Shown here: piece by piece, positions 1-64,000 of the stretch
Numbering within the stretch: position 1 is the stretch's first letter
Layout of the letters: each line of letters begins with the position of its first letter
Source: Halovenus carboxidivorans
GTDB taxonomy: Archaea > Halobacteriota > Halobacteria > Halobacteriales > Haloarculaceae
NCBI RefSeq assembly: GCF_009831575.1
Contig: NZ_WUUT01000003.1
Location: forward strand, 62,001 to 126,000
Direction: 5' to 3'
DNA length: 64,000 nucleotides
Position numbers and translations under genes: made by a program
Notes under the pieces: model-generated
Database searches by the model: none
The model's input: only the letters and a program-made list of their open reading frames with translations
Told to the model about the DNA's origin: nothing

Positions 1-1
1 C

Positions 2-1837
2 CGGTCGCTTGCCGTCCCCCCCTTCGAGGTCGATGCCGTCGGCTCGACCTTCCGAACGCGGCTCGTGGAGACGCTTCGCGAGCACCGCGGCATCGTGGTC
101 GTCGACGCGGACACCGGCGAGATCGAAGTCGACGGCCGCTTCGAGGCCCCGCCACGGCTACCCGATCCGACGCCGACGCCGCCCGACGACTCGCAGTTCC
201 CCCGCGCGGCCTTCGCGGCCTGCCGGACGGCGGATCAGGCGGCCGCCGTCTCCGCGCTCGAATCCCTTCGCGAACCCGGGACCGCTGTCGTCGTCGAGTC
301 GAACCGGGGCCGCGGAAAATCGAGCGCCGCCGGCCTCGCGGCGGGTGCACTTGCACACGACGGCACGGACGTGCTCGTCACCGCGCCGACGCGACAGAGC
401 GCCGGTGCGTTGTTCGACCGCGCGGAAGAGCTGTTAGACACGCTCGGCGGCGTCTCGGACGCCGCCGACCTCTCGCCGTCGACCGGGTCGGGACGCATCC
501 GGTACGAACGGCCGGCGGCGGCCGCCGACCTGCCCGGGTCGCCCGGTGTCGTCTTCGTCGACGAGGCGGCGGCGCTGCCCGTTCGCCTGCTCGAATCCCT
601 GCTCGAAGCGCCGTCGGTCGCGTTCACGACGACCATCCACGGCTACGAGGGGGCCGGTCGGGGGTTCTCGATCCGGTTCCGGGACCGCCTGGCTGACAGC
701 GACCACGACGTGTCCGAGTGTTCGCTCGCGAAGCCGATCAGATACGCCCCGGCCGATCCCATCGAGGTCTGGTCCTTTCGCGCCCTCGCGCTCGACGCCG
801 CGCCGGCCGCCGACCAACTCGTCGACGCAGCGACGCCGGAGTCGGTGCGCTACCGGCGTCTCTCCGGCGCAGAACTCGGTGCGGACGAGCACCTCCTCCG
901 GGAGGTCTTCGGCCTGCTCGTCGCCGCACACTACCGAACGGATCCGAACGACCTCGCGCGATTGCTCGACGCGCCGAACGTCTCCGTCCACTGCCTGTTC
1001 GAGGACGGCCACGTCGCGGCGGTCGCGCTGTGTGCTCGCGAGGGGGGCTTCTCTGCGGAGCTTCGCGAGCGCGTCCACGACGGCGAACGGGTCCGCGGCA
1101 ACCTCGTCCCGGACGTGCTGACGAGTCAACTCCGGGACCGGCGGGCGGGTGAGCCGGTCGGCTGGCGGGTGATGCGGATCGCGACCCACGAGGCCGTCCG
1201 GTCGCGCGGGCTCGGCTCCGCGCTGCTCGATCACGTCCGGGCGGCTGCCCGCGCGGCCGACCTCGATTATCTGGGCGTCTCCTACGGCGTCACCCCGGGG
1301 CTGGCGGGGGTCTGGGCCGACAACGGGTTCGGGACCGTCCATCTCTCGACGACCCGCAACGACCGCAGCGGCGAACACTCCGTTCTCATGCTCGATCCGC
1401 TCTCGCCGGCCGGAGAGGCGCTGTTCGACCGCCACAGCGAGTGGTTCTGTCGGCGCGCTCCGGCGGCGATCCGCGAGTCGCTGTCGGACGCCGATCCGGC
1501 GGTCGTCCGGGCGGCCTGTCGAACCGCTCGCGCGACGCCCGCCCTCGACCTCAGCGACGCGGAGTGGCGACACGCCGCCGATACGGCGACCGGGCGGGCG
1601 ATCTTCGAGACCGCGCCTCGCGGCCCGCAGCGGCTCTGTTTCCGACACCTCGTCGATCCGACCGAGGAGCCGTTCGACGCCGACCAGCGGGAGCTACTCG
1701 TCCGGAAAGGCGTCCAGGGCCAGTCCTGGGAGCGGGCCAGCGAGGCAGTAGGTTTTCACTCCGAGGCGTCGTGTAAACGAACGATGGGGGAAATCATCGG
1801 CCGTCTCGTCGACCTGTACGGCGAGGACCGCGCCTGA
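2..1837 (+). CDS. tmcA: tRNA(Met) cytidine acetyltransferase TmcA, 5' end outside window
   Basis: The frame is open to the left edge, so the start lies outside; 611 residues are present and the N-terminal part is missing. TmcA makes N4-acetylcytidine in RNA using acetyl-CoA and ATP. A RecD-like helicase module is visible: a P-loop (NRGRGKS, about residues 101-107 of this fragment) and a Walker B-like VFVDEAAALP. A GNAT module follows, with the acetyl-CoA loop RSRGLGSALL (about 400-409), and then a C-terminal RNA-binding tail. The order matches archaeal TmcA. A DUF456 protein starts 3 bases after the stop. A GTG at 65 is only an internal in-frame codon. Confidence 0.93.
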   Translation, partial: RSLAVPPFEVDAVGSTFRTRLVETLREHRGIVVVDADTGEIEVDGRFEAPPRLPDPTPTPPDDSQFPRAAFAACRTADQAAAVSALESLREPGTAVVVESNRGRGKSSAAGLAAGALAHDGTDVLVTAPTRQSAGALFDRAEELLDTLGGVSDAADLSPSTGSGRIRYERPAAAADLPGSPGVVFVDEAAALPVRLLESLLEAPSVAFTTTIHGYEGAGRGFSIRFRDRLADSDHDVSECSLAKPIRYAPADPIEVWSFRALALDAAPAADQLVDAATPESVRYRRLSGAELGADEHLLREVFGLLVAAHYRTDPNDLARLLDAPNVSVHCLFEDGHVAAVALCAREGGFSAELRERVHDGERVRGNLVPDVLTSQLRDRRAGEPVGWRVMRIATHEAVRSRGLGSALLDHVRAAARAADLDYLGVSYGVTPGLAGVWADNGFGTVHLSTTRNDRSGEHSVLMLDPLSPAGEALFDRHSEWFCRRAPAAIRESLSDADPAVVRAACRTARATPALDLSDAEWRHAADTATGRAIFETAPRGPQRLCFRHLVDPTEEPFDADQRELLVRKGVQGQSWERASEAVGFHSEASCKRTMGEIIGRLVDLYGEDRA

Positions 1838-1840
1838 GCC

Positions 1841-2320
1841 ATGCTCGCGTTCACACTGCTCGCCTTCGGGCTGTTGGTCGCCGGGGTCGTCGGGAGTCTA
1901 CTCCCGACTCTCCCGGGTCCGTTGCTCTCGCTTGCCGGCGTCTACACCTACTGGTGGGCGAGCGGGTTCACCGCTCCCTCGACGCTGCTGGTCGCGGTCG
2001 TGACGGCTCTCGTCCTGCTGACGGTCGTCGGCGGGCTCTTCGAGGACGTGATCGCGGCGCGACTCGGCGGGGCCTCGGGCTGGTCGGCGACCGCGGCGGG
2101 GCTGGTCGGGTTCGTCTGCTTTTTCGCGCTCGGCCCGGTCGGGATGCTCCTCGGCTCCGCAACCACCGTCTTCGTCCTCGAATACCGCCGCCAGCGCGAC
2201 GCGAAAGCCGGCGCGACCGCCGCCACGGCCGTCGTCCTCGCGACGATTGGCTCGACGCTGGTCCAACTGCTCGTGACGAGCACGCTTCTGGTCGCGATGG
2301 CGCTGGTCGTCCTGTTGTAG
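1841..2320 (+). CDS. DUF456 family membrane protein
   Basis: A 159-residue protein that is almost entirely hydrophobic, with about five transmembrane segments and Gly/Pro-rich loops (PTLPGP near residue 24). This is the pattern of DUF456. A charged loop, EYRRQRDAKAG, sits near residues 113-123. It starts 3 bases after tmcA and is probably cotranscribed with it. Family function is not established, so membrane location is the only secure statement. Confidence 0.8.
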   Translation: MLAFTLLAFGLLVAGVVGSLLPTLPGPLLSLAGVYTYWWASGFTAPSTLLVAVVTALVLLTVVGGLFEDVIAARLGGASGWSATAAGLVGFVCFFALGPVGMLLGSATTVFVLEYRRQRDAKAGATAATAVVLATIGSTLVQLLVTSTLLVAMALVVLL

Positions 2321-2356
2321 CCCGGCATTTATGACTGGTGGTTGCGAACACCCGGC

Positions 2357-2530
2357 ATGGACTGCTCCGAGGACGGCTGTTCGAGCGAGGCCGCCTTCCG
2401 GCTCCACGTTCCGTGGGGCGACGACCGCGTGGTCTGTGCCGGCCACGCCCGCGTCGAGAGTCAGAAGGAGGGGGTGGTCGCGAAGCCGCTGGACGCCGCC
2501 GACGAGCGGTTACCCGACGGCGCGGCCTAA
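2357..2530 (+). CDS. Small cysteine-rich (putative zinc) protein
   Basis: A 57-residue protein with Cys-x4-Cys near the N-terminus (MDCSEDGC) and a later CAGH motif, a likely CC/CH metal site. I chose the ATG at 2357 because the preceding in-frame TTG is a weaker start and the Cys motif begins right after this Met. Small zinc proteins of this kind are common in haloarchaea, and their partners are unknown. Its 3' end overlaps the convergent DUF373 gene by 4 bases. Confidence 0.65.
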   Translation: MDCSEDGCSSEAAFRLHVPWGDDRVVCAGHARVESQKEGVVAKPLDAADERLPDGAA

Positions 2531-3651
2531 GCGCCCTCGCCGAACTGGCCCTCGTAGTCGGCGCTGCTGAGGTAGGCAGCGACGCGGACGCCGACGAGAC
2601 TGACGACGATACTGCCGAGGATGAACACCGCGAGATGCGTGCCGGGCGCCAGCGAGAACGCCTCGATCTCTGTCGATCCGATTGCGATTTCGGGGACGGT
2701 CACGGGCGGAGAGACATCCGCCAGCCGCAGGAAGTACGCCGAGAAGCCGCGCACGGCCAGGCCGACGGCTACGGCGACGAAGGGGAGGTTGACGTAGGCG
2801 GTCCCGAGTTCGTCGTTTCGGATCACCTCGTCGAGGAGGCGGCCGGCGCTGGCGATCAGTGCGGCCCCGGTCAGCCACGGAATCGCGTCGTGGACGAACC
2901 GCGTCGCGAGGATCAGCTCTCCGGTGTCGGTGCCGAGTGCACTCACCCCGAGCGCCCCGACGAACGCGCCGGCGAGAGCCAGCCCCGCCCCGACGACGTA
3001 GGTGACGAGCGAGACCTGTCCGGAGTACAGCGAGTCGCGGATCCGCTCGGAGAGCGTCGCCAGCAGGTCGTCGATTCGAAGGCCCTTGTACAGGAGAAAG
3101 ACACCGAGGACGGCGGCGATAGAGCCCAGCGACAGCGCCGGACTCTGGAAGACCGCGAGCAGCGCCGGAAAGACCAGCAGTGCGATCCCGACCGGAACGA
3201 GCACCGTCTTCCGTAGCTCCTCGTCGCCGAGAAACTGCTTGAGCAGGTAGTACGTCGACTCGATATCTCTGGCCTGCCGGACCACCACCCGGTCGACGGC
3301 GTCGACGGGCACGCGACTCTCGACCAGCGGGACCAGCCGCTCGTCCTCGGCGCTGTCGACGACGACCACCGCCGACTCGGGGTCGTACTCCGTCACGAGC
3401 TGGTCGATCTGTCCCGCAATCTCCCTGTCACCGGCGACGCTGTCGGTCGCCGCCGTCACCACCGCGACGGTCGACTCGTCGAGGTCGCGGGCCACCCGGA
3501 GCCCTTCGAGCAGGCAGTTGACGCGGCTGTCCTCCGGGTCTTCGATGCCGGCAGAGGTGACGAGCCGTTCGACCGCCTCCCGGCCCACGTACGGCGGGGA
3601 CGACTCCGAGAGGGCTGGCCCGCGGTAGAGACAGACAACCAGCGTACTCAC
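2527..3651 (-). CDS. DUF373 family membrane protein
   Basis: A 374-residue protein. The N-terminal third is a soluble Rossmann-like domain starting MSTLVVCLYRG and containing AVVTAATDS and AVVVVDSAEDE. The rest carries about seven or eight membrane segments. This is the layout of archaeal DUF373 proteins. I chose GTG at 3651 rather than the TTG at 3663 because family members begin with TLVVC and a TATA box at 3672-3681 lies 21-30 bases upstream, implying a leaderless mRNA. Function unknown. It converges with the small zinc gene and diverges from the TraB gene. Confidence 0.82.
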   Translation of the reverse strand: MSTLVVCLYRGPALSESSPPYVGREAVERLVTSAGIEDPEDSRVNCLLEGLRVARDLDESTVAVVTAATDSVAGDREIAGQIDQLVTEYDPESAVVVVDSAEDERLVPLVESRVPVDAVDRVVVRQARDIESTYYLLKQFLGDEELRKTVLVPVGIALLVFPALLAVFQSPALSLGSIAAVLGVFLLYKGLRIDDLLATLSERIRDSLYSGQVSLVTYVVGAGLALAGAFVGALGVSALGTDTGELILATRFVHDAIPWLTGAALIASAGRLLDEVIRNDELGTAYVNLPFVAVAVGLAVRGFSAYFLRLADVSPPVTVPEIAIGSTEIEAFSLAPGTHLAVFILGSIVVSLVGVRVAAYLSSADYEGQFGEGA

Positions 3652-3653
3652 AG

Positions 3654-3681
3654 TTGCATGCAAACAGTCCCGATATATAAA
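3654..3681 (-). promoter_or_regulatory. TATA box and adjacent palindrome of the DUF373 gene
   Basis: On the minus strand TTTATATATC (3672-3681) is a strong TATA box at the leaderless distance from GTG 3651. Between it and the start is the perfect 10-base palindrome TTGCATGCAA (3654-3663), which would lie near the transcription start. The TATA call is firm by spacing; an operator role for the palindrome is inference. Confidence 0.55.
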
Positions 3682-3784
3682 CCCTCAACAGTGTTTCCGG
3701 TCTGGGGACCGTCCCTTCCCGCGGACGACTACCTCGAACTGACACTCGAAACGCTTGTAAGCCGGGGACCGATAGGCGAGAGAA

Positions 3785-5338
3785 ATGAGCGACGACGGAG
3801 AGGTCCTAGACCCCGACACTGCTGGCGGCGCCGCCGCCGAGGGCTCGGTCACCGTCGTCGGCACCGCCCACGTCTCCGAGGACAGCGTGCGCGAGGTCGA
3901 GGAGACCATCGAGCGCGAACAGCCCGACGTGGTCGCGGTCGAACTCGACCGGACCCGCTACGAGCGACTCAAGGGCGAGGAACCGGACGACATCGACGGG
4001 AGAGACCTCATCTCCGGTCGCACGATGTACCAGTTTCTGGCCTACTGGCTGCTCTCGTACGTCCAGGCGCGGCTGGGCGACGAGTTCGACGTCGAACCCG
4101 GGGCGGACATGATGGCCGCCGTCGAGGCCGCCGAGGCCCGGGGCAGCGCCGTCGCGCTGGTCGACCGGGACATTCAGGTGACCGTCCAGCGGCTCTGGTC
4201 GGGGATGCGCTTTCGCGAGAAACTGGCCATCGTCGCCGCCTTACTGGTCGAGACGCTGGGGCCGTGGACAGCCGGCTGGTCGATCGGCTTCTTTTTCGGT
4301 CTGCTCGGCGGTATCGCCGCCAGCGCTCTCGGCGGCCCGTATCTCGTTCCGGCGGCTCTCGGCGACGGCATCGGTCTCCCGGTTCTCGGGAGCGTCGTCG
4401 GCTCACTCGGCGGGATCCTCGATACCCTGCTGGTCGTCGCCGGCATCTCACTCGCTATCGGACTGCCGATCGGCGCGCTTCTGGCGCGCTCTGCGGGTGA
4501 CATCGAGGCCGAGGAGTTCGACATGGCGCGGCTGACGGACGACGACGTCGTGACCGCGATGATAAAGGAGTTTCGCCGCTTCTCCCCCGGCGGGGCGCAG
4601 GCGCTGATCGACGAACGGGACGCCTACATCGCTCACCGGCTGCTCTCGCTGCGCGAGCAGGGGTATCACGTCGTCGCGGTCGTCGGCGCGGGCCACCGCG
4701 CGGGCATCGAGAACTACCTCGCCAATCCCGACACGTTGCCCGACCCGGAGAGCCTCGTCGGCGAGCCCTCCACCAGCCGCTGGCGCAGTGCCCTCTACAA
4801 GGCAGTCGGCTACGCCTTCACGCTGGGCTTTCTGTTCTTCTTCGTCCTGCTGGCGATGGCCGGCGTGCAGGGTGACCTCCTGCTCAACATCTTCATCGCG
4901 TGGTTTCTGGTCAACGGGATCATCGCCGCCGGCCTGGCCAAACTCGCCGGCGCACACTGGACGAGCGCGGGCGCTGGCGGCGCGGTCGCGTGGCTCACCA
5001 GCGTCAATCCCCTGCTCGCACCGGGCTGGTTCGCCGGCTACGTCGAGTTGCGGTACACGAGCATCAACCCGGCCGACATCGGTCGGCTCAACGACCTGCT
5101 CGCCGACCCGTCGCTGTCGCTGTGGGAACTGCTCGGGGAGATGCGCGACGTGCCCACCTTCCGATTGATCCTCGTCGTCGCGATGACGAACATCGGTAGT
5201 TTCGTCGCCTCGGTGCTGTTCGCGACCGTGTTGCTCCCGCAGTTCGCGGCGGATGTCGGCGGGATCACCGGCCTCGGCCAGCAGATGCTCGAAGGGGCGC
5301 GAAACAGCGCCGAACTGATCTGGGAGCTGGTTACCTGA
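3785..5338 (+). CDS. TraB/PrgY-like membrane protein
   Basis: A 517-residue protein with a TraB-type N-terminal domain: VTVVGTAHVS (about 22-31), VVAVELDRTRY (about 50-60), and a later VVAVVGAGHRAGI. Two groups of membrane segments follow or interrupt it, near residues 150-235 and over the C-terminal 180 residues. TraB proteins are related to the TIKI/EreA-like superfamily, and prokaryotic members are suggested to act on peptide signals. Substrate and activity here are unknown. The M50 protease gene starts 1 base after its stop, so the two probably form an operon of membrane peptidase-like proteins. Confidence 0.85.
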   Translation: MSDDGEVLDPDTAGGAAAEGSVTVVGTAHVSEDSVREVEETIEREQPDVVAVELDRTRYERLKGEEPDDIDGRDLISGRTMYQFLAYWLLSYVQARLGDEFDVEPGADMMAAVEAAEARGSAVALVDRDIQVTVQRLWSGMRFREKLAIVAALLVETLGPWTAGWSIGFFFGLLGGIAASALGGPYLVPAALGDGIGLPVLGSVVGSLGGILDTLLVVAGISLAIGLPIGALLARSAGDIEAEEFDMARLTDDDVVTAMIKEFRRFSPGGAQALIDERDAYIAHRLLSLREQGYHVVAVVGAGHRAGIENYLANPDTLPDPESLVGEPSTSRWRSALYKAVGYAFTLGFLFFFVLLAMAGVQGDLLLNIFIAWFLVNGIIAAGLAKLAGAHWTSAGAGGAVAWLTSVNPLLAPGWFAGYVELRYTSINPADIGRLNDLLADPSLSLWELLGEMRDVPTFRLILVVAMTNIGSFVASVLFATVLLPQFAADVGGITGLGQQMLEGARNSAELIWELVT

Positions 5339-5339
5339 C

Positions 5340-5966
5340 ATGCTCAGACTCAACGGCATCACGTTCTACCGCGACGAACTGCGTGACCTGGCCGTGGCGT
5401 GGGTCGCGCTCGGCTTCGCCTTCGCGATGTTTCTCGAACCCGCGACGATCCAGCGGATGCTCGGCGGCGCCGGACACTTCGGGCGGACTTTCCTGTTGAG
5501 CATGCTCACCGTCGGCGTGGGGTTCCTGCTGCACGAACTCGCACACAAGATCGTCGCGGTCCAGTTCGGTCAGGTCGCGGCCTTCCGGGCCGACTACGGC
5601 ATGCTCGCGCTGGCGGTTGCGGGCGCGCTCGCGGGCATCTTCTTCGCGGCACCGGGGGCCGTCTATCACCGCGGCCGGATCACCACGAGACAGAACGGTC
5701 TCATCGCCGTCGCCGGCCCGGTGACGAACCTGGCGCTGGCTGTCGTGTTTCTCCTCCCGTTCCTGCTGTTCGGCGGCTTCGTCGGGGAGGTCTCCCAGAT
5801 GGGCGTGCTGGTCAACCTCTTTTTGGGCGCGTTCAACATGATCCCGTTCGGGCCGCTCGACGGCAAGACCGTCCGCGAGTGGGACACCGGTATCTTCGCG
5901 CTCGTGCTCGTTACCGCGGTCGGTTCACTCGTCGGGTTCCTCCTCGGTTTCGGCTTCGGCCTGTGA
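5340..5966 (+). CDS. Site-2-protease-like M50 metalloprotease
   Basis: A 208-residue integral membrane protein. Zinc ligands are visible as HELAH (H65, E66, H69) inside a membrane segment. The third ligand is D174 in the PFGPLDG motif, which matches the NPDG-type motif of M50 proteases. About six membrane segments are predicted. The length is that of the minimal haloarchaeal M50 core without PDZ or CBS domains. It likely cleaves membrane-embedded substrates. It follows the TraB gene by one base. Confidence 0.87.
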   Translation: MLRLNGITFYRDELRDLAVAWVALGFAFAMFLEPATIQRMLGGAGHFGRTFLLSMLTVGVGFLLHELAHKIVAVQFGQVAAFRADYGMLALAVAGALAGIFFAAPGAVYHRGRITTRQNGLIAVAGPVTNLALAVVFLLPFLLFGGFVGEVSQMGVLVNLFLGAFNMIPFGPLDGKTVREWDTGIFALVLVTAVGSLVGFLLGFGFGL

Positions 5967-6126
5967 ACCACAGCAGGCCCCCGACGTGGCTCTCCAAGCG
6001 GGTCCGTCTCTGCGTCACACTGCCCCCGCTACGAGCGTACACAGGGTGTCGAGAACCGCGGCGACGACGAGTCCGACACCCTCCCCGACGGCGACTCAGT
6101 CAAACGCGGCGCTCAGTGCGAGACGG

Positions 6127-6570
6127 TCACTCCTCGGGGTCGTGTTCGAGCGCCGCCTGCCGAAGCCTCTGGCACCGCTCGGAGTCGACGGTGAGTTCCG
6201 GCACCGGCGTCGGCTTGTTCTGCTCGTCGACGGCGACGAAGACGAAATAGGAGTCGGTCGTCTGCTCGCGGTCGCCGGTTCGCGGCTGTTCGCGGAACGC
6301 CCGCAGACGGACTTTGACGCTCGTCCTGCCGGCGGCGTAGGCGTACGCCTCGACGATACAGGTGTCACCTTGCGGAATCGGGCGCTCGAAGTCGAGTTCG
6401 TTGATCCGGGCCGTGACACAGGTCTCGCCGGCGTGGCGCATCGCGGACATCGCTCCGATTTCGTCCATCCACTTGACGATATTCCCCCCGTGGGCGGCCT
6501 CGTAGTTGTTGGTGTGGGTCGGCTGGACCCGCTGGCGGTTCTCGATGTAGGTGTCCGAGACTGACGGCAT
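6127..6570 (-). CDS. Acyl-CoA thioesterase (hot-dog fold)
   Basis: A 147-residue single hot-dog domain. It has NYEAAHGGNIVKWMDE near residues 22-37, the typical helix and catalytic Asp region of YciA/BFIT-type acyl-CoA thioesterases, and a later GRTSVKVRLRAF strand. It should hydrolyse acyl-CoA to free acid and CoA in the cytoplasm; chain-length preference cannot be read. Thirty-six bases downstream of a small membrane protein gene on the same strand, so cotranscription is possible. Confidence 0.88.
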   Translation of the reverse strand: MPSVSDTYIENRQRVQPTHTNNYEAAHGGNIVKWMDEIGAMSAMRHAGETCVTARINELDFERPIPQGDTCIVEAYAYAAGRTSVKVRLRAFREQPRTGDREQTTDSYFVFVAVDEQNKPTPVPELTVDSERCQRLRQAALEHDPEE

Positions 6571-6606
6571 ACCGGAGGGTGGAGGCGGACGAACAAAATG
6601 GTACGC

Positions 6607-6987
6607 TCATTCCGGAGAGCCGCTGTCGGCCACACTCCGGTAGCCCTTTCGGGCCTCTGCGAGGAGGATAGCGGCGACTGCCAGCCCGACCAGCGACCGG
6701 GTGACCGTCGCCGCCGGCGGTGAGGCTGTGTCCGCAGCAGCCGCCCCGAAGAGGACGACGACGACGAGCAGAAAGCCGCGTCGGTACGAAGCCGGGACAG
6801 TATCGTCGACACGAAGCAGATACAGCTGTGGGAGGACGAACCCGAACCCGGCGAGCAACACGAACGTGGCAACCGACGTCCAGCCGTCGGGCAGACCGAC
6901 CGTCGAGTCGACGATCTGCAGGACGAACCCAGACCCAAAGACGCCCGCAAGCGCGAGGACGCCGGCACGTGTTCCGGCAGATGCCAT
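6607..6987 (-). CDS. Small four-helix membrane protein, unknown
   Basis: A 126-residue protein with about four hydrophobic segments and short charged loops. Nothing identifies a family. It ends in a short polar tail (ADSGSPE). Its ATG at 6987 lies close to the purM promoter, giving a divergent arrangement. It is upstream of the thioesterase gene on the same strand. Confidence 0.6.
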   Translation of the reverse strand: MASAGTRAGVLALAGVFGSGFVLQIVDSTVGLPDGWTSVATFVLLAGFGFVLPQLYLLRVDDTVPASYRRGFLLVVVVLFGAAAADTASPPAATVTRSLVGLAVAAILLAEARKGYRSVADSGSPE

Positions 6988-7077
6988 ACGCCATTATGTT
7001 CTACCAGTGTCACTAAACTGTGGCGGTTCCTCCGAGACAACGACGGATTTTTGCCGCTCGGCCGCGCTCGCGGAGAT

Positions 7078-8052
7078 ATGACAGAGGACTCCGAGGAGGG
7101 ACTCACCTACGCCGAGGCGGGAGTCGATATCGACGCGAGCGAGGCCGCGACCGCCGCGCTCGTCAACGCCGCAGGCGAGTTCGAGGGCGACTACGCGGGG
7201 CTGGTCGACCTGGGCGAGCAGTATCTCGCCCTGGCGACCGACGGCGTCGGGACGAAACTGCTCGTCGCCGAGGCAATCGACGACTACTCGACGATCGGCA
7301 TCGACTGCCTGGCGATGAACGTCAACGACCTGGTCGCACAGGGCGTCGAACCGGTCGCGTTCGTCGATTATCTGGCCGTCGAGGAGCCCGACGACGAGAT
7401 GGCCGAAGCCATCGGTGAGGGACTGCGCCGCGGCGCGGAGGAGGCCGGGGTGGCGCTGGTCGGCGGCGAAACCGCGGTCCTGCCCGACGTCATAAAGGGG
7501 TTCGACATCGCCGGGGCCTGTGCGGGACTGGCGCCGAAAGACGGCATCTTCGCCGGCGAAGCCGAACCGGGCGAGGCGCTGGTCGGCTGGCCCTCCAGCG
7601 GGATCCACTCCAACGGACTGACCCTGGCGCGAGAGGCGGTCACGCGCGAGCACGAGTACACCGACCCGTTCCCGCCGGACCCCGACCGCTCCATCGGCGA
7701 GGAACTGCTCGAACCGACCCGGCTGTACACTCACCTCCTCGGGCCGCTCCGGGAGGCCGCAATCAGCGGCGCGGCACACATCACCGGCGGCGGGTGGGCG
7801 AACCTCACCCGACTCGGCGAGCACCGGTACGAGATCACGGACCCCTTCGAGGCACAACCCGTCTTCGAGTTCGTCCAGTCGGCGGGCAACGTCGACGACG
7901 AAGAGATGCACCGGACGTTCAACATGGGGACCGGCTTCGTCGCCGCACTCCCCGAGGCCGACGCCGAGGCGCTCGCCGCCGAGACCGACGGCCGCGTCAT
8001 CGGCCACGTCGCGGAGGGCAACAGCGTCGAGATTCGCGGACTGTCGCTGTGA
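7078..8052 (+). CDS. purM: Phosphoribosylformylglycinamidine cyclo-ligase PurM
   Basis: A 324-residue AIR synthetase, fifth step of purine synthesis, ATP-dependent closure of FGAM to AIR. Motifs: TYAEAGVDI at the N-terminus, ATDGVGTKL (ATP/Mg loop), NDLVAQG and LVGGETAVLPD, then the C-terminal domain with HITGGGWANL and FNMGTGFV. I chose ATG 7078, which begins MTEDSEEGL, over an in-frame start at 7051 because homologues begin just before TYAEAG. Full length for the family. Confidence 0.95.
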   Translation: MTEDSEEGLTYAEAGVDIDASEAATAALVNAAGEFEGDYAGLVDLGEQYLALATDGVGTKLLVAEAIDDYSTIGIDCLAMNVNDLVAQGVEPVAFVDYLAVEEPDDEMAEAIGEGLRRGAEEAGVALVGGETAVLPDVIKGFDIAGACAGLAPKDGIFAGEAEPGEALVGWPSSGIHSNGLTLAREAVTREHEYTDPFPPDPDRSIGEELLEPTRLYTHLLGPLREAAISGAAHITGGGWANLTRLGEHRYEITDPFEAQPVFEFVQSAGNVDDEEMHRTFNMGTGFVAALPEADAEALAAETDGRVIGHVAEGNSVEIRGLSL

Positions 8053-8065
8053 GCCCCCGCCGGGA

Positions 8066-8073
8066 CTTTTATA
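8066..8073 (+). promoter_or_regulatory. TATA box of the FtsZ-like gene
   Basis: CTTTTATA lies 22-29 bases before ATG 8095, the spacing of a leaderless haloarchaeal promoter. It sits in the short gap after purM, so this gene can be transcribed independently. Confidence 0.6.
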
Positions 8074-8094
8074 CTGCGGTCGTCAACGACGGGT

Positions 8095-9417
8095 ATGCAC
8101 GTCGCGGCCATCGGAGTCGGGGGCGCGGGCGGACGGATCGTCGACCGGCTCGCTCGGGATCTAGGGACGGGAACGGACGCACCGCTCACCGCCGTCCACG
8201 CGATCGATACTGACACGGAGACACTCGCGTCACTCGGTGCAGTTCCGAGGGAGAATCGCCACACGGTCGGACAGTTCGAGACCGGCGGCGCGGGGACCGA
8301 CGGCGACCGGAAGTTGGCGGCTGATATCGTCGATGAGGAGCGCATGGAGATCCGCCGCGCCGTCGAGGACGGGATTCCCACGACCGTCGACGCAATCGTC
8401 GTCGCGGCCGGACTGGCCGGCGGCACCGGATCGGCGGTGGCTCCGGCGCTGGCCGGCGGATTCGACCGGGTGTACGAACAGCCAGTCTACGCCGTTTCGG
8501 TCCTCCCCTCGGAGAGCGAGACCGACGACCGAGGGCGGGAGAACACCGCTCGCGGACTGACAGCGCTGAACGACGCCGCGACGGCACAGATCGTCTTCGA
8601 CAACGACGCCTGGCTCCCCGCGGAGCAGTCTCTGGAGGCGCACAGCGACACGCTCAACGCCGAACTGGTCGACCGTCTCGGTCATCTGCTCACGGTCAGT
8701 CAGGAGACCGACGGGGCCGTCGGTGAGCGCGTCGTCGACACCCGGGATATTATGGGGACGCTCGACGGCGGGGGGCTCGTCTCGCTGGGGTACGCGAGCC
8801 GTTCGATCGCGGCCTGGCGCGGCGATAGCTCCCTGCTGGACGGGCTGAAACGGCGAGTTCTCGGTGACGACACCGACGAGGTGGAACGCGGGCGGGCAGT
8901 GCAGCGAACACTTTCGTGGGCGACGAGAGGGACGCTGACCTTCGAGTCGCCGCGGAGCGGGGCCACGCGCGGACTGCTCGTCTTCCGCGGTCCGCCGGAG
9001 TGGCTCCGCGGCGACGCCATCTCGAAGGGCCGGGAGTGGTTCGCCGACCGGACGGGGATCGAACAGCTCCGAAGCGGTGACTGTCCGGTCTCGGGAGCCG
9101 ACACGCTCGATGTCCTCGTCGTCCTCGCGGGCATCGAGAACGCCCCGCGTATCGAGGCGTTCAGTCTGGACTCCGGCTCCTCCGATCCCAACGCCGACCA
9201 CGCGGGGGACGAGGACGCGCCAGAGGACAGTGACGCGACGGAGGGCGGCGACACGGCGGGAGATGAACAGGGAGGCGAGCGTGACAGCGAGGGCTCCGGG
9301 GTGCAGTCGGAGCCCGACGACGACGGTACGGCGACCGGATCCGACGCGGAGGGAGGATCCGTCGATAATCCTCCCACCGAGGTCGGTTCCGTTACTGAGG
9401 ATCGTGACAACGAATAA
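8095..9417 (+). CDS. Divergent FtsZ/tubulin-superfamily protein with acidic tail
   Basis: A 440-residue protein. The N-terminus IGVGGAGGRIVD matches the first nucleotide-binding loop of FtsZ/CetZ. GLAGGTGSA (106-114) corresponds to the tubulin signature GGGTGSG with substitutions. A later DTRDIM segment is in the place of the T7 catalytic loop. From about residue 360 the chain is a low-complexity Asp/Glu/Ser/Gly tail. It fits neither canonical FtsZ1/FtsZ2 nor CetZ well and looks like one of the non-canonical archaeal FtsZ-like proteins. GTP binding is likely; polymerisation and role are unknown. Confidence 0.75.
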   Translation: MHVAAIGVGGAGGRIVDRLARDLGTGTDAPLTAVHAIDTDTETLASLGAVPRENRHTVGQFETGGAGTDGDRKLAADIVDEERMEIRRAVEDGIPTTVDAIVVAAGLAGGTGSAVAPALAGGFDRVYEQPVYAVSVLPSESETDDRGRENTARGLTALNDAATAQIVFDNDAWLPAEQSLEAHSDTLNAELVDRLGHLLTVSQETDGAVGERVVDTRDIMGTLDGGGLVSLGYASRSIAAWRGDSSLLDGLKRRVLGDDTDEVERGRAVQRTLSWATRGTLTFESPRSGATRGLLVFRGPPEWLRGDAISKGREWFADRTGIEQLRSGDCPVSGADTLDVLVVLAGIENAPRIEAFSLDSGSSDPNADHAGDEDAPEDSDATEGGDTAGDEQGGERDSEGSGVQSEPDDDGTATGSDAEGGSVDNPPTEVGSVTEDRDNE

Positions 9418-9486
9418 CCGTCGTTTCGGCCGCGATAGCGGTGCTTATGTAGGCGGGAGCCGAACCGCCAGCCGAGCGACTCCATC

Positions 9487-10404
9487 GTGATCCACGGAGC
9501 AGAGTTACAGCCGGTCGAGGGGCCGGCCAGGCACGGCGTCCGGGGACTGCCGGCGGAGGAGCCGACAATCGTCAGCGTGAGCGATATCCACGGCTTCATC
9601 CGGGAGGGACGCAGCGCCCTGCTCACGCTGTCGGACCACCCCGAGTACGATCCCATCGTCGAGACCGGCCGGCTCCGACGGCTCGAGTGGGTCGGCGGCG
9701 ACGAGTACGTCCTCGTCGTCAACGGCGACCTGATCGACCGTGGCGCCCACAGCGACAAGGTGCTGGAGACGGTCGAACGACTCGCGGAACAGGCTCCGCC
9801 CGGTCACGTCCGCGTCACCCTCGGCAACCACGAGATGGGGATGCTGACGCCCGATTTCTTCGAGTGGGGTGACTGGTACTCGATGTCCCGAACCGACGAC
9901 CAGCGCCGGGAGTTCGCCCGGGCAATCGAGGATGGCCACGTCGTCGCCGCGTACGACGGCTACAACGTGACCTACGCCCACGCCGGGCAGCCGGAGCCGT
10001 ACGAGACGCCCGCCCTCAACGAGGAGCTTCGGGCCGGGGCGACATACCTCGCCGAGGGGATCGGACAGACGGACGACCCCGACCGCCAGCGCGAACTCGT
10101 CGTCGAGTATCCGGCGGTCTACGGCGTCGACGGCGGAACTGGCCGCGGGCCGAACGCCGGCATCGCGTGGCTCGACTTCGAGCACATGCCGGCCGACGCT
10201 CCGCCCCAGGTCGTCGGGCACACCCGTCAGACCCGTCCGGTTCGACGCGGGAACGTCGTCTGTGAAAATGTTATCAGAGGGAATAGACGGAGCGACGGCG
10301 GCGAAGCGGTCGTCGTCGAGACACCGGACGGACTGTCGGCGCTGGCTCGGACCCCCGACGACACCGTCAGCGAACGCGAGTTCTCCCTTCCCGTGCTGGA
10401 GTGA
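9487..10404 (+). CDS. Metallophosphoesterase, PPP-type phosphatase
   Basis: A 305-residue enzyme starting with GTG. The calcineurin-like set is complete: SDIHG (about 33-37), GDLIDRG, LGNHEMG, and a C-terminal GHTRQT. The GDxxDRG plus GNHE pattern is that of PPP Ser/Thr phosphatases and related diadenosine tetraphosphatases, using two divalent metals. The substrate is unknown. It lies 69 bases after the FtsZ-like gene. Confidence 0.85.
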   Translation: MIHGAELQPVEGPARHGVRGLPAEEPTIVSVSDIHGFIREGRSALLTLSDHPEYDPIVETGRLRRLEWVGGDEYVLVVNGDLIDRGAHSDKVLETVERLAEQAPPGHVRVTLGNHEMGMLTPDFFEWGDWYSMSRTDDQRREFARAIEDGHVVAAYDGYNVTYAHAGQPEPYETPALNEELRAGATYLAEGIGQTDDPDRQRELVVEYPAVYGVDGGTGRGPNAGIAWLDFEHMPADAPPQVVGHTRQTRPVRRGNVVCENVIRGNRRSDGGEAVVVETPDGLSALARTPDDTVSEREFSLPVLE

Positions 10405-10429
10405 TCCCCTCCCTGCGACGGCCGCCTCG

Positions 10430-10990
10430 TTACTCGTCGGTGTCGGCTTCGGATTTCTTGCGTGCGATATCTGCTTCGGTGATGATCCCGACGATTTCGC
10501 TGTCCTCCTTGACGAGGACGGCGTCGTTGTGATCGAGCGAACTCTCGATGTCGGCGATGGTGTCGTCCGGTTCGACGGTCGTCGTCGACTCGTTCATGAC
10601 CTCGGCGACGGGCAGTTCACCGACGTTCTCCTCGGACTGCTGGCGGATGCTCGACATGCTGATGAGCCCGAGCGGCGCGCCGTCTCTGATCACCGGGAGC
10701 TGTGAGTAGCCCTTCTCGTCCATCAGCTCCGTCGTCTCGCGGACGCTCGCGTCTGGTTCGACGCTGACGACCGGCGAGTGCATCAGCTCCGCCGCGTGGA
10801 GCAGTCCGCCCTCGGCCTCCTGTAAGGCGTTGACGATCCGGCGCAGCGTCGAGAGCCGCGGATCGACATCGCCGCCTTCGATCCGAGCGATCAGCGGCTG
10901 AGAGACGTCCGCCCGCTCGGCGAGGTCGCTCTGGGTCAGCCCCAACTCGTTTCGCCGCTCCCGGAGATCCTCCGGTGTCGGTAAGTCCAT
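10430..10990 (-). CDS. HTH (XRE) regulator with two CBS domains
   Basis: A 186-residue protein. An XRE-type helix-turn-helix fills about residues 5-55 (LGLTQSDLAERADVSQ, then IARIEGG). Two CBS domains follow: about 68-120 (ELMHSPVVSV ... YSQLPVI) and 127-180 (EVMNESTTTV ... IVGIITEADIA). CBS pairs usually sense adenosine nucleotides or SAM, so this is probably a ligand-controlled transcription regulator. The architecture is common in archaea; its targets are unknown. Confidence 0.88.
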   Translation of the reverse strand: MDLPTPEDLRERRNELGLTQSDLAERADVSQPLIARIEGGDVDPRLSTLRRIVNALQEAEGGLLHAAELMHSPVVSVEPDASVRETTELMDEKGYSQLPVIRDGAPLGLISMSSIRQQSEENVGELPVAEVMNESTTTVEPDDTIADIESSLDHNDAVLVKEDSEIVGIITEADIARKKSEADTDE

Positions 10991-11036
10991 ACGAACAATA
11001 ACCTGAAGTAATACAAAAAAGCTCCGGGAGCGGCAG

Positions 11037-11405
11037 TTACTCCGCCTCGGCGTCGGCTCTGTCGTCCTCGAACTCCTCGGTCGCGACGATTTTCAGCGGT
11101 ACGTCCCGGAGCGCCCCCCCGATATCGCTTTTCGCGATCCGTTTCGCGTGTTCGACACTCTCCGCGTTGAACACCTTCATCTCGAGTTGGAGGCCGACGA
11201 GCGACGTATCGGCGGCGATAAACGCCGAATCGAACGGCTCTCCACAGGCCGGACAGTCCGTCAGTCCGACCTCGACCTCGACGTAGTCCATGTCCTCTTC
11301 GTTGAGTCGTTTCCCCGCTTCACTCACTGCGACACCGATTGCGTCGTCGACGTTATCGACATCGTGTACCAACCAAGCGGCTTCCAACCAGACGCGGTAG
11401 TTCAT
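11037..11405 (-). CDS. UPF0212/DUF555 family protein
   Basis: A 122-residue protein beginning [11 protein letters not shown], with a conserved CPACGEPF motif (a probable metal-binding Cys pair) and an ending [12 protein letters not shown] that fits DUF555/UPF0212. The open frame reaches up to 11504, but family members start at this Met, so I placed the start at 11405; the 33 residues above it look like untranslated sequence. Function unknown. Confidence 0.82.
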
Positions 11406-11633
11406 ATTTACACCGTGACGCTGGCCATACTCGTCTTTTTTGATTTCGTACGACCGCCGTTCACGGCGCACCCTTTCCGAATTATCGCTATAACTTATGG
11501 CCATGTCCCGGCTGTCGTACTCCTCGATTACGCGGTACTCCGGCCGACTTCGTTATATATAATAATTAATAATCTTGAAAGGGGAAAACCGCAAGACGTA
11601 GGCGGGGTTGATCGGCTCGTCGCCGGCCGAAGA

Positions 11634-11641
11634 TTTATATA
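11634..11641 (+). promoter_or_regulatory. TATA box upstream of the small gene and psmB
   Basis: TTTATATA lies 31-38 bases before ATG 11672, on the edge of a strongly AT-rich stretch (about 11553-11580). A purine-rich GAGGTGA at 11655-11661 could serve as a ribosome site if transcription starts early enough. Confidence 0.5.
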
Positions 11642-11671
11642 CGTTCGTCGGCGGAGAGGTGAGTGAGGACG

Positions 11672-11836
11672 ATGGAACGACTCCACCGATTCACACTGCT
11701 CGTCGCGTACCAGCTCACTCTCATGGCCGGCATCCTGCTGTTGCCGGTCGCACTGCTCACCGAACGGTTCGGCTTCCGACTCCCGATCGATCGGGCGGTC
11801 ACGGGGCTCAAACAGCGCTACGAGCGGACGGTCTAA
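11672..11836 (+). CDS. Small conserved-looking membrane protein upstream of psmB
   Basis: An ORF of 54 residues with one strongly hydrophobic segment (about residues 8-29) between basic ends: MERLHRFTLLV at the start and ALKQRYERTV-like basic tail at the end (LKQRYERTV). It has its own TATA box and typical codon use. The gap to the proteasome gene is 38 bases. Tiny haloarchaeal proteins of this shape exist, but I cannot assign a role. Confidence 0.5.
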   Translation: MERLHRFTLLVAYQLTLMAGILLLPVALLTERFGFRLPIDRAVTGLKQRYERTV

Positions 11837-11874
11837 CAGTAGTTTCTTACGTGCGTGTGCGGTAGCCGTAGGTA

Positions 11875-12588
11875 ATGGAACCCACCGCCGATTCACAGTT
11901 CTCGCTCGGACAGCACACCGAACGGTTCGATACCGACCCCACGGAGCCGGAACTCGGTTCGCTTCCCGCCGGTGACCGCGAGGAGGAGGCGGTCAACAAG
12001 ACCGGAACGACGACGATCGGCATCGCGACCGACAACGGCGTCGTCGTGGCGACGGACATGCGAGCCAGCCTCGGCGGCCGGTTCGTCTCGAACAAGAACG
12101 TCCAGAAGGTCGAGCAGATCCACCCGACGGCGGCGCTGACGCTGGTCGGCTCCGTCGGCGGCGCGCAGTCGTTCATCCGGACGATCCGCGCCGAGGCGAA
12201 TCTCTACGAAGCGCGCCGCGGCAGGCAGATGAGCATTCAGGCGCTGGCGACGCTGGCTGGGAACTTCGCCCGCGGCGGCCCGTTTCTGGCGATCAACCCG
12301 ATCCTGGGCGGCGTCGACGACGAGGGCAGCCACGTCTACAGCATCGACCCCGCCGGCGGCGTCATGAAAGACGACTACACCGTCACCGGTTCCGGCCTCA
12401 CCGTCGCGTACGGGACCCTGGAAGACCGCTACGAGCCGGATCTCTCCCTCGAAGAGGCGCGGTCGACCGCCGCCGCCGCCATCGAGGCCGCGGCCGAGCG
12501 AGACACCGGTTCCGGTAACGGCATCTACGTCGCCGAGGTGACCGAGGAGGGCGTCGATATCGACGACTACGAACTCGGCGAGATCTGA
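11875..12588 (+). CDS. psmB: Proteasome beta subunit
   Basis: A 237-residue 20S proteasome beta subunit. The propeptide should be cut between G44 and T45 in NKTGTTTIG, freeing the N-terminal Thr nucleophile. Further family marks are ATDMRASLGG (with the structural Asp), SVGGAQSF, PILGGVDDEG and SGLTVAYGTLE. It assembles with alpha subunits (encoded elsewhere) into the degradative barrel. The acidic tail and long propeptide are typical for haloarchaea. Confidence 0.97.
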   Translation: MEPTADSQFSLGQHTERFDTDPTEPELGSLPAGDREEEAVNKTGTTTIGIATDNGVVVATDMRASLGGRFVSNKNVQKVEQIHPTAALTLVGSVGGAQSFIRTIRAEANLYEARRGRQMSIQALATLAGNFARGGPFLAINPILGGVDDEGSHVYSIDPAGGVMKDDYTVTGSGLTVAYGTLEDRYEPDLSLEEARSTAAAAIEAAAERDTGSGNGIYVAEVTEEGVDIDDYELGEI

Positions 12589-12654
12589 GCGTCTGACGGG
12601 AGTCAGCCGACTGGCTGACGTGGCTTCTTGTAGCTGTCTCCGCAACGGCTCTGT

Positions 12655-12918
12655 ATGGACGAACTCACGCTTCGCCTCCCAGCGGAGACCACAGCGGCGC
12701 TGCGCTCGGAGGCGGACGAACGAGGGGTCACAGTCGAGGAACATCTGCGGGATATCATCGACGCGTACCACGCCGACGAGCAACGACGGCCGGCCAGGGC
12801 CGTCGAGTACGTCCACGCCGTCGGTACCGAGGCGACGGCTCTCTCGGACGGCGAACCGGACAACTCCGAGGAGATCGGTTCGTTCAGATACGGGTCGCGG
12901 TCGGTCCTCTCGCAGTGA
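12655..12918 (+). CDS. Small ribbon-helix-helix-like protein
   Basis: An 87-residue protein. The first 45 residues (MDELTLRLPAETTAAL, then GVTVEEHLRDIID) have the strand-helix-helix pattern of RHH DNA-binding domains of the CopG/Arc type. The rest is polar and low complexity. RHH assignment is by pattern only. It lies between psmB and the SLC13 permease, which it might regulate, though nothing in the sequence proves that. Confidence 0.6.
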   Translation: MDELTLRLPAETTAALRSEADERGVTVEEHLRDIIDAYHADEQRRPARAVEYVHAVGTEATALSDGEPDNSEEIGSFRYGSRSVLSQ

Positions 12919-12971
12919 ATCCCGTACGTACCACGTGGTTTTTTCATCGTACTGTGACTGCTGGACTGTAG

Positions 12972-14828
12972 ATGGACTCGGTCGTCCTCGCCCAGACTGG
13001 AGACATCCCGCCGCTCACGCCCGAGATACTGCTTCTGTTTGTCATTATCGGGGTCGCGCTCGTGCTGTTCGTCATCGAACCCGTCCCCATCGATATCGTC
13101 GCTGTCGGGGTCCTCGTGAGCCTGATCGTCCTGGAGCCGTGGACGGGCGTCGATCCCGAGACCGGCGTCAGCGGCTTCGCGAGTCCGGCGACGCTGACCG
13201 TGCTGGCGATGTTCGTCATCAGCGAGGGGATCCGCCGGACGGGGCTGATCAACATCATCGGCAACGAAATCGCGGAACGGTACGGATCGAGCCAGTACAA
13301 ACAACTGCTCGCCGTCCTCGGACTCTCCGGGGGGACGGCGGGCTTTATCAACAACACGCCGGTCGTCGCGGTGATGATCCCGATGGTGAACACCCTCTCG
13401 GAGCGCACCGGAATCTCCCCCTCGAAGCTTCTCATCCCGGTCTCGTACGCGGCGATGCTCGGCGGGATGCTGACGCTGATCGGCACCTCGACGAACATCC
13501 TCGCCTCGGATCTCTCCGCCCGACTGATCGGCCGGCCGTTCTCGATGTTCGAGTTCACCCAACTCGGCGTGCTCGTCCTCGTGACCGGTGTCGTCTACCT
13601 CGCCACCGTCGGTCGGCTGCTGATTCCCGAGCGTATCAAGATGGGCGAGGAACTGATCGAGGAGTTCGGGATGGCGGAGTATCTCACAGAGGTGGTCGTC
13701 GCGGAGGACTCCCATCTCGTCGGCAAGACTGTCGACCAGAGCTTCGCTGAACTCGACGTCGACGCGGACGTGATCCAACTCATCCGCGACGAACAGGCCT
13801 TCACCGAACCGCTGGCCCGCAAGGAGATCCGGCCCGGTGACATTCTCGTTCTCCGGACCGATCAGGACAGCATCCTCACCTTCATCGAGACCGAAGGCCT
13901 GGATCTCGCGCCCGATGCTCCCGTCACCGACGACACGCTCCGGGCCGAGCAGGCGGGGATGGAGCCGGACGCCGAGCAGCGACTCGTCGAGATCGTCGTC
14001 TCGCCGGGGGCGTCGATCCTCGGTGGCACGCTCGAATCGTTGAGCTTCAGAGATCAGTACGACGCGACGGTGCTCGCGTTGCGCCGCGGCGGCGAGGTGA
14101 TCCACGCGCGGATGGACGAGCGCAAACTCCGCGGCGGCGATACACTGCTGGTCCAGGCCTCCGAGCGAACGATCAAACGGCTCGCCAACGACCGCGACTT
14201 CATCGTCGCACAGGAACTCACCCTCCCCGACTTCCGCTACGAGCGAATCCCGGTCGCACTCGCGATCATCGCGGCGGTCGTCGGTCTCGCCGCGCTGGAA
14301 ATTCTCCCGATTCTGGTCTCCTCGCTCGCCGGTATCGTCGCGATGGTCGCCACCGGCTGTGTCAAACCGGAGGAGGTGTACGCGTCGGTCGACTGGAGCG
14401 TGATCTTCCTGCTCGCCGGGCTGATCCCGCTCGGCGTGGCGATGGAGCGGACCGGGGCCGCCGAGTGGCTCGCCGCCGTGATTCTCGTCGCCGCGACCGG
14501 GCTCTCCGCGCCGCTCGTACTCGGCCTGTTCTATCTCTTCACCGCCCTGATCACGAACGTCGTCAGCAACAACGCCAGCGCCGTGCTGATGATCCCGGTC
14601 GCCGTCGAGGCGGCGAGCGAAATCGGGGCCGATCCGTTCGTCTTCATCCTCGCGGTGACCTTCGGCGCGTCGACGGCGATGCTCACACCGATCGGTTACC
14701 AGACGAACCTGATGGTCTACGGTCCCGGCGGGTACAAGTTCACGGACTTCATGCGCGTCGGCGCGCCGCTGCAACTGCTGCTCGCGGTCGTGACGACGGC
14801 CGGATTGGTCCTCATCTGGGGCGTGTAG
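12972..14828 (+). CDS. SLC13-family permease with two TrkA-C (RCK-C) domains
   Basis: A 618-residue transporter. The N-terminal half has five or six membrane segments, including NNTPVVAVMIPM and LIGTSTNILAS, which are ArsB/NhaD/SLC13 substrate-loop motifs. Two soluble TrkA-C-like domains occupy about residues 225-420 (LVGKTVDQSFAELD and ILGGTLESLSFRD are their starts). A second membrane half has VVSNNASAVLMIP and the repeat motif LTPIGYQTNLMV. Probably a sodium-coupled dicarboxylate, sulfate or similar anion transporter gated by ligand binding. Substrate not readable. Confidence 0.9.
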   Translation: MDSVVLAQTGDIPPLTPEILLLFVIIGVALVLFVIEPVPIDIVAVGVLVSLIVLEPWTGVDPETGVSGFASPATLTVLAMFVISEGIRRTGLINIIGNEIAERYGSSQYKQLLAVLGLSGGTAGFINNTPVVAVMIPMVNTLSERTGISPSKLLIPVSYAAMLGGMLTLIGTSTNILASDLSARLIGRPFSMFEFTQLGVLVLVTGVVYLATVGRLLIPERIKMGEELIEEFGMAEYLTEVVVAEDSHLVGKTVDQSFAELDVDADVIQLIRDEQAFTEPLARKEIRPGDILVLRTDQDSILTFIETEGLDLAPDAPVTDDTLRAEQAGMEPDAEQRLVEIVVSPGASILGGTLESLSFRDQYDATVLALRRGGEVIHARMDERKLRGGDTLLVQASERTIKRLANDRDFIVAQELTLPDFRYERIPVALAIIAAVVGLAALEILPILVSSLAGIVAMVATGCVKPEEVYASVDWSVIFLLAGLIPLGVAMERTGAAEWLAAVILVAATGLSAPLVLGLFYLFTALITNVVSNNASAVLMIPVAVEAASEIGADPFVFILAVTFGASTAMLTPIGYQTNLMVYGPGGYKFTDFMRVGAPLQLLLAVVTTAGLVLIWGV

Positions 14829-14951
14829 CGGCCGCCGCGCACGCTCCGCGCGGTCCCGTCACCGCGACCCGGCGGTCGGTCACTCACACCGACGAGGCGG
14901 CCACCCGAAACCGCTCGCCGGATCGCCGTCTACCGCTCTCGAATCGCAACC

Positions 14952-14960
14952 GTTTTTATA
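14952..14960 (+). promoter_or_regulatory. TATA box of the MFS gene
   Basis: GTTTTTATA lies 21-29 bases before GTG 14981. This supports a leaderless transcript and decides the start against the much longer open frame that extends upstream to 14465. Confidence 0.6.
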
Positions 14961-14980
14961 CCGAATCGAACACTCCCAGT

Positions 14981-16288
14981 GTGCACGACGAGCGAGAGGA
15001 TGGGGTCCGCCGAGAGGGAGAAGACATCCAGTTTCTCGTTCTCTACCTCACGCGGTTCGCAGAAGGGTTCGGCTTCATCACGCTGCTCACGCTGCTGCCG
15101 GCGTATATCAACACGCTCCAGCCACAGGAGACGACGATTCTCGGGCTGACGGTCAGCGCTGGGTTCATCATCGGGATGTACACGACCGGCTTCACGCTGG
15201 CACAGACGCTCGCGGTCGTCCCGCTGGCGTGGGCGGGCGATCGCTTCGATAAACGGACCGTCCTGCTCGTCGTTCTCGGCCTCGGCGCGGGCGTATACGC
15301 GCTGTTCCCGCTGGTCGACTCCTCTGCGTCGTTCATCCTGATCCGGGCGCTGCAGGGCGTCGCGGTCACCGGTGCCGGGCTGATGACTCTCTCGCTGGTG
15401 GGGGAACTCGCCACGACGGCGACGCGGGCCGAACGGATCGGGCGGGCCAACGCCGCCTCGTTTCTCGCCTCGATCCTCGGATCACTGTCGGCCGGCTGGC
15501 TGTTGGATCTGTTCGGATTCGCCCCGATTTTCGCGATCATCGTCGTGTTGCTGACCGTCGCGTGGGTCGGCCTGTACGCGCTGCTCGATCAGGACCCGAC
15601 CCGAATCGAGGGCTTTCCGTTCTCGGATCTGGCGGTCAACCGCCGCATTCTGACGATGACGAGTTTTCGGGCGCAGTACGCCTTCGCCGTGACGATCGTC
15701 CGGACGTGGGTTCCCATCTACGCCGGTACCGCCGTCGCTTCGGGTGGACTCGGGGTCGCCGGTATCGCCGTCGCGGTGACCGTCACGGCAGAGAAGGCGA
15801 CGAACATGGTCGGACAGCTGTTCACCGGTCAGCTCTCGGACGGCTACGGCCGCGCGCTGTTCGTCTTCGCCGGCGGCACCGCGTACGGACTCGTCGCGCT
15901 CGCCGTCCCCTTTGCCGACGCGCTCGGCTCCCGTCTCGGCACGGCGACGGCCCTGCCGGTCCTCGGTCCGGTCCCGGCGGCGTACCTCCCGCTTGTCGCT
16001 CTCTCGGGACTGCTCGGGGTCGCGGACTCGTTCCGCGAGCCGGCGAGTATGGCGCTGTTCGCCGACGAGGGAACCGACAACGGTGGCGTCGCGTCCAGTT
16101 TCGGCGTCCGCGAACTCGTCTGGCGGCCCGGCTCGGTGCTGGGGCCGCTGATCGCCGGCTGGCTGATGGTCGAGGTCAGCATGTCCGCGGTCTTCTACGT
16201 CGGCGGTGCGTTCGCGCTGACCGGCACCGGGGCCTTTCTGGGGATTCTCGTCACTACTCACGGTCGAGCGGCGCTGACCGCGTGGTGA
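14981..16288 (+). CDS. Major facilitator superfamily transporter
   Basis: A 435-residue protein with about twelve membrane segments. The MFS loop 2-3 motif is present as AGDRFDKR (about 87-94), and a related GQLSDGYGR occurs in the second half. GTG 14981 is the start because it lies at leaderless distance from a TATA box; the frame upstream overlaps the SLC13 gene and is not protein-like. It resembles drug/sugar-type MFS exporters, but the substrate is unknown. Confidence 0.87.
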   Translation: MHDEREDGVRREGEDIQFLVLYLTRFAEGFGFITLLTLLPAYINTLQPQETTILGLTVSAGFIIGMYTTGFTLAQTLAVVPLAWAGDRFDKRTVLLVVLGLGAGVYALFPLVDSSASFILIRALQGVAVTGAGLMTLSLVGELATTATRAERIGRANAASFLASILGSLSAGWLLDLFGFAPIFAIIVVLLTVAWVGLYALLDQDPTRIEGFPFSDLAVNRRILTMTSFRAQYAFAVTIVRTWVPIYAGTAVASGGLGVAGIAVAVTVTAEKATNMVGQLFTGQLSDGYGRALFVFAGGTAYGLVALAVPFADALGSRLGTATALPVLGPVPAAYLPLVALSGLLGVADSFREPASMALFADEGTDNGGVASSFGVRELVWRPGSVLGPLIAGWLMVEVSMSAVFYVGGAFALTGTGAFLGILVTTHGRAALTAW

Positions 16289-16317
16289 CCGTCGGCCAAA
16301 ACCGGACGGACCCGACG

Positions 16318-16326
16318 GCATAAATG
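16318..16326 (+). promoter_or_regulatory. TATA-like box of the phosphohexomutase gene
   Basis: GCATAAATG is 22-30 bases before ATG 16348. It supports that start rather than the in-frame ATG at 16324, which would overlap the TATA element. Confidence 0.5.
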
Positions 16327-16347
16327 GGAGGGGCCGGTAGGTCGGAT

Positions 16348-17712
16348 ATGGACTTGTTCGGGACGGCAGGGATTCGCGGCCCGGTCACGGAGGTAACGCC
16401 GGGGCTGGCGCTGGCTGTCGGACAGGCGGTTGCGGCGCGACTCGACCCGAGCGACGGCCCGGTCGTGATCGGACGCGACGGCCGCGAGACGGGCGCGGCA
16501 CTCGCAGGCGCCGCCGAGGCGGGACTCACCAGCGGCGGACTCGACGTTCGCCGCGCGGGACAGCTACCGACGCCGGCGCTGGCGTTTGCCTCGCGAGGCC
16601 GACACGGACTCATGCTCACGGCCAGTCACAACCCGCCGGAGGACAACGGCATCAAACTGTTCGCGGACGGCACCGAGTACGACCGCGCGGCCGAGCGCGA
16701 GATCGAACGACTCGTCGACTCCGGACCGGACCAGGCCTCCCACGACCAGTGGGGGACCAGCGAGGAGATCGAACCGCTGGCGGCCTACCGCGACAGCGTG
16801 ACCGAGTACGCTCAGAGGGTCGGCGCGCCGCTGGCGGATCTCCGTATCGCCGTCGACTGCGGAACGGGTATGGCGGGGCTGGCGACTCCACAGGTGTTGA
16901 CGACGCTGGGCGCGGACGTGCGCGCTCTGAACGCCAACGTCGACGGCCAGTTTCCCGCCCGGGAGAGCAAACCGACCGCCGAGACGCTCACCGACCTCTC
17001 CCGGTTCGTCGCTGACGGTCCCGCAGCGTTCGGTATCGGCCACGACGGCGACGCCGACCGGATCGTGATCCTCGACGGCGACGGCGAGGTCGTCCACGAG
17101 GATACGATTCTCGCCATCGTCGCCGAACACTACGTCGATAGAAGCGAGGCGGGCGATCCGGTCGTCGTCACGACGCCGAACGCCTCGGGGCGGATCGACG
17201 AGCGCGTCGCGGCCGCCGGGGGTCGCGTCGAGCGCGTCCGACTCGGTGCGTTACACGAGGGGATCGCGCGGGTCCGGGAGGCCGGAACCGACGAGACGAC
17301 CGTCGTCTTCGCCGCGGAGCCGTGGAAACACATCCACCCCGAGTTCGGCGAGTGGATCGACGCCGTCGTCTCCGCCGCGGTCCTCAGCCGCCTGGTCGCC
17401 GAGGAGGGGCTGGACTCGCTTCGCGACCCGGTCGCGGAGCGTCCCTACCGAAAGGTCAGCGTCGACTGCCCGGACGACAGGAAGGCGGCCGTGATGGAGC
17501 GGTTGCACGGCCGACTCCCGGAGACCTTCCCCGAGGCGACCGTCGACACCGACTACGGCGTTCGGCTGGATCTCCCCGACGGCGAGTGGACGCTGGTCAG
17601 ACCCAGCGGCACCGAGCCGTACATCCGGGTGTACGCCGAAAGCGACGACGTCGACGCCCTCGTCGAGACGGTACGAGGGACTGTCGAGCGAGCGGTGACG
17701 GACGCGGAGTAA
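16348..17712 (+). CDS. Phosphohexomutase (phosphoglucosamine/phosphomannomutase)
   Basis: A 454-residue alpha-D-phosphohexomutase. Landmarks are FGTAGIRG at the N-terminus, the phosphoserine loop TASHNPP (S93), the Mg loop GHDGDADR (D233, D235, D237), a sugar-binding EPWKHIHPEFGEW region, and the phosphate-binding RPSGTEPYIRVY near the C-terminus. It interconverts hexose 1- and 6-phosphates for nucleotide-sugar synthesis. GlmM or ManB activity cannot be separated by eye. It converges on the tRNA-Gly gene only 6 bases away. Confidence 0.9.
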   Translation: MDLFGTAGIRGPVTEVTPGLALAVGQAVAARLDPSDGPVVIGRDGRETGAALAGAAEAGLTSGGLDVRRAGQLPTPALAFASRGRHGLMLTASHNPPEDNGIKLFADGTEYDRAAEREIERLVDSGPDQASHDQWGTSEEIEPLAAYRDSVTEYAQRVGAPLADLRIAVDCGTGMAGLATPQVLTTLGADVRALNANVDGQFPARESKPTAETLTDLSRFVADGPAAFGIGHDGDADRIVILDGDGEVVHEDTILAIVAEHYVDRSEAGDPVVVTTPNASGRIDERVAAAGGRVERVRLGALHEGIARVREAGTDETTVVFAAEPWKHIHPEFGEWIDAVVSAAVLSRLVAEEGLDSLRDPVAERPYRKVSVDCPDDRKAAVMERLHGRLPETFPEATVDTDYGVRLDLPDGEWTLVRPSGTEPYIRVYAESDDVDALVETVRGTVERAVTDAE

Positions 17713-17718
17713 TGGGAG

Positions 17719-17791
17719 TGCGCGGACCGGAATTTGAATCCGGGTTAAGGGCTTGGAAGGCCCTTGTCATGCCAGACTAGACCACCCGCGC
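17719..17791 (-). tRNA. tRNA-Gly (anticodon UCC)
   Basis: Read on the minus strand it folds into a complete cloverleaf of 73 bases. The acceptor stem GCGCGGG pairs with UCCGCGC (one G-U), with discriminator A. The anticodon stem AGGGC/GCCCU encloses the loop CUUCCAA with anticodon UCC (glycine, GGA). The T arm is CCGGA-UUCAAAU-UCCGG. There is no intron, and CCA is not encoded. Confidence 0.95.
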
Positions 17792-17844
17792 ACGCAGTTT
17801 GTGCTTGCCCTCCCGGTGTTAAGTTTCTTCCTATTTTTCCCGGC

Positions 17845-18348
17845 TCAGACGAGTCGGCGCTCGAACTCCTCGCCCTCGGGGCTCCGCAAACTGATCCGCA
17901 GCTGTTCGCCGGCTTCTTCGATTGTCGCGTACGCCGGCCGGTACCGCCGCGGATCGGCGTAACTGCCGGGGTTGAGATGGGGGATCTCCCCGACAGTATC
18001 GATCACCGGACGGTGGGTGTGACCGGTGACGATCAGGTCGGCGTCCTCCTGGCGGGCCAGAAGCGACAGCGCCGTCGCGTCGTGTTCGTGGCCGTGTGCG
18101 AGGAGCACCCGTCGACCTGCCCACTCCGTCGTGGTCGTCGCCGGGAGCCGGTCTGTGACCGCCTGCACGTCGCGGTTGCCGGCGACGGCGACCAGTGAGG
18201 GGGCGATCCGCTCGAAGCTCTCGAGGACCGATGGGGTGGTGAAATCGCCCGCGTGGAGGAGTACGTCGGCGTCTTCGATTGCGGACCGAATCGGCGCGGG
18301 CAGTCCGGGGTCGTCGCTTCGGTGCGTGTCTGAGACGGCAACGAGCAT
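17845..18348 (-). CDS. YfcE/MJ0936-type metallophosphoesterase
   Basis: A 167-residue enzyme with the full motif set: VSDTHR, HAGDFT, AGNRD, GHEHD and GHTHRP, ending with the family NPGSYADPRR. I placed the start at 18348 (MLVAVSDTH); the open frame upstream is not similar to the family. Such proteins are Mn-dependent phosphodiesterases acting on bis-pNPP and cyclic nucleotides in vitro; the natural substrate is unclear. It lies 43 bases from the ABC transporter gene on the same strand. Confidence 0.9.
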   Translation of the reverse strand: MLVAVSDTHRSDDPGLPAPIRSAIEDADVLLHAGDFTTPSVLESFERIAPSLVAVAGNRDVQAVTDRLPATTTTEWAGRRVLLAHGHEHDATALSLLARQEDADLIVTGHTHRPVIDTVGEIPHLNPGSYADPRRYRPAYATIEEAGEQLRISLRSPEGEEFERRLV

Positions 18349-18391
18349 GGTCGTACCCTGTCCCCGTGAGGGAATAAACGCCCCGGAGCGG

Positions 18392-20323
<1,932 letters not shown>

Positions 20324-20420
20324 GACCTGTTCCCAGGAGGTGCGCGGAGAAAAAAGCTTGTTTGCCACGTGAGGGCGTCTCAAGGCCCGGTTCCTGGATT
20401 CGTCCGAGTCGTGACAATCC

Positions 20421-20432
20421 AAAATAATTAAT
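20421..20432 (+). promoter_or_regulatory. TATA region of the uspA-like gene
   Basis: AAAATAATTAAT lies about 23-34 bases before ATG 20455, consistent with a leaderless or nearly leaderless message. Confidence 0.55.
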
Positions 20433-20454
20433 CTCGGTCTCGACGTAGCCTGTG

Positions 20455-20880
20455 ATGATGTACGAGACCGTTCTCGTCCCAGTCGACGGGAGCGACGAGT
20501 CTCGGACCGCAGCAGCGGAGGCAGTCGAACTGACGGCGAGTGAGGGGATGCTCCACGCCCTGGCAGTGATCGAGGAGTTGCCGATGCACCGGCGTTCAGG
20601 CAAAGCCGAGAAGTTCGACCGCGGCGGCGACCGAAGCGAGGCCGAGGAGGCGATCGCCGCCGTCGCGGATCGGGCGGAGACGGCCGACGTCGACTACGAG
20701 ACGACCATCACGGAGGGGGCCCCGTCCCGAGAGATCAGTTCCTACGCCGAGGCGGTCGACGCCGACGCCATCGTCGTCGGGAAACGGGGAGCGAGCGAGT
20801 CCGCGGGCGAGATCCTCGGGAGCACGACCGAGCGAGTCCTGAAAAACGCCCCGACGACGGTCGTCGCCGTCCCGTCCTAA
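20455..20880 (+). CDS. Universal stress protein (UspA family)
   Basis: A 141-residue single Usp domain. It begins YETVLVPVDGSDESRTA, the phosphate-side loop, and ends with the ATP-binding stretch VVGKRGASESAGEILG followed by STTERVLKNAPTTVVAV. The G-2x-G-9x-G(S/T) motif of ATP-binding Usps is visible in modified form. GTG 20452, ATG 20455 and ATG 20458 are all possible starts; spacing from the TATA box favours 20455. It overlaps the end of the convergent aminopeptidase gene by 4 bases. Confidence 0.92.
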   Translation: MMYETVLVPVDGSDESRTAAAEAVELTASEGMLHALAVIEELPMHRRSGKAEKFDRGGDRSEAEEAIAAVADRAETADVDYETTITEGAPSREISSYAEAVDADAIVVGKRGASESAGEILGSTTERVLKNAPTTVVAVPS

Positions 20881-21980
20881 CCCTCGAAGCCGTCCTCCCA
20901 GCGGAAGTAGCCGTCGCGCTGGATCACCTCGCCGTCGATTTCGAGCCTCGTTCCGTCGGTCTGCATGTCGGTGATGAGATCGACGTGGACGGCGCTTTGA
21001 TTGCCCGACTCGCCCTCCGGGAGACAGGCCTCGTAGGCCCGTCCTAGCGCGAGGTGGACGGTCCCGCCCATCTTCTCGTCGAAGAGTATCTGGTCGGTCA
21101 CCCGGTCGATCCCGCGGTTCATGCCGATTCCGAGTTCCCCGAGGCATTCGGACCCGCCGTCGGTCTCGACGATTGCTCTCAGTACGTCCTCCCCCGCCTC
21201 GGCGTCGATATCCACGACGACGCCGTCCTTGAAGACCAGTCGGGCGTCCCTGATCCGAGTGCCCCGGATCGTCATCGGCACGTCGAAGACGACCTGCCCG
21301 GCGGTGTCCGCCGGCGCGGTAAACACCTCGCCGCTGGGGAGGTTGTGGGAGTCGTAGGCGACGCTCGCGGCGCTGTTGACCGCGGTCCGGTTCTCGATGG
21401 ACATCGTCAGATCCGTTCGGTCGTCTTTGACCAGACGCACCTCGCTGCCGTCGTCCAGTAGCTGTTTGAGCCGGTCCATCTCCTCGGCCAGCGCCGCCCA
21501 GTCTCTGAGGATCGCGTCGTAGACGAACTCCTGGTAAGCCTGATAGCTCATTCCCGCCTGCTGTGCGAGCGCGCGCGTGGGGTGAACCGTCGATACCCAG
21601 TCCGTGTCGAGTCGGGCCTCCCTGATCCCCTCCCGGGCCTGCGCGTACGCGGTCTGTGTCTCCTCGGGAATGTCCGCGCTGGCGCTCGTGTTGCGCGTTC
21701 CCCGGAGTGAGAGGACGCTGTCGGCCTGCTCGTACAGCGCCCGTTCGTACTCGGGGTCGGCGGCGAACGCCCCATCGTGTGCGCGCTGGTAGGCGCGGCT
21801 CATCTCCTCGGACGCGTAGGTGACGACCATGTTGGCGTCGCGCTTGCCGAGTTCCTCGGCGACGGCGACGCCCAGGTCGTGTGCGCCCTCGCCCACAGAG
21901 ACGACGACATCGTCGCCCGCGTCGATCCGCGCACTCCAATCGACGAGCGTCCGTGCGTGCTCGGTGACTCGGTCGTCCAT
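20877..21980 (-). CDS. M29-family aminopeptidase
   Basis: A 367-residue protein of the thermophilic aminopeptidase T/PepS type. Metal-site regions are visible: LPSGEVFTAP (Glu ligand), GELGIGMN, ILFDEKMGGTVHLALG (Glu and His) and AVHVDLITDM (His and Asp). It removes N-terminal amino acids in the cytoplasm using a co-catalytic metal pair. Full length for M29. It starts 117 bases from the divergent histidine kinase gene. Confidence 0.9.
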   Translation of the reverse strand: MDDRVTEHARTLVDWSARIDAGDDVVVSVGEGAHDLGVAVAEELGKRDANMVVTYASEEMSRAYQRAHDGAFAADPEYERALYEQADSVLSLRGTRNTSASADIPEETQTAYAQAREGIREARLDTDWVSTVHPTRALAQQAGMSYQAYQEFVYDAILRDWAALAEEMDRLKQLLDDGSEVRLVKDDRTDLTMSIENRTAVNSAASVAYDSHNLPSGEVFTAPADTAGQVVFDVPMTIRGTRIRDARLVFKDGVVVDIDAEAGEDVLRAIVETDGGSECLGELGIGMNRGIDRVTDQILFDEKMGGTVHLALGRAYEACLPEGESGNQSAVHVDLITDMQTDGTRLEIDGEVIQRDGYFRWEDGFEG

Positions 21981-22062
21981 ACGTCGTTCTCGTCCCGGCG
22001 GCTGAAAACGGTGCGGGCTCGTCGCCCCGCCTGTCGAATCACCGAACGGTCGCCAACCGCGG

Positions 22063-22098
22063 CTTTTAATCCGCCGAGTGTTTTAGGCTGGCCTAAAA
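22063..22098 (+). promoter_or_regulatory. Promoter with perfect palindromic operator at the histidine kinase start
   Basis: CTTTTAAT (22063-22070) is a TATA box 28-35 bases before ATG 22098. It is followed by the inverted repeat TTTTAGGC-TG-GCCTAAAA (22081-22098), perfect over 8-base arms and ending on the A of the start codon. The palindrome covers the predicted transcription start. Its TTAGG/CCTAA half-sites resemble DtxR/SirR-type metalloregulator boxes; that identification is inference. Confidence 0.65.
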
Positions 22099-23339
22099 TG
22101 TCGGACCACGCAGAGCAGTTCGTCGGGACGTTGTTTCGCGTGCTCGCAGAGCGAGAACACGGCGACGTCAGCGCGGCGCTGCTCGACGCCTACCGGACGA
22201 ACGCGGAGACCGACCGGAACGAACTCGCACAGCAGTTGCTCTCGGATATCGTTACCGTGTTCGATGCCCACATGGAAACGCGCGCGGAGGTCGACGTGCT
22301 CGTCACGGCCGTCGAGCGCCTGCTCGAACGCTACGGGACGATCATCGAAGCGACCCCGGTCGCCATCTGCATCGTCGACGACGACGGTCGGATCGAACTG
22401 TGGAACGACGGCGCGGAGTCGGCGTTCGGCTGGGCGGACTCCGAGATCCAGCAGCAACCGTACACGCGACTGTGCGCCGCTCCAGGGGAGGGCAAGCAGT
22501 TTCTCTCCCGACTCGAAGCCGGCGAACGTCTCGACGGGATCGAGACGCGACACCGCCGGAGAGACGGGGGCGTCCTCGACGTTCGGCTCTGGGCGGCCCC
22601 GTTCCGACCGTCGACCGAGGAGTTCGGCGGTGCGGCCTTCGTCATCAGCGATATCTCCGAACAGAAACGCCGCGAACAGCGCCTCGCGGTGCTCAACCGC
22701 GTCCTCCGTCACAACATCCGCAACGAGGTCACCGTCGCCCAGGGTCATCTGGAGATGCTCGCGGAGGAGACGACGGCGGAGACCGAGCACGTCCGGACGA
22801 TTCAGACCCACCTCGACAGGATCATCGAACTGAGCGAGGCGGCCCGACGCGCCGAACAGTTAGAGGCGGACACGGAGACGACCGAACTGGACATTGCCGA
22901 CCTGCTGGCCGATCGGATCGATCACCTTCGAGACACTCACCAGTCGGTCGACATCGACGCGACGGTTCCCGAGTCCGCTCCCGTTCTGGGCCACGAACTC
23001 CTGCCGTACGCGCTCGACACTCTCCTCGATAACGCCATCGAACACAACGACGATCCCAAGCGTATCGAAGTCGCTGTCACGGCAGACTCCGAGGAAACCC
23101 GCGTCCGTATCGCGGACAACGGACCGGGACTGCCGCCGATGGAGCGGCAGGTACTGACGGCGGAGGCGGAGACCCAACTCAGCCACAGCACCGGCGTCGG
23201 GCTCTGGCTGGCCCGCTGGATCGTCCGCAACTCCGAAGGGACGATCACCGTCGGCGACGGACCGCTCGGCGGGACCGCTATAACGATCCGACTCCGCTCA
23301 CAGCCACAGGAGCGCACCGCCGATTTACAGTCTATCTGA
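22098..23339 (+). CDS. PAS-domain sensor histidine kinase
   Basis: A 413-residue soluble kinase. An N-terminal helical region (1-75) is followed by one PAS domain (about 78-195: ATPVAICIVDDDGRI, then FVISDISEQKRRE). The H-box is LRHNIRNEVTVAQGHLE, the form usual in haloarchaeal kinases. ATPase motifs are LDNAIEHND (N box), IADNGPGLP (G1) and STGVGLWLARWIV (G2). There is no membrane segment. No response regulator lies beside it. Its start is covered by a palindromic operator. Confidence 0.9.
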   Translation: MSDHAEQFVGTLFRVLAEREHGDVSAALLDAYRTNAETDRNELAQQLLSDIVTVFDAHMETRAEVDVLVTAVERLLERYGTIIEATPVAICIVDDDGRIELWNDGAESAFGWADSEIQQQPYTRLCAAPGEGKQFLSRLEAGERLDGIETRHRRRDGGVLDVRLWAAPFRPSTEEFGGAAFVISDISEQKRREQRLAVLNRVLRHNIRNEVTVAQGHLEMLAEETTAETEHVRTIQTHLDRIIELSEAARRAEQLEADTETTELDIADLLADRIDHLRDTHQSVDIDATVPESAPVLGHELLPYALDTLLDNAIEHNDDPKRIEVAVTADSEETRVRIADNGPGLPPMERQVLTAEAETQLSHSTGVGLWLARWIVRNSEGTITVGDGPLGGTAITIRLRSQPQERTADLQSI

Positions 23340-23435
23340 AGTGATATATAAGTAGAAGTACAAATAGGCGGCGCTGAGAGTGCCCTCTCGGGGCGGTCTC
23401 CGTGGGAAACCGGTCTGCTGGTACGAACCGCGTAG

Positions 23436-24056
23436 TTACTCCTCGTCGGGTGCGTCGTCGATGAGGATCACCGCTTCCCCGTCGATTGCGATATCGTCGC
23501 CGTTGAGCACGCGGGTTCGGAGCCGGTACTGGTTGTCACCGAGGTCTTCGACGATCTCACACTCCGCGGAGACGCGGTCGTCGATCCGAACCGGACTGTG
23601 GAACTCCAGATCCTGTGAGAGGTAGATGACCAGACCGGGGACGCGAGCGAGGGCGGCGCTGATCAGTCCGCCGACGAGCGTTCCGTGAGCGATGCGGCCC
23701 TTGAACCGGGTCTGCTTGCCGAAATCGTCGTCCAAATGCAGCGGGTTCGTGTCGCCGCTGGCGGCGGCGAAACTCTTCACGTCGGCGTCGGTGATCGTCT
23801 TCGTGAACGTGAACGTATCACCGACCGAGAGTTCCGTCGGGTCGTCGGCGCTGATCTCGGCGTGCCACTCGGGCAGATCCTTCGCCGGTTCGATCCGGTC
23901 GAGGGGTGGCGTCTCCGGCTCCGCGTCGTCTTCGTCTTCGGGGAGGCTCCAGGCTTCTACAGCCGCGCGGTTGGCTTCGATCGCGGTTTCGACCATCTGT
24001 GTGGACGTCTCTGCCCACGTGTCAAGGAATGGATTACCGTACCAGTCAGTACTCAT
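23436..24056 (-). CDS. phaJ: MaoC-type (R)-enoyl-CoA hydratase of the PHA locus
   Basis: A 206-residue protein. The C-terminal hot-dog domain (about 75-200) has the hydratase-2 motif SGDTNPLHLD, with D102, N104 and H107, followed by FKGRIAHGTL. It makes (R)-3-hydroxyacyl-CoA monomers for PHA synthase. The first 40 residues are an extra amphipathic stretch (NPFLDTW, then MVETAIEANR, AAVEAW) like the start of granule proteins, joined by an acidic linker. It is divergent from phaR across 218 bases, matching known haloarchaeal pha loci. Confidence 0.9.
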   Translation of the reverse strand: MSTDWYGNPFLDTWAETSTQMVETAIEANRAAVEAWSLPEDEDDAEPETPPLDRIEPAKDLPEWHAEISADDPTELSVGDTFTFTKTITDADVKSFAAASGDTNPLHLDDDFGKQTRFKGRIAHGTLVGGLISAALARVPGLVIYLSQDLEFHSPVRIDDRVSAECEIVEDLGDNQYRLRTRVLNGDDIAIDGEAVILIDDAPDEE

Positions 24057-24274
24057 CCTTTGCCGATTGGTGGTAGCGGCTAATAAAGACTGAGGTTACA
24101 TTATCGTTTCTGAGACGCCGGCGGCCGGCGGTTTTCCCACGTCGTCGGCCGGGACAAACCGATGGACGGAACGGCTACGCCGACGGATTGAACGACATTA
24201 GATGGTGCTTAATGGTTCCCTGTGGCAGAACGCACAACCTTTATGCATCGGCAAGAGCTACCTCCAACCAACAG
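24057..24274. promoter_or_regulatory. Divergent phaJ/phaRP control region
   Basis: On the minus strand a TATA-like CTTTATTAG (about 24082-24090) precedes phaJ. On the plus strand CTTTATG (24239-24245) precedes phaR. Between them is an imperfect inverted repeat, CATTAG-ATGGTG-CTTAATG (24196-24214). In Haloferax mediterranei the AbrB-like PhaR represses its own operon, so this repeat is a reasonable operator candidate, but no binding motif can be confirmed here. Confidence 0.45.
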
Positions 24275-24580
24275 ATGTCAGACGATAGTGACGGCCCGGC
24301 GTGGCCGCCGAATATGATGAAGTTGTTCACGGAAACAGGCGAGCAGGCGGTCGAGAAACAGCAGGAGCTGATGAAGCAGATGCTCGGTGCCGGGATGTCC
24401 GGGGGGATGGACATGAACCAGCTCGGAGCGATGAGCCAGACCGCGACGTTCAAGACGCGCGTACAAAGCGGCGGTCGGATCAGCATTCCCGACGCCGAGC
24501 GCGAGACGCTCGACATCGAGGAGGGGGACATCGTTCAGGCCGTTGTCGTTCCGGTCAAACGAAACAGAGACGACGACTGA
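24275..24580 (+). CDS. phaR: AbrB/SpoVT-domain regulator of the PHA locus
   Basis: A 101-residue protein. Residues 1-50 form a Met-rich helical segment (KLFTETGEQAVEKQQ, then QMLGAGMSGGMDMNQ). Residues 55-95 are a swapped-hairpin AbrB domain (TRVQSGGRISIPDAER, then LDIEEGDIVQAVV). In Haloferax mediterranei such a protein, PhaR, sits directly upstream of phaP, binds granules and DNA, and autoregulates. Position, order and domain match. I chose ATG 24275 because upstream in-frame codons overlap the promoter. Confidence 0.85.
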   Translation: MSDDSDGPAWPPNMMKLFTETGEQAVEKQQELMKQMLGAGMSGGMDMNQLGAMSQTATFKTRVQSGGRISIPDAERETLDIEEGDIVQAVVVPVKRNRDDD

Positions 24581-24589
24581 TCACAAACG

Positions 24590-25108
24590 ATGGTCGATTA
24601 CACGTCACCGATCACGGCAACCTTCGAGTTGCAACGCCAGACGATCAAACAGAGCCAGGAGGCGCTCGAACAGGGGATCCAGTTCCAGCAGGATTTCAAC
24701 AGGGCGCTGGTCGGCGGTCTGGACGGTCAGGAAGACGCCCAGCGGCGAGTCGTCGAACTCCAGCGCAACGCGGTGCTCGACGCGCTCGACACCGTCGAGG
24801 CGAACATCCCCGGTTCGGAAGACGCCACGGCGGAGATGCGAGAGACCGTCGACGAGCAGTTCGATCAGCTGCTCGACAACCACGAGGAGGCCTTCGAGAC
24901 GCTCACCGCGGAGATGGAAGACGGCGCGGAGAGCTACGAGAACCTCGTCTCCGAGTATCTCGACACGCTCGACGACCAGCTCGAGATGCTGATCGACGCT
25001 CACGAGGGACTCGAAGAACAGTCCGTCGAGACCGCCGAAGAGCTCACCGAACAGCTCGACCAGCTCCAGTCTCAGGTCGAGGATGTCCAACAGCAAGTCG
25101 AGGAGTAA
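24590..25108 (+). CDS. phaP: PHA granule phasin
   Basis: A 172-residue, almost wholly helical acidic protein with strong coiled-coil periodicity at the C-terminus (LTEQLDQLQSQVEDVQQQ). The start, DYTSPITATFELQRQTIKQS, is amphipathic and fits the granule-binding end of haloarchaeal PhaP. It coats PHA granules and controls their size and number. Nine bases separate it from phaR, giving a phaRP operon. Confidence 0.88.
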   Translation: MVDYTSPITATFELQRQTIKQSQEALEQGIQFQQDFNRALVGGLDGQEDAQRRVVELQRNAVLDALDTVEANIPGSEDATAEMRETVDEQFDQLLDNHEEAFETLTAEMEDGAESYENLVSEYLDTLDDQLEMLIDAHEGLEEQSVETAEELTEQLDQLQSQVEDVQQQVEE

Positions 25109-25297
25109 GTTCGCGCTTTCCTGCAATCTCCGCTCGAAAGCACCACGACGCCGCATAGCGCCCGCGCTCGCAATCCGGGACGGTACAAAACGACAGTCAG
25201 TGGCTTCTTACGGGCGTTGATGGCATCGAACTTCGCCTGACGGAATAGCTCGGAAATAGCCGGGCGTTTATATATCTTGCCAACATAGAACGCAGTG
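25109..25297 (+). promoter_or_regulatory. phaEC promoter region
   Basis: The phaP-phaE gap has a strong TATA box, TTTATATAT at 25267-25275, 23-31 bases before ATG 25298. phaEC therefore has its own leaderless promoter separate from phaRP. Confidence 0.65.
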
Positions 25298-25834
25298 ATG
25301 AGCAATCAGCAACAAGAATGGGGAGACCTGTTTGGGCAGATGAACGAGGCCGTTGCGGAATCGTTCGAGAAGAACCTCGAAGCGCAGAGCGCGCTGATGG
25401 AGTCGTGGATGGGGTCGTTCGACTCCTCGCTGCCCGACGACGAGGTCATGGAAGACGGGATGGAGGGGATGGCCGACGCCTACGAGGTCTGGATGGACGC
25501 CGCCGAGGAGACCTTCGAGCGGACGGCCGACGCCGCACAGGGGGAGGACGTCGCGCCCCAGGAGTTCCGTGACATCTGGCTTCGCTCGGCGAACGAGGCC
25601 TTCTCGGAGGTGCTCTCGACGACCGCGTTCGCCCACGCGAACGGCCAACTCGTCCAGCAGGTCATGGAGATGCAGGAGGAGATGACCGAGATGACCGAGG
25701 ATCAGTTGGCGACGATGGGGATCGCGACCAACGAGGACGTTCAGGAGGTCGGCGAACGCCTGATCGAACTCGAACGCCGTCAGCACGAGGTCGAGAACAA
25801 ACTCGACCGCATCCTCGACGCAGTTGAGGAATAA
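25298..25834 (+). CDS. phaE: PHA synthase subunit PhaE
   Basis: A 178-residue helical protein. The start [15 protein letters not shown] and the segment [13 protein letters not shown] are typical of the haloarchaeal PhaE subunit of class III synthases. The C-terminal third is heptad-rich ([18 protein letters not shown]), suggesting oligomerisation with PhaC. It is needed with PhaC for polymerisation. ATG 25298 follows an in-frame GTG at 25295; promoter spacing permits either. phaC starts 2 bases after its stop. Confidence 0.92.
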
Positions 25835-25836
25835 CC

Positions 25837-27231
25837 ATGTCCTACAATCCATTCAGCGCTGCGCTCGACGCGCACACGAACACGCTCGACGCTATCGCGG
25901 ACGCGACGGAAAACGCCGCCCGCCTGCCAGAGCAGGCCGAGACGATCAACAACATCGACGTCGGGATGACCCCGTCGGAGGTCGTCTACGAGGAGAACAA
26001 ACTGGAACTGCTGCACTACCAGCCCGAAGAGGCGGGTATCGACGTTCCCGAGGACGAGCAAAACGAGGTGCCCATCCTCATCGTCTACGCGCTGATCAAC
26101 AAGCCGTTCATCCTCGACCTCCAGCCGGACCGCAGCGTCGTCCGACGGCTGCTGGAAGCGGGCCACAACGTCTACATGATCGACTGGAACGAGCCCTCGC
26201 GGCTCGACCAGCACCTCGGCCTGCACGATTACATCAACCGCTACGTCGACAACTGCGTCGACGAAGTGCGCGACCGCTCGGGCCAGGAGAAGATCAACAT
26301 CCTCGGCTACTGCATGGGCGGCACCTTCAGCGCCATCTACACGGCGCTGTACCCCGAGAAGGTCAACGCGCTGGCGCTGATGGCCGCCGGGCTGTACTTC
26401 GACGACACCGGCGGCGTGCTCGAACGCTGGGGCAGCGAGGAGTACTACGATCCCGCCGCCGTCGTCGACACCTACGGCAACGTCCCGTCGACGATGCTGG
26501 ACGACGGCTTCAAGATGACCGATCCGGTCGACAACTACGTCCGGAAGTACATCACCCTCTTCGAGAACCTCGACAGCGACGACTTCGTCGAGAACTTCGC
26601 CCGGATGGAGCGCTGGCTGGACGAGGGGATCGATCTGGCCGGTGACGCCTACGTCGAGTTCCTCCGGGAGATCTATCAGAGCAACAGCCTCTACCGAAAC
26701 GAGATGGAACTCGACGGCGAACACGTCGACGTCACCGAGATCACGGTGCCGATCCTCCAGATCATGGGCGAGTACGACCACCTCATCCCGCCGGAGGCAT
26801 CGAAGCCGTTCAACGACGTGGTCGGCACGCCCGACGAGCAGATCACGACCATCGAGTACCCCACGGGCCACATCGGCATGTCGGTCTCGGGATCGACCCA
26901 CGCCGAAGTCTGGCCGCAGGTCTGCGACTGGTTCCACGAGGTCTCGAAGGACGACGCCGAAGCCAGCGTCAGCGAGATGCAGGAGGAGGCCGCCGCGAGT
27001 ATCGAGGTCGAGTCGACCGACGACGCGGAGAGCGACAGCGACGACGAAGCGAGCGACGGCGAGGCTACGGACCTCGAATCGATCGAGGGGATCGGTCCGA
27101 CCTACGCTGACCGCCTCCGCGAGGCCGGCATCGAGACGCCGGCAGATCTCACCGAGCACACCGCCGACGAACTCGCGGACATCGCGGAGACCAGCGAGTC
27201 GCAGGCCGCCGAGTGGCTCGAACAGATCTAA
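25837..27231 (+). CDS. phaC: Class III PHA synthase PhaC with C-terminal helix-hairpin-helix domain
   Basis: A 464-residue alpha/beta-hydrolase synthase. The lipase-like box is GYCMGG with nucleophile C159. The other triad members are D314 (GEYDHLIPP) and H345 (YPTGHIGMS). It polymerises (R)-3-hydroxyacyl-CoA on the granule surface together with PhaE. After an acidic Asp/Ser linker, residues about 411-464 form a helix-hairpin-helix unit ([17 protein letters not shown], then [16 protein letters not shown]) of the kind found in DNA-binding and protein-docking proteins. It ends in a 4-base overlap with the convergent btpA-like gene. Confidence 0.94.
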
Positions 27232-28031
27232 TTCCGGACGCGCTCGACGAGCGCCGACGCCCGCTCGCGGTCGACGCGGTTCGTCGTCACGCCGCCTGTT
27301 TTGACTGCCGTCCCGACGATTGCCCCGTCAGCAACCTCCAACAGCGCCGCGGCGTTGTCGACGGTGACTCCGCTCCCGACCAGCACCGGTACCTCGGGGG
27401 CGCAGTCGTCCCGGGCGGCGACGACCTCTTCGAGCGTCTCGCCCTCGGCGGCCGCCCCCGTTTCGGGTCCGGAGACGATCAGCCCGTCTGCGAGTCCGCG
27501 CTCGACTGTCTCGCGGGCCAGCGCGCCGATGTCTCGGTCGACCGGACTGGCGGAGTGTTTCACGTCGACGTCGGCGTAGACGGCCACGTCGGTATCGAGT
27601 CGCTCGCGCAGGCGCATCGTCTCGTGGGCGCTTCCCTCCAGCCAGCCCTGATCCGTCGCCCGGACGCCCGCGTGAACGTTGACGCGGACGAACGCGCCGC
27701 CGACCGCGGCCGCGACCGACAGCGCCGCCTCGGCGTCGTTGCGGAGGACGTTGACGCCTACGGGTACGTCGACCGTCCCGTCGACGGCCCGCGCGGTCGC
27801 GGTTAGCTCCGCTACCGTGTGTTTCGGGACCGAGTCGGGATAGAACGGCGTGTCACCGAAGTTCTCGATCAGCACGGCGTCGAAGCCGCTCGCGGCGAGC
27901 GCACGTGCGTCCTCGCAGGCCGCATCGCGGATCGCCGCTCGCGACCCGTCGTATTCGGGTGCGCCCGGCAGGGCCGGGAGATGAACCATCCCGATCAGCG
28001 GCGTCTCGCCGCCGAGCCCTGGCGGCTCCAT
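27228..28031 (-). CDS. BtpA/SgcQ family TIM-barrel protein
   Basis: A 267-residue protein with the BtpA pattern: [12 protein letters not shown] at the N-terminus, [40 protein letters not shown] and [12 protein letters not shown]. BtpA affects photosystem I biogenesis in cyanobacteria, and relatives occur with sugar or nucleoside genes. There is no photosystem here, so the catalytic role is unknown. It starts 1 base after the thioredoxin-like gene, in the same operon. Confidence 0.88.
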
Positions 28032-28032
28032 C

Positions 28033-28620
28033 TCAGGCGTCCCAGTAGTCGGGTTCGTTGCCCTCGCGCCACTTGATCGAACAGCCCCGCGACGGTTTAA
28101 AGTCGTTGCTGACCGGCTTGTTGGCGAGCAGATTCTCGATGTGGTCCCGCATCTCCCGGGTCTCCGGGTCGTCGTCGGGGTTCATGGCGTCGTCGAGTCG
28201 GCCGTGGTACGCCAGCCGGAAGGTGCCGTCGCGGTTCGCGAACAGGAAGGGATCGGGCGTGCACATCGCGCCGTACTCGGCGGCGACGGTCTGTTCGTCG
28301 TCGCGGAGATAGGCGTCCCACTGGATCGTCCCTTCCTCGACGCGTTCGACCATCGTCTCGAAGTCGTCTTCGGGGTACTCCGTCTCGTCGTTGGGGTTGA
28401 TCCCGACGACGGCGATGTCGTCGTACTCCTCGGCCAGTCGGTTCATCTCCTCGAATTTGGCCTTGGCGTACGGACAGTGGTTGCAGGTGAAGACGACGAG
28501 CAGGCCCTCGTACTCGCTGAAATCCCCGAGGCTGTAGCTCTCGCCGTCGGTTCCCCGTAGCTCGAAATCGGGTGCCTCGTCGCCCGGTTCGAGAACGTCC
28601 TTGGAGTCGAGTGCGACCAT
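28033..28620 (-). CDS. Thioredoxin-fold (AhpC/TSA-type) protein
   Basis: A 195-residue thioredoxin-like protein. It begins with an AhpC/TSA-style APDFELRGTDGESY strand and has the active-site-like VFTCNHCPYAKAKFEE (Cys-x2-Cys). This matches the thioredoxin-family group that carries CNHCPY and often appears as peroxiredoxin-like. It also has GAMCTPDPFLF, with a Cys before a cis-Pro-like position. Probably a redox enzyme. I chose 28620 (MVALDSKD) over upstream in-frame codons. It is followed at once by btpA. Confidence 0.88.
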   Translation of the reverse strand: MVALDSKDVLEPGDEAPDFELRGTDGESYSLGDFSEYEGLLVVFTCNHCPYAKAKFEEMNRLAEEYDDIAVVGINPNDETEYPEDDFETMVERVEEGTIQWDAYLRDDEQTVAAEYGAMCTPDPFLFANRDGTFRLAYHGRLDDAMNPDDDPETREMRDHIENLLANKPVSNDFKPSRGCSIKWREGNEPDYWDA

Positions 28621-28737
28621 ACGGGAGTGTGCGGCCGCGAGCCACCTTAATGCACCGGGAGTGCGCGGTCGAGGACGGCGTGGCGCTTCCTGGCATACCA
28701 TAGCAACGTTTTTGTGCGTACTCCAGTGCTTTCAGAT

Positions 28738-29226
28738 ATGGACCTCTCCGACGAAGTCGTGGAGCTACTCCGCGAAAACGCACGGTACAGCGTCGAGGAT
28801 ATCGCCCGCCAGACCGACAGCGATCCGTCGGAGATCGAGGCCATCATCGATGATCTCGAAGACGAGGGCGTCATCAAGGGCTACCGGGCAATCGTCGACC
28901 GCGAGCAACTGGACGAGGAGACGATCCGCGCGGTCGTCGAGTTGAACATCACGCTCGACCGCGAGACCAGCTACGACGACGTGGCCGAGCGCATCGCCAA
29001 GTTCCCCAACGTCGAGTCGCTCCACCTCGTCAGCGGCGATTTCGACTTCATGATGGAGGTCGAGGGCGACTCGATGAGCGAGGTGTCTAGCTTCATCAGC
29101 AACAAGGTCGCACCCGTCCCCGAAGTCACCCAGACGGTCACGCATTACGTCATGACCACCTACAAGGAACAGGGCATCGAGTTCGGTGACGGCAGCGACG
29201 ACGACCGCCTCTCAGTCTCACCATGA
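28738..29226 (+). CDS. Lrp/AsnC family transcription regulator
   Basis: A 162-residue regulator with an N-terminal winged helix (LRENARYSVEDIARQ, then IEAIIDDLEDEGVIKGY) and a C-terminal RAM/AsnC ligand domain (about 70-145). The start ATG 28738 lies about 27-34 bases after a T-rich CGTTTTTG box. The gene overlaps the aminotransferase by ATGA, so it probably controls amino-acid metabolism including that gene. Confidence 0.92.
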   Translation: MDLSDEVVELLRENARYSVEDIARQTDSDPSEIEAIIDDLEDEGVIKGYRAIVDREQLDEETIRAVVELNITLDRETSYDDVAERIAKFPNVESLHLVSGDFDFMMEVEGDSMSEVSSFISNKVAPVPEVTQTVTHYVMTTYKEQGIEFGDGSDDDRLSVSP

Positions 29227-30362
29227 AGATCGCAGACCGCGTCGAACGGGTGCCGCCGTCGGGAATCCGGCGCTTTTTCGAGCTCGCGGAGGAGATGGAC
29301 GACATCATCTCGCTGGGGGTCGGCGAACCCGACTTCTCGGCGCCGTGGGCCGCCCGCGACGCCGCGATCACCTCCCTGGAGCAGGGTAAGACCTCCTACA
29401 CCGCGAACCGCGGCAAGCGGGAGCTACGCGAACTGATCGCGGAGACGATGGATCGCCGGTACGATCTCACCTACGATCCCGACGACCAGATTCTCGTCAC
29501 CGCCGGGGCGAGCGAGGCGATCGATCTGGCCTTCCGGACGCTGATCGAACCCGGCGACACCGTCGCCGTCGCCCAGCCCTGTTACGTCTCCTACGCGCCG
29601 GGAGTGACCTTCGCGGGCGGGGAGGTGCTCCCGGTCCGGACCCGCCGCGAGGACGACTTCAAACTCACCTACGAGGTGCTGGAGGCCAGCGGCGCGGCCG
29701 ACGCCGAGGTGCTGGTCTACTGCTACCCGAACAACCCGACCGGCGCGACGATGACCCGCGACGAACTCGAAGAGGTCGCCGCCTTCGCCCGCGAACACGA
29801 TCTCGCCGTCCTCTCGGACGAGATTTACGCGGGACTCACCTACGAACACGAGCACGCCTCCATCGCTACGCTCGACGGGATGCGCGAGCGAACTATCGTC
29901 TTCAACGGCTTCTCGAAGGAGTACGCGATGACGGGACTGCGACTGGGATACGCGCTCGGTCCGACGGAGGCGATCACGGCGATGAATCGCATCCACCAGT
30001 ACACGATGCTCTCCGCGCCGACGACCGCCCAGCACGCCGCGATCGAGGCGTTGCAGTCCTCTGACGGGGCCGTCGAGGAGATGCGCACTCAGTACGACCG
30101 CCGGCGGAAACTCGTCCTCTCGCGGTTCGAGGAGATGGGCCTGGACTGCTTTCGCGCCAAGGGAGCCTTCTACGCGTTCCCGGCCTGCCCGTGGGACGAC
30201 GGCAACGAGTTCGCCGAGGCGCTGTTAGAGGAGACCGGCGTGGCCGTCGTGCCCGGTTCCGTCTTCGGAGCGGGCGGTGACGGACACCTTCGGGTCTCCT
30301 ACGCGACCGGAATGGACGACCTCAAGGAGGCGCTCGACCGCATCGAACGATTCATCGAGTGA
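29223..30362 (+). CDS. PLP-dependent class I/II aminotransferase
   Basis: A 379-residue fold-type I aminotransferase. It has an N-terminal SLGVGEPDFSAP, the substrate-loop CYPNNPTGA, VLSDEIYAGLTYE (PLP-binding Asp/Tyr), and the Schiff-base lysine K232 in FNGFSKEYAMTGLRLGY. The carboxylate-binding Arg lies in HLRVSYAT. It is close to archaeal aspartate/aromatic aminotransferases. Translational coupling with the Lrp gene (ATGA overlap) supports a regulator-enzyme pair. Confidence 0.93.
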   Translation: MKIADRVERVPPSGIRRFFELAEEMDDIISLGVGEPDFSAPWAARDAAITSLEQGKTSYTANRGKRELRELIAETMDRRYDLTYDPDDQILVTAGASEAIDLAFRTLIEPGDTVAVAQPCYVSYAPGVTFAGGEVLPVRTRREDDFKLTYEVLEASGAADAEVLVYCYPNNPTGATMTRDELEEVAAFAREHDLAVLSDEIYAGLTYEHEHASIATLDGMRERTIVFNGFSKEYAMTGLRLGYALGPTEAITAMNRIHQYTMLSAPTTAQHAAIEALQSSDGAVEEMRTQYDRRRKLVLSRFEEMGLDCFRAKGAFYAFPACPWDDGNEFAEALLEETGVAVVPGSVFGAGGDGHLRVSYATGMDDLKEALDRIERFIE

Positions 30363-30518
30363 CCCCCTCGTCCGCCGGGATCAACCACGTCCTACCGGTC
30401 GATTCGGACTGTGAAAACTCGCTGCTGAGGACGAACGCGCTGGCTACTCCCAGCGGAGTCTCGGCACGAACGAACCCCCCGCAAAGCTTTTTCGTCTGTT
30501 CACAGTAGGAGACCTGTA

Positions 30519-33230
30519 ATGGCAATAGATGAAACGGGCGGGTCAGAAGACGACAGCTCCGGGGTAGGGGTCCGCTTCGACGAGAGCGTGACCCTCGGGG
30601 AGTACTCCTGGAGCGACTTTCGCCGGGACGAACACGACGAGGGGCGGTTCGACCGGAGCAAGTATCTGGGGTTCGATCCCCGCGATACCGGCCGCCGCCT
30701 GCAGGCCGGCGCGAGCGGGGCGAAGACGCTCAACCAGATCGTCGAACGCTACCGGGATCCCGCGAGCCGTGACGTCATCAAAGGGGAGTACACCTGGGAA
30801 CATTTCAAACAGGAGTACTACTACGACGAGGAGGGGCTTCCACCGCGAGAGGACGGCGAGAAGATTCCGTTTCGTCCGGAGGAGTATCTCGGCTTCCACC
30901 CGGAAGAGACCGACCAGCGGTTGGGGGCCGCTGGCGACCGGGCGTCGAAACTCGCCGAGATTGTCGAGGAACGGACGGTCAACGTCAACGAGGAGGTGGA
31001 CGAGGATGCGTTTTTCTCTACCCGTGGCGGCGGGATGACCGTCGCGAACCGATACGACCTGGAGAAGGCGGTGCCGATGGAGAAGAAGACACACTTCATC
31101 GAACAGGACCGCTACTGGGTGAACAAACCGTACGCTTTTATCGTCATCTTCAAATCGCAGAAGGAAAACGAGATCAAGTACTACGTCGTCGAGCCACATC
31201 TCAACTCCATCGAGGAGGAGTTACTCGACTTTCTCTCACAGAAGCTCAAGACGGCGATCAAATACTCCGAGGACGAGGTCATCGTCCAGGGGAGCGAGGC
31301 GGACCGCGCGGAGGTCATCCAGCGCGAGGCCGAGCGGTTGCTCCGGCGGTACGACCTCTACGAGGGGCGCTCGAAGGCACAGCGGCAGTCACCGACGACC
31401 GAGAGCGAGCGCGGCGGGTTGATGGACTCGTTGCGGGGCGCGTTCGGCGGCGACGAGACGAACAACGGGGCCGACCCGCCGGACGTTCGAGCCGACGAGG
31501 CAGACCCGCCGGCGGTCCAGGGCGAAGCGGCTGACCCGCCGGCTGGGTCCGAGGAATCCGGCGGGCCGATGGAGTCGCTGAAAGGGTTGTTCGGCGGTGA
31601 CGAAACGAACAACGGGGCCGCGAGCGCGGGCCAACCCACGACCATCCAGGCGGCCGAACGACAACTCGAAGGCATCTCGGTCCGCCCGGAGCCAGCGATC
31701 ATCGAGGACGATCCCGACACGCTCAGCGAGTACCAGGTCGAGAAGTTGTTGTACGTCCTCAAACGCAACTTCATCGGCTACTCCCGCATCGACCCGATCA
31801 AACACGACATCAACGTCGAGGATATCTCCTGTGACGGCTACAACAGCCGGGTGTTCGCCTATCACACCGACTACGAGCAGATCATCACCAACGTCAAACA
31901 CGGCAAGGAGGAACTGGACGATTTCGTCGTCAAACTGGCCCAGCGGTCGGGCAAAGGCATCTCGAAACGCCAGCCCCAGGTCGACGCGACGCTGCCGGAC
32001 GGCTCGCGTGCCCAACTCACCCTCGGTGCCGAGGTGTCCGACCACGGGACCAACTACACCATCCGCCAGTTCAAGGACGTACCGTTCACGCCCGTCGATC
32101 TGATCAACTGGAACACGTTCAACCTCGACGAGATGGCCTTCCTCTGGCTCTGTATCGAGAACCACAAGTCGCTCATCTTCGCCGGCGGGACGGCCTCTGG
32201 GAAGACGACCAGCCTGAACGCGGTGTCGCTGTTCATCCCCTCCAGCGCGAAAATCGTCTCCATCGAGGACACCCGCGAGGTCGAGTTGCCCCAACGCAAC
32301 TGGGTCGCGAGCGTCACTCGCCCTTCCTTCGGCGAGGACGACACCGGCGACGTCGACGAGTTCGACCTGCTGGAGGCGGCGCTCCGCCAGCGCCCGGATT
32401 ACATCGTGATGGGTGAGATCCGTGGCGAGGAGGGCCGAACCGCCTTCCAGGTCATGTCCACCGGGCACACCACCTACACCACCTTCCACGCCGACTCCGT
32501 CGGTGAGGTAATCAAACGCTTCACCACCGACCCGATCAACGTCTCGAAGACGCTGTTTACGGCGCTGGATCTCGTCTCGATTCAGACACAGACGCGGGTG
32601 GACGGCCACAAGGTCCGCCGGAACAAGGTCCTGACGGAGATCAACGAGTACTCACCGGAGAACGACGAGATCAACGTCCGGGACGTCTACGAGTGGCGCG
32701 CCGAGACGGACAACTTCATCCAGATGGGATCATCCTCGACCCTGGAGGAGATCAAGTTCGACCGCGGCTGGTCCGACGAACGGCTCAACGAAGAGCTATT
32801 CAAACGGAAGACGGTGCTCGCCTACCTCATCCAGAACGGGCTGAACACCTACACCGAGGTGGCGGCGACGGTCCAGGCGTTCATCAACGATCCGGAGACG
32901 ATCCTCGCCATCATCGCACAGGACAAACTGGAGCGCTCGCTGGAGGACCTTCGGGAGATGGAGTCCGTCAAGATCGATGTCGATCCCGAGGAGGAGGACA
33001 TGGTGCCGCGGCCGGATCCCGGCGAGGAACTTCTCGTCGAGACCGACGAGATTCTCTCCCAAGCCGAGCCGCTCCTCCAGCAGTACCGCGACATGGAGAC
33101 CGGAGATCTGGTCGCGGCGCTGTCGGGAGCCAACGATACCGACGAGATCGAACCCGACCCGGAGGAGGACAGCGGGTTCGACTTCGGCCAGTTCGTGCCG
33201 AAAGCGGGCTCGGAGGCTGAGGAGGAATGA
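30519..33230 (+). CDS. Type IV pilus-like secretion ATPase (PilB/TadA family)
   Basis: A 903-residue ATPase that powers pilin assembly. The N-terminus has a duplicated motif (residues about 27-78 and 89-152, each with EYxW near the start and YLGFxP inside). A low-complexity linker follows (about 290-370) with MxSLxGxFGGDETNNGA twice. The catalytic core has Walker A GGTASGKTT (K562), an Asp box and Walker B IVMGEIRGEEGRT (E633), and the His-box HTTYTTFHAD. It overlaps the membrane-platform gene by 4 bases. It is longer than usual because of the N-terminal region and linker. ArlI is excluded by the gene neighbourhood. Confidence 0.92.
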   Translation: MAIDETGGSEDDSSGVGVRFDESVTLGEYSWSDFRRDEHDEGRFDRSKYLGFDPRDTGRRLQAGASGAKTLNQIVERYRDPASRDVIKGEYTWEHFKQEYYYDEEGLPPREDGEKIPFRPEEYLGFHPEETDQRLGAAGDRASKLAEIVEERTVNVNEEVDEDAFFSTRGGGMTVANRYDLEKAVPMEKKTHFIEQDRYWVNKPYAFIVIFKSQKENEIKYYVVEPHLNSIEEELLDFLSQKLKTAIKYSEDEVIVQGSEADRAEVIQREAERLLRRYDLYEGRSKAQRQSPTTESERGGLMDSLRGAFGGDETNNGADPPDVRADEADPPAVQGEAADPPAGSEESGGPMESLKGLFGGDETNNGAASAGQPTTIQAAERQLEGISVRPEPAIIEDDPDTLSEYQVEKLLYVLKRNFIGYSRIDPIKHDINVEDISCDGYNSRVFAYHTDYEQIITNVKHGKEELDDFVVKLAQRSGKGISKRQPQVDATLPDGSRAQLTLGAEVSDHGTNYTIRQFKDVPFTPVDLINWNTFNLDEMAFLWLCIENHKSLIFAGGTASGKTTSLNAVSLFIPSSAKIVSIEDTREVELPQRNWVASVTRPSFGEDDTGDVDEFDLLEAALRQRPDYIVMGEIRGEEGRTAFQVMSTGHTTYTTFHADSVGEVIKRFTTDPINVSKTLFTALDLVSIQTQTRVDGHKVRRNKVLTEINEYSPENDEINVRDVYEWRAETDNFIQMGSSSTLEEIKFDRGWSDERLNEELFKRKTVLAYLIQNGLNTYTEVAATVQAFINDPETILAIIAQDKLERSLEDLREMESVKIDVDPEEEDMVPRPDPGEELLVETDEILSQAEPLLQQYRDMETGDLVAALSGANDTDEIEPDPEEDSGFDFGQFVPKAGSEAEEE

Positions 33231-35341
33231 GTCTCGAAACCAAACGACAGGCCGAAGAGACCCCCGACGACAACTCGCTGGGGGGCCGGTTCTACCCGCT
33301 GTACCGGCGGCTGTTCGACGACAACAGCGACTTCGTCAAGGGTGTCGAGAAGAAACTCGCACAGGCCCGGATGGCCGACAACGTCGAGTTGTTCATCTCG
33401 CGGGCGCTCGCGGTCGGGCTGATCGCCGGGCTCGGACTGTGGATTCTCGGCGTGTTGGTCGGCTGGCTGTTCCTGCAGTTGTTCGGCTGGAGCGGGCTGG
33501 TGCCGTTGCCCGACGCGCTCTCACAGGTCATCGACATCATCCGCGAACCGGCAATCCTGCTCCTCTCGGGGCTGATATTCGGCTCGATTGGCTTCGCGAT
33601 CGGGTTCGGCTCGCTCGTCGCCGTGCCGTATTTCCGCGCCAGCGCACGCGAACGCGAGATCAACATCCTCCTCGCTGATTCCGTCTCGTTCATGTACGCG
33701 CTGTCGGTCGGCGGCATGAACCAACTCGAAATTCTCCGCGCGATGGCGAAAGCCGACGACACCTACGGGGAGGTGGCCAAGGAGTTTCAATCGATCGTGC
33801 TGGAGACGGAGTATTTCGATACGGACTACCGGACGGCGATCCGAAACCAGGCGCTCGAAACTCCGAGCGACGAACTCTCGCAGTTCCTGACGGATATGCT
33901 CTCGATCGTCGACTCCGGCGGGGACATGACCGACTTCCTCGAAGACCAGAAGAACAAACAGCTCCGCACCGCCCAGCAGGAGCAGAAAAAACAGCTCGAC
34001 ACCCTGGAGCTGTTCGGCGAGATGTACATGACGCTGTCGCTGTTCCCGCTGCTTTTGATCATCATCCTGGTCATCATGGGGCTGATGGGCAACGGACTCG
34101 ACCGCTTCCTGCTGAACGGGACGGTCTACGGTCTGATCCCGCTGATCGGCGCCGCATTCCTCGTCCTCGTCTCGACCGTCACTCAGGACGAGATCGGTGA
34201 CGGCTACCTGCGACCCGAGGCCGACGAGGAGTTCACTGTCGACGAGGGCATCGGCGTGTTCAACCCCGGGCTCGTCGAGCGGTACACCGGCGACAAGCAG
34301 GTCTTCGACCAGATCAAACGCCGCGAGGGGACCCACGAACTGATGGAGATTCTCCGGTCGCCGCACACCTTCTTCAAGGACCATCCGAAGCTCATCCTGC
34401 TCGTGACGACGCCGGTGACCGCGCTCGTCATGATCGGACTGGTGGTCTCCGGTGCCGCCCCGACGTCGATCGACGGCATCCAGGCCAGCCCGGTCTGGGG
34501 GACGTTCGTCTGGATGTATCTACCGATCTATCTCAACATGCTCCCGCTCGCGGTCTTTCACGAGTGGAACGTCCTCTCCCGGAAGGGGGTGCTCGGAAAC
34601 CTCTCGGAGAACCTGCGAAAGCTCGCGAGCGCGAACGACACCGGGATGACGCTGCTCGAATCGATCAAGACCGTCTCGGAGACTTCCTCCGGAAAGCTCG
34701 CGGAGGAGTTCGAGGCGATGCACGCCAAGGTCAACTACGGGACGAGTCTGAAGGACGCGCTCCGGGAGTTCAACAACAAGTACCATCTCCCCCGGTTGGC
34801 CCGGACGATCAAACTCATCAGCGAGGCACAGGAGGCCTCCAGCCAGATTCAGGACGTGCTCTCGACGGCCGCGGTCGCCTCGGAGAACCAGGACGAAATC
34901 GCCCGCGAACGGAAAGCCCGGACCCGGATGCAGATGGTCATCATCATCATGACCTTCCTGACGCTGCTGGCGGTGATGGGCCTGCTCCGAGTGCAGTTTC
35001 TCGACACGATGGCGTCGCTTGGCAGTGCTGGCAGCGGAGCGAACAGCGAGGCGGCCGGCGGAGAGTTCGGGGCCAACATCGAGACGGGTTATCTCTCGAT
35101 GGTCTTCTTCCACGCGGTGACGATTCAGGCCGTCGTTTCGTCGTTCATCGCGGGCTACATCCGGAGCGTCGAACTGATGGCCGGGCTGAAATACGCCGTC
35201 GTGCTCGCGACGATCACGCTGATCACGTGGACCGTCGTCGAACAGGTCTCCAACCCACAGGAGACGGCGGCCCTGCTCCTCTTTGTCGGCTCGACCGGCC
35301 GGTCGTATTTAACCTCTCAAACGAGAAACTCAAAACACTGA
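33227..35341 (+). CDS. TadC-like pilus platform membrane protein
   Basis: A 704-residue membrane protein, partner of the upstream ATPase. It carries two T2SSF/TadC-like helical domains (about 145-240 with SVSFMYALSVGGMNQLEILRA-like sequence, and about 465-555 with LASANDTGMTLLESIKTV). Each is followed by hydrophobic segments, about eight to ten in all. The duplication of the F domain is usual for haloarchaeal PilC proteins. It forms the inner-membrane base on which pilins are polymerised. Five small pilin-like genes follow. Confidence 0.9.
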   Translation: MSLETKRQAEETPDDNSLGGRFYPLYRRLFDDNSDFVKGVEKKLAQARMADNVELFISRALAVGLIAGLGLWILGVLVGWLFLQLFGWSGLVPLPDALSQVIDIIREPAILLLSGLIFGSIGFAIGFGSLVAVPYFRASAREREINILLADSVSFMYALSVGGMNQLEILRAMAKADDTYGEVAKEFQSIVLETEYFDTDYRTAIRNQALETPSDELSQFLTDMLSIVDSGGDMTDFLEDQKNKQLRTAQQEQKKQLDTLELFGEMYMTLSLFPLLLIIILVIMGLMGNGLDRFLLNGTVYGLIPLIGAAFLVLVSTVTQDEIGDGYLRPEADEEFTVDEGIGVFNPGLVERYTGDKQVFDQIKRREGTHELMEILRSPHTFFKDHPKLILLVTTPVTALVMIGLVVSGAAPTSIDGIQASPVWGTFVWMYLPIYLNMLPLAVFHEWNVLSRKGVLGNLSENLRKLASANDTGMTLLESIKTVSETSSGKLAEEFEAMHAKVNYGTSLKDALREFNNKYHLPRLARTIKLISEAQEASSQIQDVLSTAAVASENQDEIARERKARTRMQMVIIIMTFLTLLAVMGLLRVQFLDTMASLGSAGSGANSEAAGGEFGANIETGYLSMVFFHAVTIQAVVSSFIAGYIRSVELMAGLKYAVVLATITLITWTVVEQVSNPQETAALLLFVGSTGRSYLTSQTRNSKH

Positions 35342-35368
35342 TAACACCGGGGTGTGTGACGAGGAGGT

Positions 35369-35800
35369 ATGAACCGGCGGGGCCAGACAGCCTACGATTA
35401 CCTCCTCGGGATCGTACTGCTGTTGGTGACGATCATCACGGTACTGTCACTGTTCCCGCAGGTGTTCGGCCCGTTCGTCGAGCCAGTCTCTTCGGATCAG
35501 GAGAAGATGGCCGACCGGGTCGCGTCCGACGTGATCGAGACGACGGCGCTCGGCGGAACCGAGCGGACGATCAACGCGAGCGAACTCGACGACCTGGCCG
35601 TCGAACAGGCGAAATCAGAGGCCGGACTCCGGGAGATCCGCAGCGTCAACGTCTCGCTTCAGCGGGGGGCTGAACCGGTCGTGGGGGCGGGTGATCGACA
35701 GCGCGACGGAGAGCCGTCGGCAGTCGTCGTCCGGACGGTACAGACCGCCGAGGGCGGCGCGTGTCGGACCGGCTGTCAACTCGTCGTGCGGGTGTGGTAA
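35369..35800 (+). CDS. Pilin-like protein 1 with class III signal-type N-terminus
   Basis: A 143-residue protein. The start MNRRGQTAYDYLLG is a prepilin-peptidase-type site (cut expected after RRG), followed by about 20 hydrophobic residues, then a polar ectodomain with N-x-S/T sequons and one Cys pair near the C-terminus (CRTGC). From memory it matches the family catalogued as DUF7287; I could not check this. Likely an accessory pilin of the adjacent ATPase/platform pair. Confidence 0.78.
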   Translation: MNRRGQTAYDYLLGIVLLLVTIITVLSLFPQVFGPFVEPVSSDQEKMADRVASDVIETTALGGTERTINASELDDLAVEQAKSEAGLREIRSVNVSLQRGAEPVVGAGDRQRDGEPSAVVVRTVQTAEGGACRTGCQLVVRVW

Positions 35801-35801
35801 G

Positions 35802-36377
35802 ATGCAACCGATGGAGCACAACCGTGGACAGGCCTACGCGCTCGAAGGAATCATCGGGGCGATTATCGTCGTCTCGGCGCTGGTGTTGGGGCTGCAGGCG
35901 GTCGATATCGCACCGTGGACCGGCAGCCAGACGCTCGATAGCTCCGAGACGCGTACCGAGGTTGCCGACATGCTGGCGGTCGCGGAGGACGCGGGCGCCC
36001 TGCAGGAGGCGGTCACCTGCGTCGACGACGACGGCGACCCCCACCCCGATGTCGCCGCGACCGAGGACAACGTCTCGGAACTCGGTGCCATCCTCAACCG
36101 GACTCTCGAAAGTCAGTACAGCTACCGGATCGCGGTCGGTGTCGACGGCACCGAGACACAGATCGGACCGACTCCGTCGCTCCCGAACACCGACACCGTG
36201 ACCGCCTCCCGGACGGTCGTCCTGTCGGATACCGATCCCGTCTACGAAGTCGACCCGCAATCAGAGCAGTGCCGACCCGCCGGCACCCTCGAAGACGCCG
36301 GTGATCTGTACATCGACGACCAGCACGGAGACGAGAGCCTCTACGCGGTGGTCCGAATCAGGGTGATCGCGTGGTGA
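35802..36377 (+). CDS. Pilin-like protein 2 with one N-terminal helix
   Basis: A 191-residue protein. HNRGQAYALEGIIGA starts a hydrophobic helix of about 20 residues directly after RG, as in archaeal prepilins, and a beta-rich ectodomain follows. Two Cys residues (TCVDDD and SEQCRP) could pair outside the cell. I chose ATG 35802, 1 base after the previous stop; ATG 35811 is an alternative. It recalls the family listed as DUF7288 (from memory). It overlaps the next gene by 7 bases. Confidence 0.75.
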   Translation: MQPMEHNRGQAYALEGIIGAIIVVSALVLGLQAVDIAPWTGSQTLDSSETRTEVADMLAVAEDAGALQEAVTCVDDDGDPHPDVAATEDNVSELGAILNRTLESQYSYRIAVGVDGTETQIGPTPSLPNTDTVTASRTVVLSDTDPVYEVDPQSEQCRPAGTLEDAGDLYIDDQHGDESLYAVVRIRVIAW

Positions 36378-37231
36378 GCCGACGCCGACAGCGGGGCCAA
36401 CTGGTCCTGATCGCGGCGATTCTGGTCGCGACGGCGGTCCTCGGTGCGGTCGTCCTGCTGAACGCGGTCCACAGTTCGCCGGACGTGAAAGCCCAGACGG
36501 ACGCACAGAGCCTCTCGACGGCAGACCGGACGGTCGGAGACATCCGACAGGATCTCAGAGACCTCTTTTTCGGGACCAACGGAACCGACGCTCAGTATCC
36601 GTTCGCGACGGCGAGTGATCTCGGAAACGCCACCGGGGCCTACAGCAGCGACCTCGCCGCGGTCGTCTCCAGGGATAGCCCCGCCGTCACCGCGGTGGAA
36701 CTGCTTCCGGCTGAGAGTACGACCGGCGGGTTCGTCTCCGGGGCGGTGCCGACCTCGAACACGTCAGTCATCGAGAACGCGAGTTCGCTCCCCTACCTCT
36801 CGATCAACGCGTCGGCCGCCGCGACTCCCCGTATCACCATCGTCCGGACGGCCGCACCGGACAGGGAAATCGTCCTCGACGGATCGAGCACCGAGTACGA
36901 CGACCGGACCGGCGACCGACGCGAGTGCGACGACATCTCCGGGCGAGCGCGGCTGGAACTGACCCGTGGCTCGGGGGCGATCCGCGGCGAAGACGGCGCT
37001 GTCTGTGAGGTGTTCGTCTACGATCCGACACAGTCGAGTGAATACGACGTGGCTATCGACGCCGCCAACGGCGACGGCCGGTTCAACGCCAGCGGGGGCG
37101 GTACTCCCGTCCTCACCGGTGACCGTCGGCACACCGGGGTCGTCGTCAACCCGACGTTCGAGGTGACCTACCGGGACCCCAGCGTCACCTACCGTGGCAA
37201 CGTCACGCTGTTCCGGGGTGATCGGCGGTGA
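36371..37231 (+). CDS. Pilin-like protein 3
   Basis: A 286-residue protein starting with GTG. SRRRQRGQLVLIAAILV gives a basic end, an RG|Q junction and a hydrophobic helix of about 20 residues. The ectodomain has many N-x-S/T sequons (NTSV, NASS, NASA, NATG) and two Cys. It recalls the family listed as DUF7261 (from memory). Overlaps with both neighbours point to translational coupling in the pil operon. No catalytic motif seen. Confidence 0.72.
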   Translation: MVSRRRQRGQLVLIAAILVATAVLGAVVLLNAVHSSPDVKAQTDAQSLSTADRTVGDIRQDLRDLFFGTNGTDAQYPFATASDLGNATGAYSSDLAAVVSRDSPAVTAVELLPAESTTGGFVSGAVPTSNTSVIENASSLPYLSINASAAATPRITIVRTAAPDREIVLDGSSTEYDDRTGDRRECDDISGRARLELTRGSGAIRGEDGAVCEVFVYDPTQSSEYDVAIDAANGDGRFNASGGGTPVLTGDRRHTGVVVNPTFEVTYRDPSVTYRGNVTLFRGDRR

Positions 37232-37677
37232 CCGACCGCGCCGTCTCGATTGCGCTCACGCACGCACTGACCGTCGCTATCTCGACGGTTCTGGTTTCGG
37301 GGTTGATAATCGGCGCCGGAACCCTGCTCGAATCCCAGGAGCAAACCGTCGGTGAGACCCAACTCAGAGAGATCGGAAGCGACGCGGTGACCTACATCAA
37401 CACGCTCGACCGGTTGAACCGAACCGGCGAGAACGTCACCGTCACCGCGGAACCGGATTATCCGGAGCGGATCCTCGGTTCGTATCGGTACACGATCGCC
37501 ATAGAGAACCGCACCGGGAGCAACACGCTGGTGGTCCGGTCCGAACAACTCGGCCGGTCCGTCGAGTTCGACATCGAAACCCGCACCAACGTCACGAGTT
37601 CGGGCACCAGCGGTGGCGACGTGGAGATCAGCCTCTGTGAGGGCGACCGACTCACGCTCGCGGGGTGTGGCTCGTGA
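37228..37677 (+). CDS. Pilin-like protein 4
   Basis: A 149-residue protein starting with GTG. TDRAVSIALTHALTVA leads into one long hydrophobic helix (about residues 5-30), then an extracellular-type domain with sequons and two C-terminal Cys (LCEGD, AGCGS). It recalls the family listed as DUF7266 (from memory). It overlaps the genes on both sides by 4 bases. Function beyond pilus assembly or accessory pilin is unknown. Confidence 0.72.
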   Translation: MTDRAVSIALTHALTVAISTVLVSGLIIGAGTLLESQEQTVGETQLREIGSDAVTYINTLDRLNRTGENVTVTAEPDYPERILGSYRYTIAIENRTGSNTLVVRSEQLGRSVEFDIETRTNVTSSGTSGGDVEISLCEGDRLTLAGCGS

Positions 37678-38534
37678 GCGATTCAGACCGGTATTCGGCA
37701 CCGACACCGAACCGCGCGGTGTCAGATGTCGTCGCCTTCGTGCTCACGTTCGCGATCATCATCGCCGGCGTAGGCCTCGTCTCCACGGGCGCATTCGACC
37801 GACTGACCGCGTTTACCGACGAACAGCGGATCGACAACGCCGAGCGCGGTATGGAAGCCGCGGCCTCGACCATCGACAGTCTCGGCCGCGGCAACGACAC
37901 CTACCGCGAGTTCGCCCTCTCGCTGAGCGGCGGGAACGTCTGGTTCAGAAACAGCACCATCACCATCGAAAACAGCAGTGCGAACCTCTCCCGTCTACCA
38001 GGCGGCAGTGCCGACAGCGCGGATATTCCGGTGAACGCGCTCGAACACCGGTTCGAGTTCGGCGGCGAGACGGTCCGGATCACACACGAGGGGGGCGGTG
38101 TCTTCCGTACCGATACGGCCCGCCCGCGATACGACCCGGCCATCACCGTCGAAGACGGCACGCTCATCGTCTCGCTGATCAACCTGACCAGCGACGAGAC
38201 AATCGACCGCTCGGGAACGTACGACAGTAATCTCGCCCTCGACCCGACCGGCGTTCCGACGGAGGCACCGGTCTCCGCGGACAAACAGTTCGTCAGTTTC
38301 AGCGCGGAACTGATCGGCCAGCGGCGAGTCTACAACTCGACGGTCGACGACCCCGATATCACCGTCGACGTTTCCGCGTCTGCGAGCCCCGAACAGTGGG
38401 GGTATTTTTTCAGCGAGGCGGAGGGCTGGACCTCGACCGGCGACGCGACGTACACGCCCGACGAGCGGATCGACACCGTCCTGATCCGGGTCTCGACGAT
38501 CCGGCTCTCGACGCCGCCGCGGCGGACGACGTGA
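37674..38534 (+). CDS. Pilin-like protein 5, paralogue of the giant protein's N-terminus
   Basis: A 286-residue protein starting at GTG 37674. After SAPTPNRAVSDVVAF comes a hydrophobic helix (about 18-42), then a helical stretch and a beta ectodomain. HEGGGVF (138-144) followed by ITVEDGTLIVSLINLTS, and a later EQWGYFFSEAEGW (W242), line up with YQGGGVF, VSEGNLDLDFVNLSS and DGWGALVREAVES in the 2077-residue protein downstream. The two are therefore paralogous. It recalls DUF7289 (from memory, unchecked). It is the last of the overlapping small genes; a 205-base gap with a promoter follows. Confidence 0.75.
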   Translation: MSDSDRYSAPTPNRAVSDVVAFVLTFAIIIAGVGLVSTGAFDRLTAFTDEQRIDNAERGMEAAASTIDSLGRGNDTYREFALSLSGGNVWFRNSTITIENSSANLSRLPGGSADSADIPVNALEHRFEFGGETVRITHEGGGVFRTDTARPRYDPAITVEDGTLIVSLINLTSDETIDRSGTYDSNLALDPTGVPTEAPVSADKQFVSFSAELIGQRRVYNSTVDDPDITVDVSASASPEQWGYFFSEAEGWTSTGDATYTPDERIDTVLIRVSTIRLSTPPRRTT

Positions 38535-38704
38535 CCCCGGACCGCCGACTGCCTCCTGTGAGCCGCCGCCGCGGGGCCTCCGTCCTGTTTTATGTTAACA
38601 ACTCACATTATTCCGTCCGTTGTTTTCAGCTCTGAAATCGAACGATACCGCTCTCGGCCCGGAATATCAGGAGGCAGTGAACAAAATTGAATCCGGACAA
38701 TGGA

Positions 38705-38713
38705 TTTTTTAAA
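38705..38713 (+). promoter_or_regulatory. TATA box of the giant adhesin gene
   Basis: TTTTTTAAA lies 27-35 bases before ATG 38740. The gene therefore has its own leaderless-type promoter although it ends the pil gene row. The 38535-38700 stretch in front is AT-richer than its surroundings and contains no ORF I can support. Confidence 0.6.
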
Positions 38714-38739
38714 CGGGTGTTCCGTTGTATGCCGTAATC

Positions 38740-41700
38740 ATGAGGGCCCCGTTGGATCCGACGGACACTCGCGGAATCTCCGAGATCTACGGGACAGTCC
38801 TCATCATCTCGCTGGTCTTTCTCGTCGCCTTCTCCCTCGTCGGCGTCGGTGTGTTCATTCTCGGCGACACGACGGCCGACGCGAACGACCGACTCGCACA
38901 GGACGCGGTCCTCGAACTGGACGACCGGGTGAGCGCTCTCACGGCGGATCGCGTCGAGAACTCGATCACCTGGGAGGTCCCACAGGGCACCGCCGAGGAT
39001 TTCGAGGCCAACGGAACGCGGGGCACGATTAACGTCACCGTACGGACGAACGATACGTACTGGACCTGGGGGAACTCCAGCGGGTTAGTCGACTCGCCCG
39101 TCCAGGCGAACGCCACGGGTGAGATCCCGCTGGGAACGATCACCCACCGGAGCGAAGACGGCGTCCTGACGGTGTATCAGGGCGGGGGCGTCTTCGAGAT
39201 CCAGGACGGCACGGTGACCGTGTTGCGCGAGCCGGAGATCTCCGTCTCGGAGGGGAATCTCGATCTCGATTTCGTCAACCTCTCGTCGGTGGATCAGATC
39301 GACGGCAGCGAGTTGACTGCGACACAGCGCCGGACCCAACCCGACTCCGCCGAGATCCAGCAGATCGTGGACGCCCAGATGCGCCGGGACGGGAACCTCG
39401 TCGCCCCGGCCAGGGTGAATCTCACGATCACGAGCGAGTTCGCCGACGGCTGGGGCGCTCTCGTCCGGGAGGCGGTCGAGAGCCGTCCCGTCACGGTCTG
39501 GGATCACACCGACCTCCCGGAACTGGCGACGAACCAGGTCAAGATCGGCTTCGGTGAGTTCGGACGGGGCGTCGATCTCCCCGACGAGCGTAGCCCCTAC
39601 GCTCCCGGAGTGATCTACAGCGGCGTCGCCGACCTCGCGCCCGAACTGTACAACTGGAGCGCCGGGACGATTCGCGAGCGCGCCGGTGGCTTCAACGTCA
39701 GCGCGAACGGCGGCAACGAGTACACCGTCGGCCTCAGGTACGACCACGACGGGGACGGCGCCGACTGGTGGAAACTCAACGCGAGCAATCAGTGGGTGAA
39801 CATCGAGGACCCCATGGCCGCGCCGCTGGGGCCGGACGAACCCCGTCCCGTCAGCGTCGACCCCGCGAACGGCGTCTTCAGGATGGATGACGACGCCTGG
39901 ACGTGTGTCGTCAGTCACGCTCCCAGCGCCTCGGAGCCGCTGCGGTCACAGGTCAACCGGACGGGGAGTGGCTGTTTCGTCGACCCGGTCGGCGTCGAGA
40001 ATCCCGACGACAGCGTTGCCGAGTTCAGTCCCCTGCTCGAAATCACTGGCCTGAGCGTACGCGGCCCCGCGAGCAAACAACTGGCCTTCGGTACCGACCG
40101 CCTCCAGGTGGCGGTAAACGTCACGAACACCGGAACGGGCGATGCGGACAGCGGAGAGCCGACTGCCATGCTTGCCGATCCGGACGGCGGCGATCCGTGG
40201 GTCGCCGACGGAACCCGACTGAACGCCAGCAGCCCGTTGTCTCGCGGTGAATCGGCCACGTACTCGTTCAGCTACACGCCGCAGTTCCTCGGTGATCGAT
40301 TCCGGGTCCGCGCCGGCACTCCCGACGACGCTGCCGGAAACGACACGTGGTGGGAGATCACGAAGACGCCGGACGCCGAGCCGTTCGAGATCGAACGCGT
40401 CACCGTCCGCAACAGTCCCATCGTCGCCGGCGACGTCCTCAAAGTCGATGTCACGGTCAACAACACCGGTGACAGCCGAGACGAACAGACAGTCATCCTC
40501 TCGGACCGTGCGGGGCCACAGGCGACCGCGACGTACAACCTCAGCGCGGGTACCGAACGGACGAAGACCATCGAGTGGGACACCGAGGTCGGGGACGGGA
40601 ACCGTAGCAACAAGTCGATCAATATCTCGACGCTGACCGACCGCGAGTCAGCGACGGCGATCATCCGCAAGCCGGGACTGGCGTCGGCCGACTTCGAGAT
40701 CGACCGCGTCGAGATCGACGATCCGGTCACCGAGGGCAACGACCTCGAAGCCGAGGCGACGATCACCAACGACGGCAGCGACACGGGCACGCGGACCGTC
40801 CGTCTGCGAGACGACAACGGCGTGATCCGCGCGACCGTCCCCGATCTGACGCTCGATCCCGGCGAAACCGTCACCCTCGGCAGTTCGGCACCGCCGCTGG
40901 TCTGGGAGACCGATACGGGCGATACCGGCGTCTACGATCTGACCGTGGAGACCGACGACGACACCAACACGACGACCGACGTGGAGATCACGACACCGAC
41001 CGGCGTCGGGACGTTCAACGTCTCGATTGCCGAGAGCGGCCTCGACGACGTGATCGCCGGCGACGACCTCGAAGTCCCGGTCACTATCGAGTACAACGGC
41101 GGCGGAACGCGGACCGAGAGCATCTGGTTGACCGATTTCGACGGCGAACCGGTCGACGCACGGACCGTCTCACTGACCAGCGGGAGTTCCGTGCGCCGGA
41201 CGCTCGTCTGGGAGACCGAGGCCGGAGACGGACAGCACGCCCCCGGAACGATCACGGCAAACGGTGTCGACGACACAGACAGCGCGAGCGTCGAGGTCCG
41301 ACCGGAGGACGAGGCGGGTCCGAGTTACACCATCACGTCGGTTTCGACGAACAGCTCAGTCGGCTCGAACGGATCGCTACCGCCCGATCCGACGACGGAG
41401 GGCGAGGATCTGGAGATCAACGTGACCGTCGAGAACAGCGGCACCGTCCTCGGGACCGAGAGCGTCGTCGTCGAGTACGTGCCGGAGGACCGCCCGGTCG
41501 CTACGAGGGAGGTGAGCATCCCCAGCGGGGCCAGCAAGACTGTCACCCTCACCTGGGAGACAGTGGTCGGCGACAACACGACGACGCCGTCTAATCCACG
41601 GAACGCCGAAGACATCGAAATCCGAGTTGCCGGCGAAACAGCCCGCGAGACGGTCTTTATCGACAACCGAACCGTGCGGCGCGATCCGGTCGACGTGATG

Positions 41701-44700
41701 TTCGCCATCGACGAAACCGGCTCGATGGGCGTGCCGGCCGCGTACTCCCGGAGCGGGATGGAGCCGACGCCACAGCTCACCCTGGGCGCCCAAGCCACTG
41801 GAGACAGCTACGAATCGAACGACGAACTCGGGGCTGCCGCATCGATTCCCACCGGGACATACGCCGATCTCCTGATCGCAAACGGGGAGAGTGATTACTT
41901 CGCCGTCACGCTCAACGAAACCGAGTCACTCGACGCCGCGATCGGCTTCGACGACGACGCCGGCAACCTCGAACTCGAACTGTACGGCCCGACCCAGCGG
42001 CTTCTGGACAGCAGTCGCTCCTCCGGCGAGGGCGAATCTGTCTCGGTGTCGGACGTGACCGAGGCTGGCACGTACTACGTCCGTGTCTACGGCGACGGGA
42101 CTGACTCCGCAGAGTACGACCTGTTCGTTCAGTCCGGGGACAGGTCAAACGACGACTACGAGCCGAACGACGATATCGGGGCGGCACAGCCGCTCGGAAG
42201 CGGGGAGTATCGGGATCTGCGGATCGCCAACGCCGAGAGCGACTTCTTCGCCGTCTCGCTGAACGACAGCGAGTCCCTGCGCGGTTCGATCGACTTCGAC
42301 AACGACATCGGCGATCTCGACCTGGTGCTGTACGATCCGGAGGGCGACCTGATCGACGCCGGGTACGGCTCGGAGAGCGAATCTGTCTCCGTCTCGAACG
42401 TGAGCGAGGCCGGAACCTACTATCTCAGGGTTTACGGAGACGACGGCGCCTCCGCACCGTACGCCCTCGACATCGAGACCGGTAGATCCGTCTCCGACGA
42501 GCGGTTCTCGTACGACTCCCCCCTGTTCGAGGAGCCGGTCACTCCAGCGGGTGAGGAGTTCCTCTACGTCAGACAGCGAAACGAGATCTACGAACAGGGC
42601 GAGCAGTTCGACATCCCGTACCGCTACCGCTCGAAGGTCTGGCCGGGCAAGCGGCTCACGAACGCGACCGACGTTCCAGCGGAGGCAGATCTGTGGTACG
42701 CACTCCCCGAAACTGGCGGCGACGTCTCCGGCGAGGTCGAAAACCCCGGTACCGAAGGGACGTTCTACGTCTCCGGACAGACCGTCGATCCGGCAGACCA
42801 CGGCGGAGCGGCCTACGTCGTCAATCTCAGCGACCGGTACTGTTCGGCGCTCTGTTACGACAGCACCGGCCAGCGGTACGACGCCGTCCTCGCGGCACTG
42901 AGCAGTCTGAGCCAACCGCTCGGCGATCGGGCGGGACTGTTGGAGTTCAACCTGAGCCAGAACGTCTACCAACCACTGACGAACAACCTCTCCGCAGTCG
43001 AGCAGTCCCTCCGGGTCAATCCCGGCGGCGGCACGGACATCACGAACGCCATCCTCGAAGCCCAGGAACAACTCAACCGGACCGCCGACCCGAACCGGAA
43101 GGCAATCGTGTTGCTCACCGACGGGGAGCACAACGCGCGGGACGTGGCGCCGCCGAGCGAGCGGGTGGACGAGATTGCCGACAACGTGACAGTCTACGTC
43201 GTCGGTTTCGGCAGCGCAGACACCAGCTCCGACGGTGAACTCGCGACCGTTGCCAATGCCGGGACCGGGGAGGGCAAACTGTACGACGGCAACGACGACG
43301 ATCTCGAAGAGATCTTCGCTCAGATCGGCGAGGAACTGGACGAACCCGACCTGCCGAACGTGCAGGTGAACACCGACAGCACCCTCCAGGTCAAGGAAGG
43401 GGAGACGCTTCAGGTCCCCGTCGGCGTCGAAAACACCGGCGCGGGCGGCGAACGGATCATCACGGTGACCGATATCTACGGCAATATCGTCGACAGCACG
43501 ACTGTGTCACTGGCCGCGGGCGAGCGGATCAACGCCAGTGACCCGGCCGCGCCGGTGCTCGAATGGGACGCCGACCTGCAGGGCGAGGAGCCACCGACCA
43601 GCGGCGAACTGCTCGTCCGGACGCCGAGCAGCGAGGCGACGCCGAACGTGACCGTCACGGAGGGCGATCCCTCGGAGTTCGCCGTCACGATCCAGAGCGT
43701 CACACCGACCGACCCGCAGGCGACCGACGAGATCAACGTGACGGCCAGGATCGAGAACCGACTACCCGGCCCGGATACGCAGACCGTCGTGCTACGCGAC
43801 GACGAGGGCAACCCTGTCGACGTTCAGACGGTGCGTCTCGACGGCGCTGACGGCCCCAACAGCGCGACGACGACCAGTTTCACGTGGAAGACCCGTCCGG
43901 GTGACTCCGGAACCGGACAGACCCTCACCGTCGAGAGCGACGACACCGCCGATACGACCACGGTCGACATCGACCGCGCCCCCGGCGCGGACGACCAGTT
44001 CGACGTCGAAATCACCGGCACGACCGCCCCGACCCTCGCCGGAAACGAGACCGACGTCGAGGTGCGCGTCGAGAACGTCGGCTCCGATCCCGGCCAGCAG
44101 TTCGTCGAACTCCGGAACTTCGACAACAACACGGTCGATCTCGTCGAGACGCGGACGCTGAGCCCCGGCGGGACCGAAACGTACACACTGACGTGGAACA
44201 CCACTGTCGGCGACGCCGGTACCGGCAACGTCTACGCGGTCACACGGGACGACGCCGACGGCGAGGCGGTGACGATCCGCCAGGTGACCGGGCCGAACTC
44301 GACGTTCGAGATCGTCGACGCTGATGCGGTCAACAGCACGGTAACCGCGGGCGATCCCGTCGAGATCACGGCGGAGATCGAGAACACCGGCGTCGATCCG
44401 GACAGCCAGTTCGTCGAGGCGACCTTCGACACCGTGACCAAGACAGCGAACATCTCCGACCTCGATCCGGGGGCTCGGAGTACTGTTACTTTCCAGTTCG
44501 GGACGGCGACCGGTGCTGTCAACTCCTCGCAGACGTTCGATATCGATCTCGAAACCGAAGACGACAACGAGACGGTGTCGGTGACGGTCGAGCCGGCGGG
44601 TGCGCCGCTGCAGGTCGACATCGTGGGGACGGGCGATCCGGTCCGAGCCGGCGAGGCTCTGCCGGTGACGGTCGAGGTGACGGGATTGGACTCGACCAGC

Positions 44701-44973
44701 ACCCTCTCGCTCGAAACGCCGTACGGCGGAGCCCTCAACCCGACGAATATCACGACGATCAGGAGTAACGGAACATACACGATCACGTGGCCGACGCTGC
44801 CCGGACAGGGCGATCCGAACCCGCAGTCCGTCGTCGCTCGCGTGCGCGGGAGGACGAGCGATCCCGCGGCCGTACGCGTCGAGGAGGCTCCCGAGGGTGA
44901 TGTCGTCGCCCCCGGGACCGGTCCGAGCGCGGATCCGGTCGGGATCGATATCGACGAGATCGAGATCAACTGA
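38740..44973 (+). CDS. Giant pilin-like adhesin: CARDB repeats, split VWA domain, PPC pair
   Basis: A 2077-residue secreted protein. TRGISEIYGTVLIISL is a class III signal-type start with one hydrophobic helix (about 13-42). Residues to about 330 resemble the preceding pilin-like protein. Five CARDB-like Ig repeats follow (about 450-975, with NVTVxNxG strands). A VWA domain starts at about 985 with metal motif DETGS (D991, T993, S995). It is interrupted by two PPC-like domains (about 1022-1127 and 1138-1247) and a 120-residue spacer. It resumes at about 1370 with GGGTDIT (T1432) and LLTDGEHN (D1461), ending near 1535. Five more CARDB-like repeats fill the C-terminus. There is no C-terminal anchor. 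Glycosylation sequons abound. Likely a pilus-tethered adhesin; function inferred. Confidence 0.82.
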   Translation: MRAPLDPTDTRGISEIYGTVLIISLVFLVAFSLVGVGVFILGDTTADANDRLAQDAVLELDDRVSALTADRVENSITWEVPQGTAEDFEANGTRGTINVTVRTNDTYWTWGNSSGLVDSPVQANATGEIPLGTITHRSEDGVLTVYQGGGVFEIQDGTVTVLREPEISVSEGNLDLDFVNLSSVDQIDGSELTATQRRTQPDSAEIQQIVDAQMRRDGNLVAPARVNLTITSEFADGWGALVREAVESRPVTVWDHTDLPELATNQVKIGFGEFGRGVDLPDERSPYAPGVIYSGVADLAPELYNWSAGTIRERAGGFNVSANGGNEYTVGLRYDHDGDGADWWKLNASNQWVNIEDPMAAPLGPDEPRPVSVDPANGVFRMDDDAWTCVVSHAPSASEPLRSQVNRTGSGCFVDPVGVENPDDSVAEFSPLLEITGLSVRGPASKQLAFGTDRLQVAVNVTNTGTGDADSGEPTAMLADPDGGDPWVADGTRLNASSPLSRGESATYSFSYTPQFLGDRFRVRAGTPDDAAGNDTWWEITKTPDAEPFEIERVTVRNSPIVAGDVLKVDVTVNNTGDSRDEQTVILSDRAGPQATATYNLSAGTERTKTIEWDTEVGDGNRSNKSINISTLTDRESATAIIRKPGLASADFEIDRVEIDDPVTEGNDLEAEATITNDGSDTGTRTVRLRDDNGVIRATVPDLTLDPGETVTLGSSAPPLVWETDTGDTGVYDLTVETDDDTNTTTDVEITTPTGVGTFNVSIAESGLDDVIAGDDLEVPVTIEYNGGGTRTESIWLTDFDGEPVDARTVSLTSGSSVRRTLVWETEAGDGQHAPGTITANGVDDTDSASVEVRPEDEAGPSYTITSVSTNSSVGSNGSLPPDPTTEGEDLEINVTVENSGTVLGTESVVVEYVPEDRPVATREVSIPSGASKTVTLTWETVVGDNTTTPSNPRNAEDIEIRVAGETARETVFIDNRTVRRDPVDVMFAIDETGSMGVPAAYSRSGMEPTPQLTLGAQATGDSYESNDELGAAASIPTGTYADLLIANGESDYFAVTLNETESLDAAIGFDDDAGNLELELYGPTQRLLDSSRSSGEGESVSVSDVTEAGTYYVRVYGDGTDSAEYDLFVQSGDRSNDDYEPNDDIGAAQPLGSGEYRDLRIANAESDFFAVSLNDSESLRGSIDFDNDIGDLDLVLYDPEGDLIDAGYGSESESVSVSNVSEAGTYYLRVYGDDGASAPYALDIETGRSVSDERFSYDSPLFEEPVTPAGEEFLYVRQRNEIYEQGEQFDIPYRYRSKVWPGKRLTNATDVPAEADLWYALPETGGDVSGEVENPGTEGTFYVSGQTVDPADHGGAAYVVNLSDRYCSALCYDSTGQRYDAVLAALSSLSQPLGDRAGLLEFNLSQNVYQPLTNNLSAVEQSLRVNPGGGTDITNAILEAQEQLNRTADPNRKAIVLLTDGEHNARDVAPPSERVDEIADNVTVYVVGFGSADTSSDGELATVANAGTGEGKLYDGNDDDLEEIFAQIGEELDEPDLPNVQVNTDSTLQVKEGETLQVPVGVENTGAGGERIITVTDIYGNIVDSTTVSLAAGERINASDPAAPVLEWDADLQGEEPPTSGELLVRTPSSEATPNVTVTEGDPSEFAVTIQSVTPTDPQATDEINVTARIENRLPGPDTQTVVLRDDEGNPVDVQTVRLDGADGPNSATTTSFTWKTRPGDSGTGQTLTVESDDTADTTTVDIDRAPGADDQFDVEITGTTAPTLAGNETDVEVRVENVGSDPGQQFVELRNFDNNTVDLVETRTLSPGGTETYTLTWNTTVGDAGTGNVYAVTRDDADGEAVTIRQVTGPNSTFEIVDADAVNSTVTAGDPVEITAEIENTGVDPDSQFVEATFDTVTKTANISDLDPGARSTVTFQFGTATGAVNSSQTFDIDLETEDDNETVSVTVEPAGAPLQVDIVGTGDPVRAGEALPVTVEVTGLDSTSTLSLETPYGGALNPTNITTIRSNGTYTITWPTLPGQGDPNPQSVVARVRGRTSDPAAVRVEEAPEGDVVAPGTGPSADPVGIDIDEIEIN

Positions 44974-45087
44974 CCCGTGGCAGGAACGTCCTCACCAGGG
45001 ACGGTCCCTCGGTCAGTGATCGCCGGGACGGGGCTCACCCGGGCGAGCGGTCACTGCCCGGCGCGAACGGAGCCGGGAGACCGGCCG

Positions 45088-45774
45088 CTATGAGAGTTCC
45101 GTGAGGACGTGAATCGTCGAAAGCAGGACGACAACCCCGACCAGAAGCAGCGAGAACAGCCCGGTCGCCGCCGCGAGCGCCGGATCCGTCTCGGGGCGGC
45201 TCAGCATGAACCCGCCGGTCGCGAGCGCACTCCCGACGAGCGTGAGGTGGATGACGAGCCAGGGCCCCATCTCCCGAACCGCCTCGGCGGCGGACCCACT
45301 CGGCGGTCGCGTCGTCGACCCCCCTCCGGAGCGCATGTAGGCATCCGGGGCCCGCTGCCAACTCTCCTCCGTGTACCCGCCGTCCGCCGCTCGTGACCAA
45401 CTTCGCCGGTTCCCCGCTCCGGTATCACGCTCCTCTCGTGGCTGTCGTCTCTCCGAGGGTCTCCACCCTCGCGTGCCGCTGCCAGTAGATTGACGACCTG
45501 CCTCGCCGGTTTCCGACTTCCCCGCCTCCCAGACAGAGGTTTCGATGTGCTCGTTCACGTAGGCCTCGTGGCCGAGTCGGTCGTAGGTCGCACGCTCGTC
45601 GGCGTCGAGCAACACGTCCCGTGCCGTGGTGAGTCGCTTGAACCGCTCGGCGGCGTCGGGATCGTCGCTGACATCGGGGTGGCACTCCTTGGCACGGCTC
45701 CGGTAGGCGCGACGGATCGCGGCCGCGTCCGCGTCGCGCTCCACCCCGAGAACCGTGTAGAAGCTCTCTCCCAT
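45088..45774 (-). CDS. Membrane-anchored J-domain (DnaJ-like) protein
   Basis: A 228-residue protein. The J domain is residues 1-65: YTVLGVERDADAAAIRRAYR, the HPD motif in KECHPDVSDD, then DERATYDRLGHE. A low-complexity basic/Ser/Gly stretch follows, and the last 75 residues hold two membrane segments. There is no Gly/Phe or zinc region, so it is not canonical DnaJ; it may recruit DnaK to the membrane. Start 45774 (MGESFYTVLG) was chosen because upstream codons are not domain-like. Confidence 0.88.
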   Translation of the reverse strand: MGESFYTVLGVERDADAAAIRRAYRSRAKECHPDVSDDPDAAERFKRLTTARDVLLDADERATYDRLGHEAYVNEHIETSVWEAGKSETGEAGRQSTGSGTRGWRPSERRQPREERDTGAGNRRSWSRAADGGYTEESWQRAPDAYMRSGGGSTTRPPSGSAAEAVREMGPWLVIHLTLVGSALATGGFMLSRPETDPALAAATGLFSLLLVGVVVLLSTIHVLTELS

Positions 45775-45907
45775 CAGTCGTTCGACGGTACGCGGCGGGC
45801 GATCAAATAGCTGACTCCGGCATCGACGTCGGCTCCGCCGGTCGATTGGGAGCACATAACAGCGCCGGCTGTCGTCCGCTGTGGCCGGTCTCGGCGACAG
45901 ACGCATC

Positions 45908-45914
45908 ATTTATT
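45908..45914 (+). promoter_or_regulatory. TATA box of tyrS
   Basis: CATTTATT-type box 24-30 bases before ATG 45938, which supports this start over the upstream in-frame ATG at 45881. Confidence 0.5.
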
Positions 45915-45937
45915 CCAGCGCAGGCGGATGGACTGGT

Positions 45938-46969
45938 ATGGACGAACAACGGCGTTACGACCTCGTCACGCGCTACACCGAGGAGGTCGTTACCGACGAC
46001 GAACTGGAGTCACTGCTCGAGGACTCGCCGAGCGTGTACATCGGCTACGCGCCGACCGGTGAGATGCACATCGGCCACTTCACGACGATGCGGAAACTCG
46101 CCGATTTCCTCCGTGCGGATCTGGACGTGACCGTCCTGATCGCGGATCTGCACGCCCACCTCGACAGTGAGAAGAGCCCGTGGGATCTGCTCGAAGCCCG
46201 AAGCGAGTACTACGAGGAGGCGATCCGGGGCATGATCGACGCCACCGGCGCCGACCCCGACCAGATCAGTTTCGTCCGCGGCCGCGAGTTCCAACTCGAC
46301 GAGGAGTACACGATGGATATGTATCGGATGGCCGCGGAGACGACCGTCGCTCGCGCACAGCGGGCCGGTAGCGAGGTCGTCCGCGAGAGCGAGAGCCCGA
46401 ATCTCGGCGGACTGATCTACTCGCTGATGCAGAGTCTGGACGTGAAGGCGCTGGACGCCGACATCGCCTACGGCGGGATCGACCAGCGGGGGATCTACAT
46501 GCTCGGGCGCGAACTGCTCCCCGAACACGGCCACGACGCGCCGGTCTGTCTGTTCGCGCCGCTTCTGTCCGGCCTCTCCGGCGGCAAGATGAGCGCCTCC
46601 GACGCCGCCTCGAAGGTCAACCTCACCGACTCCCCGGAGGAAGTCGAGGAGAAGATCAACGACGCGTACTGCCCGATGGGCGAACTCGAGGACAACGGTG
46701 TGCTCGAATATCTGGAGTATCTGGTCTTCCCGATTCTCGACGAGCGCGGCGAGAACTTCGTCGTCGACCGCCCCGAGGAGTACGGCGGCGATCTGGTCTA
46801 CGAGAGCTACGATCAGGTCGCGGAGGATTTCGTCGCGGAGGACCTCCACCCGGCGGACCTGAAGGGCGCGGCCGCCGCCGCAATCTCGGAGGTCATCGAC
46901 CCGGTCCGCGAACGGCTGACCGACCAGCCGGAACTGCTGGCCGAGGCCTACCCCGAGAAGTACGACTGA
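45938..46969 (+). CDS. tyrS: Tyrosyl-tRNA synthetase
   Basis: A 343-residue class I synthetase of the archaeal/eukaryotic TyrRS type. HIGH appears intact (H44-H47 in GEMHIGHF). The KMSKS loop is KMSAS (K217). The tyrosine pocket region YAPTGE and the ADIAYGGIDQRG segment fit TyrRS rather than TrpRS. It charges tRNA-Tyr. Its stop overlaps the ATG of a methyltransferase gene by one base, so the two are coupled. Confidence 0.94.
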   Translation: MDEQRRYDLVTRYTEEVVTDDELESLLEDSPSVYIGYAPTGEMHIGHFTTMRKLADFLRADLDVTVLIADLHAHLDSEKSPWDLLEARSEYYEEAIRGMIDATGADPDQISFVRGREFQLDEEYTMDMYRMAAETTVARAQRAGSEVVRESESPNLGGLIYSLMQSLDVKALDADIAYGGIDQRGIYMLGRELLPEHGHDAPVCLFAPLLSGLSGGKMSASDAASKVNLTDSPEEVEEKINDAYCPMGELEDNGVLEYLEYLVFPILDERGENFVVDRPEEYGGDLVYESYDQVAEDFVAEDLHPADLKGAAAAAISEVIDPVRERLTDQPELLAEAYPEKYD

Positions 46970-47634
46970 TGGCAGACGGAGACGGGCGCGACCACCGCGA
47001 CCCGGAACGGACGCAGGCGGTCTACGACGAGATTGCCGACCACTTCGCGGAGACTCGCGCCTATCCGTGGCCCGAGGTCGAAGCCTTTCTCGACGGAGTC
47101 GACGGCGCTGGCGTAGCGCTCGACATCGGCTGTGGCAACGGCCGCCATACGGCCCTGCTCGCCGACTGCGCGGAGCGAGCGGTCGGCTTCGACATCAGCC
47201 GCGAACTGCTCGCCACGGCGAGCGGGCGGATGGCAGAGGACGGATGGCGTGCGGACCTCCTTCAGGGTGATGCGGCAACGCTTCCGCTCCGGTCAGAGTG
47301 TGTCGACGTGGCGGTCTACGTCGCGACAGTGCATCACCTGCCCGACCGGGAGAGCCGGGTAGCGAGTCTGCGCGAACTCGCCCGCGTCCTCGACGGCCGG
47401 GCGCTCGTCAGCGCCTGGAGCACGGCTCACGACCGCTTCGAGGCCCACGGCGGCAGCGAACCCGAGGGGTTCGATACGACCGTCGACTGGACGCTCCCCG
47501 GCGGCGAGACCGTCGAGCGGTTCTATCACATCTACGCCCCCGAGGAGTTCGAGGCGGACCTCCGGGCGGCGGGGCTGTCCGTCGCGGAGGCGTTCGTCTC
47601 CAGCGGGAACTGTTACGCCGAAGTGAGCGCCTGA
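46969..47634 (+). CDS. Trm9-like class I SAM methyltransferase
   Basis: A 221-residue methyltransferase. YDEIADHFAETRAYPWPE and the SAM-binding ALDIGCGNGRHTALL (motif I) are characteristic of the Trm9/ALKBH8 tRNA wobble-uridine methyltransferase group. VAVYVATVHHLPDRESR is the post-motif II region. Coupling to tyrS fits a tRNA role. The exact modification is inferred, not shown. Confidence 0.82.
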   Translation: MADGDGRDHRDPERTQAVYDEIADHFAETRAYPWPEVEAFLDGVDGAGVALDIGCGNGRHTALLADCAERAVGFDISRELLATASGRMAEDGWRADLLQGDAATLPLRSECVDVAVYVATVHHLPDRESRVASLRELARVLDGRALVSAWSTAHDRFEAHGGSEPEGFDTTVDWTLPGGETVERFYHIYAPEEFEADLRAAGLSVAEAFVSSGNCYAEVSA

Positions 47635-47674
47635 CTGTCGTAACGCTCTCGGTACACGAACCCGAACGGCCGAT

Positions 47675-47881
47675 ATGTCCACGACGATCAGCACGCCGAC
47701 GGCGGACGAGGAGTGCGCATACTGCGGCTGTGCCATCTTCGACCACGATCCGATCTGTGTCCGCGACTGCACCGACGACTGCGGATCGCCGCTGTATTTC
47801 TGTAACTACGGCTGTCTGTCGGCACACATCGACGAGGAGGGGCTGGCGACCGACACGACCTGCGAGTGGTCTCCAGAATGA
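47675..47881 (+). CDS. Small zinc-finger-like protein
   Basis: A 68-residue protein with seven cysteines in pairs: CAYCGC, a CVRDC pair further on, then FCNYGCLSAH. This looks like one or two treble-clef or zinc-ribbon sites. Its stop overlaps the start of the next methyltransferase (ATGA), so the pair is likely co-translated. Function unknown; it may be a partner of the methyltransferase. Confidence 0.7.
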   Translation: MSTTISTPTADEECAYCGCAIFDHDPICVRDCTDDCGSPLYFCNYGCLSAHIDEEGLATDTTCEWSPE

Positions 47882-48549
47882 GCGAGGACGTCGTCCCGTC
47901 CGAGGTCACGGATCTGGCCGGGTTGATCGGTCCCGAACCGGACGAGATCATCCGGGCGATGGAAGACCACGCCGACGACGAGGACTTTCCGACCGTCGGC
48001 CCGGCGGTCGGCGCGTGGCTGTCCGTGCTCGCCCGGACGACCGACGCCGAGCGGATCTTCGAGTTCGGCTCCGGGTTCGGCTACTCGGCGTACTGGTTCG
48101 CCCGCGGGATGGAGGCGGGTGAGATCGTCCTCACGGAGGTCGACGCCGACGAACTCGATCAGGCGGAGTCGTACTTCGAGCGGGCCGGCATCGCTGACCG
48201 AGCGCGCTTCGAGTACGGCGACGCCATCGACATCGTCGAGCGCTACGACGGACCGTTCGATATCGTTCTCATCGACAACGAGAAACAGCGGTACGAGGAG
48301 GCGTTGCGGGCTGTCGAGGACAAACTCCGACCCGGCAGTCTCGTGTTAGCCGACAACGCGATCACCGCGGGCGTCATCGACCGCGAGGACGTGATCGCGT
48401 TACTGCGCGGCGAGGACGTACCGACCGCGACGGAGGCGAGTCGCGGTATCGCCGCGTATCTGGAGTACGTCCGCACTCACGACCGCTTCGAGACGAGTCT
48501 CCTCCCGGCCGGCGAAGGGGTCGCAGTGAGCGTCGTCACCGACTCATAG
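47878..48549 (+). CDS. O-methyltransferase-like SAM enzyme
   Basis: A 223-residue protein of the family 3 O-methyltransferase (caffeoyl-CoA OMT/TrmR-like) type. IFEFGSGFGYSAYWFA is motif I, VLTEVDADELDQAE the acidic ribose-binding turn, and FDIVLIDNEKQRYEEAL the metal-binding Asp region, followed by GSLVLADNAI. It overlaps the zinc gene upstream by 4 bases and the convergent small Rossmann-like gene by 6 bases. Substrate unknown; a tRNA 5-methoxyuridine enzyme (TrmR-like) is possible. Confidence 0.85.
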   Translation: MSEDVVPSEVTDLAGLIGPEPDEIIRAMEDHADDEDFPTVGPAVGAWLSVLARTTDAERIFEFGSGFGYSAYWFARGMEAGEIVLTEVDADELDQAESYFERAGIADRARFEYGDAIDIVERYDGPFDIVLIDNEKQRYEEALRAVEDKLRPGSLVLADNAITAGVIDREDVIALLRGEDVPTATEASRGIAAYLEYVRTHDRFETSLLPAGEGVAVSVVTDS

Positions 48550-48855
48550 CTCCGCGGCCACGTCCGCGGGATCGAACAGGTCGGGATCGAGGATGAGATC
48601 GGCCTGTCCGCGTGCGAAATCGGGGACGGAGCCGTCGGCGTAGACGACCACCTTCACCTCCTCGTTGAGATCCTTTGCGACCGAAATCGAGGTGGCCTGC
48701 TGGACCTCCGTGAGCACGTACGCCGTCGCGTCGACGATACCGGCCTCTTCCAGCGACGGCCGGTTACCGATGTCGACCCGGGCGACCTCGAACCCCTCCG
48801 CGGCGATGGCCGCACCGATGTCGTAGGGGTCCTCGCCTGCGACGATCACAGTCAT
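48544..48855 (-). CDS. Small Rossmann-like protein coupled to guaAb
   Basis: A 103-residue alpha/beta protein. [43 protein letters not shown] and [14 protein letters not shown] alternate strands and helices like a CheY/NAD-binding half domain. It ends [17 protein letters not shown]. It matches a haloarchaeal family I recall as DUF7126 (unchecked). Its ATG overlaps the guaAb stop (ATGA), so it is the third gene of the pyrG-guaAb unit and may assist nucleotide synthesis. Confidence 0.75.
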
Positions 48856-49769
48856 TCGTACTCGATGGTCGCCGGCGGTTTGTGGGTCACGTCGTAGACG
48901 ACACGGGCGACGTTCTCGTGTGCGCCGGTGATCCGCGACTGGATCCGCTGTAGCGTCTCCCAGTCGATCTCCTGTGCTCGCGCGGTCATCCCGTCACGCG
49001 ATTCGACCGAGCGGACCGAGACGACCCAGCCGTGGACGCGGTTGTCGCCTTTGACCCCGGTGGCCTTCCCGATCACCGCCGCGAGGGCCTGCCACGGCTC
49101 GTACTCTTCGAGTTCCTCCTCGACGACGTGGTTGGCCTCTCGGGCCACCTCCAGTTTCTCCTCGGTGATCTCGCCGATGATCCGCACGGCCAGGCCGGGG
49201 CCGGGGAACGGCATCCGCTCGGAGATGATCTCCTCTAAGTCGAGTTCGCGGGCGACCTCCCGGACCTCGTCCTTGTAGAGGTCCCGCATCGGTTCGACGA
49301 TCCCCTCGAAGTCGATGTGTTCGGGGAGGCCGCCGACGTTGTGGTGGGACTTGATCGTCCCCTCGCTCTCGATCCGGTCGGGATAGATCGTCCCCTGGAC
49401 GAGATACTCCGCCTCGACGTCGTTCGCGACGGTCTCGAACTCCCGGATGAACTGCTCGCCGATGACGTGGCGCTTCTCCTCCGGGTCGGTGATACCTTCG
49501 AGGGCATCGAGGAACCGATCCTGTGCGTCGACGATCCGCAACGAGTCCATGTAGGAGAAGGTCTCGCGGATCTCGTCGGTCTCGCCTTTGCGCATCAGTC
49601 CGGTGTCGACGTAGACCGGCGTGAGTTGGTCGCCGATGGCCTCGTAGGCCAGCGCGGCGGCCGTCGAGGAGTCCACGCCCCCGGAGAGGGCGATGATCGC
49701 GTTGGCACCGCCGACTTCGGTCGCAATCTCCTCGCGTTTCTCCTCGATGAACGAACCGACATCGACCAT
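48852..49769 (-). CDS. guaAB: GMP synthase, ATP-pyrophosphatase subunit B
   Basis: A 305-residue archaeal-type split GMP synthase subunit. The PP-loop is SGGVDSS (29-35). [33 protein letters not shown]-type sequence, [14 protein letters not shown] and the C-terminal [11 protein letters not shown] are family marks. It makes GMP from XMP with ammonia supplied by the separate glutaminase subunit, which is not in this window. Its start overlaps the pyrG stop by one base. Confidence 0.95.
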
Positions 49770-51400
49770 CAGTTCTCACCTCCGTCGAGCGCGCAGACGG
49801 CATCTAGGAAACCGACGAACGGCGGGCTAGCACGGGTCGGGCGCGAACGGAACTCGGGGTGGAACTGCGTTCCGAGGAAGTACGGGTGCTCCGGGAGTTC
49901 GAGAATTTCCATACGTCGCCCTGAGGTACCCGAGAACACAAGTCCTGCGTCTTCGAGTTGCTCGATGTACTCGGGGTTGACCTCGTAGCGGTGGCGGTGT
50001 CGCTCGGTGCAGGTCGTCGCCTCGTACAGGTCGTGTGCGAGCGTCTCCGTCTCGATCTCGGTATCGTAGGTGCCGAGTCGCATCGTCCCGCCCATGTCGT
50101 CGAGATCCTTCTGCTCGGGCAGGAGATCGATCACGGGGTGGGGTGTCTCCTCCGCCAGTTCCGCGGAGTGGGCTCTCTCCAGGCCGAGGACGTTGCGCGC
50201 GTACTCGACGACGGCCATCTGAAAGCCCAGACAGAGGCCGAGGAACGGGACGTTGTTCTCGCGTGCGTACCGGATGGCCTCGATCTTCCCTTCTGTTCCG
50301 CGGGAGCCGAATCCGCCGGGGACGACGATCCCGTCCACGTCGTCGAGTTGGCCGTCGTGACCGTCGGCCAGATCCTCGGAGTGGATCCACCGGCGCTCGA
50401 CGTTGACCCGCTTCTCCAGGCCGGCGTGTTTCAGCGCCTCGTGAATCGAGATGTAGGCGTCTTCGAGGCCGTACTTGCCGACGAGGGCGACCTCGACGGT
50501 CCCCTCTTTGTCCCGGGTCACCAGATCGCGCCACTCGGTGTCTCGCTGCTCTTCTGGGAGGGCTTCGTCGTCGAGTTCCAGGTGTTCCATGACGTACTCG
50601 TCGAGGCCCTCGTCTTCGACCATCAGCGGGACGTGGTAGATGTCCTCGACGTCGGGATTCGAGAAGACGGCGTCGGTCGGCACGTCACAGAACAGCGCGA
50701 TCTTCTCCTTGACGTCGGGGTGGAGTTTGTCCTCACAGCGGCCGACCAGGATATCGGGCTGGAGACCGATCGACCGGAGTTCCTTTACGCTGTGCTGGGT
50801 CGGTTTGGTCTTCTGTTCGCCGTTTTTGGAGTAGGGGACGAGCGTGACGTGTGCAAAGAGAATATCCTCGTCGTCTTCCTCGTGGGCGAACTGCCGCAGC
50901 GCTTCGAGATACGGCATCCCCTCGATATCCCCGACGGTGCCGCCGACCTCGACGATGCAGATATCGCTTCCCGCGGCGGCCTCCCGAACCCGGCGCTTGA
51001 TATCGTCGGTGATGTGAGGAATGATCTGGACGGTCTTGCCGAGATAGTCACCGGCGCGTTCTTTCTCGATGATGTTCTGGTAGACCTTCCCGGTGGTGAC
51101 GTTGTGGTCGAAGGTCATGTCGATGTCGAGAAACCGTTCGTAGTTGCCCAAGTCCAGGTCGACCTCCCCGCCGTCTTTGAGGACGTAGACCTCGCCGTGC
51201 TCGAAGGGGTTCATCGTTCCCGCGTCGACGTTGAGGTAGGGATCGATCTTGACCGCGGTCACGTCGAATCCGGCGTTTGCGAGCAGTCGACCCGTACTCG
51301 CGGCGGTGATTCCCTTGCCAAGCCCGGACATCACCCCGCCCGTGACGAAAATGAACTTCCGACCCAGCGTGGGGTCGTATTCTGTCTCTGATTCCGGCAT
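49769..51400 (-). CDS. pyrG: CTP synthase
   Basis: A 543-residue enzyme converting UTP to CTP with glutamine and ATP. The synthetase domain begins [16 protein letters not shown] (P-loop) and has [13 protein letters not shown] and [11 protein letters not shown]. The amidotransferase domain has [13 protein letters not shown] with the catalytic Cys, and FHPEF with His/Glu. I chose ATG 51400 ([10 protein letters not shown]). Upstream in-frame codons run into a hairpin-rich leader, so they are unlikely to be translated. Confidence 0.96.
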
Positions 51401-51443
51401 ACTGACCGTCTGCTTGGGACGCTGAAATTCCTTTCGGACCACC

Positions 51444-51482
51444 TTTCTCTCGCGGGGGTCCGGTGGGACCCCGCGAGAGAAA
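51444..51482 (-). promoter_or_regulatory. Long hairpin upstream of pyrG
   Basis: TTTCTCTCGCGGGG and CCCCGCGAGAGAAA are perfect 14-base arms, extended by TCC/GGA with one bulged G, around a GGT loop. It lies 44-82 bases before ATG 51400. If the transcript starts near the T-run at 51491-51495, it is in the pyrG 5' leader; if a weak AATTT element near 51424-51431 is the TATA box, it lies upstream of the promoter. Confidence 0.55.
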
Positions 51483-51495
51483 CGTGGGCGAAAAA

Positions 51496-51525
51496 GGCCG
51501 CGAGCGTGCCATTGCACGCTCGCGG
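51496..51525 (-). terminator. Terminator-like hairpin with T-tract between qor and pyrG
   Basis: CCGCGAGCGTGC (51498-51509) and GCACGCTCGCGG (51514-51525) form a perfect 12-base stem with loop CATT. In the minus-strand direction it is followed by CCTTTTT (down to 51491). That is the shape of an intrinsic terminator for leftward transcripts from qor or from a small RNA in the gap. T-tracts are the main archaeal termination signal. Confidence 0.5.
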
Positions 51526-51708
51526 TGGAGTCAGGCTAGCCGCTACCGCACCCGCTCGGTAAACAATGTGATAGTCGGAAACGGGGACAGTCTCGGGAGA
51601 GCCTGTTCTCCCGGTGCCGGGAGCCGCGCGCGTGAAGTCAGGTTACGACTGCAGTTCAGACTGAACGCTACCGCACCCCACACAGGGTTTGTGAGGAAGT
51701 GGCCGTCG

Positions 51709-52674
51709 TCAGGGAACGATGACGAGTTTCCCGAGGAAACTGTCCTCCATCACCGCTCGCTGCGCCTCGGCGGCCTCGTCGAGGCCGTAGGTTTCGGCTA
51801 CCTCGACGGTGAGATCCCCGGTATCGAGCAGGTGGGCGACCCCCCGAAGCGGTACTCGAAGGTCGGGCGTGTTGAACATGCTCATCAGTTGGTATCTAAC
51901 GTCTTTCCCGCGGGCACCGGGACTGTTCGAGAAGCCGGGGTCGGGGCTGTTCTCCCCGATGCCGACGACTCGGGCCCCGGTCGCGGCCACGTCGGCGTCG
52001 AACTGGAGGTAGTCGTCCATCCGGTGATCGAGCACGACATCGACGCCGCCGACGGCGGCGTCGATGACCGCCTCGGCCAGATCGTCTCGGCCGTACTCCA
52101 GGACCGTCTCTGCGCCGAGATCGGTGAGCCTGTCGTGGTACTCCGGGGCGGCGGTCGTGTGCACGCGAGCGCTGACCGCGTCGGCAATCTGGACGGCAGC
52201 GTGGCCGACGCCGCCCGAGCCGCCGTGGATGAGACAGTGCTCGGCCGGATCGAGGTTGGCGTGATCGACCAGCGCTCGCCAGGCGGTCACGGCCGCGACG
52301 CCCGCCGCGCCCGCCTCGGTGAGGTCGGCACCGCCGGGGAGCGTAACGACGCGATCCTCCGGAACCGTCGCGTACTCGGCGTAGCTTCCCTGGAACTCCC
52401 CGTTGCCGATGCCGGTTCCGAAAACGCGGTCGCCCTCCTCGAACCCCTCGACGAACTCCCCGGTCGCCGCGACGGTGCCGGCGAAATCCACACCGGGCGT
52501 GAACGGGAGTCCAACCGGCGTGTACGACCCGTCCCTGAAGTACGTATCGACCGGGTTGACCCCTGCGGCGGCGATTTCGACGATGATCTCGTGACCGCCC
52601 GGAGTCGGCCGGTCCACGTCGTCGACAGTCAGTACCCCTGTTCCACCGTGTTCTGAGAGCCGAACGGCGCGCAT
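51709..52674 (-). CDS. Zinc-independent quinone oxidoreductase (MDR family)
   Basis: A 321-residue medium-chain reductase. GVNPVDTYFRDG and PFTPGVDFAGTV are the N-terminal catalytic-domain motifs, and IHGGSGGVGHAAVQIA is the NADPH-binding loop. There are no structural zinc cysteines, as in quinone reductase (Qor/zeta-crystallin) enzymes. It reduces quinones or other enones with NAD(P)H. I chose start 52674 (MRAVRLSEHGG). A TTAAAT box about 25-30 bases upstream supports it. Confidence 0.9.
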   Translation of the reverse strand: MRAVRLSEHGGTGVLTVDDVDRPTPGGHEIIVEIAAAGVNPVDTYFRDGSYTPVGLPFTPGVDFAGTVAATGEFVEGFEEGDRVFGTGIGNGEFQGSYAEYATVPEDRVVTLPGGADLTEAGAAGVAAVTAWRALVDHANLDPAEHCLIHGGSGGVGHAAVQIADAVSARVHTTAAPEYHDRLTDLGAETVLEYGRDDLAEAVIDAAVGGVDVVLDHRMDDYLQFDADVAATGARVVGIGENSPDPGFSNSPGARGKDVRYQLMSMFNTPDLRVPLRGVAHLLDTGDLTVEVAETYGLDEAAEAQRAVMEDSFLGKLVIVP

Positions 52675-52731
52675 ACTCGATATATACGCGACAGCCATTT
52701 AACCGTATCCAGACCAGCGAGGCTGCTCCGC

Positions 52732-53880
52732 CTACGCTTCCCTCGGCTGTACGGCCGGTGCCCCGTCGCTGATCCCTGAGACAACGAACGTCGTCCCGTC
52801 GTCGACCTCGACCCGGCCTTCCCAGCCGTGGCCGGAGACGACCCGCTCGATAATCAACAGCCCCAATCCGAGTCGATTCGGTTCGAGTTCGCCGCCGAAC
52901 AGCGAGGCCGCGATCTCCTCCGGCAGTCCCGGCCCGTCGTCGGCGACGATGAATCCGTCCTCGGTCCCGCGCACCGTGACGGTCACGTCCTCGCCGCAGT
53001 GTTCCTCGACGTTCCGAAACAGGTTCTCGAACAGCTGCTGAAGTCGTGACCGATCCGCCGTGAGCGTTCGGTCAGTCTCCACCACGAGCGTCGCGTTCGC
53101 CGGTTCGACTGTCCCCCAGGCCTGCCGGCTGACCGCTCCCAACTCGACCCGTTCCCGCTGGCCGACATCCTCTCCCTCCCGGGCCAGCGACAGCGTCTCA
53201 GCGACCAGTTGCTCCATCCGGTCGAGCGAATCGAGCGCAGTCTCCAGATACTCCGATTCCGGCTCCGAAGCCGTCTCGGCGGCCAACTCCACGTAACCGC
53301 GCGCCGACGTGAGCGGATTCCGGAGGTCGTGTGCCAACACGCCGGCAAACTCGTCGAGGCGTTCGTTCTGTGCGTCCAGCGTTCGGTGGTGGTGTTCGCG
53401 TTCGAGTTCGTAGCCGATCCACCGGCTCAGCAGTCGGACGAACCGCCGTTCGTCCTCTCCGAACGGCTCTTCGCGCGGCTGTTCACCCGAGTAGCAGAGC
53501 GTCCCGTAGGTCTCCCCGTCGACGACGATCGGAGCGCCGATGTAACACTGGAGCCCCGTCGCCTCCCGAGCGATATCCGTGCTGTACTCCGACTCTCCGG
53601 CGTCGGAGATAGCCAGCGGTTCGTCGTCCTCGACGACGTGACGACACCAGGTCGTCTCCAGGTCGTGGGTGGTGCCGGCCTCGAACTCCCCGCTGGTGAT
53701 CGTCGAGTCGATGATTTCGTACTCACCGTTTCCCGTGTACGAGAGGACGCCGTACTGCACGTCGAGTCTGTCCCGGCCGACCTCGATTGCCTGTGCAATC
53801 TTCTCGTCGAGGGGGATCGACGGATCGGCCCCGAGTTCGTAGAGGTCCCGGAAGTAGTCCGTCGTGTCGGGAGTAGTCAT
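52732..53880 (-). CDS. GAF-domain sensor histidine kinase
   Basis: A 382-residue cytoplasmic kinase. A GAF domain covers about 25-155 (CRHVVEDDEPLAISDAG, then CYIGAPIVVDGETYGTLCY). The H-box is FAGVLAHDLRNPLTSARGY. ATPase motifs are LFENLFRNVEEH (N box), VADDGPGLPEEIA (G1) and RLGLGLLIIERVV (G2). There is no membrane segment, so the GAF domain probably senses a small ligand or redox state. No response regulator is adjacent. Confidence 0.92.
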   Translation of the reverse strand: MTTPDTTDYFRDLYELGADPSIPLDEKIAQAIEVGRDRLDVQYGVLSYTGNGEYEIIDSTITSGEFEAGTTHDLETTWCRHVVEDDEPLAISDAGESEYSTDIAREATGLQCYIGAPIVVDGETYGTLCYSGEQPREEPFGEDERRFVRLLSRWIGYELEREHHHRTLDAQNERLDEFAGVLAHDLRNPLTSARGYVELAAETASEPESEYLETALDSLDRMEQLVAETLSLAREGEDVGQRERVELGAVSRQAWGTVEPANATLVVETDRTLTADRSRLQQLFENLFRNVEEHCGEDVTVTVRGTEDGFIVADDGPGLPEEIAASLFGGELEPNRLGLGLLIIERVVSGHGWEGRVEVDDGTTFVVSGISDGAPAVQPREA

Positions 53881-54090
53881 AGGCTACCTTCCGTACCGAC
53901 AGTGAAAAACCTGCTACTCGTTTCCTGTGTTGAACCCCGTCCGCTCCGTCGCGCCCCAGCTATCGACGCCTCTGAGGTGTTCGTGGAGGCCGTGCCAGGC
54001 GACGACGGTCTGCTACTGCGGACCGATTTCTCGGGTATCCTGACGACGAACGGCCGAGGTGCTTCTCCGCGTTTCGGGGCCGTCTGTGAC
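53881..54090. other. 210-base intergenic stretch, nothing supported
   Basis: This lies between the GAF kinase promoter and the end of the hydrolase gene. A plus-strand open frame crosses it but only as an extension of the antisense frame of the kinase. I see no hairpin, repeat or RNA gene. Confidence 0.4.
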
Positions 54091-54681
54091 TTACGAGTGC
54101 GTCCCCGCGATGAACTCCCCGACCAGTTCGCCGACCCGGCCCTGCTGTGAGACGAAGAAGTGATCCGCCGGCATCGACTCGACCGTCCAGCCCAACTGTT
54201 CGGCTCGGTCGACGACCGGCTTCCAGTCCGCGGTGTCGTCGCGCTCGCCGTAGACGATCTGTGCCGGACACGAGACGTCGTCGAGATCGGCGGGGTCGAA
54301 CCCCGCGACGCTGTCTGCCGCCGGTGCCAGCGCCGAGAGCGCCGCGAGCCCCTCCGCCTCGATGCCTGCCGCGAGGGCGACCGCGCCGCCGAAACTGTAG
54401 CCGAAGAGGGCGACGGTCTCGTATCGCTCGTCGGCCCACTCGATCGCGGTGAGCGCGTCGGACCGCTCGCCGCGACCCTCGTCCCAGGCCCCGTAATCGA
54501 TCCGCAGACAGTCCCACTCCCGATCGCGGAGCGCGTCGCTGACCGCCCGCAACCGGCCGTCGTGTCTGTCCCCGCCGAACTGCGGATGCGGCGGACAGGC
54601 GACGACGACGCCGTCGTTGTCGTCGCCGTCGAGTGTCGTCCGGATGTCGCGCGGACCGGGCAATCGGTTGGGATCACGCAT
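54091..54681 (-). CDS. Small alpha/beta hydrolase (dienelactone-hydrolase-like)
   Basis: A 196-residue hydrolase. The nucleophile elbow is FGYSFGG, the acid region IVYGERDDTADW, and the catalytic His lies in ADHFFV. VVACPPHPQFGGDRHD is the N-terminal oxyanion-type loop of the dienelactone hydrolase-like group that includes KANL3/Tex30-type proteins. Substrate unknown. It is divergent from pspA with only 56 bases between starts, which share the inverted repeat CACGCA-TGC-TGCGTG (54675-54689). Confidence 0.85.
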   Translation of the reverse strand: MRDPNRLPGPRDIRTTLDGDDNDGVVVACPPHPQFGGDRHDGRLRAVSDALRDREWDCLRIDYGAWDEGRGERSDALTAIEWADERYETVALFGYSFGGAVALAAGIEAEGLAALSALAPAADSVAGFDPADLDDVSCPAQIVYGERDDTADWKPVVDRAEQLGWTVESMPADHFFVSQQGRVGELVGEFIAGTHS

Positions 54682-54704
54682 GCTGCGTGCTAAACAGATG
54701 TAAG

Positions 54705-54713
54705 AATTTTAAG
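54705..54713 (+). promoter_or_regulatory. TATA box of the pspA gene
   Basis: AATTTTAAG lies 25-33 bases before ATG 54738. It supports this start over the longer open frame beginning at 54633. Confidence 0.55.
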
Positions 54714-54737
54714 TTTGGTGCGCTCCTGAGTGTGGGT

Positions 54738-55544
54738 ATGGGAATCCTTTCGCGCACCTCACAGGTAATCAGATCGAAGCTCAACTCCCTGCTGGACCGG
54801 GCGGAAGATCCGGGTCAGCAACTCGACTACTCCTACGAACAACTCCAGGACGAACTCCAGAACGTCAAACAGGGGATCGCCGACCTCACCACCCAGAAGA
54901 AGCGCCTGGAGATCCAGAAACGCCGCCTCGAAGAGAACGTCGAGAAACACAACGAGCAGGCGCGTGAAGCCGTCGAACAGGACCGCGACGACCTCGCCCG
55001 GAAGGCCCTGGAGAAGAAAAAACAGAAGATGCGCCAGATCGACGACCTGGAGCGACAGATTGCCGACCTCGAACAGAAACAGGACAACCTCGTCCAGCAG
55101 AAAGACCAACTGCAGCGCCAGATCGAGGAGTTCCGCACTAAAAAGGAGACGATGAAGGCCCGCTACGAGGCCGCGGAGGCGAGCGCCCGGGTCAACGAGG
55201 CGATGACCGGGGCCGGCGAGGAGATGGAAGATGTCTCGCGGACGATCGAGCGCGCCCAGCAGAAGACCGAGGACATGGAGGCGCGCGCGGCGGCGCTCGA
55301 CGAACTCCGCGAGACCGGCGCGCTGGAGAACAAGATCTCGGACAAGAGCGATCTGGACCGCGAACTGGATCAACTGGCGACCGACGGGGCCGTCGACCGC
55401 GAACTCGAAACGCTGAAATCCGAAGTGGGCGCGACCGAGGAGACAGACAGCGACGACGCCGTCGAGACGGATCTCGACGCCGAGACCGACGTGTCCGACG
55501 AAGAGATCGAATCCGAACTCGAAGATCTCAAAGAAAACGAGTAG
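54738..55544 (+). CDS. PspA/IM30 family membrane-stress protein
   Basis: A 268-residue protein. GILSRTSQVIRSKLNSLLDRAEDP is the amphipathic membrane-binding start typical of PspA/Vipp1, followed by about 190 residues of continuous coiled coil rich in Gln, Lys and Glu. The C-terminal 50 residues are highly acidic and disordered (ETDSDDAVETD and similar). Members of this ESCRT-III-related family bind and remodel stressed membranes. No PspB/C partners lie nearby. Confidence 0.92.
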   Translation: MGILSRTSQVIRSKLNSLLDRAEDPGQQLDYSYEQLQDELQNVKQGIADLTTQKKRLEIQKRRLEENVEKHNEQAREAVEQDRDDLARKALEKKKQKMRQIDDLERQIADLEQKQDNLVQQKDQLQRQIEEFRTKKETMKARYEAAEASARVNEAMTGAGEEMEDVSRTIERAQQKTEDMEARAAALDELRETGALENKISDKSDLDRELDQLATDGAVDRELETLKSEVGATEETDSDDAVETDLDAETDVSDEEIESELEDLKENE

Positions 55545-55609
55545 CGCCGGGTGACTGGTGCGCGAGCGAGTTCACCTGTTTTTCTGCGGGCTCCAGTTAC
55601 GCGGGGACA

Positions 55610-56341
55610 CTACTGCAACAGCCCCGAGAAGCGACCGGAGTCGGGCAGTTCGATGTCAGGTTCGACGCCGAGCAGCGCCTCGACCAGCCCCATGATCGCG
55701 GGTGTGAACTCGTCGTCGGGCGGGAGGCAGGCCGGGGCCGACCGGGGAGCGGTCTCGGGGGCTTCCGGCACGTGCACGTCGGCATCGAGTACCGCCTCCG
55801 TCGACCGGTTCGCGACGACCGCGTCCGACGCGAGGCCGATGTCTGCCAGCCGTTCCCGCGTGAGTGCAACCCCGTCGCGTCCCCGGAGCGTGTCGGGGGC
55901 GACGACGCCGATCCGGTCGGCCGCGTTGACTCCGGCAATCGCCTGGTTGCCGCCGATCGGTGGCGTATCGACTAACACCGCGTCGTGGGACAGCGCCGCC
56001 GCGGCGAGTTGCTGCTCGAAGCGGTTGGCGGCCCCCGCCGTCTTCGCCCGTGAGAGCCGCTCGAAGGGACACCACGCCGGACAGAGGTTGACGACGCCCG
56101 GCAGGTCGAGATCCATCTCGTACAGCGTCTCGTCGAGGTCCGCTTCCTCCGTCAACAGCGCCGTGAGGTCGTCTTCGATACGCTGCTCGGTGTACGCCGC
56201 CAACCCCTGCGTCTGGACCGCGGCGTCGAACACGGCGACTGACCGCCCGGTCGCGGCGAGCAGCGCCGCCGATTCGATTGTCAGTCTGGTCGTCCCTGCG
56301 CCGCCGGTGGCACCGACGACGGCGGCGATTCGCGTCGACAT
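55610..56341 (-). CDS. ParA/MinD-like protein lacking the Walker A lysines
   Basis: A 243-residue protein of the ParA/MinD fold. VVGATGGAGTTRLTIES (8-24) sits exactly where the deviant Walker A (KGGxGKTT) belongs, but both lysines are replaced by Thr (T12 and T17). AVFDAAVQTQGLA is the switch I-like strand, HDAVLVDTPPIGG the Walker B-like strand. ATP hydrolysis is doubtful. Such degenerate MinD-like proteins recur in haloarchaea; their role is unknown. Confidence 0.78.
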   Translation of the reverse strand: MSTRIAAVVGATGGAGTTRLTIESAALLAATGRSVAVFDAAVQTQGLAAYTEQRIEDDLTALLTEEADLDETLYEMDLDLPGVVNLCPAWCPFERLSRAKTAGAANRFEQQLAAAALSHDAVLVDTPPIGGNQAIAGVNAADRIGVVAPDTLRGRDGVALTRERLADIGLASDAVVANRSTEAVLDADVHVPEAPETAPRSAPACLPPDDEFTPAIMGLVEALLGVEPDIELPDSGRFSGLLQ

Positions 56342-56398
56342 AGCTGTTGCTGGCTCGCTCCCGTATATAAATATGCGTATCCCTTCGTCCTGACGCCG

Positions 56399-56824
56399 TC
56401 ACCGATTCGCGCGGATCTCGGCGGCGATCTCCTCCATCTCGTCGTCGTCGAGGTCGGCGCCGTCGAACAGCCGGTGGATCGGGCCGACGCTGTCGTCGGC
56501 GAACCGCGGGATGATGTGCCAGTGGACGTGTGGCACCTCCTGGCCGGCCTCCTCGCCGTTGTTCACCGCGACGGTGCTGGCGTCTGCGCCGACGGCGGCC
56601 TCGACTGCGGGCGCCAGTTCGCTGATGACCCCGAACACGTCGCCGGCCTCGTCGGCGGGCATGTCGTTGAGTCGCTCGTAGGGGTGTTTCGGGATCACGA
56701 GCGTGTGGCCCGGGGCCAGCGGATTCGCGTCGAGAAACGCGTACGTGGTCTCGTCCTCGTAGACGGTGAAACTCGGAATCTCCCCGTCGACGATCTGCTC
56801 GAAGATGGTCTTGTCATCGCTCAT
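56399..56824 (-). CDS. HIT family nucleotide hydrolase
   Basis: A 141-residue histidine triad protein. The triad PHVHWHIIPR is intact, with TIFEQIVDGEIPSFTVYED at the start and LVIPKHPYERL before the substrate site. It fits the HINT/Fhit-like branch that hydrolyses AMP-linked substrates. Start ATG 56824, with a TAATATTGA box about 30 bases upstream on the same strand. Confidence 0.93.
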   Translation of the reverse strand: MSDDKTIFEQIVDGEIPSFTVYEDETTYAFLDANPLAPGHTLVIPKHPYERLNDMPADEAGDVFGVISELAPAVEAAVGADASTVAVNNGEEAGQEVPHVHWHIIPRFADDSVGPIHRLFDGADLDDDEMEEIAAEIRANR

Positions 56825-56906
56825 ATCTGAACGTTACCCGCCTGGCAAATCAATATTACCCACCGTCTCGCCGCGATCCGTTCCAAACGCCTACGCGACG
56901 CCTGAG

Positions 56907-56927
56907 GTTTTTATTCGCAGGCGCGAA
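56907..56927 (+). promoter_or_regulatory. TATA box and inverted repeat upstream of the DUF429 gene
   Basis: GTTTTTATT (56907-56915) is 22-30 bases before ATG 56937. It overlaps the perfect inverted repeat ATTCGC-AGGC-GCGAAT (56912-56927), which would cover the region just before the transcription start. Operator function is inference. Confidence 0.45.
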
Positions 56928-56936
56928 TCCTGAGAC

Positions 56937-57686
56937 ATGGCAGCGATGTTTGTCGGCGTCGACTGGAGCAGTGAGGGGTGGCTCGCGGTCGCGTTCGACG
57001 ACGAGGGCTACGACCACACCGAGGTGTTCGACGAAATCGGCGAACTCTGGCAGTCATACGAGGAATCCGAACCTCGGATCCTTATCAACATCCCGATCGG
57101 ACTGATCGAGAGCGGCCGCGCCGAACGGCCCTGTGACGAACTCGCCCGCTCGGTGCTCGGTCCGCGGCGGTCGGCGGTGCTCACGCCGCCGGTCAGAGAG
57201 GCCACCCGGAAACGACGGTATCCGGCGGCGAAGCGGGTCAACGAGCGCAAAAGCGGGAGTTCGCTCTCGAAGTCGGCGTTCGCGATCAGCGACAAGATCG
57301 CCGCTGTCGACGACCTCCTCCGGAACGTCCCGGAAGCACGAAGCGCCTTCCGGGAGTCACACTCGGAGGTGTGTTTCCGGGCGCTGGCCGGTGAACCGCT
57401 GCAGCACTCGAAACGGAAGGCCGGCGGCTACGCGGAGCGGATGCGTATCCTCGCGAGCCACGACCCCGACGCCCCACCGGTCGTCCAGGCCGTCGCGGAG
57501 GCGACCGGCGGCGCGGATGTCGCTATCGACGACGTGATCGACGCCGTCGTGCTCGCGTACACCGCGCGGCCGGCGAGCGCACCGCTGCGCTCGCTCCCCC
57601 CGGACCCGCCGACCGACGACAAGGGGCTGCCGATGGAGATTGTCTATCGCGCCCCCGACCCGCTGACGACGGAACCGGAGGCGTAA
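56937..57686 (+). CDS. DUF429 family protein (RNase H-like fold)
   Basis: A 249-residue protein. FVGVDWSSEGWLAVAF is the first strand with the conserved Asp, ILINIPIGLIE and the second Asp region follow. RRSAVLTPPVREATR, SKSAFAISDKIAAVDDLL and SEVCFRALAGEPLQHSKRK are strongly conserved DUF429 stretches, and IDDVIDAVVLAYTA closes the site. The family is predicted to be a nuclease-like RNase H fold; activity has not been established to my knowledge. ATG 56946 is an alternative start. Confidence 0.85.
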   Translation: MAAMFVGVDWSSEGWLAVAFDDEGYDHTEVFDEIGELWQSYEESEPRILINIPIGLIESGRAERPCDELARSVLGPRRSAVLTPPVREATRKRRYPAAKRVNERKSGSSLSKSAFAISDKIAAVDDLLRNVPEARSAFRESHSEVCFRALAGEPLQHSKRKAGGYAERMRILASHDPDAPPVVQAVAEATGGADVAIDDVIDAVVLAYTARPASAPLRSLPPDPPTDDKGLPMEIVYRAPDPLTTEPEA

Positions 57687-57726
57687 TCACTCCGGCCGAC
57701 ATCACTGCAGACGTTCCCGTCTCTCG

Positions 57727-58110
57727 ATGACACAGACACGCACTGCGCGCCTCGAACCGATCCTGCTCGTCGCAATCGGCGGCTTCGCCGGTGCGAACCT
57801 CCGGTATCTCGTCGACACGCTCGTCCCCGCGAGCCTGCTCGCTACGGCGACGGTCAACGTCTTCGGTTCGTTCGCGCTCGGTGTCGTCTTCTACGAAGAC
57901 CGGTTCTCCGGCCGAATCTCGGCCCCAACCCGGCGGATCGTCGCGACCGGATTTCTGTCGTCGTTTACCACCTACAGCACGTTCGTCGTCGGTGCCGTGA
58001 CAGCCACGCCGGTGATCGGACTCTGTTACGTCGCCGGCAGTTACGCGCTCGGCTTTCTCGGTGTTCTCGTCGGACGAGCACTCGTTCGGCCGGAAGGGGG
58101 TGGCCGATGA
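57727..58110 (+). CDS. crcB: Fluoride channel FluC/CrcB subunit 1
   Basis: A 127-residue four-helix channel. GGFAGANLRYLVDTLV, TVNVFGSFALGVVF and GFLSSFTTYSTFVV carry the conserved Asn, Gly-Ser-Phe and Phe-box/TTYST residues that line the fluoride path. It exports fluoride as a dimer. ATGA overlap with a second copy suggests a two-gene heterodimer. No fluoride riboswitch fold is apparent in the 40-base gap before it. Confidence 0.92.
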   Translation: MTQTRTARLEPILLVAIGGFAGANLRYLVDTLVPASLLATATVNVFGSFALGVVFYEDRFSGRISAPTRRIVATGFLSSFTTYSTFVVGAVTATPVIGLCYVAGSYALGFLGVLVGRALVRPEGGGR

Positions 58111-58466
58111 GGATCCCGCCGGCGCAGTTGGTCGGCGCTGGCGGCGCAATCGGAGCCGTCCTCCGGTATCTCGTCGGGCAGTACGTCCCGAGTGAGCGGT
58201 TCCCGTTCGCAACGCTTCTCATCAACGTCGTCGGGTCGTTCGCACTCGGTCTCGTCATGTTCGTCCCCGTCCCCACCGATACTGCCCTCTTCGTCGGGGT
58301 CGGTGCCTGTGGCGCCTTCACGACGTACTCGTCGTTTTCGGTCGAAACCGTTCGGCTGTGGGAGTCCGGGAGCCCGATCCGAGCGGGGCTGTACGCGGCC
58401 GGCACGTTCCTCTCGTGTGCGCTCGCGGTCGGAGTGGCCTGGGCGCTGGCGGCGGTAATCTGGTGA
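58107..58466 (+). CDS. crcB: Fluoride channel FluC/CrcB subunit 2
   Basis: A 119-residue second FluC subunit. GAGGAIGAVLRYLVGQYV, INVVGSFALGLVMF and GACGAFTTYSSFSVE repeat the motifs of subunit 1. It overlaps subunit 1 by 4 bases. The two copies probably assemble as an antiparallel heterodimer, as known for paired FluC genes. Confidence 0.92.
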   Translation: MRIPPAQLVGAGGAIGAVLRYLVGQYVPSERFPFATLLINVVGSFALGLVMFVPVPTDTALFVGVGACGAFTTYSSFSVETVRLWESGSPIRAGLYAAGTFLSCALAVGVAWALAAVIW

Positions 58467-58516
58467 GCGAGGCGTTCGCCCCGAGAGTTATGGTCGCCGC
58501 ATCCCCAGCCATAGGC

Positions 58517-59212
58517 ATGACACAGACAGCAGTCATCGCTGGTGTCGGGCCGGGACTCGGAGAATCACTCGCGCGGAAGTTCATCGAGGAGGGCTGTCAG
58601 GTCGGGCTGTTCGCCCGTTCGACCGGCTATCTCGCCGAACTCTCGGAGGAACTCGGCGAGCAGGCCGTCGGGGTTCCGACCGACATCACCGACGAGGACC
58701 GCGTCGAGGAAGCCTTCGAGGAGGTTCGGGAGAGCTTCGGTTCGGTCGATATTCTGGTCAATCACGCCAGCGGTGCGGCCTGGAAAGGCGCACGCGAGAT
58801 CTCCCCGGACGAGTTCGAGCAGGCCTGGCGCGTGTCCGCCCGCGGCGCCCTGCTGTGCTCACAGCAAGCGATTGCCGACATGGACGACGGCGGAACGATC
58901 ATCTTCACCGGCGCGACCTCCGCGGTCAGGGGGCGTGACGGGGCCGTCGGGTTCAGCGCCGCGAAGTTCGCCGTCCGGGGGATGGCGGAGTCGATGGCCA
59001 GAGAACTCGGTCCCGACGGAATTCACGTCGCACACGTCGTCATCGACGGCCAGATCGACACGCCGGCGCTTCGCCGGAACGACCCCAACCGCGACGAGAA
59101 CTCACTGCTCGACCCCGACGAGATCGCCGAATCGTACTGGCATCTCGTCGAACAGGACGAGACCGCCTGGACGCTCGAACTGGATCTACGGCCCTCGGTC
59201 GAAGAGTTCTAA
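58517..59212 (+). CDS. Short-chain dehydrogenase-like protein with Phe for the catalytic Tyr
   Basis: A 231-residue SDR. AVIAGVGPGLGESLAR is the Gly-rich NAD(P) loop, ILVNHASGAAW the NNAG-like strand, and FTGATSAVRG carries S135. The YxxxK site reads FSAAK (F146, K150), so the usual catalytic Tyr is absent. ELGPDGIHVAHVVIDGQID is typical of a GVGPGLG-type SDR subgroup in which Phe at this site is, as I recall, common. Activity is uncertain. I chose ATG 58517; the frame runs further upstream into crcB without meaning. Confidence 0.85.
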   Translation: MTQTAVIAGVGPGLGESLARKFIEEGCQVGLFARSTGYLAELSEELGEQAVGVPTDITDEDRVEEAFEEVRESFGSVDILVNHASGAAWKGAREISPDEFEQAWRVSARGALLCSQQAIADMDDGGTIIFTGATSAVRGRDGAVGFSAAKFAVRGMAESMARELGPDGIHVAHVVIDGQIDTPALRRNDPNRDENSLLDPDEIAESYWHLVEQDETAWTLELDLRPSVEEF

Positions 59213-59619
59213 GCCATGAGCCGCTGGTGCTCGGGCTTCATACACCGGTCCTGGACGACGCGTTTGCCGGCCTGTTCGGCCCGTTCGACCGCCTCGTCGT
59301 CGTGGATCCCCAACTGGAGCCAGATCACGCCCGCGTCCTCGCGGTCGAGCGCGCTGTCGACGATGCCGCTGACCTCCTCGCTCGGCCGGAACACCTCGAC
59401 GATATCGATCTCGCCGGGGACCTCCTCGAGGGAGTCGTAGGCCTTCTTGCCGAAGATTTCGTCCGCGTACGGATTCACCGGCACGATATCGTAGCCGTGT
59501 CGGTCGAGATAGCTCGGGATGTCGTGGGCGTCTTTGCCGGGCGTGCTCGAACACCCGACAACGGCAACGCGGTCGTACTCCAGGATTGAACGGAGTTCGT
59601 CGTCGTCGGTGACTGGCAT
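59209..59619 (-). CDS. CoA-binding domain protein
   Basis: A 136-residue Rossmann-like CoA-binding protein of the YccU type. RVAVVGCSSTPGKDAHDIPSY is the nucleotide loop, then YDIVPVNPYADEIFG, IDIVEVFRPSEEV and VIWLQLGIHDDEA. The last Cys-containing QDRCMKPEHQRL fits the family. It binds CoA or similar nucleotides and its role is unknown. It converges on the SDR gene with a 4-base overlap. Start at 59619 (MPVTDDDELR). Confidence 0.92.
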   Translation of the reverse strand: MPVTDDDELRSILEYDRVAVVGCSSTPGKDAHDIPSYLDRHGYDIVPVNPYADEIFGKKAYDSLEEVPGEIDIVEVFRPSEEVSGIVDSALDREDAGVIWLQLGIHDDEAVERAEQAGKRVVQDRCMKPEHQRLMA

Positions 59620-60045
59620 ACGTCGGTAACATAGCCGGAGAGTCACAAAGATGTTGTGCCGTGGTGATCCACCACAAACGAGCCGTCGACACCGCCGCCT
59701 GTCGTCTAGGCCCCTGTCTTCCGTGTTACCGACTGCTCGTTCAAAAAATAAGAACTCGAATCTGACTCAACATTTGGAATTATCTGATACGATACAGTAT
59801 TGTGATACTGTTATGTGTCTCATGTTCACGTAGACCGCCACACAGCTGCCGCTGAAAGATATTACACTATTTCCGTAAACGGGGGAATAATTGAAAATGC
59901 AAATATTAAATCCCAGATAACCTAATATACGGGCGACGACTGGATCGCGAGCGCGCGCCGAAAACTGTGGGTCAGTATATCCCAATTGTTACAGTATCGC
60001 AAGTTGTAGCGATTTCCAATACTTTATGCCCTGGGCAACCGACGT
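59620..60045. other. 426-base AT-rich intergenic island upstream of pckA
   Basis: From about 59740 to 60040 the base composition is much richer in A and T than the rest of the window. Two short open frames are present (59651-59833 plus, 59767-59985 minus), but neither has haloarchaeal codon use. It holds the inverted repeat ACAGTAT-TGTG-ATACTGT (59794-59811), a further ACAGTAT at about 59992, and ATCGC/GCGAT arms just beyond. Likely promoter and regulatory sequence, or a remnant of acquired DNA. Confidence 0.5.
60020..60028 (+). promoter_or_regulatory. Candidate TATA box of pckA
   Basis: TACTTTATG lies 18-26 bases before ATG 60046 and 27-35 before ATG 60055, which is the better leaderless fit. 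A second box, AGTATATCC at about 59973-59981, would give a leader of roughly 40 bases. Confidence 0.45.
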
Positions 60046-61575
60046 ATGAACTACATGAGTCAAAGGGTGGAACGATCCCGTCTCCAGGAGGAGTTCCCGG
60101 ATCCCGAGGTCGCCGACAACGTCGTGTACAATCCGACATTCGAGCAGTTGCGGGAGTTTGCGAGCCACGACGAGCGGACGACCGAGTACGGAAGTCCCCG
60201 GTACGTGAGCGAGCAGAAATCCCGGAGTGCGGACCAGACGAAAAACCTGATCGACGACGAGTTCGTCGACGACGACTGGGAGGCGATCACCGACGCGCTC
60301 GATTCGCTCGAGGACCGCGAACTGGTCTGTCTGGACCGACGCGTCGGTAGACACGAACAGACGGCCTTTACCTGCCGGCTGTTCGTCCCCAAGCCGTACG
60401 CCCGGATCGCGCTGGCGTGGGGGAAACTTCTCGAACCGGCCGACGGCGAGCCGGATTTCCAGACGCTGCAACTCCCGGAGTGGGACGAACAGGACGGCCG
60501 ACAGCGCCGCATCCGAGTGCTGCCCGACGAGGGGCTGACGTTCGTTCTGGGCAGTGATTACACGGGTGAGGCCAAGAAGTCGTTCCTGCGGCTGTTCATG
60601 CGGCGGGCCAAAGAGCTTGGGGGGCTCGGCATCCACGCCGGCAGCAAACGGGTCACCATCGAAGCCGACGGCGAGCACAAGACCGTCGGACAGGCCTTCC
60701 TCGGCCTGAGCGCGACGGGGAAATCGACGCTGACCGGTCACGGCTGTTGGCTCGACGAGCCAGAGGGGGCAGAGATGCTCCAGGACGACGTCTGTGCGCT
60801 GCTGCCGGACGGACAGGTCACCGGTAGCGAGGGCAACGGACTGTACATCAAAACCGACGGCCTCGACGCCGAGGAACAGCCAGCCCTGTACGACGCCGCG
60901 ACTCACGAAGAAGCCGTCTTCGAGAACGTCTGGGTCGACGAGGACGGGACAGTCGATTTCGACAACACCGACCTGACCGCCAACGGACGCGCGGTGATCC
61001 GCCGGGAGGATCTCTCCTCGGCCTCGGAGGATATCGACATGACCGAGGGCGTCGACCAGATTTTCTTCATCACTCGGAACCCGATCATGCCGCCGGTGGC
61101 CCGACTCGACGACCGACAGGCCGCCGTTGCCTTCATGCTCGGTGAATCGATCCAGACCAGCGCCGGCGACCCCGACGCGGCGGGCGAATCCATCCGCGTC
61201 GTCGGGACGAATCCCTTCATCATCGGCCCGGAAGGCGAGGAGGGCAACCGCTTCCGCGAACTGATCGCCGAAAACGACGTCGAGTGTTTCGTCATCAACA
61301 CCGGCCACGTCGGCCCGGGTAAGGCCGATATCGGCGTCCGCGAGTCGGTAAACATCCTCGTCGGCGCCGCCCGCAACGAGATCGAGTGGCGCGAAGACGA
61401 CACCTTCGGCTTCGAGGTGCCCGAGGACGTGCCCGGTATCGATGTCGAACCGTTCTATCCCCCGACTCACTACGAGAACTTCGAGGAGGAACTCGACTCG
61501 CTCCGCGCGGAGCGTCGCTCCTATCTCGAACAGTTCGAGAGCCTCTCCGAGGATATCATCGACGCCGTCTACTGA
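60046..61575 (+). CDS. pckA: Phosphoenolpyruvate carboxykinase, ATP type
   Basis: A 509-residue enzyme converting oxaloacetate and ATP to PEP, the entry to gluconeogenesis. The kinase P-loop is FLGLSATGKSTL (K226), the metal motif LQDDVCALL, and the segment SGxNGLYIKT-like GNGLYIKT together with ARFVxxNTGxxG-like VINTGHVGPG fit ATP-PEPCK. ATG 60046 or 60055 could be the start. Convergent with a SAMP/MoaD gene. Confidence 0.92.
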   Translation: MNYMSQRVERSRLQEEFPDPEVADNVVYNPTFEQLREFASHDERTTEYGSPRYVSEQKSRSADQTKNLIDDEFVDDDWEAITDALDSLEDRELVCLDRRVGRHEQTAFTCRLFVPKPYARIALAWGKLLEPADGEPDFQTLQLPEWDEQDGRQRRIRVLPDEGLTFVLGSDYTGEAKKSFLRLFMRRAKELGGLGIHAGSKRVTIEADGEHKTVGQAFLGLSATGKSTLTGHGCWLDEPEGAEMLQDDVCALLPDGQVTGSEGNGLYIKTDGLDAEEQPALYDAATHEEAVFENVWVDEDGTVDFDNTDLTANGRAVIRREDLSSASEDIDMTEGVDQIFFITRNPIMPPVARLDDRQAAVAFMLGESIQTSAGDPDAAGESIRVVGTNPFIIGPEGEEGNRFRELIAENDVECFVINTGHVGPGKADIGVRESVNILVGAARNEIEWREDDTFGFEVPEDVPGIDVEPFYPPTHYENFEEELDSLRAERRSYLEQFESLSEDIIDAVY

Positions 61576-61587
61576 GGTCGGCTCTTT

Positions 61588-61869
61588 TCACCCGCCGGTG
61601 ACCGGCGGAAACATCGCGAGTTCTTCGACGTCTCCGAGATCCGTCTCCCAGCCCTCTGCCGAGTGGAACGGATCTTCGCCGTCACAGAGCAGGCGGAGGT
61701 GGTCCTGCAACGCTCCCTCCTCGTCGAGCACCTGCGATTCGAGTTCCGGATGCGCCGCGAGCAGCGCATCGAAGGCGTCACGAAGCGTCGGTTCCTCGGC
61801 GTCGACGCTCACTTCGAGCACGTTGTCGCCGACGGTCTCCGAGAGCGTCGCGAACAGTTTCCATCGCAT
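61588..61869 (-). CDS. Ubiquitin-like MoaD/SAMP protein
   Basis: A 93-residue beta-grasp protein beginning MRWKLFATLSETVG and ending FPPVTGG, the di-Gly tail used for thiocarboxylation or isopeptide conjugation. ALQDHLRLLCDGED is the middle conserved region. Haloarchaeal proteins of this type act either as molybdopterin synthase small subunit or as small archaeal modifier (SAMP); the sequence does not separate the two. Start at 61869 rather than the longer upstream frame. Confidence 0.88.
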   Translation of the reverse strand: MRWKLFATLSETVGDNVLEVSVDAEEPTLRDAFDALLAAHPELESQVLDEEGALQDHLRLLCDGEDPFHSAEGWETDLGDVEELAMFPPVTGG

Positions 61870-61913
61870 GGTCGATACTCGCGCGTCCAGCGCAAAGAGA
61901 ATTACTCGTCGTG

Positions 61914-63998
61914 TCACTCGTCGAGGCGCATATCCCCGCCGGGACTGTCGGAGACGTCGTCCTCCCAGTCGGCCTCGCCGGACTCGAACTCCTCTTTCAG
62001 TTGGGCGAAGGAGGTTCCGCCGCCGCTGCTGTCCTCGTCGTCATCGTCCCCTTCCTCGTCGTCCGCGCTCTCCTCCTCGTCTTTGCCCCCATCGTCGGCA
62101 TCGGAGTCAGACTCTTCCTCGACATCGGAGAACAGCCCCTCCTCCTCCGACAGATCCAGTTCCGACACGTCCTCGCCTGATTCCTCCTCGAATTCGAGGT
62201 CACCGATGTCGTCGGAGATGCTGTCGCCGTCCTCGCCCTGCAGGTCGTCGTCGATGTCGACTCCGCCGAGTCCGCTCTCGCTGTCGTCGTCCTCGAAACT
62301 GATTTCGGCCTCGTCGAGACCGACGAGTTCGCCGTCCCCGCCGTCGTCCTCGCGTTCATCGCTCTCGCTGTCGTCGTCCTCGAAACTGATTTCGGCCTCG
62401 TCGAGGCCGACGAGTTCGTCGTCCGTCTGCTCGTCTCCGGTCTTGTCGTCGCCGTCCTCGGCGAAGGCAATCTCGATATCGTCCGAGTCGGGCAGGTCAT
62501 CTTCCTCGTCGGTCGCGTCTGTCTGCGGCTGCTGTTTCTGGGCGTCGTCCTCCCAGTCGGCCTCGCCGGACTCGAACTCCGATTTCAGTTCGTCGAAGGA
62601 GGTGCTGTCGCCGTCCGCGGATTCAGATGTCGACCCCTCGGCGGTCTCGGCTGTCGCCTCGGTGGTGTCGCCCGGATCGGTCTCCTCGAAGTTGGCCTTG
62701 ATTTCCTTGAAGGAGTCCGACCCCGCTTTCCCCGCAATCGGTTCCTCACTCGACTCGTCTGGATCGCTCGCCGTCGGCTCCCGCTCGCTCGTCTCTCCGG
62801 GGGCCTGCTCGTCGCTGGCGGGGAGTCCGTCCGCTCCCGTCGGTTCCTCCCGGGCGGTCGCCGTCGGCTCTCCGGTCTGGATCCCTTCCTCGGGCGGGGC
62901 CTGGTCGCTGTCGAGCGCTTCGCTGCTGGCAATCGACGGATCGAGCGCCGTCGCGCCCGCCTCGAGTCGCCGGAGTTCGCCCGGCGTCGCGATCACGAAC
63001 AGCAGATCGCCCGGAGCGAGGCGGTACTCGTCGCCGGGGAACGGCACCGGGTCGCCGTCGTCGGGACGGATCGCCGTGATCGTCAGCGCAATCGCACCGA
63101 CCGCCATCCCGTGGAGCGGGCTCCCGGCCTCGACTGTCACGGTGCTGAACGTCTCCTCGGCCGCTCGCAACAGCGAGGCGAACTCCCGATCCGGGCGGTC
63201 GTTGACTGGCAGCGTCACCAGCCGATACCGTCGCGTGGGGTCGACTCTCGGCGTGTCCGCGGCGTCGATTGCGATTGTCACCACCTCCCCGGCGGTTCCC
63301 CGTAGCTCTCCGGTACAGACACGCTCCATCGACTCCGGCTCCCACACCTGGACGATATCGCCCGTGCTGGCCGAGAAGCCGGGGTCGGCCCGAACCGCGA
63401 CCGCGTTCGTCGCCGGCGGCAGCGTCGCGCCGATTCCCGCCGCACGCGTCCCGACAGCCAGCGACTCGACATCACCGTACTCGTCGAAACTGATGTCGGC
63501 GACGCCGATCCCGTAATCAGACCGGAGCTGTTCGGTGAGTCGCTCCTCCAGTTCGTCGACGGTCAGCCCGCGCGGGAACACGAACTGCGAGCCGCCGAGA
63601 TCCTCCTTGACCCGTCGCGGAACCGGATCGTAGCCGGGCGCGTCCTCGACTGTCGGCGGCAGCGAGACGGTCGTCACCTGCCCGACGGTCTGTGCGAGTT
63701 GGCTCACCCCGTCGGCGCTCTCCTGGGTCGGCGACCAGACGAGCACCTCGACGCCGAAGAGATCACCGACCGCGCGGCCGAGCGCCGCGCCGCCGACGGC
63801 CAGCCCCAGCGCGCCGATGTCGAACAGCGCCGCCGCCAACTGCGACGGGTCGGTCTCCTCCAGCAGCACTTCGAGCGCCGGAGCGGTCCCGAGATACAGC
63901 GCGACGACCGACACGCCGACGGCGACCGCAAGCCACGCGGGGATGCGATCCTCCGCCGTCGAGCGATAGACCAGCGCGGCCACGGCCGCCGGCAGCGT
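61914..63998 (-). CDS. TrkA-C domain membrane protein with long acidic repeat tail, 5' end outside window
   Basis: The frame is open to the right edge, so at least a few N-terminal residues are missing; about 694 are present. One or two membrane segments occur near the start. Two soluble TrkA-C-like regions follow, the second around YRLAPGDLLFVIATPGELRRLE. The last 330 residues are a very acidic low-complexity tail with internal repeats: SFxxLKxEFESGEADWEDD twice and ELVGLDEAEISFEDDDSES twice. The globular part suggests nucleotide- or ion-sensing control of potassium transport. The tail is unusual. Confidence 0.8.
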   Translation of the reverse strand, partial: TLPAAVAALVYRSTAEDRIPAWLAVAVGVSVVALYLGTAPALEVLLEETDPSQLAAALFDIGALGLAVGGAALGRAVGDLFGVEVLVWSPTQESADGVSQLAQTVGQVTTVSLPPTVEDAPGYDPVPRRVKEDLGGSQFVFPRGLTVDELEERLTEQLRSDYGIGVADISFDEYGDVESLAVGTRAAGIGATLPPATNAVAVRADPGFSASTGDIVQVWEPESMERVCTGELRGTAGEVVTIAIDAADTPRVDPTRRYRLVTLPVNDRPDREFASLLRAAEETFSTVTVEAGSPLHGMAVGAIALTITAIRPDDGDPVPFPGDEYRLAPGDLLFVIATPGELRRLEAGATALDPSIASSEALDSDQAPPEEGIQTGEPTATAREEPTGADGLPASDEQAPGETSEREPTASDPDESSEEPIAGKAGSDSFKEIKANFEETDPGDTTEATAETAEGSTSESADGDSTSFDELKSEFESGEADWEDDAQKQQPQTDATDEEDDLPDSDDIEIAFAEDGDDKTGDEQTDDELVGLDEAEISFEDDDSESDEREDDGGDGELVGLDEAEISFEDDDSESGLGGVDIDDDLQGEDGDSISDDIGDLEFEEESGEDVSELDLSEEEGLFSDVEEESDSDADDGGKDEEESADDEEGDDDDEDSSGGGTSFAQLKEEFESGEADWEDDVSDSPGGDMRLDE

Positions 63999-64000
63999 CG

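Follow-up and report, generated by a model that had tools for sequence, protein, structure and literature searches.

The window analyzed here, a 64-kb stretch (64,000 nucleotides) of a haloarchaeal genome of 3.25 Mb, holds eight open reading frames (ORFs) arranged head to tail on the + strand (30519–44973), which raise the question of which surface machine they encode and what the last and by far largest of their products contributes to it. A preliminary description, made from the sequence, had proposed a complete pilus-like locus ending in a giant protein. This is borne out by the ORFs and by Pfam, which recognized every one of the eight proteins (Table 1), and the giant (2,077 aa) is itself a predicted pilin. 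The genes for the ATPase (PF00437) and the platform protein (PF00482) are adjacent and overlap by 4 bases. In all six pilin-like proteins, an R[GA] junction precedes a hydrophobic stretch, which is the pattern of class III pilins. The junction is RG in four of them (genes at 35369, 35802, 36371, and 38740) and RA in two (37228 and 37674), in agreement with the RG-type or similar junctions described earlier.

The overlaps of 4–7 bases that had been reported between the genes are present at four of the seven junctions (1/2, 4/5, 5/6, and 6/7, with 4, 7, 4, and 4 bases, the last value presuming the GTG at 37674 as the start of DUF7289), but not between PilC and DUF7287 (a 27-base gap) or between DUF7287 and DUF7288 (a gap of 1–10 bases). 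Comparative genomics, as the preliminary description had suggested, showed the identical gene order in other genomes, and the arrangement is therefore not due to chance. Elsewhere in the window (25837–27231, + strand), inspection by eye identified a PHA synthase-like ORF with a GYCMGG box and a C-terminal extension resembling a helix-hairpin-helix.

Table 1. Features of the pilus locus, with positions in the window and the evidence for each.
Feature	Position	Strand	Evidence
PilB-type secretion ATPase, 903 aa, long N- and C-terminal extensions	30519–33230	+	PF00437, E 2.3e-31
PilC/TadC-type membrane platform, 704 aa	33227–35341	+	PF00482, two stretches, E 1.9e-31
Small class III pilin DUF7287, N-terminus MNRRGQTAYDYLLG	35369–35800	+	PF23958, E 2.1e-28
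Small class III pilin DUF7288, NRGQAYALEG	35802–36377 (alternative start 35811)	+	PF23959, E 1.2e-39
Small class III pilin DUF7261, QRGQLVLIAA	36371–37231	+	PF23922, E 3.8e-8
Small class III pilin DUF7266, DRAVSIALTHALT	37228–37677	+	PF23928, E 2.6e-18
Class III pilin DUF7289, NRAVSDVVAFVLT	37674–38534 (start GTG 37674 or 37665)	+	PF23960, E 3.5e-29
TATA-like element TTTTTTAAA, approximately 30 bases before the ATG of the giant	38705–38713	+	Sequence
Giant modular pilin (predicted), 2,077 aa, N-terminus TRGISEIYGTVLII	38740–44973	+	ORF, Pfam, profile comparison
DUF7289-type pilin domain of the giant, residues 5–245	38752–39474	+	hhalign against DUF7289 alignment, 96.6%, E 5.1e-10
Second conserved N-terminal region, residues about 246–440	39475–40059	+	Alignment A1
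First CARDB stalk, limits by eye	40087–41664	+	PF07705, E 2.2e-24 (whole protein)
First VWA strand and predicted MIDAS D-x-T-x-S (D991, T993, S995)	41692–41724	+	Sequence, alignment A5
Two PPC domains inside the VWA	41836–42480	+	PF04151, two stretches; model and Foldseek
Rest of the VWA (T1432, D1461)	42865–43359	+	PF00092, residues 1382–1525, E 3.9e-11
Second CARDB stalk, limits by eye	43372–44889	+	Pfam
Conserved C-terminal tail DPVGIDIDEIEIN	44932–44970	+	Tail comparison, profile

To which of the haloarchaeal pilus systems the locus belongs was judged from the architecture of the ATPase, the gene set, and the published description of the PilB4 locus, on which our label "PilB4-type" rests. 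PilB4-type loci are described as encoding an ATPase with extra N- and C-terminal domains and a pilin set of their own (PMC4858521, excerpts). The 903-aa window ATPase has such additional parts at both ends, compared with 549 aa for the PilB3-like enzyme of the same genome. It scored 34 bits with PilB3_C, over the cut-off, and 17.6 bits with PilB3_N, below it, so that together with the local pilins it does not correspond to a PilB3-PilA locus. Its best NCBIfam match was the model of the archaellum motor FlaI, below the cut-off of that model. Elsewhere in the genome there are five further PF00437 matches. One of them, the ATPase of 549 aa, is PilB3-like, since it has strong PilB3_N and PilB3_C domains and an adjoining platform gene; another, next to a weak platform match, is probably the archaellum ATPase. 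The platform protein beside the PilB3-like ATPase is a 1,025-aa frame that ends in DUF7282, an apparent fusion (stretch L066, 8946–12020, − strand). A prepilin peptidase match was found as well (PF06847, 34.6 bits together with its frame neighbors, against a cut-off of 29.9).

DUF7287 occurs in 137 of the 145 genomes of the class, and also in the H. volcanii control. We conclude that Halovenus has here its version of a pilus locus found in nearly all haloarchaea; among published systems the PilB4 type matches it best, and as a machine it is thus not new. This bears on the absence of a conventional major pilin, which had been noted before: Pfam indeed reported no PF07790-type pilin above cut-off at the locus, where the DUF7289 pilin reached 18.4 bits with Pilin_N, below the cut-off. 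This is not the oddity it was taken for, as PilB4-type systems have their predicted major pilin among the local pilins (PMC4858521, excerpts). The same genome contains a second DUF7287-7289 cluster, followed by a convergent DUF7289-type frame of ordinary size (654 aa; L100, G000:C4:172000–191900, 3787–9144), and a further ATPase (L069) lies about 10 kb beyond it. Two other frames of this genome, of 776 and 847 aa (L008 and L009, at C4:181216 and C5:24590), begin with a PF07790 N-terminus that continues into repeat or Ig-like sequence; large pilins therefore occur on a PilA-type scaffold too.

With hhalign, we aligned a profile built from the N-termini of 16 giants to one built from ten DUF7289 pilins, and the significant match (Table 1) indicates that the giant is an expanded DUF7289 pilin. 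The DUF7289 model PF23960 itself exceeded its cut-off at the N-terminus in two of five relatives (L054 and L056) and in eight of nine proteins of another set; with Pfam it did not do so in the window giant. Searches of PDB sequences with the pilin alignments A1 and A2 returned nothing at E ≤ 0.1. The model of relative L077 contains helices at residues 12–42 and 46–68, and Foldseek with this model gave nothing at E ≤ 0.001; both AlphaFold models used in this work, this one and that of the VWA-PPC region, are of low confidence (mean pLDDT about 54). PADLOC found no match for the three sequences tried.

The N-terminal model of the giant was matched by 141 of the 145 class genomes, and over its full length by only three. 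Of the 106 genomes that have both a giant-like pilin and DUF7287 among the matches listed, 76 encode the two no more than 10 kb apart; among these matches, 84 of 96 linked genes are on the opposite strand, with frames mostly of 450–880 aa. The Halovenus gene lies on the strand of the operon itself and is about three to four times longer than these usual relatives. Giants in Halovenus and its relatives are mostly of 1,400–2,300 aa and combine CARDB stalks with a VWA or a GLUG-type module; the nearest named relatives are those of H. salina, H. aranensis, and H. rubra. In the 14 other genomes read, chosen as the best N-terminal matches, the giant directly follows DUF7289 on the same strand in 10. 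Three clusters (in G054, G050, and the second cluster of G018) have the gene order of the locus and then a convergent gene of 505–571 aa; the stretch around the second G018 cluster contained no ATPase or platform gene. In one genome (L056/L065, G031:C1), DUF7287-7289 clusters flank the giant on both sides, of which the upstream one is weakly similar and on the same strand, and the downstream one strongly similar and convergent.

A modular architecture follows the pilin domain, with VWA, PPC, and CARDB domains in one chain. Alignment A5 places the five residues of a predicted metal site (MIDAS) at D991, T993, S995, T1432, and D1461. The VWA is split by two PPC domains: from the MIDAS motif to the LLTDG motif there are 473 residues in the window giant, compared with 106–263 in the six other VWA giants among the first 16 giant-type proteins, and the extra length holds the PPC domains. 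In L063/L071, the nearest relative (60% identity over the VWA region), the insert is shorter and lacks PPC, and in L072 it is absent. For the model of the VWA-PPC region (mean pLDDT 53.9, low), Foldseek matched the tandem collagen-binding domains of ColG (E 1.4e-10) and the VWA of Rpn10 (TM 0.61 by target). Against PDB sequences, the sole match of the VWA region was a proximal thread matrix protein (E 8.8e-4). The PPC part of the giant matched one 844-aa frame in another genome (L036, G030:C1:1252564–1254294) four times, in overlapping tandem stretches, and this frame may represent a source type of the insert. CARDB-like matches were also found in a 4,879-aa frame in a genome of another family (L030, G036:C46).

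At the other end of the protein, 13 of the 14 complete proteins of the first set end, by eye, in a similar short motif after a flexible stretch, the exception being L061 (448 aa). A profile was made of 12 giant tails, omitting that of L060, which is one letter short, with the 11-letter register set by hand, and applied to 19 held-out proteins of the class. The C-terminus was the best window in 11 of the 15 proteins of at least 900 aa, and ranked high but not first in three (L086, L088, and L096, with 10 of 240, 3 of 174, and 2 of 254 windows as good). The profile failed in L083 (87 of 232 windows as good), and it placed the C-terminus first in none of the four proteins of 500–632 aa (in L082, 6 of 107 windows did as well). 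A short C-terminal tail is thus common to the long members throughout the class. By eye, this tail resembles the final strand of DUF7289 and of relatives of 500–600 aa. We considered whether it is the last strand of the pilin fold, and rejected this, as residues 5–245 of the giant already align up to DUF7289 residue 260; since the profile alignment reaches that residue, the strand may already have a counterpart, seen by eye, near giant residues 258–270. The L077 model, the one in which docking of the tail could have been seen, left the tail unfolded, with low confidence.

The preliminary description had assigned the last gene its own promoter, and the sequence fits this prediction. A 205-base gap separates the giant from the DUF7289 gene and contains a TATA-like element, and the region from −60 to −20 is 65% A+T, where only 0.64% of the 40-mers in the window reach 60%. 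The corresponding 20–60 bases upstream of 16 giant-type genes are 45–78% A+T, in genomes of high G+C content. A separate promoter for the giant is thus plausible.

The central module differs between relatives. Among the first 16 giant-type proteins, seven have a VWA, six a GLUG-type module, and two neither; the remaining one, which likewise shows neither, is truncated at a contig end. On the tree of the N-terminal domain, built from 31 of 37 proteins (L090, L095, L096, and L097 were excluded because no N-terminus was found, and L091 and L058 because of long branches), the VWA label requires five changes, at least four of them forced by starred branches, and the GLUG label requires four, at least three forced. 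One of the VWA changes may reflect a missed label, since L088 is labeled "none" and its sister L089 has a VWA. The GLUG labels are based on a short pattern; Pfam Glug was over its cut-off in L062, L095, and L096, but not in L064 and L054.

The giant also differs from its own locus in its phylogenetic position. A backbone tree of the seven other locus genes (2,708 columns, ten genomes) joined the window with L055 of genome G013 (support 100/100). Among the ten loci compared, L055 was the most similar to the window for PilC, DUF7287, DUF7261, DUF7266, and DUF7289 and tied for the highest identity in the ATPase (80%); for DUF7288 it equaled L054 (52%), and L053 was higher (55%). A DUF7289 fragment of L063, outside the ten-locus set, is 57% identical to the window protein, compared with 54% for L055. 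The N-terminal domain of the giant grouped instead with L048–L050 (90/92, not starred). In AU tests, for which the groups were named after the identities had been seen, the giant tree rejected window + L055 (p 1e-7) and the locus genes rejected window + L048–L050 (p 0.0011). L055 has the same genes on both flanks (names by eye): an Lrp-type regulator and an aminotransferase upstream, and an aminoacyl-tRNA synthetase and a methyltransferase downstream, the latter two with 82.5 and 70.6% identity to the window, the highest of the loci found. As the giant conflicts with the locus tree and both flanks are syntenic, the giant alone departs, and it therefore seems to have been exchanged as a cassette.

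Gene replacement, presumably by recombination, seems the simplest reading of this conflict. The main alternative is that the giants are ancient paralogs that were differentially lost, which would leave the pilus and adhesin reading unchanged. Several observations would suit such a history: the arCOG02911 pilins, probably the corresponding family, are duplication-prone (PMC4858521, excerpts), G012 carries a pair of giant-type genes on separate contigs, and in G031 and G018 two pilin clusters surround the giant. Against such loss of old duplicates stand the constant position of the giant, which has the same neighbors on either side in many genomes, and its presence there as one copy in the Halovenus stretches read; we consider such loss possible, and less probable than replacement.

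Prepilins of this family are cleaved and then assembled by an ATPase-platform pair. From the computed locus anatomy, domains, synteny, module changes on the tree, and conflict between the giant and locus trees, we infer cleavage, assembly by the window ATPase, a tip position, adhesion, and exchange by recombination, as follows. The prepilin peptidase would cleave the small pilins, the local ATPase and platform would assemble them, and the N-terminal helix and pilin domain of the giant would put it in the pilus. The preliminary description had supposed that the accessory pilins and the giant may together make up the entire fiber. A protein of 2,077 aa is unlikely to be the repeating subunit of the fiber body; by analogy with modular pilins, the giant would more likely cap or join the tip, the most likely site, where its bulky C-terminal part could be tolerated. 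The CARDB (Ig-like) stalks would then hold out a metal-dependent VWA, here enlarged by the two inserted PPC domains, that may, again by analogy, bind a surface, a polymer, or another cell. Related strains would replace the whole giant gene or its central module (VWA or GLUG-type) and keep the assembly and flanking genes, and binding specificity would thus change without a change of the machine. We hold this reading as a whole, a PilB4-type pilus with the giant as a tip-displayed, exchangeable modular adhesin, with moderate confidence, and more firmly two of its parts, the identification of the locus and, from sequence comparison, that of the giant as an expanded DUF7289 pilin.

A device for secretion or adhesion had also been suggested. 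Adhesion is plausible, because the giant carries a VWA with MIDAS residues, though VWA domains also serve non-adhesive roles; nothing found favors secretion over filament assembly. A pseudopilus-like machine for secretion or surface display, in which the short pilins act as piston or cap and the giant is exported or held in the membrane, appears improbable to us in view of the class III N-terminus and pilin domain of the giant and of the published account in which PilB4-type loci encode pili, including a predicted major pilin (PMC4858521, excerpts). It would fit the finding that no locus pilin passes the PF07790 cut-off, and the putative promoter region of the giant, through which its dose may differ from that of the machine. 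Somewhat less improbable, and still unlikely, is a fiber body of canonical PilA pilin encoded elsewhere, with the local pilins as minor components. Ten PF07790 pilins over cut-off are indeed encoded elsewhere in the genome, and archaeal ATPases can share pilin sets (PMC4858521 and PMC6491452, excerpts). Yet the genome has a separate PilB3-like ATPase and platform, and according to a 2015 review on type IV pili in archaea (PMC4371748, excerpts), H. volcanii pili of PilA1-6 require PilB3-C3, whereas PilB4-C4 was suggested to build a different structure from two pilins of relatively large size. The PilB4-type pilus with a tip-displayed giant can be extended, in a version that we offer as speculative and think rather doubtful: the fixed locus would serve as a display platform at which the whole adhesin gene is swapped between strains by recombination in its conserved flanks, changing the binding partner, and the C-terminal strand, conserved across the class, would dock back onto the pilus, so that the modules form a loop and not a free tail. 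If this were true, the altered target could be a surface, a polymer, a partner cell, or a mating partner.

Most of what is known about archaeal pili concerns their major pilins and not how they gain binding specificity. Here, a fixed chromosomal site encodes archaeal pilins of very large size whose modular effector domains have been swapped repeatedly. For a pilus that nearly all haloarchaea share, this family would provide a testable candidate for the adhesive end, and the C-terminal tail would be a precise target for structural work. The machine is known; what sets this locus apart is the giant, with its VWA and nested PPC domains, its swapped modules, and its tree conflict. This giant-pilin architecture was not found described in the open-licence literature searched.

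Among proteins of bacterial pili, TadG and the tip proteins PilY1/PilC are VWA-bearing and pilus-associated, and in both respects resemble the giant. PilY1 is not known to be a pilin itself, and Pfam reported no PilY1-type beta-propeller family in the giant. TadG is also mentioned in the archaeal survey (PMC4858521, excerpts). With the haloarchaeal PilB4-PilC4 locus (H. volcanii HVO_1160 type) the window locus shares its near-universality in haloarchaea; it differs in its terminal pilin, of 2,077 aa, compared with a variable length of about 250–550 aa in arCOG02911, the family to which we tentatively assign it (PMC4858521, excerpts). The VARTIG hypervariable Ig-domain loci of Thermococcales, for which adhesion or self/non-self recognition has been proposed, also encode surface proteins that are large, markedly variable, and built with CARDB-like Ig domains, whereas the excerpts of that work mention no pilus locus, class III pilin, or ATPase-platform pair (PMC8416519). 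A similar domain order is seen in PilB of Streptococcus sanguinis, a modular pilin with a VWA module, probably located at the tip: in both proteins an N-terminal pilin module is followed by a VWA with MIDAS residues (PMC8179133, excerpts). The giant differs from this PilB in its archaeal pilin module, long CARDB stalks, PPC domains inside the VWA, and conserved C-terminal tail. Its relatives, unlike the S. sanguinis PilB type, swap the VWA with a GLUG-type module, and with 2,077 aa the giant far exceeds the protein of 860 residues cited as the extreme among multi-domain pilins (PMC8179133, excerpts). The giant family would represent an archaeal parallel to the bacterial modular pilins.

What the first reader, a model, noticed from the sequence alone, without database searches (positions are those of the whole stretch)
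38740..44973. Giant pilin-like protein (2077 residues) as candidate pilus-borne adhesin
The sequence shows a prepilin-type N-terminus, one hydrophobic helix and then about 2000 extracellular residues built from CARDB-like Ig repeats, a VWA domain and PPC-like domains, with many N-glycosylation sequons and no C-terminal anchor. It sits behind a pilus ATPase/platform pair and five small pilin-like genes. Family knowledge: VWA and PPC domains mediate binding in secreted proteins. Inference: the protein is processed and inserted like a pilin, presenting a very long adhesive stalk. I do not know of a described archaeal system with this design.
Basis: partly seen in the sequence, partly recalled or inferred. 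Interest (0 to 1): 0.85.

Follow-up and report, generated by a model that had tools for sequence, protein, structure and literature searches.

The report
Giant hairpin pilin with adhesin-like head
A salt-loving archaeon carries, beside its pilus-building genes, a 2077-residue protein that appears to be a pilus subunit interrupted by a huge two-armed Ig stalk holding a ligand-binding-type head; relatives keep the pilus part but swap heads, which suggests an exchangeable tip adhesin that has not been tested.

Summary
The ORF is real (38740-44973, 2077 aa), and so are the prepilin-type N-terminus, single hydrophobic helix, Ig repeats, VWA, two PPC domains, 48 sequons and lack of an anchor. It lies 205 bp behind a PilB-PilC-DUF7287-7288-7261-7266-7289 pilus cassette. 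The same order recurs across its genus (Halovenus-like); shorter forms lie next to the cassette in related genera.

The N-terminal domain is a pilin by homology: a family profile finds solved archaeal pilins first. (1) The VWA is split: about 380 residues, including both PPCs, sit between its first strand and first helix, beside an intact MIDAS. Relatives have 0 to about 150 residues there. (2) The last residues form a conserved strand matching the last strand of ordinary DUF7289 pilins, so the payload appears inserted inside the pilin fold. (3) The head is flanked by matched Ig arms (5 and 5 here; 2-6 repeats, within one, elsewhere). Short relatives carry a head between pilin and tail with no Ig arms.

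Best model: a hairpin-stalked modular minor pilin presenting an exchangeable head, most likely at a pilus tip. Adhesion, tip location and processing are inferred. New variant of a known kind (modular type IV pilins), apparently undescribed in archaea.

The parts
38740..44973 (+). Giant modular pilin, 2077 aa
38740..39519 (+). aa 1-260: prepilin leader (R11-G12/I13-S14), hydrophobic helix and DUF7289-type pilin domain
   Evidence: BLASTP to neighbouring DUF7289 pilin E 1e-8; orthologues pass the Pfam DUF7289 cut-off; family profile finds solved archaeal pilins first
39520..40029 (+). aa 261-430: region conserved only in Halovenus-type giants, with Cys389/Cys412
   Evidence: consensus; no Pfam match
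40030..41691 (+). aa 431-984: N-side arm, five Ig (CARDB-like) repeats of 103-115 aa, plus linker
41692..41739 (+). aa 985-1000: first strand of VWA with MIDAS D991-x-T993-x-S995
41740..42870 (+). aa 1001-1377: insertion in the VWA at the MIDAS face: two PPC domains (about 1021-1255) and about 120 further residues (Cys1368/Cys1372)
   Evidence: absent in H. salina orthologue L062, PPC-less in L031; PPC; fold match to tandem collagen-binding domains of ColG
42871..43341 (+). aa 1378-1534: rest of VWA, MIDAS T1432 and D1461
   Evidence: split VWA aligned to intact VWA domains Z 19.2, 2.4 A over 168 residues
43351..44913 (+). aa 1538-2058: C-side arm, five Ig (CARDB-like) repeats of 101-107 aa
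44935..44970 (+). aa 2066-2077: C-terminal strand PVGIDIDEIEIN, proposed last strand of the pilin fold
   Evidence: best of 2068 positions for a profile of ordinary DUF7289 C-termini; homologous tail of L083 has pLDDT 91 while aa 264-774 are mostly under 60
38705..38714 (+). TATA-like TTTTTTAAAC about 30 nt before the ATG, suggesting an own leaderless promoter (consensus only)
   Evidence: similar elements upstream of orthologues
30519..33230 (+). PilB3-like assembly ATPase, 903 aa
   Evidence: T2SSE 2e-31, PilB3_C above cut-off
33227..35341 (+). PilC-like platform protein, 704 aa
   Evidence: two T2SSF stretches, E 2e-31
35369..35800 (+). pilin-like DUF7287
35811..36377 (+). pilin-like DUF7288
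36371..37231 (+). pilin-like DUF7261
37228..37677 (+). pilin-like DUF7266
37665..38534 (+). ordinary DUF7289 pilin (289 aa), homologue of the giant's N- and C-terminal ends

Best explanation
It is a modular minor pilin of the adjacent PilB/PilC-driven type IV pilus, built as a hairpin. Shown by computation: a DUF7289-type pilin domain at the N-terminus; a family-conserved final strand at the C-terminus; in between an Ig arm, a head (here a VWA with complete MIDAS and a large insertion carrying two PPC domains) and a second Ig arm of matched repeat number; conserved position beside the pilus cassette; heads that differ between relatives. Inferred: the prepilin peptidase cuts after G12, the helix enters the base of a growing filament, the last strand folds back to complete the pilin domain, and the two Ig arms run side by side so that the VWA/PPC head projects. 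Because the payload is too bulky for the filament body, the subunit most likely caps the pilus tip and binds a surface, polymer or cell through the metal site, with specificity tuned by the inserted domains.
For: Pilin identity: BLASTP to the neighbouring pilin, Pfam DUF7289 hits in orthologues, and a family profile whose first six PDB hits are archaeal pilins/archaellins (best 8gi2, Natrinema PilA2, E 8e-4). Context: the cassette-giant order recurs in Halovenus-type genomes and a large DUF7289 protein follows the cassette in 30 GTDB loci; one A24 prepilin peptidase in the genome. Payload inside the pilin fold: DUF7289 profile matches in large members mostly stop short of its end, the C-terminal tail fits the last strand of ordinary pilins, and in the AlphaFold model of L083 the pilin domain and the last ten residues are confident while most of what lies between is not. 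Hairpin: arms 5/5, 4/5, 2/3, 6/6, 4/4, 5/4, 3/2, 2/2, 3/2, 5/4, 4/4, 4/3 over 12 lineages (all within one, permutation p 0.0009). The 240-aa head of 1260-1377-aa members (4 repeats before, 3 after) sits with no Ig repeats between pilin and tail in three 500-530-aa members. Adhesin-type head: split but intact VWA fold and full MIDAS; insert of 0 to about 380 aa at the MIDAS face.
Against: No experiment. The window protein itself does not reach Pfam's DUF7289 model, only its orthologues do. The AlphaFold models are partial (mean pLDDT 54 and 55), coordinates could not be inspected, and the docking of the tail on the pilin domain is deduced from confidence values. The full chain could not be folded. 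The arm counts come from related genomes, so the lineages are not fully independent, and the lineage list was chosen by me. Some DUF7289-type proteins lie away from any cassette (L040, L043, L044), and Natrialbaceae lack a large one beside theirs. Tip position and adhesion rest on analogy.
Confidence: 0.64

Rival explanations
1. Membrane-held surface receptor: the protein is processed or exported like a pilin but stays in the membrane by its helix, with the Ig hairpin lifting the VWA head through the S-layer, and never enters a filament. It could act as an adhesin or contact sensor.
For: Haloarchaea have an S-layer that a stalk would need to span (general knowledge); a TATA-like element suggests separate expression; some homologues have no cassette nearby.
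Against: Recurrent place at the end of a pilus cassette and a pilin domain with its final strand preserved are not needed for a mere membrane anchor.
Confidence: 0.22
2. Linear modular pilin: pilin at the base, all repeats and VWA in one extended chain; the conserved C-terminal strand does something else (dimerisation, binding the S-layer or another pilin).
For: The VWA module of S. sanguinis PilB is linked to the end of its pilin module (PMC8179133); the tail's docking was not seen in coordinates.
Against: Matched arm numbers, the same head with no arms in short members, truncated DUF7289 matches and the tail profile, confident tail in the model.
Confidence: 0.15
3. Assembly-priming or regulatory minor pilin: its main role is to start or limit filament assembly or to report tension, with the VWA as a mechanosensor rather than an adhesin.
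For: Minor pilins at tips prime assembly in other systems (PMC10191384); VWA-bearing pilus proteins are linked to surface sensing in bacteria (titles and abstracts).
Against: Exchangeable and length-variable heads and a variable insert beside the MIDAS look like changing ligand choice rather than a constant assembly role.
Confidence: 0.12

Closest known systems
Modular type IV pilins, S. sanguinis PilB (pilin + VWA) and PilC (pilin + lectin), Raynaud et al. 2021, PMC8179133
   Same: Pilin module with class III leader carrying a VWA with MIDAS; insertions ('arms') beside the MIDAS; proposed tip adhesin; many interchangeable modules in the class.
   Different: Archaeal; 2077 aa against an 860-residue protein given there as the most extreme case; payload appears inserted before the last pilin strand and carried on two matched Ig arms, not linked after the pilin domain.
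GspK, tip pseudopilin of type II secretion (as described in PMC8179133)
   Same: Extra domain inserted into the pilin beta-sheet; tip position.
   Different: Small alpha-helical domain; no Ig arms or VWA; secretion pseudopilus.
arCOG02911 minor pilin of the euryarchaeal PilB4-type pilus (Makarova et al. 2016, PMC4858521)
   Same: Minor pilin of variable length (about 250-550 aa) in a haloarchaeal cassette whose ATPase has extra N- and C-terminal parts and its own pilin set; probably the same family as DUF7289 (not verified).
   Different: No VWA, Ig arms or sizes above about 550 aa are described in the passages read.
RrgA, pneumococcal sortase-pilus tip adhesin (as described in PMC8179133)
   Same: VWA with arms inserted beside the MIDAS.
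   Different: Unrelated pilus, assembled by sortase.
PilY1/PilC1 type IV pilus tip protein
   Same: Large tip adhesin, VWA in some members.
   Different: Not a pilin; carries a beta-propeller domain, no match here.

Membership tests
Type IV pilin (archaeal) | Class III leader followed by one hydrophobic helix | tested here: met
   R11-G12/I13-S14, single hydrophobic segment; site type as in PMC4371748
Type IV pilin (archaeal) | Cleavage by prepilin peptidase | not testable with these tools
   One A24 peptidase candidate in the genome
Type IV pilin (archaeal) | Homology of the domain to known pilins | tested here: met
   Profile A5 finds solved archaeal pilins first, best E 8e-4; part of the signal may be the N-terminal helix
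Type IV pilin (archaeal) | Incorporation in a filament | not testable with these tools
   Only gene context
DUF7289 (PF23960) | Pfam match over cut-off by the window protein itself | tested here: not met
   No match up to E 0.1; orthologues L055, L052, L037, L040 and shorter homologues pass and the neighbour pilin aligns at E 1e-8: distant relative of DUF7289, not a hit of the model
Modular type IV pilin | Pilin module plus a domain not specific to pilus biology | tested here: met
   CARDB, VWA, PPC
Modular type IV pilin | Extra module has a direct role in a pilus function | not testable with these tools
   Inference from MIDAS and context
VWA domain with MIDAS | Fold and D-x-S/T-x-S, T, D metal site | tested here: met
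   D991, T993, S995, T1432, D1461; Z 19.2 to intact VWA
PilY1/PilC1 | C-terminal PilC beta-propeller | tested here: not met
   No such Pfam match; C-terminal half is Ig repeats
Sortase-anchored adhesin (RrgA type) | C-terminal LPxTG with following membrane helix | tested here: not met
   Only an internal LPETG at aa 1322; no C-terminal hydrophobic segment

The most novel reading that the evidence does not exclude
A distinct class of pilus tip protein in haloarchaea: a split pilin whose fold is opened before its last strand by an ascending Ig arm, an exchangeable head and a descending Ig arm of matched repeat number, closed by the protein's last residues. Heads (VWA with inserted PPC, GLUG repeats, a 240-aa unknown domain, DUF7308, PKD/VWA) are swapped on a constant pilin base.
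Probability: 0.55. Interest if true: 0.82.

Novelty: new variant of a known kind. Interest (0 to 1): 0.72.

Why it matters
How archaeal pili choose what they stick to is largely unknown: I found no characterised tip adhesin of an archaeal type IV pilus in the searched library. This family gives a testable candidate in dozens of haloarchaeal species, including cultured ones (Halovenus salina, Haloarcula, Halorhabdus, Natronomonas). The paired Ig arms make a sharp structural prediction that one structure could confirm or kill. If right, it shows that archaea built modular pilin adhesins with large variable heads by insertion into the pilin fold, in parallel with bacterial VWA pilus adhesins.

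Tried and rejected
Foldseek and VIA with the 790-aa L083 model gave no clear fold match: more than half of that model is low confidence, so this says nothing about the pilin fold. One VIA row (4n7v, residues 91..790) hints that the tail lies in the sheet; too weak to lean on. The first genome-contig scan with the N-terminal 452 aa found nothing; PilC was used instead. Very long open frames (800-980 aa) with a complete DUF7289 match were checked as possible fusions in five genomes: the pilin domain sits at the C-terminal end of these frames, so they look like upstream extension of GC-rich open frames. PilY1 and sortase adhesin were rejected (membership test). The internal LPETG is taken as chance. 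The idea of a stand-alone S-layer-type protein was dropped because of the recurrent cassette neighbourhood. Plasmid collection: only partial matches. Terminator/promoter scan downstream gave nothing.
Full report
1. Observation. The reading frame 38740-44973 is open, 2077 aa from ATG. The leader (R11-G12/I13-S14) and the one hydrophobic segment are as described; no other segment approaches membrane hydrophobicity, and 48 sequons are present against about 18 expected from composition. Pfam confirms CARDB, VWA and PPC. Upstream on the same strand are a PilB-type ATPase, a PilC-type platform and members of DUF7287, 7288, 7261, 7266 and 7289. The gene starts 205 bp after the DUF7289 gene, with a TATA-like sequence about 30 nt before its ATG; similar A+T-rich elements precede several orthologues. 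This suggests its own leaderless transcript but is a consensus reading only.

2. The N-terminal domain is a pilin. It aligns with the neighbouring DUF7289 protein (26% identity, E 1e-8). The window protein itself does not reach Pfam's DUF7289 model, but orthologues and shorter homologues do. A profile of 17 such domains finds, out of 177,635 PDB sequences, first six archaeal pilins and archaellins, the best being Natrinema PilA2 (8gi2) at E 8e-4. Much of that signal may come from the N-terminal helix.

3. Gene neighbourhood. In genomes of the same genus (contig lengths identify two of them as Halovenus salina and H. rubra) an orthologue of 1150-1870 aa follows the cassette in the same order. 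In a neighbouring genus, L035 (2267 aa) shows the same cassette with the pilin genes inverted. A scan of GTDB genomes with a PilC alignment gave 80 named loci. Among the 65 with an identifiable DUF7289 gene, 30 have a DUF7289-type protein of 463-1827 aa within 0.8 kb, mostly convergent; 28 with enough flank have none, mainly Natrialbaceae, and 7 end too soon to tell. So the association is strong within the relevant families but not universal. Homologues off the cassette also exist (L040, L043, L044).

4. Heads are exchangeable. With the same pilin base the payload is VWA (window, L031, L062, L033, L055, L036, L054), GLUG repeats (L035, L037, L044, L052, L057), DUF7305 + TSP3 + VWA (L130), DUF7308 (L107, L046), PKD + VWA (L079), or a 240-aa domain without Pfam match (L031, L033 and L036 by sequence).

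5. The VWA is split. Strand 1 with the MIDAS motif D991-E-T993-G-S995 is followed by about 380 residues with two PPC domains and about 120 more; helix 1 starts at about 1378, and T1432 and D1461 complete the site. In H. salina (L062) the VWA is contiguous; L033 and L055 have roughly 100-residue inserts; L031, 61% identical, has a shorter insert without the PPCs. An AlphaFold model of residues 975-1545 is modest overall (pLDDT 55), but its residues 9..562 align to intact VWA domains at Z 19.2 and 2.4 A over 168 residues, and the best Foldseek match, over the PPC-sized part, is the tandem collagen-binding domain of ColG. The insertion is therefore beside the metal site, where S. sanguinis PilB and RrgA have their arms (PMC8179133). 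The two PPCs are tandem duplicates (73-80% DNA identity in stretches).

6. The C-terminus closes the pilin. Large and short members alike end in a strand-like motif. A profile from 64 distinct ordinary DUF7289 C-termini ranks the window's last residues first of 2068 positions; six of 27 members have rank 1, though several rank low and members are related, so the combined p (4e-13) is too optimistic. Pfam DUF7289 matches in most large members stop at about position 208-230 of 238. In the AlphaFold model of L083 (790 aa, pilin + VWA), confidence is high for residues about 50-262 and for the last ten (91), and mostly below 50 between.

7. Matched arms. An iterated Ig-repeat model counts repeats before and after the head: window 5/5, L031 5/5, L062 and L033 4/5, L055 2/3, L035 6/6 (plus one apart), L036 4/4, L037 5/4, L052 3/2, L054 2/2, L057 3/2, L044 5/4, L144 4/4 (plus one apart), Haloarcula-type mostly 4/3. 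Over 12 lineages all differ by at most one (r 0.83, permutation p 0.0009; alternative counting 0.0003). H. salina and H. rubra differ by two repeats in both arms. The 240-aa head of 1260-1377-aa members occurs in three members of 500-530 aa at residues about 256-505, directly between pilin (about 7-245) and tail, where the Ig arms of the long forms are missing. Arms thus seem to be gained or lost as a pair around a head. A linear stalk gives no reason for this; a hairpin with both ends in the pilin does.

8. Mechanism. Shown by computation: domain identities, recurrent context, split VWA, tail motif, paired arms. Inferred: processing by the genome's single A24 peptidase, assembly by the adjacent PilB/PilC, tip position (the payload is too bulky for the filament body, as argued for S. 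sanguinis PilB), and metal-dependent adhesion tuned by the inserts. Ten Ig domains as two arms of five would give a stalk of very roughly 20 nm (inference from typical Ig size).

9. Known or new. Modular pilins are a described bacterial class; an 860-residue protein is given as the most extreme case (PMC8179133). A text search for 'modular pilin' with 'archaea' brought five papers, none describing an archaeal case in title, abstract or the passages I read. The 2016 census of archaeal pili names a variable minor pilin (250-550 aa) in the PilB4-type system and predicts other adhesins, but no such protein in the passages read. Supplements and subscription papers were not read. I therefore call it a new variant of a known kind, with the hairpin as the new element.

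Noticed in passing
L165 (own genome G000:C4:172000-190000), 3892-9135: A second pilin set in the same genome (DUF7287, 7288, 7266, short DUF7289-type pilin) with a convergent 651-aa DUF7289-type protein ending in the same tail motif; no PilB or PilC in the stretch fetched.
   Followed up: partly
L165, 9154-11463: A 769-aa protein with a PilA-type N-terminus (RAVSPVIGAVLMIAITV) and two Ig repeats of the giant's type: a second kind of modular archaeal pilin.
   Followed up: no
L079, about 9137-13062: Halapricum sp.: DUF7289-type pilin start and a PKD/VWA payload lie in two adjacent frames (152 aa and 1180 aa), with a second DUF7287/7288 set behind; frameshift or sequencing error possible.
   Followed up: no
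L061, L067, L068, L071, L073: Five Haloarcula contigs end 1.6-2.3 kb after the pilus cassette, at nearly the same place, which suggests a repeat (perhaps rRNA) there.
   Followed up: no
window aa 1322 (about 42703): Internal LPETG motif, also in orthologue L031; no sortase-type C-terminus, so probably chance.
   Followed up: partly
L074, L086-L127 (mainly Natrialbaceae loci): The cassette ATPase frame is about 1150-1470 aa long in these, against about 770-900 aa in Haloarculaceae-type loci.
   Followed up: no
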